28,924 nt of DNA from the IMG/VR virus record IMGVR_UViG_3300005062_000070, positions 1-28,924 of that record; one strand, written 5' to 3'. Every line of letters starts with the position of its first letter. Position 1 is the stretch's first letter. Below, piece after piece: positions 1 to 28,924 of this stretch. This stretch comes from a virus. The position numbers and the translations under genes are program-made. The notes below the pieces were generated by a model, which did not search any database, was not told where the DNA came from, and was given only the letters and a program-made list of their open reading frames with translations.

Positions 1-1233
1 TTATTTACTTACGATTCTGGATAAAGTCAACTTTAGCTTTCCCATATCCTCACTGATTTTCTTCTCCAATACTTTGGCATAGATCTGAGTAGTTGAGATA
101 CTCTTATGGCCCAGTACATTACTGACAGTTTCAATGGGTACGCCATTGCTCAAAGTAACTGTAGTGGCAAAGGTATGCCTGGCCAGATGAAACGTCAGGT
201 TCTTTTTTATCCCGCACAGATCGGCAATTTCCTTTAAATAACTATTCAGCTTTTGGTTGGAGATTAGCGGAAACACCTTGTCCCTGCTGATTGATTTGGG
301 ATGCTTCCGGTATGTTTTATATATCTCCAAGGCTTTAGGCAGAAGCGGAATTCTCAGTTTTGTATCGGTCTTTTGCCGTCTGGAGAAAATCCAGTACTGA
401 CCATCGATTCCCAAATTAATTTCATCCGGTTTCAGGTTAATGGCGTCAATATAGGACAAGCCGGTGTAACAACTGAAAATAAAAACATCCCTCACAATCT
501 GTAACCGCTCAACTTCGAACTTTTTGTTTTCAATAGCATTTAGTTCTTTTTCCGTAAGAAAGCCCCGATCAACTTTTCGAAAGCTGAGTTTGTACGAATC
601 AAAAGGGTTTTGGTTAACCCAGCCCAGGCGAAACCCCAAATTAATCATTTTGCGAAACCGCTCCTGGTGCTTCATGACCCCGTTGTTCCCGATCGGTTTA
701 TGATGATCTAATGGCTGGTAATTTCTCAGGAAGTATTCAAAATCCGTGATGAACTTGTAATTGATCTGGACCAGGTAGATATCCGAAGATTTGAATTTGT
801 TTTTCAGGAACCGTTGCAGGTATTTTTTTGTAGTATAATAATTTTTCATTGTGCCCGGTGAAAGCACACTTGCTTGGGTGGAATTGTGATAATCCACCAG
901 CTCCATCAGTGTATGCTCGTCCGAATCACCCAGGAAAAGCGCTTTGATGTTTTCAGGTGTGATTTTCTCTTTGTTGAGCTGCAACTCGCGGTAAGCATCC
1001 GTTAGTTGCGCACGGACCTGCTCCAGGTAGCTGTTAAGCTTTTTCGCTTCCGGACTGAAGCCCTTTGCCATTCCGCGGGCTTTGTTCCATTCTTCAACTG
1101 CAATGGTTTTCTTCAGGGAAATCTCAATACGGCGTGTCTCTACGGTGATCCGGGCATAAACAAGCGCCTTGTCTTTGTCCTTTTTACCAGTCCGGATAAT
1201 AAACTGGATACCAAAGGTGTGGGTTGTTTTCAT
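1..1233 (-). CDS. int: Tyrosine recombinase / phage integrase (Bacteroidetes IntDOT-like)
   Basis: 410-residue site-specific recombinase expected to integrate and excise the phage at the nearby tRNA-Pro att site. The order fits the family: an N-terminal Arm-binding-like segment (about 1-100), a SAM-like core-binding domain (about 105-215) and a C-terminal catalytic domain. Visible catalytic residues are H349-x-x-R352 (HLARH), H376 (LGH) and the nucleophile Y385. The usual first Arg of the TGLR motif is Ser here (TGLS, S260), as is known for IntDOT and many Bacteroidetes element integrases. The start at 1233 gives the full N-terminal domain. The stop codon is the first base of the window. It is transcribed leftwards, away from the att region. 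Class assignment is secure; the exact element family is inference. Confidence 0.97.
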   Translation of the reverse strand: MKTTHTFGIQFIIRTGKKDKDKALVYARITVETRRIEISLKKTIAVEEWNKARGMAKGFSPEAKKLNSYLEQVRAQLTDAYRELQLNKEKITPENIKALFLGDSDEHTLMELVDYHNSTQASVLSPGTMKNYYTTKKYLQRFLKNKFKSSDIYLVQINYKFITDFEYFLRNYQPLDHHKPIGNNGVMKHQERFRKMINLGFRLGWVNQNPFDSYKLSFRKVDRGFLTEKELNAIENKKFEVERLQIVRDVFIFSCYTGLSYIDAINLKPDEINLGIDGQYWIFSRRQKTDTKLRIPLLPKALEIYKTYRKHPKSISRDKVFPLISNQKLNSYLKEIADLCGIKKNLTFHLARHTFATTVTLSNGVPIETVSNVLGHKSISTTQIYAKVLEKKISEDMGKLKLTLSRIVSK

Positions 1234-1295
1234 ATCATTTAATTTTTATCGGTTTAATCCGTTTTAAATGCTTCAGTTGAAAAACAAGGCCAAAA

Positions 1296-1440
1296 GACTC
1301 ACCGGAATTCACCAAAACCGGTCAAAAAGTATGATCCATAATTACAAAATTGACCTTTATTAACAACTGACTAACAAACGATTAAGCCTTTCTGGTGAGT
1401 TCAAAGGTAAAATAAAAAAAGACTCACCGTTTAACTCACC
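1296..1440. repeat. Repeated ACTCACC motifs, candidate integrase arm-type sites
   Basis: ACTCACC occurs at 1297-1303, 1422-1428 and 1434-1440 and inverted (GGTGAGT) at 1394-1400; a related TTCACC is at 1308-1313. The 9-mer GACTCACCG occurs at 1296-1304 and 1421-1429, each followed by a second CACC 10-12 bp on, about one helical turn. The cluster lies between the integrase start and the tRNA-derived core, where arm-type sites of tyrosine recombinases are expected. It is part of the 370-bp gene-free stretch 1234-1603. The repeats are seen; the role is inferred. Confidence 0.5.
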
Positions 1441-1484
1441 TGAATTGTGATATTTTCTGATATGAATTGATCTGACAAAAAACA

Positions 1485-1519
1485 AAAAAGCCTGTAAATC
1501 ATACAATTTACAGGCTTTT
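1485..1519. terminator. Bidirectional intrinsic terminator
   Basis: A perfect 10-bp inverted repeat (GCCTGTAAAT at 1490-1499, ATTTACAGGC at 1506-1515) with a 6-nt loop is flanked by A5 on the left and T4 on the right, so it can act on both strands. It sits just downstream of the tRNA-Pro 3' fragment on the minus strand and upstream of the integrase. It may be the tRNA's own terminator carried inside the att core, or an insulator for the integrase gene. Confidence 0.75.
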
Positions 1520-1542
1520 GACTCTTTATGGTTTCCCATTTT

Positions 1543-1595
1543 GTCGGGATACCAGGATTCGAACCTGGGACCCCCTGCTCCCAAAGCAGGTGCGC
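1543..1595 (-). other. 3' half of tRNA-Pro(TGG): phage attachment core
   Basis: On the minus strand this reads as the 3' part of a tRNA: anticodon stem CCTGC / GCAGG (1586-1590 with 1574-1578), loop TTTGGGA with anticodon TGG (1581-1583), a variable loop, T-arm CCAGG-TTCGAAT-CCTGG and the 3' acceptor strand ending ATCCCGAC. The 5' acceptor strand and D-arm are absent; upstream sequence is A/T-rich phage DNA. Phages that integrate in tRNA genes carry such 3' fragments so that the gene is restored. Because phage-like genes lie on both sides, it is most simply attP, or an attL/attR if one flank is host. Confidence 0.8.
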
Positions 1596-1603
1596 TTTGT
1601 TTG

Positions 1604-2344
1604 TTAACTACTTATTTTTAATGCTTTACGCGGGCCGATTAATTTTTTCAAAGATATTTCAAAGAACACCCTTCTCAGGGCTGCCGTTTTGCGGCCCGTT
1701 TTAACCTCCGGATCTCCTCCTCCAGGAGGGCATTTTCCTGCTCCAGGGCACTGATTTTTTTGAGAGCCTGCCGGAGCTGGTCCCGGAGGGATGCTATTAT
1801 CTGTTTCGGATTCTCCATCTTTTTTTTGCCTTTGTATTTTTCTATCCCATTTTTTATAGAATGATCGCTCTTTAGGGTTCATAAAATCCATTTCCCCGTA
1901 TTTTTCGTGATAACTTTCCCTTGCCTTCAATACTGTAAAATCATCCAATATCCTGTCTATATCGTACTCAGTTTCCGTTTCGATCTTCAATTCTTCCAGC
2001 GTGGCCACGCCGGTATAGACCTTATGAAGTTTTGAAATCAGATGCTCATAGCAACAGATCCAAGTGAGGTGAGCCTGCTGCATGGCATAAAAAATCCGTG
2101 TCTTGTCGCAGTGGGAATGGTAACACATGTCTTCAAAGGAAAGTGTCGTGCCCTTCCAGTCTACGGTTCTCCAAAACAGAAGGTTAAAGAACTCCCACTT
2201 CTCAAAGATTTCCTTTATGCTTAAAGGTACTATATTAACCTCTCCTTGCTTAAAACCGTTAAATTCTTTTGCAATGTTGATCACCTCCCGGTAATTCTTG
2301 GACCGGCTGGCTGGGAAACGGAGTATAAGGATAGGGTGGGGCAT
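1604..2344 (-). CDS. Unknown protein, probably frameshifted near its C-terminus
   Basis: Open frame of 246 codons with no recognised domain. The first roughly 175 residues look like a normal soluble protein (aromatic- and charge-rich, e.g. EKWEFFNLLFWRTVDW, then acidic helices). After the run of eight A residues (1820-1827) the frame turns into a Pro/Gly/Cys-rich stretch (PPGPAPAG, KCPPGGG) typical of wrong-frame translation, while the +1 frame encodes a clean coiled coil (separate entry at 1675-1818). I infer that the ancestral protein ended with that coiled coil at 1675 and that the annotated C-terminus is spurious, unless the shift is programmed. It is the last gene of the leftward lysogeny block, 3 bp after the TPR-like gene. 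Confidence 0.6.
   Translation of the reverse strand: MPHPILILRFPASRSKNYREVINIAKEFNGFKQGEVNIVPLSIKEIFEKWEFFNLLFWRTVDWKGTTLSFEDMCYHSHCDKTRIFYAMQQAHLTWICCYEHLISKLHKVYTGVATLEELKIETETEYDIDRILDDFTVLKARESYHEKYGEMDFMNPKERSFYKKWDRKIQRQKKDGESETDNSIPPGPAPAGSQKNQCPGAGKCPPGGGDPEVKTGRKTAALRRVFFEISLKKLIGPRKALKISS
1675..1818 (-). CDS. 47-residue coiled-coil frame, likely tail of the upstream gene
   Basis: Starts at an ATG one base past the A8 tract and runs 47 codons to a TGA at 1675-1677. It begins MENPKQII and contains an amphipathic heptad pattern (SALEQENALLEEEIRRLKR), a short leucine-zipper-like coiled coil. It overlaps the larger frame in the +1 register, so it is either the true C-terminus separated by an indel or slippage in the homopolymer, or a small independent protein. 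Composition is more protein-like than the overlapping frame. No function is claimed. Confidence 0.45.
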   Translation of the reverse strand: MENPKQIIASLRDQLRQALKKISALEQENALLEEEIRRLKRAAKRQP

Positions 2345-2347
2345 AGG

Positions 2348-2914
2348 TTATTTAAATAATAAGGCTTTTACCTTTTCAAATCTTAAAACATATTTATTAA
2401 TGTTATATGGTACAAAACAATAAAAATGACCATCCGGCCCAATAACATTGGTGTTTGCTTTTAGTCCTTCTTCAATTTGTTTTGCCAATCCAGGATTCTT
2501 TCGCTTCGCTTGTCTTGCGGCTTTGTTGTTTGCTTCAGAAAACACCTTTATTGCAAGTTCAATGACTCTTGCTTCATTGACGAAATCTTTTTTCTTCCTA
2601 TATAGTATCATTAATCTTTCATATGCATGTGTTGCAGGGTGTTGTGATTTTATATTTTCCTCATAAGTATAAATTGCTTCTTCAATTCTTCCTTTTTTTT
2701 CCAATTGAATTCCCTTATTATTCAGTGTGGCTACCATATTGATAATTCTATTGCCTTCTTGTCTCTTTTTATATTCTACTTCGGCCGCCTCTAAAACAGA
2801 AGGGGTGATTTCATAATATGGACTATCAGATGTCAACATGTCAATAAACACATTTTCTGGGAGACAGCTCATTAACTCGTGATTGTTCATGTACTTGTTA
2901 ATCTGTATTTTCAT
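2348..2914 (-). CDS. TPR-like repeat protein
   Basis: 188 residues. The middle section (about 65-130) has the tetratricopeptide pattern: NNKGIQLEKKGRIEEAIYTYE, then ERLMILYRKKKDFVNEARVIELAI, two consecutive helix-turn-helix units with the small/aromatic spacing of TPRs. The N-terminal 60 residues and the basic C-terminus show no known domain. No signal peptide or membrane segment. It lies between the repressor and the unknown gene at 1604-2344 on the same strand, separated from the repressor by about 160 bp. A protein-interaction role in lysogeny maintenance or accessory function is only inference; TPR cargo cannot be read from sequence. Confidence 0.7.
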   Translation of the reverse strand: MKIQINKYMNNHELMSCLPENVFIDMLTSDSPYYEITPSVLEAAEVEYKKRQEGNRIINMVATLNNKGIQLEKKGRIEEAIYTYEENIKSQHPATHAYERLMILYRKKKDFVNEARVIELAIKVFSEANNKAARQAKRKNPGLAKQIEEGLKANTNVIGPDGHFYCFVPYNINKYVLRFEKVKALLFK

Positions 2915-3075
2915 GATCTTGGTTTATTAGGTTTTAGTCTATTTCTAAATATTTATCATATGTTGTTTTATTGCCTATTAAAAATTATTTTAGCATAACT
3001 ACCTATCTATCCAGAGCGGTGATCTCTCTTCGCAATCCGGGCCCAGTCGCGGACCGGAACAGTGCGATACCTTTA

Positions 3076-3498
3076 TCACGTTCCAGTTTGTTTGTTAGAG
3101 TATAGCCGGTTTTCAGTGATCAAATTTATCAGTCTTTCCGTATTTAGACCTTCCCTCTCCCTTGCCCTTGCATGTATTTCATTCGCATTAGCATTCTTTA
3201 GGGCAGCTTCTGCAAATTTATTGAGAGCTGCTATAAGTTCTTTCGTTTCGCTTCCCTCGTAATTAGTCTTTTGATCTCGACGACCAGACGCCATGTCTTC
3301 CTTCAGCATTTCGCCTTCTCCTGTTTTTAGCCAATTGATATTTAGCTCCGGATAAGTCTTTTCTATTTTATTTAGGCTTTTTAACGTAATGTTATCTCCA
3401 ACTTTATTGACAAAACCATTAGACAAACCACAGTTTTGTTCAAATTTCTTTTGACCTATGCCCAAATGAGCTAAAAATTTTATCAGCCGTTCTTTCAT
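3076..3498 (-). CDS. HTH repressor (cI-like, lysogeny control)
   Basis: 140 residues with an N-terminal helix-turn-helix of the XRE/cI type: LIKFLAHLGIGQKKFEQNCG followed by the recognition helix in GLSNGFVNKVGD, then NLNKIEKTYPELNINWLKTGEGEM, a signature seen in Bacteroidetes phage and element repressors. A C-terminal helix-rich part probably dimerises. No LexA-like peptidase Ser/Lys pair is evident, so RecA-stimulated self-cleavage is not suggested. It is divergent from the rightward early gene at 3560; the 61-bp gap holds a promoter and an 18-bp palindromic operator that recurs twice at 5.1 kb. The C-terminus may be truncated by a frameshift: the +1 frame continues with coiled-coil-like sequence to a stop at 3003. 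Confidence 0.88.
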   Translation of the reverse strand: MKERLIKFLAHLGIGQKKFEQNCGLSNGFVNKVGDNITLKSLNKIEKTYPELNINWLKTGEGEMLKEDMASGRRDQKTNYEGSETKELIAALNKFAEAALKNANANEIHARAREREGLNTERLINLITENRLYSNKQTGT

Positions 3499-3504
3499 TA
3501 ATTA

Positions 3505-3537
3505 TTTGCTTTTTACCGTTTCTATTCGGTATATTTG
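3505..3537 (+). promoter_or_regulatory. Rightward early promoter (PR-like)
   Basis: TTTG at 3505-3508 and TATATTTG at 3530-3537 are separated by 21 bp, matching the Bacteroidetes sigma-ABfr consensus TTTG...TAnnTTTG. Start codon of the first rightward gene is 23 bp downstream. The 18-bp palindromic operator (3514-3531) lies between and over the two boxes, so bound repressor would block the polymerase. Confidence 0.8.
3514..3531. promoter_or_regulatory. Operator copy 1 (TACCG-N8-CGGTA)
   Basis: Perfect inverted half-sites TACCG (3514-3518) and CGGTA (3527-3531) separated by TTTCTATT. It sits inside a 30-bp segment (3509-3538) that is repeated exactly at 5135-5164. Position between the repressor start and the early promoter -7 box is that expected of a repressor operator. 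Confidence 0.75.
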
Positions 3538-3559
3538 TATCAAACTTAAAACTATTGTC

Positions 3560-3739
3560 ATGTCAGAAGTAAATTTCCAACGAACACTTCTCTCGATAAA
3601 AGAGGGTGGAAAACCCGGTTTTACAGGCGAATCCCTCTCCCGGGATCAGGCTGCCCAGATAAAACAAGCCATCGAAGATCAAAAACAAAGATGGGATGAT
3701 TACTGGAAGTTCTGCGTTGAAACCCGCCTTGAATTGTAG
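3560..3739 (+). CDS. Small unknown protein, first rightward early gene
   Basis: 59 residues, starting MSEVNFQRTLLSIKEGG. An in-frame ATG further upstream (3506) would fall within the promoter, so the start at 3560 is preferred; it lies 23 bp after the -7 box. The sequence is hydrophilic with one helical segment (SRDQAAQIKQAIEDQKQRW) and Trp/Tyr-rich C-terminus. No homologous family is recognised. Its last 40 bp overlap, tail to tail, the leftward gene 3700-3951. The position, first after a repressor-controlled promoter, is that of Cro or an antirepressor in other phages, but no HTH is visible. Confidence 0.75.
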   Translation: MSEVNFQRTLLSIKEGGKPGFTGESLSRDQAAQIKQAIEDQKQRWDDYWKFCVETRLEL

Positions 3740-3951
3740 TCAGTAAGGTCACTAACAACGTGTACAAGCACATCAACAAGACCTCTGTCTCCCAAACGAA
3801 CCTCGTCTATATCATACACGAATGCAGGTCCGTTTTCCTGAGGAGTATGCACAATTTTGTTACCGACCTGGGGAACAGCAGCTAAATCCAGCGTCCACTC
3901 TGTCTTATAAATTTTCAAATCTTCGTTATAAACCAGTACTTTAATATTCAT
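3700..3951 (-). CDS. Small unknown leftward protein in switch region
   Basis: 83 residues, starts MNIKVLVYNED, with alternating hydrophobic beta-strand-like segments (KTEWTLDLAAVP, GNKIVHTP, AFVYDIDEVRLGDRG, VDVLVHVVSDL), suggesting a small beta-rich soluble protein. Its start is only 26 bp from the divergent start at 3978, and its 3' end overlaps the rightward gene 3560-3739 by 40 bp. No competing long frame covers its middle. Family not recognised. Confidence 0.7.
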   Translation of the reverse strand: MNIKVLVYNEDLKIYKTEWTLDLAAVPQVGNKIVHTPQENGPAFVYDIDEVRLGDRGLVDVLVHVVSDLTDYNSRRVSTQNFQ

Positions 3952-3977
3952 ATTATCAAATTTTAAAACTCAACATT

Positions 3978-4169
3978 ATGAAATCCACAGATCGAATAGA
4001 ACTTGAACTTAAAGTCCGGGAAGTTGCTATCCAAATCGCTTCTCAATATGGAGAAGAAGGGATCCATTTCTTTCATTCTGAATTTCTACCCTTAGCACAA
4101 GAATATACCGAAGGGTGTAATCAGAACGAGCGAGAGCGGACTACTCTTCCTTTTCAAGTAAAAGAGTGA
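3978..4169 (+). CDS. Small unknown rightward protein in switch region
   Basis: 63 residues, starts MKSTDRIELELKVREVAIQIA, predominantly helical and acidic. Leader is A/T rich (TTTTAAAACTCAACATT) as usual in this host group. It overlaps the leftward gene 4141-4341 by 29 bp at its 3' end. No family is recognised. It is probably co-transcribed from the 3.5-kb promoter even though leftward genes lie between. Confidence 0.65.
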   Translation: MKSTDRIELELKVREVAIQIASQYGEEGIHFFHSEFLPLAQEYTEGCNQNERERTTLPFQVKE

Positions 4170-4341
4170 TTGCCAAAGACGGTTTTGTAAAAGCAATGGT
4201 TTTTGATTTATTGGCGTCAAAGCTAGATGTCGAAACCTGTTTAATAATCCAGCCTTCTTTAGCTAATTCATCAACTACCGGGACCTTAGTAGCTCTTTCG
4301 AGTGAACTTATTACTGTTATAACTTTCTGTTTTGTAACCAT
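4141..4341 (-). CDS. Small unknown leftward protein in switch region
   Basis: 66 residues, starts MVTKQKVITVISSLERATKVPVVDELAKEGW: a helix followed by a possible beta hairpin and a hydrophobic C-terminal stretch (PSLAITLLLEKEE). A rightward frame (4166-4363) covers the same DNA, but its translation is a low-complexity Ser/Leu/Thr-rich shadow, so the leftward frame is preferred. The start is 33 bp from the divergent start at 4375. Function unknown. Confidence 0.65.
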   Translation of the reverse strand: MVTKQKVITVISSLERATKVPVVDELAKEGWIIKQVSTSSFDANKSKTIAFTKPSLAITLLLEKEE

Positions 4342-4374
4342 ATCGTTTTATTTTAAATCTTAAATCTCACAGTT

Positions 4375-4755
4375 ATGTCAGAAATTTTACATCAATCCAT
4401 TTTGAGTGACACCGAACTTCGGTTGAAATGCCTAGAATTTGTCGTCCAAAAAAGTAACAGTTATAGTTACAACTGGCCAAACTATCAGCTTGTCGAAACC
4501 GAAATCATATTCAAGTACATCAAAGAAGGCAGACTGCCAGATCATGCGGTCGATTTTGCCAACGGTAAAACAATGATCGACTATTCCAATGGGGAAATCG
4601 TGGCCGATAGGCTCTTAGAGAGAGCTTTTAAGCTGCTCATGCAGGAACGAAAACAGTGTAATCAACCCGCCCAAAGCAGCGATAAGAATACCGACAATTT
4701 GAAACAGCCTAAATCTCGTTTCTCTAATCTCCTTGGCCGATTCAGAAGGAAATAG
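4375..4755 (+). CDS. Unknown rightward protein in switch region
   Basis: 126 residues, starts MSEILHQSILSDTELRLKCLEF. The body (residues 1-85) looks folded, with aromatic-rich NSYSYNWPNYQLVETEIIFKYIKEG; the C-terminus is basic and disordered (LKQPKSRFSNLLGRFRRK). The last 141 bp overlap the leftward gene 4615-5067. No Pfam-type motif recognised. Homologous small proteins are plausible in other Bacteroidetes prophages, but I cannot confirm that here. Confidence 0.7.
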   Translation: MSEILHQSILSDTELRLKCLEFVVQKSNSYSYNWPNYQLVETEIIFKYIKEGRLPDHAVDFANGKTMIDYSNGEIVADRLLERAFKLLMQERKQCNQPAQSSDKNTDNLKQPKSRFSNLLGRFRRK

Positions 4756-5067
4756 CCTGCTTTTTATGGCTAATTCCCCTTTTTCTGTTGTCTCCCAATA
4801 CCTGTATGAATCATCTTTATTGATGTATTCAACATAGCCCTTTTCGTTCTGCTCCATCTCTCCATTTACAAGATAAAGCAGTTTCCTCTCTTTTAATAGT
4901 TCAATCAATCCTTCTTCAAACGTTTGATTGTCCGGATAGATCCGGTTCAATTTATCGTATTGCCTGTTCTCTCCCGGCGACCGGCCTGCCTTGTACTTTA
5001 GCAAAACGAGATTCAGCCGGTCATTTCTTTTATCGACATTCTTAGCTTCCTCTAAGGCAATACCCAT
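4615..5067 (-). CDS. C-terminally membrane-anchored protein, leftward switch gene
   Basis: 150 residues. Residues 1-105 are soluble and charged with a winged-helix-like strand pattern (FEEGLIELLKERKLLYLVNGEMEQNEKGYVEYI, then YWETTEKGELAIKS, which resembles the end of a winged helix). One transmembrane segment lies near the C-terminus (FQIVGILIAALGGLITLFSFL, about 121-141), leaving a short tail. This topology would put the soluble part in the cytoplasm. The start is 22 bp from a possible leftward promoter next to operators at 5108-5157. It overlaps 4375-4755 by 141 bp. Function unknown; a membrane-associated regulator or superinfection-exclusion protein is conceivable but unproven. Confidence 0.7.
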   Translation of the reverse strand: MGIALEEAKNVDKRNDRLNLVLLKYKAGRSPGENRQYDKLNRIYPDNQTFEEGLIELLKERKLLYLVNGEMEQNEKGYVEYINKDDSYRYWETTEKGELAIKSRLFPSESAKEIRETRFRLFQIVGILIAALGGLITLFSFLHEQLKSSL

Positions 5068-5088
5068 ATTCCTGTCTTTCAGTTAGTT

Positions 5089-5125
5089 GAAAAATAATTT
5101 TAGTTTTTACCGAAAAAAAACGGTA
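5089..5125 (-). promoter_or_regulatory. Possible leftward promoter overlapping operator copy 2
   Basis: On the minus strand TATTTTTC (5089-5096) is one base off the TAnnTTTG -7 box; the -33 region falls in the T-tract inside operator copy 2. It would start transcription about 15 bp before the start codon at 5067 and drive the leftward switch genes, possibly through to the repressor. Weak match, tentative. Confidence 0.3.
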
Positions 5126-5157
5126 TTAAATTTACTTTTTACCGTTTCTATTCGGTA
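5108..5157. promoter_or_regulatory. Operator copies 2 and 3 (TACCG-N8-CGGTA twice)
   Basis: Copy 2 is 5108-5125 with spacer A8; copy 3 is 5140-5157 with spacer TTTCTATT, identical to copy 1 at 3514-3531. Centre-to-centre distance is 32 bp, about three helical turns, allowing cooperative binding on one DNA face. They lie between divergent genes 4615-5067 and 5249-5494. Confidence 0.72.
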
Positions 5158-5163
5158 TATTTG
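5131..5163 (+). promoter_or_regulatory. Second rightward early promoter
   Basis: TTTA at 5131-5134 and TATATTTG at 5156-5163 reproduce the promoter at 3505-3537 (the 30 bp 5135-5164 are identical to 3509-3538), with the -33 box changed from TTTG to TTTA. It should drive the HTH gene at 5249 and the long early operon. Operator copy 3 overlaps it. Confidence 0.68.
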
Positions 5164-5248
5164 TCTCAACGTTTCAAGATTATTTCACAAAAGTATTTGA
5201 TAATAACCAAACAGTAAAGGTACTAAAGTTTCTAAAAATTAAAACTAT

Positions 5249-5494
5249 ATGATTGACAAAGTTTCTATCCGAAAATTAAACGCCTGCCTCAGGCGTGGTG
5301 ATCAGTCTGAAATTTCCAGAAGATCAGGCATTTCTAAAGCAACAGTAAACCGCTTCCTGAATTGCCAGGATTATGCGTGTAGCGATGAAAGCGGAGAGTT
5401 GATTATCGAGACCACAATGGCCTTGATAAAAGACCGCAATAAGCGCGCTGCTGCTGCTGCTAAGAAAATCGAAGCAATCACAAAACTTGTATGA
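5249..5494 (+). CDS. Small HTH DNA-binding protein (Cro-like candidate)
   Basis: 81 residues. A helix-turn-helix is visible in GDQSEISRRSGISKATVNRFLNC (about 18-40): the first helix, the Gly turn and the recognition helix KATVNRFLN. The C-terminus is an Ala/Lys-rich helix (NKRAAAAAKKIEAITKLV). Length and position, first gene after a repressor-operator promoter, fit a Cro-type early regulator; residues after the HTH (Cys-Ser-Asp-Glu) have no known signature. A perfect 7-bp hairpin with a 3-nt loop (ACGCCTG 5280-5286, CAGGCGT 5290-5296) lies at codons 11-16. The next gene starts 2 bp after its stop. Confidence 0.8.
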   Translation: MIDKVSIRKLNACLRRGDQSEISRRSGISKATVNRFLNCQDYACSDESGELIIETTMALIKDRNKRAAAAAKKIEAITKLV

Positions 5495-5495
5495 C

Positions 5496-6059
5496 ATGGA
5501 ACTACCAGCAGGATTAATTCCGAATGACTTCAATGTCGAACTTTTCGGCGTTCCCGGTAAAACAGGTAAGCTCTTCTTTACTCGCAATGGGCAGACAGAA
5601 GCATTTGAGCATCTGCCCGCGATGCTCAAATGCCACCTCTCGCTTGAACTCAGAAATGATGCAAAAGCAATTCAATCCCTTAGGAAGATGGGTGTAGCGG
5701 AAGCCAATATGCTTGAACATTACAACTGGTGCAATCGCAGCAATCTCGACGGAATTGCAGACATCCGGACCAATGGCAAACTCACGTATGAGTTCGTCAA
5801 TTGTCCTCGTCGTGGGCGCTGCATCGGAGAAGGAAAGGTTTGCAAGCCGCTCATGGTGAACGGGGAAAAGATCACACATCGGGAACGTGAGGCCCTTGAT
5901 CTATTATTCTCTGCCAAGAAAGACAAAGAGATCCAGGAGGATATGGGATTTACTTCCCCCGCTTCCGTTAAGAGCCTGATGGTCCGGTTAAGAGACAAAT
6001 TCGACGTCACAAGCCGATCCGAACTACTACTTAAGGCCCGTCAAATCGGGATCCTGTAA
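5496..6059 (+). CDS. LuxR/GerE-type HTH transcription regulator
   Basis: 187 residues from the ATG at 5496 (an in-frame TTG at 5487 overlaps the preceding stop and is less likely). The C-terminal 60 residues are a LuxR-type HTH: ITHREREALDLLFSAKKDKEIQEDMG, then SPASVKSLMVRLRDKFDVTSRSELLLKARQIG, with the REREAL and KEI/V..VRL pattern of GerE-like domains. The N-terminal part has no receiver Asp or autoinducer fold; residues 95-120 carry a Cys cluster (NCPRRGRC, GKVC) plus an earlier WCNR that could bind metal or sense redox. It is a plausible activator of the early or late operon. Function beyond DNA binding is inference. Confidence 0.82.
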   Translation: MELPAGLIPNDFNVELFGVPGKTGKLFFTRNGQTEAFEHLPAMLKCHLSLELRNDAKAIQSLRKMGVAEANMLEHYNWCNRSNLDGIADIRTNGKLTYEFVNCPRRGRCIGEGKVCKPLMVNGEKITHREREALDLLFSAKKDKEIQEDMGFTSPASVKSLMVRLRDKFDVTSRSELLLKARQIGIL

Positions 6060-6155
6060 TTATTTGATAATCTAAAGCACAGCCCTGCGAAGCGTTGCAG
6101 AAGGTGTTAAGAACATATAATCCAACTCGCTTACGAACAGAAATTTAACAGTGCA

Positions 6156-6509
6156 ATGGAAGATAAGGTAATTGAAAGGATATTCGCTACAGGCATCCAG
6201 ATCGGAGTGATCAATCTAGCTACGGAACTGGGCCTGATCGACGAGAATATTTCCGAGAAGCAGGCATATAAGAAATACGGGGAACGGCAGGTCAAGGAAT
6301 GGCGCCATAAGCGCTGGATCGTTGGCTACCCGTCAGGAAATTCAGAACGCGCTCGCTACTATTATAAGCGCTCAGAACTTGAAACTGCGAGCCGGATGCT
6401 CTCAATGGGGAACATCATCCCGGCCAGCAAAATAAATCAAATCATGTCACTAAATCTCACACATCATGAAACGAAAAAAGTTGAAAAAAGCAGATCTAAA
6501 GCTCGTTAA
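6156..6509 (+). CDS. Unknown phage protein, possibly DNA-binding
   Basis: 117 residues, starts MEDKVIERIFATGIQIGVIN. The centre, SEKQAYKKYGERQVKEWRHKRWIVGYPSGNSERARYYYKRSELETA, has the look of an excisionase/MerR-like winged element (helix, then a WRHKRW...RARYYYKRSEL wing as in AlpA/Xis-like proteins), with basic residues for DNA contact. The 3' end overlaps the next gene by 44 bp. The 96-bp leader (6060-6155) shows no clear promoter. Assignment as a DNA-binding protein is tentative. Confidence 0.72.
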   Translation: MEDKVIERIFATGIQIGVINLATELGLIDENISEKQAYKKYGERQVKEWRHKRWIVGYPSGNSERARYYYKRSELETASRMLSMGNIIPASKINQIMSLNLTHHETKKVEKSRSKAR

Positions 6510-6648
6510 TGAGGCTTTATCCTGTGATGACCCAGTCTCTCTCATGCGACTTAAAAAGTTTGCAAAATCAGGCAAGGCAAAGAGAATTATCAAAAATCAG
6601 GCGATCACCCTGTTCCGATCCGAGGAATACATCGCCAGTCTACTATAA
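6466..6648 (+). CDS. Small basic unknown protein
   Basis: 60 residues, Lys/Arg rich (MKRKKLKKADLKLVNEALSC ... KSGKAKRIIKNQ), helical, no known domain. It overlaps the previous gene by 44 bp in another frame and ends 13 bp before the Rad50-like ATPase, suggesting translational coupling. It could be a small nucleic-acid-binding partner of the recombination genes, but nothing proves this. Confidence 0.6.
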   Translation: MKRKKLKKADLKLVNEALSCDDPVSLMRLKKFAKSGKAKRIIKNQAITLFRSEEYIASLL

Positions 6649-6661
6649 ATAAAAACAAATC

Positions 6662-8605
6662 ATGAAAAACGTAAAAATCATTAGCATGGTTATTCGAAAC
6701 TTCAAAGGGATCAAGAACTTTGAGATCAATTTCAATGACCATACCCGGATCTACGGAGACAACGCTACAGGAAAGACCACCTTGTTTGATGCCTTTACAT
6801 GGCTTCTCTTCGGCAAGGATTCAACGGATCGGAAAGACTTCTCAATCAAAACCCTTGACAGCCGGAATAATGTTATCCATAAGCTTGAACATGAGGTCGG
6901 GGGGCTTTTTGAAGTTGACGGAGAAGAAATAGCTCTACGCCGAGTATTCCGTGAAAGATGGGTTACTCGCCGAGGCTCAGATGTACCTGAACTGCAGGGC
7001 AATGAAACCCTATTCTTCTGGAACGATGTTCCGCTTCAGGCTAAAGAATTTCAGGAAAAAGTTGATCAGATTATTTGTGAGCAGACCTTCAAGATGATCA
7101 CCTCTCCATCTTATTTCAATTCGCTGAAATGGCAGGAACGGCGAAATATCCTTACTACAATCGCCGGGGATGTTTCTGACAGTGATATTGCCAGTACCCG
7201 TAAGGATTTTCAGGACCTGATGGAACTGATGGGTAAGAAATCGTTTGAAGAGTTCAAAAAGGAACTGGCTGCTAAGCGGAAGAAATTGAAAGACGAGCTA
7301 GCCCTGATCCCTGCCCGCGTGGATGAAGTTACCCGAAGTACTCCGGAATCGAAAGACTGGAAGCTTATTCAAGACGAGATCGATATTTTGAATAATAAGA
7401 TCGAAGCGATCGACACACAATTGCAGGACTCTTCTAAGGTGTATGAAGATTTTTACAAAAAGAAGCAGGACCGGCTCCGTAGGATTAATGACCTTAAAAC
7501 TAAGATTTCTGACTTCGAGTTCAAGGGCCGGCAGGCATTCAATAACCAATTGAATGAGAAGCAGGCTACTATCGGTGAAGCAAAAAACAAACTGGTCGCT
7601 ATTAAGAAGCAAAAAGCAAACGCTGAGAGCGAACTGGAAGTTTTGAATACCAGTATCGGAATCTTCCGAAAAGAACAGGCTGATTTGAGAGAACAATGGG
7701 CAAAAGTCAATGCAGAGCAGTTCCCAGGCGTACATGCGGATGATTGTAAATGTTATGCATGCGGGCAGGATTTGCCGTCCGATAAGGTGCAGGAAAAGCA
7801 GTCTGAAGCTTTGGCAAAGTTCAACGCGAATAAAGACCGTCGCCTGGCGGAAATTGTCAATGAAGGATCCGGGATCAGTCCGAAGATCGAAAAGTTGGAA
7901 AAACAGATTGCGGAGATCAATAATACCGACTTTGATTCTCTGATTGCTCAGCAAGAGACACAGATCGTAGCTTGTGAATCAAAGAATATTGTCAGCGTTC
8001 AGGCTCTCATGGCTGGGAATACCGAATACGAACAGGCGGTCAAGGATCTGGAAGAGCTTGATAATATCAAAGAGGAACCCGCTCCGGTTGCTGATAACTC
8101 AGAATTGAAACTGAAGAAAACCGGCCTGATTGCAAAGGTTGACGAGTTGAAAAAGCATCTGGCAGCCAAAGATCAGATCACATTAGCCGATAACCGCAAA
8201 AAAGAGCTGTTAAAGCAGGAAAAGGAATTCGCTTCCCATTTGGCTGAACTTGAAAAGACTGAGTTCACTATCCAGGAATTCACCCGTGCAAAGGTTGACA
8301 TGCTTGAGGAAAAGATCAACGGCATGTTCACGGGCGTGAAGTTCCGCTTGTTTGATACCCAGCTTAATGGCGGACTGGTTGAATGTTGTGACACTTTAAT
8401 AGAAGGTGTGCCCTGGAGTGATGCCAATAATGCCGCTAAGATCAATGCCGGTATTGCAATTATCAACGTGCTTTCTGACTTCTACGGGCAGTCTGCCCCG
8501 ATATGGATCGATAATTCTGAATCAATCACTTCAATCCACGAAACCCCGGCTCAGCGGATTGAACTCTATGTATCCGAGCCGGACAAACAATTAAGAATCG
8601 CTTAA
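6662..8605 (+). CDS. Rad50/SbcC-like SMC-family ATPase
   Basis: 647 residues. Walker A is GDNATGKTT (32-40) after a Rad50-like start (IRNFKGIKNFEINF). Long coiled coils flank a CxxC element (CKCYACGQ, about residue 360), the position and pattern of a Rad50 zinc hook. The C-terminus carries a Walker B-like IWIDNSESI in which the usual D-E is D-N. A length of about 650 is short for Rad50/SbcC (850-1050), as in phage versions. It precedes Bet by 11 bp and is in one operon with an MBL-fold hydrolase, so a role in end processing or recombination is likely. The missing Glu after the Walker B Asp may slow hydrolysis. Confidence 0.88.
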   Translation: MKNVKIISMVIRNFKGIKNFEINFNDHTRIYGDNATGKTTLFDAFTWLLFGKDSTDRKDFSIKTLDSRNNVIHKLEHEVGGLFEVDGEEIALRRVFRERWVTRRGSDVPELQGNETLFFWNDVPLQAKEFQEKVDQIICEQTFKMITSPSYFNSLKWQERRNILTTIAGDVSDSDIASTRKDFQDLMELMGKKSFEEFKKELAAKRKKLKDELALIPARVDEVTRSTPESKDWKLIQDEIDILNNKIEAIDTQLQDSSKVYEDFYKKKQDRLRRINDLKTKISDFEFKGRQAFNNQLNEKQATIGEAKNKLVAIKKQKANAESELEVLNTSIGIFRKEQADLREQWAKVNAEQFPGVHADDCKCYACGQDLPSDKVQEKQSEALAKFNANKDRRLAEIVNEGSGISPKIEKLEKQIAEINNTDFDSLIAQQETQIVACESKNIVSVQALMAGNTEYEQAVKDLEELDNIKEEPAPVADNSELKLKKTGLIAKVDELKKHLAAKDQITLADNRKKELLKQEKEFASHLAELEKTEFTIQEFTRAKVDMLEEKINGMFTGVKFRLFDTQLNGGLVECCDTLIEGVPWSDANNAAKINAGIAIINVLSDFYGQSAPIWIDNSESITSIHETPAQRIELYVSEPDKQLRIA

Positions 8606-8616
8606 ATTAAATCATT

Positions 8617-9402
8617 ATGGCAAACGAAAACCAAAACACAACAGTCGCAAAGGCTGAAAATCCCGACAAAGCAAAGGTAACATACCAGGTGGCTGGACAG
8701 GATGTAACCCTTTCTTATCAGATCGTAAGGAACTTCCTGACAAAGGGCAACGGCGATGTCACCGATCAGGATATAACACAGTTCATTTCAATCTGCAAGT
8801 ACAACCAGCTTAACCCGTTTCTGAACGAGGCTTACCTGGTCAAATACGGTACAGCTCCGGCTCAGATGATCGTCAGCAAGGAAGCGTTAATGAAACGGGC
8901 TGAAGAATGTCTGACCTATGAAGGGATCCAGGCCGGTATTATTGTCATCCGCAATGACGAAGTATTGGAGTTGGAAGGATGCTTCAAACTTGACAACGAT
9001 AAGCTGGTCGGCGGATGGGCAAAGGTTTACCGCTCTGATCGCAAATATCCGGTTGTTGCCAGGGTATCCATGGACGAGTATGACAAGAAGCAATCGACCT
9101 GGAAGGACAAGCCAACAACTATGATCTCAAAAGTGGCTAAAGTTCAGGCTCTCCGTGAAGCTTTCCCCACCCAGCTGGGGGCAATGTATACAGCAGAAGA
9201 GCAGGGCAACATTGAAGATGTGGATTATCAAGAGGTTGAGAAGTCGACAAAGGCCAATACGAAGCAGATCACAATGCCGGAAGATAATGCCCCTGTTCCT
9301 CCTCCCGCGAATACCCCTCATACTACCACTAGCAATAATGAGCCTGTAGTAGTGACAGGATCCGCTCAAAAGAATGGTCAAACCGAAAAAGCACCGTTCT
9401 GA
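8617..9402 (+). CDS. bet: Phage recombination protein Bet (RecT-family annealase)
   Basis: 261 residues. Recognised by the Bet/RecT core: YQIVRNFLTKGNGDVTDQDI, FISICKYNQLNPFLNEAYLVKYG, APAQMIVSKEALMKRAEE, KLVGGWAKVYRSDRKYP and the end MISKVAKVQALREAFPTQLGAMYTAEE. The family binds single-stranded DNA and anneals complementary strands for recombination and replication restart. The C-terminus (about 215-261) is a disordered Pro/Thr/Asn-rich tail. It overlaps the next gene by 1 bp. The usual partner exonuclease (RecE/YqaJ/Exo) is not recognised next to it; candidates are the MBL-fold protein (9907) and Rad50-like ATPase. Confidence 0.93.
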   Translation: MANENQNTTVAKAENPDKAKVTYQVAGQDVTLSYQIVRNFLTKGNGDVTDQDITQFISICKYNQLNPFLNEAYLVKYGTAPAQMIVSKEALMKRAEECLTYEGIQAGIIVIRNDEVLELEGCFKLDNDKLVGGWAKVYRSDRKYPVVARVSMDEYDKKQSTWKDKPTTMISKVAKVQALREAFPTQLGAMYTAEEQGNIEDVDYQEVEKSTKANTKQITMPEDNAPVPPPANTPHTTTSNNEPVVVTGSAQKNGQTEKAPF

Positions 9403-9710
9403 TGAAAGGCGAGAATTGGAAGATTGGAAACTACAAGTCTGTCGTAGTTTCCAATGAAAAGGTCAGAAACACCAACTTCCCATGTCCTCCCAATGCGGAA
9501 GAAAGCATAGATGAAGATGTTGAGCATTACGGCGGCTATCTGGTATGCGAGAGTATCGGGAATAGAGATCATGCAAAACTAATCGCCGCTGCTCCTGACA
9601 TGCTTGAAGCATTAATTGAACTTATTTCATTTGCTTCTGAATGGATCAACGACAATCATCCGGCAATGAAGAAAGCAAGGTCTGTAATCAAAAAAGCAAC
9701 TGAACAATGA
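9402..9710 (+). CDS. Unknown phage protein (AAPDMLEAL type)
   Basis: 102 residues. The start codon overlaps the bet stop. It contains GNRDHAKLIAAAPDMLEALIELI, a signature widely found in small unknown phage early proteins, followed by a short helical tail. No membrane segment or catalytic motif. Translationally coupled to bet and to the next gene (4-bp overlap). Role unknown. Confidence 0.78.
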   Translation: MKGENWKIGNYKSVVVSNEKVRNTNFPCPPNAEESIDEDVEHYGGYLVCESIGNRDHAKLIAAAPDMLEALIELISFASEWINDNHPAMKKARSVIKKATEQ

Positions 9711-9910
9711 AAGTCAGTAAGAACATTTCAAAAGGTGAACCCATACTCAACCTGCGCGAGCTTATAAGTCTCGCGCAGGAAGGGAAGTCGGTAGTTATTG
9801 AGTATGCCAGAAGGCCTGGTATTTATGCAGTCAGACCAGCGGCATGGCTTCAAAACTGGTCAATAAATGAATGCGTCAAGTGGAACTTTTATTACTCTGT
9901 TAAATCATGA
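9707..9910 (+). CDS. Small unknown protein containing a strong intragenic hairpin
   Basis: 67 residues, starts MKVSKNISKGEPILNLRELI. It has 4-bp overlaps with both neighbours (9402-9710 and 9907-10641), a sign of tight translational coupling. Mixed helix/strand character with a Trp-rich C-terminus (AAWLQNWSINECVKWNFYYSV). No known domain. Codons 16-24 form a perfect 10-bp GC-rich inverted repeat (see separate entry). Function unknown. Confidence 0.72.
   Translation: MKVSKNISKGEPILNLRELISLAQEGKSVVIEYARRPGIYAVRPAAWLQNWSINECVKWNFYYSVKS
9751..9779. repeat. Perfect 10-bp inverted repeat with palindromic spacer
   Basis: CCTGCGCGAG (9751-9760) and CTCGCGCAGG (9770-9779) pair perfectly; the 9-nt spacer begins with the palindrome CTTATAAG (9761-9768). 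It is within the coding frame of 9707-9910, has no T tract, and is therefore not an ordinary terminator. Possible uses are a protein-binding site, an RNA structure attenuating translation, or part of a replication origin. Confidence 0.7.
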
Positions 9911-10641
9911 AACTGAAGGTCCTTGGAAGCTCATCAAAAGGGAACTGTTATGTTCTTGAAACTGCAAGTCAGGTACTGGTCATTGAGGCCGGTATCCGGC
10001 TTGCGGAAGTCAAGAAAGCAATCGGGTTTGATGTGACAAAGATCGTCGGGGCCCTGGTATCGCACGAACACGGGGATCACGCCGCTTTTATCAATGAATT
10101 TACAAAGGCTGCGATCGATGTGTACTGTTCTGCCGGTACCGCTGCAAAGTTCAATCAAACTCACCGGCTTCATGCCGTCCCGTCCGGGCAGATGATCCAG
10201 GTTGGAGAATTCAAGGTCCTTCCCTTTGATGTCGTTCATGATGCTGCAGAGCCGTTCGGCTTTCTGATTAATCATCAAGAATCTGGGAATATCCTTTTTC
10301 TGACTGATACATTCTATTCTGAGTTCACCTTTCGGGACCTGAATAACATCATCCTAGAAGTGAATTATGATCTGGCTATCCTGGAAGCGAATATTAAGTC
10401 CGGCAGACTTAACCCTGCAATCCGTAACCGGATCGTAACCTCTCATATGAGCCTGCAGACGGCAAAAGAACTGCTTACTGCGAACGATTTAAGTAAGGTC
10501 AATAACATCGTTCTGATCCACCTTTCAGACGGAAATAGTAATACTGTAAACTTTAAGAAAGAGATTGAGGCAGTAACCGGAAAGACTATTACGGTTGCCG
10601 ATTACGGAACTGAGATTTTACTAAACAAAACTCCTTTTTGA
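9907..10641 (+). CDS. MBL-fold hydrolase, WalJ/YycJ-like (candidate 5'-3' DNA exonuclease)
   Basis: 244 residues. The metal-binding signature SHEHGDH is at residues 52-58 (H53, H55, D57, H58), followed by FDVVHD, the LFLTDTFY Asp and SHMSL His expected in metallo-beta-lactamase folds. The N-terminus LGSSSKGNCYVLE is typical of the WalJ/YycJ group, whose bacterial members have 5'-3' exonuclease activity on double-stranded DNA. Placed five genes from the Rad50-like ATPase and close to bet, it is the best candidate for the exonuclease partner of the annealase. The fold is secure; the nuclease role is inferred. Confidence 0.9.
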   Translation: MKLKVLGSSSKGNCYVLETASQVLVIEAGIRLAEVKKAIGFDVTKIVGALVSHEHGDHAAFINEFTKAAIDVYCSAGTAAKFNQTHRLHAVPSGQMIQVGEFKVLPFDVVHDAAEPFGFLINHQESGNILFLTDTFYSEFTFRDLNNIILEVNYDLAILEANIKSGRLNPAIRNRIVTSHMSLQTAKELLTANDLSKVNNIVLIHLSDGNSNTVNFKKEIEAVTGKTITVADYGTEILLNKTPF

Positions 10642-10642
10642 T

Positions 10643-10795
10643 ATGAAACTAGCTAACCGAATATTTTCAATCTTGTTTACGTTAATCGCTATCGCTGAAT
10701 TTATCGGCTTTCTTGGCGGTAAAAACTGGTGCTTCTTCGCAGCTATTATTGTCGCTTTGATATCAAGGCTGTTCTACAAGGAATCAAAAAAATAA
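10643..10795 (+). CDS. 50-residue membrane protein
   Basis: Reads MKLANRIFSILFTLIAIAEF ... KESKK, with two hydrophobic segments (about 7-24 and 30-44) joined by a short GGKNW turn, and a basic C-terminus. A small two-pass inner-membrane protein is predicted. It starts 1 bp after the MBL gene stop and is followed by a strong Shine-Dalgarno sequence for the next gene. No known family; too short for function prediction. Confidence 0.6.
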   Translation: MKLANRIFSILFTLIAIAEFIGFLGGKNWCFFAAIIVALISRLFYKESKK

Positions 10796-10805
10796 CAGGA
10801 GGTGA
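10796..10805 (+). promoter_or_regulatory. Unusually strong Shine-Dalgarno site
   Basis: CAGGAGGTGAT lies 4-5 bp before the ATG at 10810 and is nearly fully complementary to the 3' end of 16S rRNA. Most genes in this window, as in Bacteroidetes generally, lack such sites, so it decides this start over an in-frame upstream ATG (10729) that lies within the preceding gene. Confidence 0.7.
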
Positions 10806-10809
10806 TAAC

Positions 10810-10980
10810 ATGGCAGTAGTAATACTCATAATCGCGTACCTAATCCTTTTAGGTTTGGCTCTTCTTTTTAATCGTGGAGCACATTGCAAAAGAACTCCTT
10901 CAGAACTACATGCCCGGGACCGGTATCAGGTATTAGAGGATATCGAAAATGAAAATCAAATTTTTATGTATAACCAATAA
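10810..10980 (+). CDS. 56-residue single-pass membrane protein
   Basis: Starts MAVVILIIAYLILLGLALLF, an N-terminal transmembrane segment (residues 2-20), followed by a hydrophilic tail (NRGAHCKRTPSELHARDRYQVLEDIE). The start is fixed by the strong ribosome-binding site at 10796. No lipobox. One of three consecutive small membrane proteins (10643, 10810, 10991). Function unknown. Confidence 0.68.
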   Translation: MAVVILIIAYLILLGLALLFNRGAHCKRTPSELHARDRYQVLEDIENENQIFMYNQ

Positions 10981-10990
10981 TTCTATAGAG

Positions 10991-11296
10991 ATGGAACAAT
11001 TAACTGTATTTTTTCTAGTGTCGATTGCTATCGTTGCAATCATGTGCTTGCTCGTCTTATTATTATTCCTTCAGATCAGGAATAATAATAAATTAAAAAG
11101 AGCGATCAAATCAAGCAATGCTGAAGTCTCACAGATGAACAAAAAGATTCTTTCTCTCGAAAAGGAGAATGGAGAGCTTATGCGTAATTGGAATCAACTC
11201 GTCAGGGAGTTTTCAAAATTATATTCAGAACTAAAAAAGTACAAGCCAAAAAAGGATCCTGTTTCCGGTAGATTTATCAAAAAACAGAGTATGTAA
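10991..11296 (+). CDS. N-terminally anchored coiled-coil protein
   Basis: 101 residues from the ATG at 10991; a longer frame reaching back to 10949 would overlap the preceding gene and is less likely. Transmembrane segment LTVFFLVSIAIVAIMCLLVLLLFL (about 4-27), then a heptad coiled coil (VSQMNKKILSLEKENGELMRNWNQLV) and a basic C-terminus ending DPVSGRFIKKQSM, a pattern common in short phage proteins. Probably faces the cytoplasm. Function unknown. Confidence 0.7.
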   Translation: MEQLTVFFLVSIAIVAIMCLLVLLLFLQIRNNNKLKRAIKSSNAEVSQMNKKILSLEKENGELMRNWNQLVREFSKLYSELKKYKPKKDPVSGRFIKKQSM

Positions 11297-11315
11297 TTAA
11301 TTAAATAGGTCTTAG

Positions 11316-11780
11316 ATGGAACTAATTATTACACCTCCACAGCAGATTTCCGACGAGCTGAAAGCGATCGACGATTACCTAAATATCACCATGAGCGAAG
11401 ACGCTGCTGATGCTACAGCAAGAGGCAATGATCTTGCCGCATATATCGCCCGGTCCGGTAAACTTCTGGCAGACGCGAAGTATCATCTTAACGTGAAGAA
11501 AAAGGAAGATGTATTTGCGATCCTGGAACGCACTGCAAAGGCATCCGGAGCGACCGCAAAGGCAGTAAATGTCCTTATTGATAGTGTATGTAAAGAAGAG
11601 CAGTATTTAGTTGACTGGGCCGATAGGGTGAACCGGACTGCGACACACCAACTGGAATGGGCCCGGACGCTTATCTCGAAGGCAAAGGCAGAAATGGCTC
11701 TGGCGCCTTACTCAGGCAGTTCATCCGGATCCGGAGGCTATAAAAATCAGAGATATAGTGATAACTACGATAGGTTTTAA
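11316..11780 (+). CDS. Unknown helical phage protein
   Basis: 154 residues, starts MELIITPPQQISDELKAIDDYL. The body is alpha-helical with alanine-rich segments (RGNDLAAYIARSGKLLADAKYHLN; EQYLVDWADRVNRTATHQLEWARTLISKAKAEMALA); the C-terminus is a Gly/Ser linker (PYSGSSSGSGGYKNQRYSD). Bacteroidetes phages often carry a similar gene close to the helicase and SSB, but a function is not known to me. The next frame begins inside its last codons, though its likely start is 14 bp past this stop. Confidence 0.72.
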   Translation: MELIITPPQQISDELKAIDDYLNITMSEDAADATARGNDLAAYIARSGKLLADAKYHLNVKKKEDVFAILERTAKASGATAKAVNVLIDSVCKEEQYLVDWADRVNRTATHQLEWARTLISKAKAEMALAPYSGSSSGSGGYKNQRYSDNYDRF

Positions 11781-11793
11781 ATCAACGATAGAT

Positions 11794-12282
11794 ATGAAAA
11801 CATCAACATTCAATATGCCGCTTTGCCTTCGGGTCAATTATGAATTATCCACAGAATTCGTATCGATGGTTCATTCAGAAAAAGATTGCAAAGTTCAGAA
11901 GGTCATTGAAATACTAAATTGTAAGGTGCTGGAATACTGGATTGAATGTCCGAAGGAAAAGGAAAACATCATTTCTGACTACGCGTTTATGACTTGGATT
12001 AAAAACCCAGTATTTCAAAAATACTATCAAGATTCAAAAGCCTTCAAGGAAATAGCCGAAAAATACCTCTCTGAAAAAGAACCTAAGAACATTGAGAAAG
12101 ATCTGGAAATCGAACGATTGAAACAAGCTAATGCAATATTACGCAGTGCATTAATTCTCGGCTTGTATCACGACGGCTGGGCTTATGAAAATGGAGATCC
12201 AAAGCCAATTCACAACAAGCTTGGCGCTCCGATGTGGGTTCTTAAAGGCTTCGAGGCAATAAATAACATCACCAAATTTTAA
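11794..12282 (+). CDS. Unknown early phage protein
   Basis: 162 residues from ATG 11794 (MKTSTFNMPLCLRVNYELS); an earlier ATG at 11758 overlaps the previous gene and is less likely. Residues 1-90 are a mix of strands and helices including FVSMVHSEKDCKVQKVIEILNCKVLEYW; a short coiled helix (EKDLEIERLKQANAILRSALIL) lies near 105-125. No catalytic motif. It precedes 12293-12889 by 10 bp in the same operon. Confidence 0.7.
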   Translation: MKTSTFNMPLCLRVNYELSTEFVSMVHSEKDCKVQKVIEILNCKVLEYWIECPKEKENIISDYAFMTWIKNPVFQKYYQDSKAFKEIAEKYLSEKEPKNIEKDLEIERLKQANAILRSALILGLYHDGWAYENGDPKPIHNKLGAPMWVLKGFEAINNITKF

Positions 12283-12292
12283 TAACAGAAAT

Positions 12293-12889
12293 ATGGAAAA
12301 CGCAAAGAATGAAATTATCAAAGCATCGGTTAAAAACGATCGGTGCGAAGTGACTTACAAAGAGACCTTCAAAGAGGCAAACTACTCCAATGAGGTATCC
12401 AAAAAGTGTGAGCAGATCGTCCATTCGGATCTCAGGAAGTCTTTCGACCGACTGAAGCTGCACCTGATCTATGTCTGTGAACAACCAGAGGCGGTTAAGA
12501 TCGACTCTGAGAATCTTTACGAGCTGGATCTGGAACAGTTCAGCAATTATGTTGTAACCGGTTATTCACTTGGAGGTTCTGATGAAAACGCCGGTGTGAC
12601 GATCATCGGGCAGAAGCTTCTCCAGTCCGGTCAGGTCCTGAACCTGATATCCCCGTTTATTAAATTCGAGGATATCGACAGCTATCAATTTGCAGGGGAA
12701 CTATATGCTGATATCAAGGCATGCAGTTGGGAGGTGTCAGAATATCTATTCTCTGAGAAGTGGGGGATTAAACAGGCTGAATTTGATTTCGATTTGCCTG
12801 ATGGTGTCGAGATGGAAGTATCTATTCCACAACAGCCGAAAAAACAGGGAAGGAAAAAGAAATCTGAAACAGTCGAACCTGAAAATTAA
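12293..12889 (+). CDS. Unknown early phage protein
   Basis: 198 residues, starts MENAKNEIIKASVKNDRCEV. It looks like a soluble single-domain protein (strand-rich centre VTGYSLGGSDENAGVTIIGQKLLQSGQVLNL, helical ends). The C-terminal 25 residues are basic and disordered (QQPKKQGRKKKSETVEPEN). It directly precedes the SNF2 helicase, so a role in DNA metabolism is likely by position only. No family recognised. Confidence 0.75.
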   Translation: MENAKNEIIKASVKNDRCEVTYKETFKEANYSNEVSKKCEQIVHSDLRKSFDRLKLHLIYVCEQPEAVKIDSENLYELDLEQFSNYVVTGYSLGGSDENAGVTIIGQKLLQSGQVLNLISPFIKFEDIDSYQFAGELYADIKACSWEVSEYLFSEKWGIKQAEFDFDLPDGVEMEVSIPQQPKKQGRKKKSETVEPEN

Positions 12890-12897
12890 TCCTGTTT

Positions 12898-14598
12898 ATG
12901 GAAATTCAATTGCAACCTACTGGCAACTATGTAATACGTTTTACTCCACGCCCAACTCTACTCAATATGGTAAAGTCAATTCCGGGTCGCCGGTTTAATG
13001 TACAATCAAAAGCCTGGATCATACCCGGGTCTTCCAAATCACACCTGGAGCAGGTATGTAAACGGATTGTTCATTTTGAACCGGTTAACTGGACAGACAC
13101 CAGGGTGGAAGAAACACCGATTAAAGAAGAAGATTTTCTGATCCCGGAAATGCCAAACCTGGACGTTCCGCACGGGTTGAAAGTAGAACCGTATCCTTAT
13201 CAAAAGCAGGGTATCGCCAGGGGGTTGCAGTTGAAACGGTTTCTGAATGCCGACGACATGGGCCTCGGAAAGACATTGGAATCAATAGCAACGATCAACA
13301 TCGCAAATGCTTTCCCGTGTCTTGTTATTTGCCCGGCTACATTAAAGATCAACTGGGAGCGGGAGTGGACGAAATTCACGGACAAAAAGGCAATGATCCT
13401 TACAGACAAGGTTCGTGATACATGGCCGTTTTTTTGGAATACCGGAATGTATCAGGTCTTTGTCGTCAACTACGAAAGTCTGAAAAAATACTTTGTACAG
13501 AGTATCGCAAAAAAGGAACGCTGGACGCTTAGAGATGTGACCTTTCGATCAACAATTAATCTGTTTAAATCGATAATCATTGATGAATCTCACCGCGTAA
13601 AGGCTTCTTCTACTCAACAATCTAAGTTTGTAAAAGGGATAGCTGATGGGAAAGAATGGATTGAATTATTGACAGGTACCCCTGTTGTTAATCGCCCGTC
13701 TGACCTGTTGGCACAATTAGCAATCATGGGCAAGCTTGGAGAATTTGGTGGGTGGAAGTATTTCGTGCAACGGTATTGTTCAGGTCCAAACCAAGCATCC
13801 AATTTACAGGAGCTTAATTTTCTGCTTCAAACAAAGGTCATGTTCAGAAGGGAAAAACGAAATGTATTAAAAGATCTTCCTGACAAACAACGGCAAGTGC
13901 TTACTTGTGAGATTACAAATCGCAAAGAGTACCGGGATGCTGAGCGTGATATGGTTGAGTATCTGAGGAAGTATAAAAATGCAACAGACGACAAAATCAA
14001 GAAGGCGTTGAAAGGCGAGGTGATGGTCCGCATGAGCATTCTCCGCCAGGTTGCCGCCCGTGGAAAAGTTCGTGAGGTTATTGAGTTTGTGCGTGACTTC
14101 CGTGAAAATGGGAAAAAACTGGTCCTGTTCCGGACACATAAGGAAGTGTCAGATGCATTGCAGAAAGCTTTTCCGGGTTCTGTTCTTATTTCAGGAGGAC
14201 AAACACCTGCTGAACGTCAATTTGCGATCGACAGCTTTGCAAGAAATCCAAAAGTGGACCTAATAATCGTCTCCATCAAAGCTGGTGGTGTCGGGGTTGA
14301 TGGACTACAGAAGGATTGTTCTGACGTGGCTTTCATCGAATTTCCATGGACAGACGCTGACTGCTGCCAGTGTGAGGACCGGTTAAGCCGGATCGGGCAG
14401 AAAAATGCTGTTACAAGCCGGTATTTTCTTGGAAGGAAGACGATCGATGAAAAACTATACCAGATAATTCAGCTAAAGAAAAAGATTGCTAACGCGGTCA
14501 TGGGGGCAACAGAGGAAATCCCTGAAAACATCGTTGACTTGGTTGCACAGATGTACGACGAAGAAATCGAAAACGACGATAAAAATGGACTTACCTGA
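12898..14598 (+). CDS. SNF2-family DNA helicase/translocase with HARP-like N-terminus
   Basis: 566 residues. Helicase motifs in order: ADDMGLGKT (Walker A, 119-126), DESH (motif II, 229-232), LTGTP (motif III, 258-262), FPWTDADCCQCEDRLSRIGQK (motifs V-VI, near 480-505). The N-terminal 60 residues (FTPRPTLLNMVKSIPGRRFN, then KAWIIP) resemble the HARP-like repeat found in SMARCAL1-type annealing helicases. Such enzymes rewind or remodel forked DNA; in phages they sit next to SSB and annealases. Length is typical of phage SNF2 proteins. Overlaps the next gene by 14 bp. The class is sure; the fork-remodelling role is inferred from the N-terminus. Confidence 0.93.
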   Translation: MEIQLQPTGNYVIRFTPRPTLLNMVKSIPGRRFNVQSKAWIIPGSSKSHLEQVCKRIVHFEPVNWTDTRVEETPIKEEDFLIPEMPNLDVPHGLKVEPYPYQKQGIARGLQLKRFLNADDMGLGKTLESIATINIANAFPCLVICPATLKINWEREWTKFTDKKAMILTDKVRDTWPFFWNTGMYQVFVVNYESLKKYFVQSIAKKERWTLRDVTFRSTINLFKSIIIDESHRVKASSTQQSKFVKGIADGKEWIELLTGTPVVNRPSDLLAQLAIMGKLGEFGGWKYFVQRYCSGPNQASNLQELNFLLQTKVMFRREKRNVLKDLPDKQRQVLTCEITNRKEYRDAERDMVEYLRKYKNATDDKIKKALKGEVMVRMSILRQVAARGKVREVIEFVRDFRENGKKLVLFRTHKEVSDALQKAFPGSVLISGGQTPAERQFAIDSFARNPKVDLIIVSIKAGGVGVDGLQKDCSDVAFIEFPWTDADCCQCEDRLSRIGQKNAVTSRYFLGRKTIDEKLYQIIQLKKKIANAVMGATEEIPENIVDLVAQMYDEEIENDDKNGLT

Positions 14599-14776
14599 AT
14601 TTGTAATGAAAGTACGGGATATGCGGACGGCCCAGATCGAGTATTTCCGCTCCCGGGATCCGCTCAACCTTTCCCGCTCGAAGCGGCTGGAAAAGGAAGT
14701 TGATGCGGAGTTGCAGATGCTGACCGGGCAGCGGCCCGGAGAGAAAGACGAAGTTAAACACCCAACTTTATTTTAA
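14585..14776 (+). CDS. Small unknown protein, coupled to helicase
   Basis: 63 residues from ATG 14585 (MDLPEFVMKVRDMRTAQIEYF); a longer frame from 14486 lies in the helicase gene and is unlikely. Highly charged and helical (RSRDPLNLSRSKRLEKEVDAELQML), with the S-R-D-P-x-N pattern seen in many short phage proteins beside replication genes. The start overlaps the helicase stop by 14 bp. Function unknown. Confidence 0.68.
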   Translation: MDLPEFVMKVRDMRTAQIEYFRSRDPLNLSRSKRLEKEVDAELQMLTGQRPGEKDEVKHPTLF

Positions 14777-14782
14777 TCAATT

Positions 14783-15103
14783 ATGAACGAAAAATTTGAA
14801 TTACACGCAGTCATTGAACTGTTTGGCCATAGCCGTATGGCCGGAAAAGTTACTGAACAGAGTATTGGCGTGGCAACCTTTATCCGGGTTGACGTGCCTG
14901 AAACCAAGTCGCAGCCGTCTTTTTCCCGGCTGCTAAACCCGTCAGCTATATATGCCATTAACCCGGTAACGCCGGAAGTGGCGGAAGAAATAGCTGAAAG
15001 AATTGCTTCCAAACCGATCGAAGCGTGGGACATCCGCAGGATGCAGGAAAAGCTTCTGGCATTGAAGGCCGGCGATGAATATGACAAGGAGGACGAATTA
15101 TGA
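14783..15103 (+). CDS. Unknown conserved-looking phage protein
   Basis: 106 residues, starts MNEKFELHAVIELFGHSRMAGKVTEQSIG. The N-terminal half is strand rich (beta barrel-like: VATFIRVDVPET), the middle has the proline-rich YAINPVTPEVAEEIAERIAS and a helical C-terminus (MQEKLLALKAGDEYDKEDEL). Proteins with the FGHSRMAGKVTEQ signature recur in phage early regions; their role is unknown to me. Its last codons include AAGGAGG (15086-15092), a Shine-Dalgarno site for the next gene, with a 4-bp overlap. Confidence 0.78.
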   Translation: MNEKFELHAVIELFGHSRMAGKVTEQSIGVATFIRVDVPETKSQPSFSRLLNPSAIYAINPVTPEVAEEIAERIASKPIEAWDIRRMQEKLLALKAGDEYDKEDEL

Positions 15104-15396
15104 GTGAACAAAAATTAGGACAGGATCCGGCTTTCCCATCTTCTACCGACGTTGTGGTTAGTCAATTGGTCAGGAATGGTCAAAGCCCGGAAGGCATGTC
15201 GAAAAGATTCTATGCTGCATGTAACGTTGAAGATGATATTGAAGAGTATGTATTTCCTTTGATGCAAGCAATCAATACGAGGATAGCTCCTGATAAAGAA
15301 GAAAAACCAAATGAATTTATGAAATGGGTCGCTGAAACGAGGGCCATCTGGAGGTATATGCAAGCTGATGAACTTTTAAAACAAGAAGACAAATGA
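15100..15396 (+). CDS. Unknown phage protein (GMSKRFYAA type)
   Basis: 98 residues, starts MSEQKLGQDPAFPSS. Contains NGQSPEGMSKRFYAACNVEDDIEEYV, similar to the G-M-S-x-R-x-Y-A-A motif found in many short unknown phage proteins. A helical C-terminal half (EFMKWVAETRAIWRYMQADELL). The 5' leader has a rare strong ribosome site (AAGGAGG at 15086-15092). Overlaps SSB by 4 bp, so it is co-translated with it. Function unknown. Confidence 0.75.
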   Translation: MSEQKLGQDPAFPSSTDVVVSQLVRNGQSPEGMSKRFYAACNVEDDIEEYVFPLMQAINTRIAPDKEEKPNEFMKWVAETRAIWRYMQADELLKQEDK

Positions 15397-15845
15397 GCGT
15401 AAACAAAGCAATTCTTATCGGACGTTTAGGCCAAGATCCGAACATCCGGCGTCTCGAAGGAGGCGCAATCGTGGCCAATTTTTCTATCGCCACAAGTGAG
15501 AAATATACGGCCAAGACCGGAGAAAAGATAGAAAGTACCGAGTGGCATAATATCGTTGTCTGGAACAAGCTGGCTGAAATAACTGAACAGTATGTCAAGA
15601 AGGGGATGCTAATATACGTGGAAGGAAAACTGAAAACACGAAGCTGGGAAAAAGATGGACAAAAGCATTATACAACCGAGATTTTTGCAGACAAACTCCA
15701 GATGCTTTCGTCCGGACAACAGTCTTCCAATGAACAGCAAAATAATCCCCCGAGAGAGCAAAAGAGCCAGGAAAGGACTGCTGCGGGAACTCCTGCTGAT
15801 ATTTATAACCCGCCAACCGGTGGAGATAATGATTTACCCTTTTAG
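15393..15845 (+). CDS. ssb: Single-stranded DNA-binding protein
   Basis: 150 residues. OB-fold of bacterial SSB: MSVNKAILIGRLGQDPNIR, GAIVANFSIATSEKY, EWHNIVVWNKLAEITEQYVKKGMLIYVEGKLKTRSW, KHYTTEIFADKLQML (residues 1-105), then a Gln/Asn/Pro-rich linker and the conserved acidic tip GGDNDLPF used to recruit partners. Size is typical. Protects ssDNA during replication and recombination, working with Bet and the SNF2 helicase of the same operon. Confidence 0.97.
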   Translation: MSVNKAILIGRLGQDPNIRRLEGGAIVANFSIATSEKYTAKTGEKIESTEWHNIVVWNKLAEITEQYVKKGMLIYVEGKLKTRSWEKDGQKHYTTEIFADKLQMLSSGQQSSNEQQNNPPREQKSQERTAAGTPADIYNPPTGGDNDLPF

Positions 15846-15856
15846 AACAAAAAATC

Positions 15857-16027
15857 ATGAATAAGAAAACTGCGGGTTACCTGGTTGAAACGAAGGACGG
15901 CAAAAAAGGGCGCACCTACCACGACAGAGGACTGATTAACGGAAAGGTACCGGTCTACGTCACAGGCGAGGAAAAGCCCCGCCTGTGTGATCCGGACAAT
16001 TTGAAAGTAATAGGATTTATAGACTAA
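15857..16027 (+). CDS. 56-residue unknown protein
   Basis: Reads MNKKTAGYLVETKDGKKGRTYHDRG ... DPDNLKVIGFID. Strand-rich small basic protein; the pattern KGRTYHDRGLINGKVPVYV...LKVIGFID recurs in small Bacteroidetes phage genes near ssb. Starts 11 bp after ssb with an A/T-rich leader. Its 3' half carries a perfect 8-bp inverted repeat (15961-15987). Function unknown. Confidence 0.7.
   Translation: MNKKTAGYLVETKDGKKGRTYHDRGLINGKVPVYVTGEEKPRLCDPDNLKVIGFID
15961..15987. repeat. Intragenic 8-bp inverted repeat
   Basis: CACAGGCG (15961-15968) pairs with CGCCTGTG (15980-15987); the 11-nt loop (15969-15979) can add two more G-C pairs across an A bulge. It lies inside the 56-codon gene and lacks a T tract, so termination is not expected. 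Confidence 0.55.
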
Positions 16028-16032
16028 AAATT

Positions 16033-16509
16033 ATGGCACGAACGCGCAATCCTGAGGACTTATGGATGCAAATAACCATAAGGGTGCACCCCAACACCAA
16101 GGAGGTTGATGAATGGGGTAATCCGCAAAAAAATCACTATCACTACCACATTCTTAAGTCATGGGAGTATCCAAAATGGATTATCATGAAACACGCCAAA
16201 TTCTTCTGGTGGGTAATGTGTATGTATCAGGTTCGATTTAAATACTACGGAATTAATAAGACCTATTGCGGATACTACCCTGACACGAAAGAGAGAATGG
16301 GAAGCAAGCGGCTAAATGCAATCAGTGCCGCAAAAGCACAGGTTACAAAGGTCGAAAATGCAATTGCTTATTTCATCGAAGAGCAAAGCAAAAGCCTTTT
16401 CAGTGATTACGAAAACGAGCCAGTTTATAAAAACCTCCTTTGCAAACTGGAAGAAAAGAAATTCAAGTTAGAACAAGCAGTAATGCAACAAATTGAAGAA
16501 ACAATTTAG
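16033..16509 (+). CDS. Unknown aromatic-rich early protein
   Basis: 158 residues, starts MARTRNPEDLWMQITIRVHPNT. Rich in Trp, Tyr and His (QKNHYHYHILKSWEYPKWIIMKHAKFFWWVMCMYQVRFKYYG), then helices with basic residues (GSKRLNAISAAKAQVTKVENA). No membrane segment is convincing despite the aromatic stretch. No family recognised. Position among replication accessory genes only suggests an early function. Confidence 0.72.
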   Translation: MARTRNPEDLWMQITIRVHPNTKEVDEWGNPQKNHYHYHILKSWEYPKWIIMKHAKFFWWVMCMYQVRFKYYGINKTYCGYYPDTKERMGSKRLNAISAAKAQVTKVENAIAYFIEEQSKSLFSDYENEPVYKNLLCKLEEKKFKLEQAVMQQIEETI

Positions 16510-16518
16510 CTAAAACAT

Positions 16519-16755
16519 ATGGGAAAGACATTAATACAACACAATCAACGAGAAATAGCATACTTCAATAATGATGATGCCCAGGTTTCTCATGTACCAA
16601 ACCCAGGCTGCAAATTCATCCTTCAGCACGAGGAAAGCGCCGGGATGTACTGTAACATAGACCATATTTTTATAATTCACATTGATCAACAAGAGAATGA
16701 AATTGAAAGATGGGATGCTTTTAGTCCAAGCGTAAGTTTTATAAAATGGAAATGA
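16519..16755 (+). CDS. Small unknown protein
   Basis: 78 residues, starts MGKTLIQHNQREIAYFNNDDAQVSH; beta-rich (CKFILQHEESAGMYCNIDHIFIIHIDQQ). No known motif. Overlaps the HD-domain gene by 10 bp at its 3' end. Unknown function. Confidence 0.66.
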   Translation: MGKTLIQHNQREIAYFNNDDAQVSHVPNPGCKFILQHEESAGMYCNIDHIFIIHIDQQENEIERWDAFSPSVSFIKWK

Positions 16756-17297
16756 GTAACATAAACTACATTCAAACTTTCACCGATAAGCTGATAGATC
16801 CGCTCGATCCGGATCCTGATCAGATCTGCATCGAGGACATTGCACACGCTCTGTCAAACCTATGCCGCTTCGGTGGTCACAGTTCATCTTTTTACTCCGT
16901 CGCTCAACACTCAGTCCGGTGCAGTCAGCACTTTAACGATTCAGATCCGGAAGCGCTTGCCGCCCTGCTGCACGATGCAAGTGAAGCGTACTTGCTTGAT
17001 ATTCCCAGTCCGGTTAAATGGCGTCTTCCTGAATACCTAGCTGCAGAGGACAAGCTGATGTCCGTGATCGCTGAAAAGTTTGGCTTTCAGTACCCGCTTG
17101 TAGGCATAGTTAAATCATGGGATAAGGCTGAATTGATGACGGAAATGGACTTTGTCTTTAGAGGTATCAGGAGTAAAATAACTTCTATGCCCCTTGAAAG
17201 TTATTGGGCGCCAGAAATGGCCGAAAAAATTTTTCTATTTGAATTTAATAAACTAAAACAACTACAAGATGAAAAAATTTGTAAAAGAAGGCCCTGA
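16746..17297 (+). CDS. HD-domain phosphohydrolase (YfbR/5'-nucleotidase-like)
   Basis: 183 residues (ATG 16746; a second Met at 16752 is possible). HD-domain signature: AQHSVRC (H55), ALLHDASEAYLLDIPSPVK (H76-D77) and KAELMTEMDFVF with the distal Asp. Members of this group hydrolyse nucleotide monophosphates or related substrates, so a role in nucleotide metabolism for phage DNA synthesis is likely. N-terminal YIQTFTDKLIDPLDPDPDQI matches the usual leader of phage HD hydrolases. Overlaps the next, broken small gene by 29 bp. Confidence 0.9.
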   Translation: MEMSNINYIQTFTDKLIDPLDPDPDQICIEDIAHALSNLCRFGGHSSSFYSVAQHSVRCSQHFNDSDPEALAALLHDASEAYLLDIPSPVKWRLPEYLAAEDKLMSVIAEKFGFQYPLVGIVKSWDKAELMTEMDFVFRGIRSKITSMPLESYWAPEMAEKIFLFEFNKLKQLQDEKICKRRP

Positions 17298-17448
17298 TAG
17301 CAGGGGTAGAACCTTCATTATTGAAGGCACTGAAAAGCCCGGAAACGTGTTCTAAATCGAACGCTTTATCTGTGAAGTTCAGAAACAGGAAAGTGAAGAA
17401 GAAACTCAAAAAGTAGCTGATATGCTGCTTGAAAAATTAAATCAATAA
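17269..17448 (+). pseudogene. Small gene interrupted by an in-frame TAA
   Basis: From ATG 17269 the frame reads MKKFVKEGPDSRGRTF ... GNVF, meets TAA at 17353-17355 and goes on in the same frame for 30 more sense codons (IERFICEVQKQESEEETQKVADML...) to a second TAA at 17446-17448. Both halves look like protein and would form a 59-residue protein, so a single nonsense change is the simplest reading. It overlaps the HD gene by 29 bp. Stop-codon recoding is unlikely because TAA ends many other genes here. Confidence 0.5.
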
Positions 17449-17450
17449 AA

Positions 17451-17516
17451 ATGAAAAAATATGTATGTAAAGACGGCACGGCGAATCTTTGTGATCATTT
17501 AAAGTATGGAAACTGA
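17451..17516 (+). CDS. 21-codon mini-frame, uncertain
   Basis: MKKYVCKDGTANLCDHLKYGN then a stop, 2 bp after the previous broken gene; its first residues echo that gene's MKKFV start, so it may be a remnant or a short leader. The next gene's ATG (17506) lies within it. Weak evidence as a real product. Confidence 0.25.
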   Translation: MKKYVCKDGTANLCDHLKYGN

Positions 17517-17952
17517 TACTTCACATTGGGACACTGAGTTGGCAGAAATGATCCAGAAGTACTTTCCGGACGGTTACCCTCCGAAGCCGCCGGTGGTACC
17601 TCCGGAGATCCAGTTCCCGTTCATGATGGTGTTTCATAGGAAGAAAGTCACGGATCAGAATTACAGGTATCTGGCCGCTGCCGCTATTCACAATATCTCC
17701 GACATGATAATCCTGAAACGCAACCTAAAGAGCAAGGGCTGGCCGACCATGACGATGATGTTTGACCTGCCGGACTTCATGAAAATCGATACCGGCTTCC
17801 GTTACAGAATGTGGTGGTTTCAGAACTGGGACGACATCTCCCGGATCCTGTCGCCTTCCGATCTGGAGCTGCTCCCGGACCTGAAAGAACTGTTCCCGTG
17901 CCCGACGGGGCAAGTGAAGGACAAGAAAGGGCAGTACAAGTTAATATTTTAA
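17506..17952 (+). CDS. Unknown phage protein
   Basis: 148 residues, starts METDTSHWDTELAEMIQKYFPDGYPPKPPVVPP. N-terminal acidic helix and a Pro-rich linker; the rest has Met/Trp-rich segments (DMIILKRNLKSKGWPTMTMMFDLPDFMKI; RYRMWWFQNWDDISRILSP). High GC codon use relative to its neighbours is visible in the stretch 17580-17900, perhaps a different origin. No family recognised. Confidence 0.72.
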   Translation: METDTSHWDTELAEMIQKYFPDGYPPKPPVVPPEIQFPFMMVFHRKKVTDQNYRYLAAAAIHNISDMIILKRNLKSKGWPTMTMMFDLPDFMKIDTGFRYRMWWFQNWDDISRILSPSDLELLPDLKELFPCPTGQVKDKKGQYKLIF

Positions 17953-17955
17953 GGT

Positions 17956-18195
17956 ATGAGACACATTCGTGAAATAAAGGACCTGCCGATCTCGGAGCTC
18001 ACCGACGAAGAGATTGTAAAGGCTACCATGTACCGGCTCAATACAAAGGCCGTTATGTTAGCCTACGATGATCCGGAGCGCAATAGATGGGTATTCCTTG
18101 GACATTATAAGAAAGACGGAAGGACTATGCTGACACAGCTCAGCAGGGCTTGGGAGGAAAAGTTTGGTAAGTTTAAAAAGATGGAGGAAGAATAG
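17956..18195 (+). CDS. Small unknown protein
   Basis: 79 residues, starts MRHIREIKDLPISELTDEEIVKATMYR; helical with charged ends (RAWEEKFGKFKKMEEE). Lies between genes with 3- and 2-bp gaps, in an operon leading to two nuclease genes. Its function is unknown. Confidence 0.68.
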   Translation: MRHIREIKDLPISELTDEEIVKATMYRLNTKAVMLAYDDPERNRWVFLGHYKKDGRTMLTQLSRAWEEKFGKFKKMEEE

Positions 18196-18197
18196 AT

Positions 18198-18731
18198 ATG
18201 CCACTTCTAAACAATACAAAAGGAGCCTACAGCCTCGGATATAGTGAGACATACATGCAGGGAGAAGTCGTTAGGATGCTTGGAGAATATGAATTTACCT
18301 CAAGCGATGGTCAGCTTGAAATCATGACACCAAAAATTTACCGGGAAGTCCATGTCCCGGAGATTGGCCGGATCAGCGATATTATTGTCTACTTCTCTGA
18401 TCGGAAGATCTTCAATATCGAATGCAAACTGTTTGATGCAAATGAGGTTTTAAAACAGGCAAAGGACCATCTCCTTTGGGCTGATTATTCTTATGCCTGC
18501 TTTCCCGGTAACATTTATCTTCCAAATTACCGACGCAAACAAATGATTGAACATGGGATCGGCCTTTTGTACTATATTCCCGAGTCTGGTCTCATTGAGG
18601 GGATCATGGCTGAGTATAACTTGAAGAAAAATAAAGATACGTTAATCCGGCGAAATCTCCTTAGTACACTGAGGCGCATGGATGCGACTAATGCTCAGAT
18701 AAAATTTGACTTTAAATCAGATACACTGTAA
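18198..18731 (+). CDS. Putative PD-(D/E)XK-type nuclease
   Basis: 177 residues. The core D61 ... E75-x-K77 (RISDIIVYFSDRKIFNIECKLFD) matches the PD-(D/E)XK active site: Asp, a strand, then E-x-K. The following helix EVLKQAKDHLLWADYSYACF fits the helix after the catalytic strand in restriction-endonuclease-like folds. It begins 2 bp after the previous gene, and its last base is the first of the next nuclease gene (VRR-NUC). Substrate unknown; DNA end processing or defence is plausible. Assignment by motif only. Confidence 0.7.
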   Translation: MPLLNNTKGAYSLGYSETYMQGEVVRMLGEYEFTSSDGQLEIMTPKIYREVHVPEIGRISDIIVYFSDRKIFNIECKLFDANEVLKQAKDHLLWADYSYACFPGNIYLPNYRRKQMIEHGIGLLYYIPESGLIEGIMAEYNLKKNKDTLIRRNLLSTLRRMDATNAQIKFDFKSDTL

Positions 18732-19204
18732 TGACCGCTCCGACCTGCATAAAATGTCACCGCCAAACCCCGTCAGTGATCCCGACCGATGATGGGCCGG
18801 TCTGCTTCACCTGCTTCTCCGAATCAAAGGATCCGCACAAGGCAAAGCGGGTCCTGAAGCACGAGGAAGCGGACATTCAGGTTGACTTCTTTGATAAGGT
18901 AAAACTGTTCTTCCCCGGGCTCCCAGGTAAGTTGCTTTTTGCGGTCCCCAACGGTGGCAGCCGGAACAAAATTGAGGCAAAGAACTTGAAGCTCCAGGGC
19001 GTCAAATCCGGCGTGTCGGATGTCATCCTGCTGATCCCAAAGAAAGGGTATGCCTCTTTATGCCTGGAATTCAAAACCCAATCAGGCCGGCAGTCTGACG
19101 AACAGAAGGAATTCCAACGGCAAGTCGAAATGTGCGGGAGTAAGTATGTGATTGTGAGGAGCGCTGCGAAGGCGATCGAGGCGATGAAGAATTATTTAAA
19201 TTAA
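18731..19204 (+). CDS. VRR-NUC domain nuclease with N-terminal zinc ribbon
   Basis: 157 residues. An N-terminal C6-x2-C9 ... C25-x2-C28 (TCIKCH, VCFTCF) is a zinc ribbon; the rest is the VRR-NUC fold: EADIQVDFFDKVKLFFPG, AVPNGGSRNKIEAKNLKLQGVKSGVSD (D97), CLEFKTQSGRQSDEQ (E113, K115). VRR-NUC proteins are structure-specific nucleases (e.g. resolving flaps or junctions) frequent in phages. The ribbon probably adds DNA binding. Shares one base with the upstream nuclease gene, so they are translationally coupled. Confidence 0.9.
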   Translation: MTAPTCIKCHRQTPSVIPTDDGPVCFTCFSESKDPHKAKRVLKHEEADIQVDFFDKVKLFFPGLPGKLLFAVPNGGSRNKIEAKNLKLQGVKSGVSDVILLIPKKGYASLCLEFKTQSGRQSDEQKEFQRQVEMCGSKYVIVRSAAKAIEAMKNYLN

Positions 19205-19228
19205 GTAACTTTGAAAAAATTTTGAATC

Positions 19229-19570
19229 ATGAGGCACAGAATCGAAACATTAACAGACAAGTCGCTCGCTGAATTCAGAGTGCTGTGTCAACTCGAAAGC
19301 GGCAGATTCGCTTGCTTTGATCTTCCGAGAAATGAGAATATGCTGATTGCAGAGCTTGGGGAGATTTATAGCTACATGAAAAACCGGGGCGAAAAGACAA
19401 AGGCAGTATTTATTCCAATTCAGGTTTTTTTGACAAAGGCCGTACATGGTGTATCCGAATTATATGGGTCTTCGTTCAAGCCGGAGTTTATTCAAGACCT
19501 GGGTATTTTTACCGGTGTAAATATCGTTTTATATAATCCGTCGTCGATGGGGATGTTCGTTGATCTTTAA
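19229..19570 (+). CDS. Unknown phage protein
   Basis: 113 residues, starts MRHRIETLTDKSLAEFRVLCQLESGRF. Mixed helix/strand; GVSELYGSSFKPEFIQDLGIFTGVNIVLYNP looks like an ordinary globular end. No motif recognised. Near the end of the early operon, 24 bp after the nuclease gene. Confidence 0.7.
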   Translation: MRHRIETLTDKSLAEFRVLCQLESGRFACFDLPRNENMLIAELGEIYSYMKNRGEKTKAVFIPIQVFLTKAVHGVSELYGSSFKPEFIQDLGIFTGVNIVLYNPSSMGMFVDL

Positions 19571-19581
19571 AAACACAAATC

Positions 19582-19710
19582 ATGAAAAAGCCTTATATTT
19601 CAACAAATCAAAGATTAAACATTCGGCTCAATACAACGTATGGGGCGATATTGGTAGTTGGCTTAAAAGTCAAAATCTTAATTCGTGAAATTTCTAAGGT
19701 CATAAAATAA
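19582..19710 (+). CDS. 42-residue unknown protein
   Basis: Begins MKKPYISTNQRLNIRLNTTYG and ends ISKVIK, with a hydrophobic middle (AILVVGLKVKILI) that may be one strand pair or a membrane segment. Leader AAACACAAATC resembles neighbours. It is the last clear gene of the rightward operon before the terminator at 19743. Small, moderate support. Confidence 0.45.
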   Translation: MKKPYISTNQRLNIRLNTTYGAILVVGLKVKILIREISKVIK

Positions 19711-19742
19711 ATAATCAATGGAAGAACTTGAAATAAAACTAT

Positions 19743-19770
19743 AAAAACCCGGTCAGCCACCGGTTTTTTT
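19743..19770 (+). terminator. Terminator of the rightward early operon
   Basis: CCGGT (19749-19753) pairs with ACCGG (19759-19763) over a short loop, with flanking A5/T7 able to extend the stem past one bulged C, and ends in seven T residues (19764-19770). The gene-poor stretch 19711-19893 otherwise holds only this and the opposing terminator. Confidence 0.78.
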
Positions 19771-19834
19771 ATTGCTCATCTGAAATACAAAAACCGTCGA
19801 AAATTATATACAAAAATCATGTTAAATTATATAA

Positions 19835-19866
19835 CGAAAAACCCCCGGCCAACACGTGAACGGGGG
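19835..19866 (-). terminator. Terminator of the leftward lysis/late operon
   Basis: On the minus strand CCCCCG (19861-19866) pairs with CGGGGG (19842-19847) and a T tract follows (19836-19841). It lies 28 bp past the stop of the spanin-like gene and faces the rightward terminator about 70 bp away. Confidence 0.78.
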
Positions 19867-19893
19867 AAAATCTAACTAACCTAAATCACGAAA

Positions 19894-20322
19894 CTAAACC
19901 AAACCCTTTATAAATGAAATTATTTTACTTAAAATTCCCTTCTTGCTCAAATACTTATACAAAACATAAAGCAAGGCCGCAATGATGATTAACCTAAAAC
20001 TCATGATCTGCCAGCTCTGCCATTTTGTAAGCTTATTTACTTCCTTTGTTTCGACAACCGGATACGGCACCTCCTTTTCAGTCTCTATTTTAACCGTGTC
20101 CGTTTTCAGGACGTCCCGGTTTTTATAGATGTATTTGTACTTTTCAATAAACACCGTATCCCCTTTGTCCCGGATATACACACTGTCCCTTTGAATGAGC
20201 GTGTCAACCTTCAATACTTCCCGGTCCTTGTATTCCGTCCAGGTGCTGTTTACCGGAACATACTTTGTCGTCTTGCACCCTGCAAGGACAATAATCAGTA
20301 ATATGATGAAAATATTTTTCAT
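19894..20322 (-). CDS. u-spanin-like lipoprotein
   Basis: 142 residues. N-terminal lipoprotein signal with lipobox LAGC (Cys16), a periplasmic charged central region with repeats of the type EVLKVDTLIQRDSVY / DVLKTDTVKIE, and a transmembrane segment near the C-terminus (FRLIIIAALLYVLYKYL, about 109-125) followed by a short basic tail. An outer-membrane lipid at one end and an inner-membrane anchor at the other is the defining topology of unimolecular spanins, which fuse the two membranes at the last lysis step. Downstream of the endolysin in the same operon, which agrees. No homology search was possible. Confidence 0.78.
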   Translation of the reverse strand: MKNIFIILLIIVLAGCKTTKYVPVNSTWTEYKDREVLKVDTLIQRDSVYIRDKGDTVFIEKYKYIYKNRDVLKTDTVKIETEKEVPYPVVETKEVNKLTKWQSWQIMSFRLIIIAALLYVLYKYLSKKGILSKIISFIKGLV

Positions 20323-20323
20323 G

Positions 20324-20527
20324 TTAGTTGAATTTTTTTGTCTCGCTTAACTCTTCTTCGTAGTAATAAAGAGATGATATACCTGCCCCAAACGATACCA
20401 TGTACATGATGCTTCGTTCACGGCGACAGTATTTCCAATCAATCACAATACCAGGGTCAGATTCCGGGGTCGTAAAATAAACGGTCTGGCCGATGTCGAA
20501 TCGTGGTGTGATGGTTATTGGTTTCAT
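20324..20527 (-). CDS. Small unknown protein in lysis operon
   Basis: 67 residues, starts MKPITITPRFDIGQTVYFTTPESDPGIVIDW; strand-rich like small SH3-type barrels (IGQTVYF, PGIVIDWKYCRR, YMVSFG, SSLYYYEEEL). Overlaps the endolysin stop by 4 bp and ends just before the spanin start, so it is inside the lysis operon. Its role is unknown. Confidence 0.7.
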   Translation of the reverse strand: MKPITITPRFDIGQTVYFTTPESDPGIVIDWKYCRRERSIMYMVSFGAGISSLYYYEEELSETKKFN

Positions 20528-21042
20528 TGTATGTAGTCAGCGATTATATAGATTGATCGTTTGTTTCGGATCTTCTTATATACTCCATCACCTTCCCGGC
20601 CTCCGGATCCGTCTGTATTTCCCTCGATCGTTTCGTAGCTAAACCGGCTTTCCCCAGTGATCAGCCCAACATGAGCTACCCGGCGTTTGGATTCAAAGTA
20701 TAGTCCGAAGACCTGGCCGGGTTTCGCTTTAAATTCCTGAAGCGTTGGCTTGTTTTTTTTGTAGACAACATTGTATCTGAACCAGTCCGGACACCAGGCG
20801 CTTTGAGGATTATCAATTCCGGCCTGATCGTGGCACCAAGTGACGAATGCAGCACACCAGGCATAACCTTTTCCTAGCTTCACAGATCGTAAATATTGTT
20901 CAACCTCCGGTCCGTCGTTATTTCCTGTCTGCTCCCGGACCCCGACCTGAGACTCTGCCACCTGAACCAGCCGGCCTCTTAACCCGGCTGCCGGTAAATC
21001 AAGGTACAGGAAAACCAATAATATTAAAGCCAGTATCTTCAT
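20524..21042 (-). CDS. Exported CHAP/NlpC-type endolysin
   Basis: 172 residues from ATG 21042 (MKILALILLVFLYLDLPAAG), chosen because it begins a signal peptide; a longer frame from 21117 adds an odd Cys/Gly-rich leader inside the holin gene. Papain-like cysteine-peptidase motifs: C63 (GYAWCAAFVTWC), H124 (RVAHVGLI) and N142 (IEGNTDG), the Cys-His-Asn set of phage CHAP peptidoglycan hydrolases. It should cut the cell-wall peptide or amide bond. The Sec signal would let it reach the periplasm without a holin pore, with the holin setting timing. Overlaps the upstream gene by 4 bp. Confidence 0.88.
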   Translation of the reverse strand: MKILALILLVFLYLDLPAAGLRGRLVQVAESQVGVREQTGNNDGPEVEQYLRSVKLGKGYAWCAAFVTWCHDQAGIDNPQSAWCPDWFRYNVVYKKNKPTLQEFKAKPGQVFGLYFESKRRVAHVGLITGESRFSYETIEGNTDGSGGREGDGVYKKIRNKRSIYIIADYIQ

Positions 21043-21392
21043 AGCGAAAAGGCTAATAGTCCGGATAACACAGCGAAAATGGCAACCCAAAACAGGCTTA
21101 CTTTGACCTTTTCCCATTCAGTAATTGACTGCACTCCGCCTTCTGTTTCATCGTCCAGTTTATCCCATGACTGTGGGCGAGTCTTTTTAATCCACAAGAA
21201 TGCTGCGCCGAGGATGATGCAGGATCCAAGGACACCGAAAGGTATTTTCTGAAAGTATCCTACTGGATAAGTTTCTGTACCAGCAAACCGGCTAAGAATC
21301 CAGAATGCGAACCACACCAGTGCGGCCATAATGGCGATGTAAAACATCACCTGCTTTTTACTCCATTTAAAAAATCTTTTTATTGCTTTCAT
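21039..21392 (-). CDS. Holin candidate, three membrane segments
   Basis: 117 residues. Hydrophobic segments: about 15-35 (VMFYIAIMAALVWFAFWIL), 51-67 (FGVLGSCIILGAAFLWI) and 98-116 (VSLFWVAIFAVLSGLLAF), with charged loops and a basic N-terminus (MKAIKRFFKWSKK). Size and topology fit a class I holin, and it directly precedes the endolysin (4-bp overlap). Holins are recognised by context, so this is a strong candidate but not proven. Confidence 0.7.
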   Translation of the reverse strand: MKAIKRFFKWSKKQVMFYIAIMAALVWFAFWILSRFAGTETYPVGYFQKIPFGVLGSCIILGAAFLWIKKTRPQSWDKLDDETEGGVQSITEWEKVKVSLFWVAIFAVLSGLLAFSL

Positions 21393-21395
21393 ATA

Positions 21396-21668
21396 TTAAT
21401 TATTTAATACTTTGTCTTGCATTTTTTCAATCTTCCTGTTCATCTCAATCAGCTGATCTTTAACCTGCTGAATTGTGATTTCATACACGGTTCGATCTGC
21501 CTTATCTGCTTTTAGATCCTGAATCTCTTTTGAATGTTGTGAGAGCTCATTTTGTGTGTTGAAATAAAATGGGATTGTCGCGATGACTACAATCACAAGC
21601 AGACTTCCACCGGCAGTCCATAAAGTCTTTTGTAATTTTTTCAGAAAATCATTCTCCTGTTCGCTCAT
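21396..21668 (-). CDS. Membrane-anchored coiled-coil protein, XhlA-like
   Basis: 90 residues: a short acidic N-terminus, one transmembrane segment (WTAGGSLLVIVVIATIPFYF, about 17-36) and a long coiled coil (ELSQHSKEIQDLKADKADRTVYEITIQQVKDQLIEMNRKIEKMQDKV). The layout mirrors hemolysin XhlA-type phage proteins, which assist holins in host lysis. First gene of the lysis operon, 3 bp before the holin candidate; a hairpin terminator sits just upstream. Confidence 0.72.
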   Translation of the reverse strand: MSEQENDFLKKLQKTLWTAGGSLLVIVVIATIPFYFNTQNELSQHSKEIQDLKADKADRTVYEITIQQVKDQLIEMNRKIEKMQDKVLNN

Positions 21669-21682
21669 ATTGTTCTTTTTTT

Positions 21683-21715
21683 AAAAAACCGGCGCAATCA
21701 CGGAGACTGCACCGG
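21683..21715 (-). terminator. Leftward terminator ahead of the lysis cassette
   Basis: On the minus strand CCGGTGCA (21708-21715) pairs with TGCGCCGG (21689-21696), with one T/C mismatch, followed by T6 (21683-21688). It lies 15 bp upstream of the start at 21668, so leftward transcripts from the tail genes would stop before the lysis genes unless antiterminated. Confidence 0.68.
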
Positions 21716-21797
21716 AAAATCAAATCAATAATAAATCACAGTCTCAGATTAAAATATAAATTGATTGAAAAATTATCTTTTTGGAGCACTTTTATTC

Positions 21798-21828
21798 TTT
21801 TTTATGTATTTTACGTTCTGTACATTTG
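21798..21828 (+). promoter_or_regulatory. Promoter of the lone lipoprotein gene
   Basis: TACATTTG at 21821-21828 is a full match to the Bacteroidetes -7 box TAnnTTTG; the -33 region (21798-21803) is T-rich with no perfect TTTG. The start codon is 17 bp downstream. No TACCG-N8-CGGTA operator is present, so it need not be repressed in lysogens. Confidence 0.6.
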
Positions 21829-21845
21829 TTAGAAAAATCACAGCT

Positions 21846-22727
21846 ATGAAAAAACTAATCTTACTTTTATTGATCGCTGTATCTTTTTCCTGTTCTGATA
21901 GTTCGTCAGTTACAGATGAACTGACGATTAACGGGAAACTGCTGACAAAGGCAGAGATGGATATTTACGCACAGACCGGGTGTATCGCGGAAGACCCCGA
22001 ACTTATCGAGGACATGACCCTTTTTACTGATACAACAACAAATTACCGGTACCTCTACGGATCGAAAAAAGACACAATCAATAACATTACAAGCTTTTGG
22101 GTATCAAAATTTGAGGCAAACGGAGACTGTATTTATGATCTTGTGAAGGAAAATACCGTCAATACCTATGCCGGAGGCCTTGCGGTTCTGTCTGACGGGA
22201 ACTTAGTAGTTTCTGATGTTTATATGAGGGTTGATTATCCGGAGCTGATCTATGAAACGATCCCTACTGTAATCTCGCAGGCCGGGTCGATAACAGGGAC
22301 TACTGACGTTCCGGACGGGTATATTTATACGGATGTTAGTGTGTTCGATGACTTTTTCTTTTGTACAATAAATAAACAGGAATTGCAGAATAATCCGTTC
22401 GTAATAGAATATGCCGCTCAAATACGTAATAATGGAACTCTTTTAAAAAAAGACGGTTATTTAAATTTTCCAAATGATTATGCTATCTGGAATGATGAAG
22501 ATTATTATGTCGAAATAACAGATAAATTAATAAAAAAATGGAGCGTAAATCCCATTCCTGGCAAAATTTGGGATCATGCTATATCCCTTCCATCATTCTA
22601 TCAATGCGATATAAACGCTTCATTTAAAGGTGATGAAGTTACTGTGAATTATAGCCTATTATTCGAAGACGGAGACAAGAAAACGTATACTTACAGGATA
22701 TCATATATTTCAGGATTTTTGCTGTAA
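21846..22727 (+). CDS. Lipoprotein, candidate lysogenic-conversion (moron) gene
   Basis: 293 residues from ATG 21846 (MKKLILLLLIAVSFSC), chosen because it starts a lipoprotein signal with lipobox SFSC (Cys16); an upstream in-frame ATG at 21765 only adds a second hydrophobic leader. The mature part is strand rich (TNYRYLYGSKKDTINNITSFWVSKFEANGDCIYD; GGLAVLSDGNLVVSDVYM), resembling beta-propeller or cell-surface lipoproteins of Bacteroidetes, but no family is recognised. It is on the opposite strand to the tail and lysis genes around it, has its own promoter, and its 3' end overlaps the tail accessory gene by 18 bp. This isolated arrangement is typical of genes expressed from the prophage to alter the host surface, an inference here. 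Confidence 0.8.
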   Translation: MKKLILLLLIAVSFSCSDSSSVTDELTINGKLLTKAEMDIYAQTGCIAEDPELIEDMTLFTDTTTNYRYLYGSKKDTINNITSFWVSKFEANGDCIYDLVKENTVNTYAGGLAVLSDGNLVVSDVYMRVDYPELIYETIPTVISQAGSITGTTDVPDGYIYTDVSVFDDFFFCTINKQELQNNPFVIEYAAQIRNNGTLLKKDGYLNFPNDYAIWNDEDYYVEITDKLIKKWSVNPIPGKIWDHAISLPSFYQCDINASFKGDEVTVNYSLLFEDGDKKTYTYRISYISGFLL

Positions 22728-23177
22728 TAAAGATTCAAGTCTATTGATTTTGTCTCTAACTTCCTGCCTTTCATTGTGCAGGGATTCAATTTCATAAGGC
22801 GTAGTTTCACCTATTAAACTCGCTTCATAGCTTTTAATTATTTTGTAATCAGAGTCAGCCAACTGCTTTTTAAGGATATCTATATTTCTTTCAATTTTTG
22901 AAAAATCAAGTGTTTTTTCATACCTATAGCCGATCTTGTAGCCAAAATCATAAGGGAATGCCCGAACCCGGTAATTTTCTTCGCACTGTTGTATTTTAGA
23001 TTCATCTATTTCGTCAATTGGTTTCCACCCCTTTGCTGTTAGCTCCTTGATTTGCTGTTCAACGGTAGTAGTCCGTTCATGTATTTTACCATCATCACCC
23101 GCATAGGGTTCAATTTTTTCCCTAATTAATACCGACATTGGGCGGCCATCTTCATCAATATATCCGTATTCTATCAT
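22710..23177 (-). CDS. Small tail-fibre accessory protein, unknown
   Basis: 155 residues, starts MIEYGYIDEDGRPMSVLIREKIEPYAGDDGK, followed by EQQIKELTAKGWKPIDEIDESKI and a C-terminal coiled-coil region (FSKIERNIDILKKQLADSDYKI; HNERQEVRDKINRLESLLQQK). Located 16 bp after the fibre gene on the same strand, where tail-fibre chaperones or capping proteins often sit. No membrane segment, no enzyme motif. Function is a guess from position. Confidence 0.72.
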   Translation of the reverse strand: MIEYGYIDEDGRPMSVLIREKIEPYAGDDGKIHERTTTVEQQIKELTAKGWKPIDEIDESKIQQCEENYRVRAFPYDFGYKIGYRYEKTLDFSKIERNIDILKKQLADSDYKIIKSYEASLIGETTPYEIESLHNERQEVRDKINRLESLLQQKS

Positions 23178-23193
23178 AATTCATATTTTTATT

Positions 23194-26100
23194 TTATCTT
23201 TCCCATCTACTTGCCAACCAATAAGAACCATCATATTCAAGCATCCAAACCCAGTTTAGATTTTCCATCTCGAATGAATCAACATTCCCAGTTCCTTTTT
23301 TAATCCATGATGCAAAATCATTAACATATAGACGACCACCGTCCCCGGATCTTCTGAAATAATATCTTTTACCCGGAACGCGACCATTATTTGCAGTTGT
23401 CGGAAGATACACATTGCAAGTACTAGTTCCGATGTAATTGATATACTCATAATCGAAACCGCCAAGAGATTCGAGGTTTAATGATGTAGCTGTAGTTCTT
23501 AAAATAGGTCCGCACATTTGGCCATTTACCCGGCCATAAAAAGTTATACTTTCACCAGCACGGGCGTGATGATTTTGATTGCCATAGCCAGTAAAGACAT
23601 TTCCTTCTCCGTAAGTGTTTGCGAGAGCGTAAATCCCTTCTCCACCAGATCCGTATGTAGTGATTGACAAAGCCCGAGAGCCGTCTGCACGCATTGCCAT
23701 TAATGTGGAACTTGCGTCATTTATTCGAAGGAATTTTGTTCCTGAATAATACACCTCCAAAATCGCATCTGACAACTTCATCGTCGGATTACCAAATGAA
23801 TCACCATCCTTGTACAACTCTATAGCATTGATAGGGGTTATAGAGTCTCCGTTAACGTCTCTCGCCCTGTTTATTTCTATCCTTTTCCCTGATGGAGCTG
23901 TGTACAAGTACTTAACCCCCAAATTCTCAATGTACGCCAACTCAGCAAACAACAGCTGCGTAGCTACACTCTCAAAGCTTGCTCCAAAGCTGTTCCATTT
24001 TGCTGTATTTGTGGGAACTACTCCGCTGAACGTTCCTGCATCCGTTCTCGCTACATAATAAGAGCTACTATACTTAACGACGTCAACCCTTTGTGAGTTT
24101 CCATAATAGGTTTTCCCGCTATCGTAATTTCCCTGGAAGGCAATAGCCGGTCCAGATGGTCCCTGTGCACCTGTGTTCCCTTGCGGTCCTTGCGCGCCTG
24201 TTGCGCCAGTGGCCCCAGTGGCCCCAGTGGCACCTTGAGGTCCCTGTTCGCCCTTAATCCGGACAGCGGCCGACCAGTTTTCAAGTAATGTAGATCCGTC
24301 ATATGTTTTCTTTGCTTTCGTGAACCACAAGTATTCCAACGCGCCGGTGCTGGGTGGAGTTGTTGACCAGCCGGATGGATTAAGGTCTGTAACCGTCAGT
24401 GCCGGAGCAGAGGAGGTTGAACCGTTCTTTGCATACCGGTATTCAATGAAGGGACCATTTGAGCCATTGCTTCCATCCTCCCCGTCAGAGCCGTCAAAAC
24501 TATACTTAGACCATAATGCAGGAGTAGAAAAAACACTCCATACACCATTGGCTTTAGTACGTTTGCACACCCACTCGTATTGATAGGTTGATGTCACTCC
24601 GCTCATATCATCAGTCCAACCCGAGGGTACATAATCATCAGTCTGTGATGTTCCTGGTGTGGAAGGAACAGAAGATGTTGTCGTTCGCTTGAAGATAAAC
24701 TCAACGCTTTTCCCGTCTACTCCATCTTGTCCATCTTCGCCATCAAAGCTATATTTTGCCCAAACCTTCGGAGTTGAGAAGGCTCCCCAGGTTCCTGTTG
24801 TTCCTGTACGTTTGCTGACAAATTCATATTGCATTGAAGAGGTAACGCCCTGTTGATTGTCCGTCCAGCCAGAGGGAATATAGTCGTCAGTGCCGGATAC
24901 GCTTGTGGGAGTTGTGGGAGTTACACCTGTATTGTTTCGCGTGAAGATGAATTCCACACCAGATCCATCCTCCCCATCATCGCCATTAGTTCCGCCAGCT
25001 GCCTTAACTGTCCAGTATGACCCCTCTACGGGCGTATGACCGGAACCGGGGGTCTCGTTGATGAATTGCCATGTGCTGCCTGAATAAGTTACTTCATCAC
25101 CTTTGTAATAGATATAGGAGGCATTATAAGCCCCCCGGTAAACACCAATAGGTGATTCATCACCGGATTGGGACTGCACCAACGAGCCTTTTATCTTAAC
25201 GTTTTGAAGGGTTGTTGTATCTTCTTCTGAAACGTTGACATCAATTCCTCCAAACTGAATTTGTTCAGAGTCCAGATCAATATAGTTCTCTCCGGAGATG
25301 GATTGAACACGGCCTGTTGTAATTTCCCGGCCATTTATCCAAGTCTTGCCGTAGCCTGTCTTGAAAGTCCGGATCCCTTTGCTGTCAACAGGCAATAAAG
25401 TCCCTACTGGGAAATAGAACGATGTTTCTTGATTGGAGGAAATAATTTCAGTTGTCAGCTCCCATACAGATGTTGCCTGAGCTTTGGAACACTTTGCATA
25501 TAAATAGTAAGCACTCGCAGCTGTAAGCCCTGAAAATGATCCTTCAGCAATAGCCCAATCGAATGATTCTGATCCTGCGATTGTAATGCTTATTTCCAGA
25601 TGCGAAAGCGTGCATGCCGGAGCGTAGAAAGAATTGGCGTCGCCGCCGTTATTTTCCACGAAAGTTGGTGTAGGGGTATGTAATATAAAGTTCCCGGCAC
25701 TGGTCCCGCTCTCGATCAGCAGGGCTGCAATACGCTTAGCTGTGATCAGATCCTGATCGAATTCGTTATCTGCATCAAGAAGATAGTCCCGGAGTGTTTT
25801 CATCGAAGCGGTATTTCTTCTGGCTGACTCGATTGATTGCCGTTTCGTCTTGACAATATTCTGTTTGTTTTTCGCCGTGTCCAGGATCACCCGCTCCGAC
25901 GTGGTGTAAAGGACCGTGTCGGAAATGGTCGCTTTGATCTTGTTAGGGTTGACAAGCGGGTATTCGATCTCCATCACCCGGATAAGTTCATCAATCCCAA
26001 GAGCAGCGTCATAGATAGTCACCAGATCGCCTACCTTCAGGTTGATACTTTGAGCCTTGACATACTTCTGATCGATCTCCAGCTCATAAGTTACCTGCGG

Positions 26101-27240
26101 TACACTGTTTTGATCAAGATATTCCTGTGTGGCTGCTTGTAATTCCGTTTCTGCCGCGTCAATATAACTTTGCGGCATAGAGATGTTGATCAAAGTATAA
26201 GTGTCTCCTGCAACCGGTAAATTAAGGCTGTTGGGAAGGACATACCCGTCGCTTTCCTCAAAAGCATTGAAATAGATTCTTTTGTTTTCATGATCGTATT
26301 TCCATATCTCAAACTGATACCCGGAAAGGTCACCTGACTTGAACACGATCGTGGCCGTCTGGCCAGCAACCAGGTAATCATTAATGTCGAAGTCCAGGCC
26401 TGTATCTTCGACGTATGAAGCGTTCGGGTTGAAATTGCCGTCGCCGTCGTACTCGATGTGTACACCTGAAATAGTCCCGGTCCGCTTTGGATAAATATTC
26501 TCGTCATTAAATACTCCTTCAATGATCCCGTACAGGGCAGTGTTGGCTTCCAGATAGCGGCTCTCGAACACCAGTTTCTTTGCCCTATTCCGGTAGTCAG
26601 ATCCGATGTTTGTCGATCCTCCGAAGCCGTAAACTCGGGTGACAATGTTTTGATCGCTCACCTGTACCCGGGTGAGTTTATATAGACCATTTCCACGGCC
26701 ATATTCGAACCTGTTATTTGTGTCTGTTCCGATGCTTGCCTTCAGGCTTATCGCCTTGCTGTCGATATCGAACTCAAGCTTAAATTCATCAGCCACCTGC
26801 GTTAGTGCCTGACGGCAGGTCGTGTTTGAGAAAGATATTGTTATTTCATCAGCGTCATCAACCGTTCCAATAGTCCAGCCCGAATCAATTTGATTTGCCT
26901 GGTTAACGATCAATGTAATGAAATCAACCGGGGCACCGGTATAATCAAATTCAGAAAGGCCATCATAGAGGAATAATTTGTTGTAGAGGCTATATTCCGG
27001 CCCTTCAAATTCGATCGCATATTTGTAAGTTTTGTTGTTGACCTTTTGTATTTCCGGGAGCCGGTTGATTGAATAATTTACCTCATTCCAGACAACATGG
27101 TCGCCAAGCTGTAAGCCGAGCGGAGCCGGAGCATAGAACTCCGCATTGACTTTGTTGTCAGCCATGAATTTTTTTGAAAAGACCGTGCTTTCGTCAATTT
27201 CAACCGATGCGATTATTGATGTGTTTCGAAGAATGTCCAT
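23194..27240 (-). CDS. Tail hub (Tal-like) fused to a collagen-like receptor-binding fibre
   Basis: 1348 residues. The N-terminal ~390 residues resemble the baseplate hub/tail-associated protein of siphophages (RNTSIIASVEIDE, LQLGDHVVWNEVNYSINRLPEIQK ... LTRVQVSDQNIVTRVYGFGG). Next come a long central part and an aromatic carbohydrate-binding-like unit (GVYRGAYNASYIYYKGDEVTYSGSTW, about 715). Then three related ~83-residue modules (VEFIFxR ... DDYxPSGWTDxxxGVTS ... KYSFDG) separated by short D-G-x linkers, a Gly-x-y collagen-like stretch (GEQGPQGATGATGATGATG), and a C-terminal fold ending GGRLYVNDFASW ... LASRWER. It should bind receptor and initiate infection. 9 bp separate it from the upstream small protein gene. 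Confidence 0.92.
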   Translation of the reverse strand: MDILRNTSIIASVEIDESTVFSKKFMADNKVNAEFYAPAPLGLQLGDHVVWNEVNYSINRLPEIQKVNNKTYKYAIEFEGPEYSLYNKLFLYDGLSEFDYTGAPVDFITLIVNQANQIDSGWTIGTVDDADEITISFSNTTCRQALTQVADEFKLEFDIDSKAISLKASIGTDTNNRFEYGRGNGLYKLTRVQVSDQNIVTRVYGFGGSTNIGSDYRNRAKKLVFESRYLEANTALYGIIEGVFNDENIYPKRTGTISGVHIEYDGDGNFNPNASYVEDTGLDFDINDYLVAGQTATIVFKSGDLSGYQFEIWKYDHENKRIYFNAFEESDGYVLPNSLNLPVAGDTYTLINISMPQSYIDAAETELQAATQEYLDQNSVPQVTYELEIDQKYVKAQSINLKVGDLVTIYDAALGIDELIRVMEIEYPLVNPNKIKATISDTVLYTTSERVILDTAKNKQNIVKTKRQSIESARRNTASMKTLRDYLLDADNEFDQDLITAKRIAALLIESGTSAGNFILHTPTPTFVENNGGDANSFYAPACTLSHLEISITIAGSESFDWAIAEGSFSGLTAASAYYLYAKCSKAQATSVWELTTEIISSNQETSFYFPVGTLLPVDSKGIRTFKTGYGKTWINGREITTGRVQSISGENYIDLDSEQIQFGGIDVNVSEEDTTTLQNVKIKGSLVQSQSGDESPIGVYRGAYNASYIYYKGDEVTYSGSTWQFINETPGSGHTPVEGSYWTVKAAGGTNGDDGEDGSGVEFIFTRNNTGVTPTTPTSVSGTDDYIPSGWTDNQQGVTSSMQYEFVSKRTGTTGTWGAFSTPKVWAKYSFDGEDGQDGVDGKSVEFIFKRTTTSSVPSTPGTSQTDDYVPSGWTDDMSGVTSTYQYEWVCKRTKANGVWSVFSTPALWSKYSFDGSDGEDGSNGSNGPFIEYRYAKNGSTSSAPALTVTDLNPSGWSTTPPSTGALEYLWFTKAKKTYDGSTLLENWSAAVRIKGEQGPQGATGATGATGATGAQGPQGNTGAQGPSGPAIAFQGNYDSGKTYYGNSQRVDVVKYSSSYYVARTDAGTFSGVVPTNTAKWNSFGASFESVATQLLFAELAYIENLGVKYLYTAPSGKRIEINRARDVNGDSITPINAIELYKDGDSFGNPTMKLSDAILEVYYSGTKFLRINDASSTLMAMRADGSRALSITTYGSGGEGIYALANTYGEGNVFTGYGNQNHHARAGESITFYGRVNGQMCGPILRTTATSLNLESLGGFDYEYINYIGTSTCNVYLPTTANNGRVPGKRYYFRRSGDGGRLYVNDFASWIKKGTGNVDSFEMENLNWVWMLEYDGSYWLASRWER
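24206..24232. repeat. Tandem 9-bp repeat in the collagen-like region
   Basis: Unit CCAGTGGCC occurs at 24206-24214, 24215-24223 and with one change at 24224-24232, encoding Gly-Ala-Thr triplets in the fibre. Such repeats change copy number by slippage and can lengthen or shorten the fibre stalk in frame. Confidence 0.75.
24250..24965. repeat. Three ~83-residue modules in the fibre gene
   Basis: In transcription order the modules run about 24965-24716, 24716-24455 and 24455-24250. The first two share DDY(I/V)PSGWTD, GVTS, QYE(F/W)V.KRT, W..FSTP..W.KYSFDG; the third is more divergent. They differ in loop residues, suggesting duplication followed by divergence of receptor-contact surfaces. Confidence 0.7.
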
Positions 27241-27249
27241 GCTGATTAA

Positions 27250-27576
27250 TTAATTTATCCCTTCATTCCTGCACTTCTGTTTTATCCCCTCTGCGAACTC
27301 GTTGAAAGCGATAAAGTCAGGATCAGAAGGGTTTGTTATTCCTTTTCTTAGTGCCGATTCAGACTCACCGTCAGGGAACTGTTCTTTCAATACCTGATCA
27401 ATGATCCTGTTGTAGGTAGCCGGGTTTTTAACCTTATATTGTTCCTCTGCAAAATGCAATATTTCTGTTTGACCTTCATTTTCAATTTCTTCACTGTACC
27501 TGTCAAAGTTGACTAGGGAATATTCCCCGAGATTCTCGATAAAAACATTACTGGTTATTTGAACTCTCTTTTCCAT
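27250..27576 (-). CDS. Small acidic unknown protein next to reverse transcriptase
   Basis: 108 residues from ATG 27576 (MEKRVQITSNVFIENLGEYSLVNFDRY), one base after the reverse-transcriptase stop (TGACATGG), so it is translationally coupled to it; a start at 27603 would overlap that gene. The protein is acidic, with helices (EEIENEGQTEILHFAEEQYKV; DFIAFNEFAEGIKQKC) and no known motif. It is followed 9 bp later by the tail hub/fibre gene. It is not an obvious Avd (DGR accessory) protein, which is basic and four-helical. It could be a tail chaperone; unknown. Confidence 0.75.
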   Translation of the reverse strand: MEKRVQITSNVFIENLGEYSLVNFDRYSEEIENEGQTEILHFAEEQYKVKNPATYNRIIDQVLKEQFPDGESESALRKGITNPSDPDFIAFNEFAEGIKQKCRNEGIN

Positions 27577-27577
27577 G

Positions 27578-28924
27578 TCAGTTATTTTTAAGTGTTCCTT
27601 CAATATAGTAGCCCCTGTTCTGCTTAATTACGACACCTTCAAGAGGCAAATAGCTTTTCTTTAGTTCTGTCAATTCTTTTGGATTAAAGTCATCCCGTAC
27701 AGGAATAAAGTGTTCCTGAAGCTTCTTTAAATAGGAGGCAATATAATCGTAACCACCCTTAATGAAGCACTTCTTTCCTTGATACCTTACTTGCATCATA
27801 ACCCACAGATGACCTGCTTTCTTCGTTGATTCACGGACATCAAAATCAAGGATATCAATTTCTTCGTCAACGATCTTGTCGATCTTGATTGGACTCCCAT
27901 CAAACGGGCGTTCAATCCGAATGTCTAAATCAGTAATTTTCATATGTCTGTTATCCTCCTTAATTACCTTTTGTATAAAATTTTTGCTATTACAGTACAT
28001 CAGGATACCTTTATAACTTGTAATCGATTTTTGTTTATTCCTTCTTTTTGTAATTGCCTTTTTTGTCCGTTTCCGGAGCAATGTATAATGTGGTCGGAAC
28101 ACATACCCGCAAATGTCAGCCCCAAGGCGAACCGGGAAAATCCGGGCATTGCTCTTCAGAGTCAATCCTAATTCATAATACAGGAAGTTTTTTATTCTCC
28201 ACTTAATCTGATGTAATTCTTGCTTGCTGTCAGAAAGGATCAGCGTATCATCCGCGTAACGGAAGTAATATTTTACTCCTATGTCTTCCTTGACAAACCG
28301 GTCGAATTTTCGCAACACCAGGTGACTGTTTATTTGTGCATCAGGAGATCCGATCGGCAGGCCCTTGTTTGAAAAGTTATGCTTATCAAGTAGCATGATT
28401 AGCTTTTTGTCTTTCAAATCATGTCTGTAAGCATGCCCGAATTTCTTATTGTCAACAGAAGGGTAGAACTTCTCGATGTCGCTCTGAAGCGCGTAAACAG
28501 AATATGGATCCAGCAGCGCCCTTTTCAGCTTATGAGTAAAACTATGTTTAAGAACTTTCGAATTGATTCCATGATCTAGAAGACAGTTGTACACATCGTC
28601 ATTCAGGCTTTTCATCCACTTTCCTGACATCACGTTCAGAATCGCGTGCTGGCATACCCGGAAAGGATAAAAGTCCAGCTTATGGATTTCTCTATCCTTC
28701 CCTAAAGGAGTATGCTTTACAAATACATTATAATCACTACGGGTAACATCATAACGACCTTCTATCAGCATAGACTGTAGTTCCCTATTCAGTCGATTCA
28801 TGTTCTCAAGGTAATACCGAACATCTTTCTGATTGCTCTTGTCTTTTGCAGCCTTCATCCCGGCTCTGGATATATTATCCAGGTCGTATACTTCCTCAAA
28901 CTTATGTCCTACTCTTTTTGTCAT
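27578..28924 (-). CDS. Reverse transcriptase (DGR-type) with fused C-terminal domain
   Basis: 448 residues, start at the window edge. Reverse-transcriptase motifs: LQSDIEKFYPSVD (motif A, catalytic D149), GLPIGSPDAQ (188-197, where DGR enzymes usually have GxPxGxxxSQ), YFRYADDTLIL with the YADD box at 223-226, and the ELGLTLKSNARIF / GYVFRPHYTLLRK end. The N-terminus (GHKFEEVYDLDNISRA ... PLGKDREIHKLDFYPFRVCQHAIL) is like that of DGR and phage reverse transcriptases. Residues about 328-445 are an extra, strand-rich domain (MKITDLDIRIERPFDGSPIK, HLWVMMQVRYQGKKCFIKGG) that looks like an OB-type or ssDNA-binding fold, but this is only a guess. No group II intron maturase or retron motif is seen. 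It heads the tail-fibre operon. Confidence 0.88.
   Translation of the reverse strand: MTKRVGHKFEEVYDLDNISRAGMKAAKDKSNQKDVRYYLENMNRLNRELQSMLIEGRYDVTRSDYNVFVKHTPLGKDREIHKLDFYPFRVCQHAILNVMSGKWMKSLNDDVYNCLLDHGINSKVLKHSFTHKLKRALLDPYSVYALQSDIEKFYPSVDNKKFGHAYRHDLKDKKLIMLLDKHNFSNKGLPIGSPDAQINSHLVLRKFDRFVKEDIGVKYYFRYADDTLILSDSKQELHQIKWRIKNFLYYELGLTLKSNARIFPVRLGADICGYVFRPHYTLLRKRTKKAITKRRNKQKSITSYKGILMYCNSKNFIQKVIKEDNRHMKITDLDIRIERPFDGSPIKIDKIVDEEIDILDFDVRESTKKAGHLWVMMQVRYQGKKCFIKGGYDYIASYLKKLQEHFIPVRDDFNPKELTELKKSYLPLEGVVIKQNRGYYIEGTLKNN

Follow-up and report, generated by a model that had tools for sequence, protein, structure and literature searches.

Genes and operators of the locus

The window, the 28,924-base stretch of DNA analysed here, is a complete IMG/VR virus entry from a Bacteroidales-type phage; the record itself is possibly a fragment. 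It contains an integrase gene at one record end, a CI-like repressor gene, a cro-like HTH gene and early genes. Between the repressor and cro lie six small ORFs flanked by two control regions. Genes on the repressor strand are named L and those on the cro strand R. Promoters are given as matches to the Bacteroidetes consensus, with TTTG near -33 and TAnnTTTG at -7 (PMC7366714), and relatives are cited by locus number (L002 and higher).

3076..3498, minus strand: CI-like repressor (PHROG transcriptional regulator match, 5e-5)
3499..3559: left control region, with one operator (3514-3531) and the rightward promoter PR1
3505-3508 and 3530-3537, rightward: PR1, TTTG, N21 and TATATTTG (consensus match)
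3541..3548, minus strand: candidate local repressor promoter, TAAGTTTG with -33 TTTA and N21 (consensus match)
3560..3739, plus strand: R1, 59 aa (ORF call; homologue in L002; neutral codon usage)
3700..3951, minus strand: L1, 83 aa, overlapping the R1 tail by 40 bp (coding codon usage)
3978..4169, plus strand: R2, 63 aa (homologues in L002 and L008)
4141..4341, minus strand: L2, 66 aa, overlapping the R2 tail by 29 bp (homologues in L002, L009 and L008)
4375..4755, plus strand: R3, 126 aa (ORF call; codon usage near neutral)
4615..5067, minus strand: L3, 150 aa, overlapping the R3 tail by 141 bp (coding codon usage)
5068..5248: right control region, with two operators (5108-5125 and 5140-5157), PR2 and PL
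5077..5098, minus strand: 22-nt leader element, identical in L002 at about 4418-4439 (plus strand)
5131-5134 and 5156-5163, rightward: PR2, TTTA, N21 and TATATTTG (consensus match)
5188-5195 and 5215-5218, minus strand (leftward): PL, TACTTTTG, N19 and TTTA (consensus match)
5249..5494, plus strand: cro-like HTH gene, first of the early lytic unit behind PR2 (weak Pfam HTH matches)

The strict strand alternation of the six ORFs, described in an earlier note on this DNA, was confirmed by an ORF check in which all coordinates were exact. The tail-to-tail overlaps (40, 29 and 141 bp) and the head-to-head gaps (26 and 33 bp) were also correct on recount. The repeated operators that the note reported are genuine. 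The 40-bp elements at 3504-3543 and 5130-5169 are 95% identical. Of the palindrome TACCG-N8-CGGTA, the 28.9-kb record has three copies against 0.03 expected, all of them in this region (3514-3531, 5108-5125 and 5140-5157).

L1, R2, L2 and L3 clearly have the codon usage of coding sequence; that of R1 is neutral and that of R3 near neutral. R1 is homologous to L002 3436-3828 (28% identity, E 4e-8 in a single comparison), and that homologue is likewise a member of a convergent overlapping pair. R2 shares 59% identity with its homologue in L002 and 41% with that in L008, each of which is paired with an L2 homologue. L2 shares 62%, 44% and 34% identity with its homologues in L002, L009 and L008, respectively. 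The structure prediction for L2 was of moderate quality, and its best matches in the PDB (Alba- and ACT-like folds) were not significant. The C-terminal part of L3 bears a weak likeness to the L proteins of L009 and L045; its predicted structure is poor, with a hydrophobic C-terminal helix within a low-confidence model. No homologue of L1 was found in protein scans, including those of viral contigs, and none of R3 in the searches made; a relationship between R3 and the coil family of the relatives was rejected on comparison. Viral contigs scanned with single proteins (L1, L3, R3 and the product of a LuxR-like gene) gave no match, nor did a DNA-level search in phages. PADLOC gave no match for the L proteins, and neither Pfam nor PADLOC matched a HEPN domain among those tested.

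It is improbable that R1 and/or R3 are not genes and that annotation has thereby made the strand alternation look stricter than it is. The codon usage of both ORFs and the lack of an R3 homologue speak for this reading, but R1 has its homologue in L002, and both members of the pairs are conserved and under purifying selection in relatives.

Two further regions of the record were noted. Near the integrase, two same-strand ORFs overlap in different frames (1604-2344 and 1675-1818, minus strand), the shorter with coding-like codon usage. A reverse transcriptase gene (27578-28924, minus strand; Pfam RVT_1 and PADLOC RT/DRT-like matches) lies at the record end, and no template/variable direct repeat of at least 30 bp was found in 19800-28924.

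Conservation and joint inheritance of the convergent pairs

Relatives were collected by a scan of Bacteroidales MAGs with the repressor N-terminus (L007, L008, L009 and L010), from viral contigs (L002) and by further genome searches (L045, L022, L062 and L063). The N-terminal 66 residues of the repressor are 68-79% identical to those of L002, L007, L008 and L009. The same gene order, which the earlier note had proposed to seek in related prophages, was found as convergent, tail-overlapping pairs next to the repressor in at least these nine relatives. On the upstream side of the repressor, one pair is present in L002, L007, L045, L010, L022, L062 and L063, two in L008 and L009, and three in the window. 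The L member is truncated in L007, and one extra L gene accompanies the pair of L010. The tail overlaps in relatives range from 12 to 83 bp, and in the loci with two pairs the divergent genes are separated by 33 and 35 bp. Most more distant relatives are without such a pair, as judged from ORF lists and an automatic screen. The screen also flagged ORF pairs in L017, L021, L027, L039, L043 and L060; those of L027, L043 and L060 were rejected on inspection of ORFs or annotation, and those of L017 and L021 were left aside on the strength of the ORF lists. The match to L005, within a phage structural region, was due to chance.

Genes on both strands of the pairs are under purifying selection, with dN/dS values of about 0.15-0.43. 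The comparison of the window with L002 gave 0.43 for R2 and 0.15 for L2. For the closely related loci L022 and L062, the values outside the overlap are 0.16 and 0.33 for the two convergent genes, so that purifying selection acts on both. The layout of the block is not due to chance, because overlapping convergent pairs recur by the repressor, some of them homologous, with both strands under purifying selection. The earlier note would have given up its reading had the minus-strand frames not been conserved; instead, the minus-strand genes are kept in relatives and selected. Purifying selection in the R2/L2 and L022/L062 pairs argues that genes on both strands make proteins in such a layout, R3 of the window being an unproven case.

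The pairs tend to be inherited as units. R2 and L2 occur together in the window, L002 and L008, and the coil and wHTH-membrane families are confined to the identical three loci among 48 genomes. The site of R2/L2 differs, lying between the repressor and cro in the window and between the repressor and the integrase in L002. The cultivated Bacteroides phage BS-TP3 carries a convergent pair with a 21-bp overlap. The L member of this pair has a relative in L002, and for the R member no relationship could be demonstrated on comparison; partners are therefore often, but not always, the same. In L063, the repressor is unrelated, yet the L protein is related to that of L022; the R proteins of these two loci showed no relationship on comparison.

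Several further observations concern single relatives or small groups of them. The R2/L2 insert of L002, roughly 400 bp long, lies between the two copies of a perfect 64-bp direct repeat (6550-6613 and 7006-7069) that takes in the start of the next gene and hints at how pairs move. In L007, L008, L009 and L045, a leader close to TTTAATTCAAATT precedes the start codon of R genes and is repeated within L008 and L009; this shared leader is a possible recombination joint. L010 encodes a hybrid repressor (1196-1744) whose first 27 residues are conserved and followed by unrelated sequence. A membrane protein weakly related to the L gene product of L022 is encoded in L064 (1462-2079) directly behind an ATPase gene, apparently outside any phage switch.

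Promoter positions and the apparently displaced repressor

The plan of the right control region is common to the window and L002, L007, L008, L009, L045, L022 and L062, and a PR1-like site occupies the same position in the relatives compared. In loci with both sides read, the left side has one operator and the right side two. The operator copies differ between phages but are alike within each phage, and within the window, within L007 and within L009 they are nearly identical. The 22-nt leader element precedes unrelated L genes in the window and L002, and related motifs are present in L007, L008, L009 and L045. Rfam gave no match.

Promoter sites, defined by an exact -7 element (TAnnTTTG) and at least three of four matches at -33, were counted in eight loci (the window, L002, L007, L008, L009, L045, L010 and L022). 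Nineteen of the 21 sites fall in the 1,705 bp of control DNA and two in the 6,670 bp of block DNA, figures that overstate independence because the loci are related. The control-region sites comprise PR1 by the repressor, PR2 before cro and the leftward PL between PR2 and cro, in addition to the local repressor site of the window. PL of L022 is located at the start of cro. Some sites are weak: L008 is without a clear PR2, L063 is without a clear PL and PL of L002 is near-consensus only. Judged by consensus sites only, PL and PR2 face each other at a distance of 32 bp in the window, 29-34 bp in most relatives and 62 bp in L022, and lytic and lysogenic promoters thus face near operators, as in a 186/P2-type switch.

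Neither head-to-head gap of the window contains a consensus promoter. The earlier note considered these gaps too close for two promoters, but the closeness is only suggestive, because promoters could lie within neighbouring genes, a placement against which the scan speaks for the consensus type only. Short separate transcripts starting inside genes may also exist, since consensus scans miss other promoter types. Each convergent pair could be an independent, moron-like cassette with its own weak, non-consensus promoters, and the alternation could reflect stacking, with no long opposing operons. The different sites of R2/L2 in the window and L002, where it forms an insert with the 64-bp repeat, and the other pair in BS-TP3 agree with this account. 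It is nevertheless unlikely in view of the gaps that are without consensus promoters, the clustering of consensus sites at both ends and the repressors of relatives that are without a promoter of their own.

The position of the repressor promoter separates loci with the block from those without it. TAnnTTTG occurs within 160 bp upstream of the repressor in 21 of 33 loci without the block and in one of eight block loci (p 0.016, a statistic limited by the relatedness of the loci, by weak sites in some of them and by a grouping that was made after the layouts had been seen), the sole exception being the window. In ordinary relatives, the spacing between the -7 elements of the repressor promoter and PR has modes of 24-34 and 55-62 bp, matching PL-PR2; in many of them, L018, L024 and L049 for example, the repressor and cro promoters seem to face with -7 elements about 30 bp apart. 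Because of this shared spacing and because block repressors are mostly without a promoter, the right control region looks ancestral. Sequence comparison suggests that the block was inserted so as to part the repressor from its promoter, with another copy of operator and promoter at the end next to the repressor.

The earlier note also proposed that leftward transcription could continue into the repressor. The relatives, whose repressors have no consensus promoter of their own, support this proposal; for the window, read-through from PL is less secure because of the candidate local promoter at 3541-3548. The R unit might thus start at PR1 and the L unit at PL while the repressor is transcribed from a local promoter independently of PL, the overlaps being mainly genome compaction. 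Phage genes are often compact, and this commonness, together with TAAGTTTG and its TTTA at N21, speaks for such an arrangement. It is still doubtful, as such a site is absent from seven of the eight block loci tested (all seven relatives) and a search of the DNA from L1 to the repressor gave no terminator-like site for leftward transcription.

Proposed switch and comparison with known systems

The anatomy and the comparison support the earlier proposal of two interdigitated opposing units, one predicted to run rightward from 3.5 kb and the other leftward from about 5.19 kb. The 3.5-5.25 kb region would be a lysogeny switch whose ancestral repressor/cro control region now lies about 1.6 kb from the repressor, with PL corresponding to the usual repressor promoter and three convergent pairs filling the space between. 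PR1 would drive the three plus-strand genes as a single rightward lytic unit. PL would drive the three minus-strand genes as a single leftward lysogenic unit that can continue into the repressor. Since the pairs sit between the repressor and its usual promoter, each of the two programmes, lysis and lysogeny, seems to be transcribed across the genes of the other, and the two units, being antisense to each other, would hinder each other. The repressor would shut PR1 and PR2 and tip the balance. We assign this model as a whole, including the separation of the repressor from PL, a probability of about 0.62.

The earlier note attributed the mutual hindrance to RNA interference. Polymerase collision is a better first guess, because RNase III was not the main route when a comparable arrangement was tested in phage 80alpha (PMC11087260). 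Hindrance would thus act mainly through collision and promoter occlusion, the -7 elements of PR2 and PL being about 30 bp apart. We guess that the L genes probably have accessory, exclusion-type functions expressed in the lysogen and that the function of each R gene is probably tied to that of its L partner, as the pairs are inherited together. More tentatively, the switch may be modular: the repressor would be last on a long leftward transcript running antisense to the first lytic operon in its entirety, and plug-in pairs of a lysogen function and its lytic counterpart would be swapped as units in the interval that separates the repressor from its promoter.

If the transcripts fit the anatomy, a group of Bacteroidales phages would decide on lysogeny through two opposing operons that interleave completely and whose gene pairs can be swapped. 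Noncontiguous operons would then include arrays as well as single antisense genes, the overlap and cohesion of the pairs would have a physical reason, and the block would be a simple hunting ground for undescribed exclusion or defence pairs.

In noncontiguous operons, or excludons, an operon is interrupted by an opposite-strand gene with mutual antisense overlap (PMC7154746). The order and strand of the block genes, with opposite-strand genes between same-strand genes, fit this definition and are kept in relatives; we infer from promoter placement that each set forms one operon. Unlike noncontiguous operons generally, two would interleave here gene by gene. In coliphage 186 and P2, the lytic and lysogenic promoters face, and pR of 186 interferes transcriptionally with pL (PMC7708051). 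The facing promoters are shared with the window, whereas the regulators differ. Neither 186 nor P2 is known to have interleaved convergent protein genes arrayed between its opposing promoters.

In tha/ith of the Staphylococcus aureus prophage 80alpha, the lysogenic transcript from the repressor promoter crosses an opposite-strand lytic-phase gene, the two expression states are mutually exclusive and the organisation is conserved (PMC11087260). A lysogenic transcript through opposite-strand lytic genes is predicted here, also in a conserved organisation. However, the antisense gene of 80alpha stands alone and has a promoter of its own, and the repressor there comes first in its operon, whereas the window group has one to three pairs, no consensus promoter within the block, a second operator-promoter copy and, as predicted, the repressor in last place. 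The HEPN protein of Tha/Ith, expressed in the lysogen, has no counterpart among the L proteins tested. In Pseudomonas phage Fc02, genes upstream of the repressor and apparently on its transcript overlap an opposite-strand early lytic gene, and exclusion activity was reported (PMC9936078). Repressor-strand genes upstream of the repressor likewise overlap lytic genes here, but Fc02 has one overlapping site, different proteins and no array of pairs.

The earlier note knew of no description of this layout. None was found for Bacteroidales phages in the open literature, most subscription journals lying outside the scope, whereas 80alpha (PMC11087260) and Fc02 (PMC9936078) anticipate parts of it. 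Noncontiguous operons, tha/ith and Fc02 are thus precedents in kind, and the window group differs from them in the array of pairs, the block interior without consensus promoters, the second control region and the displaced repressor.
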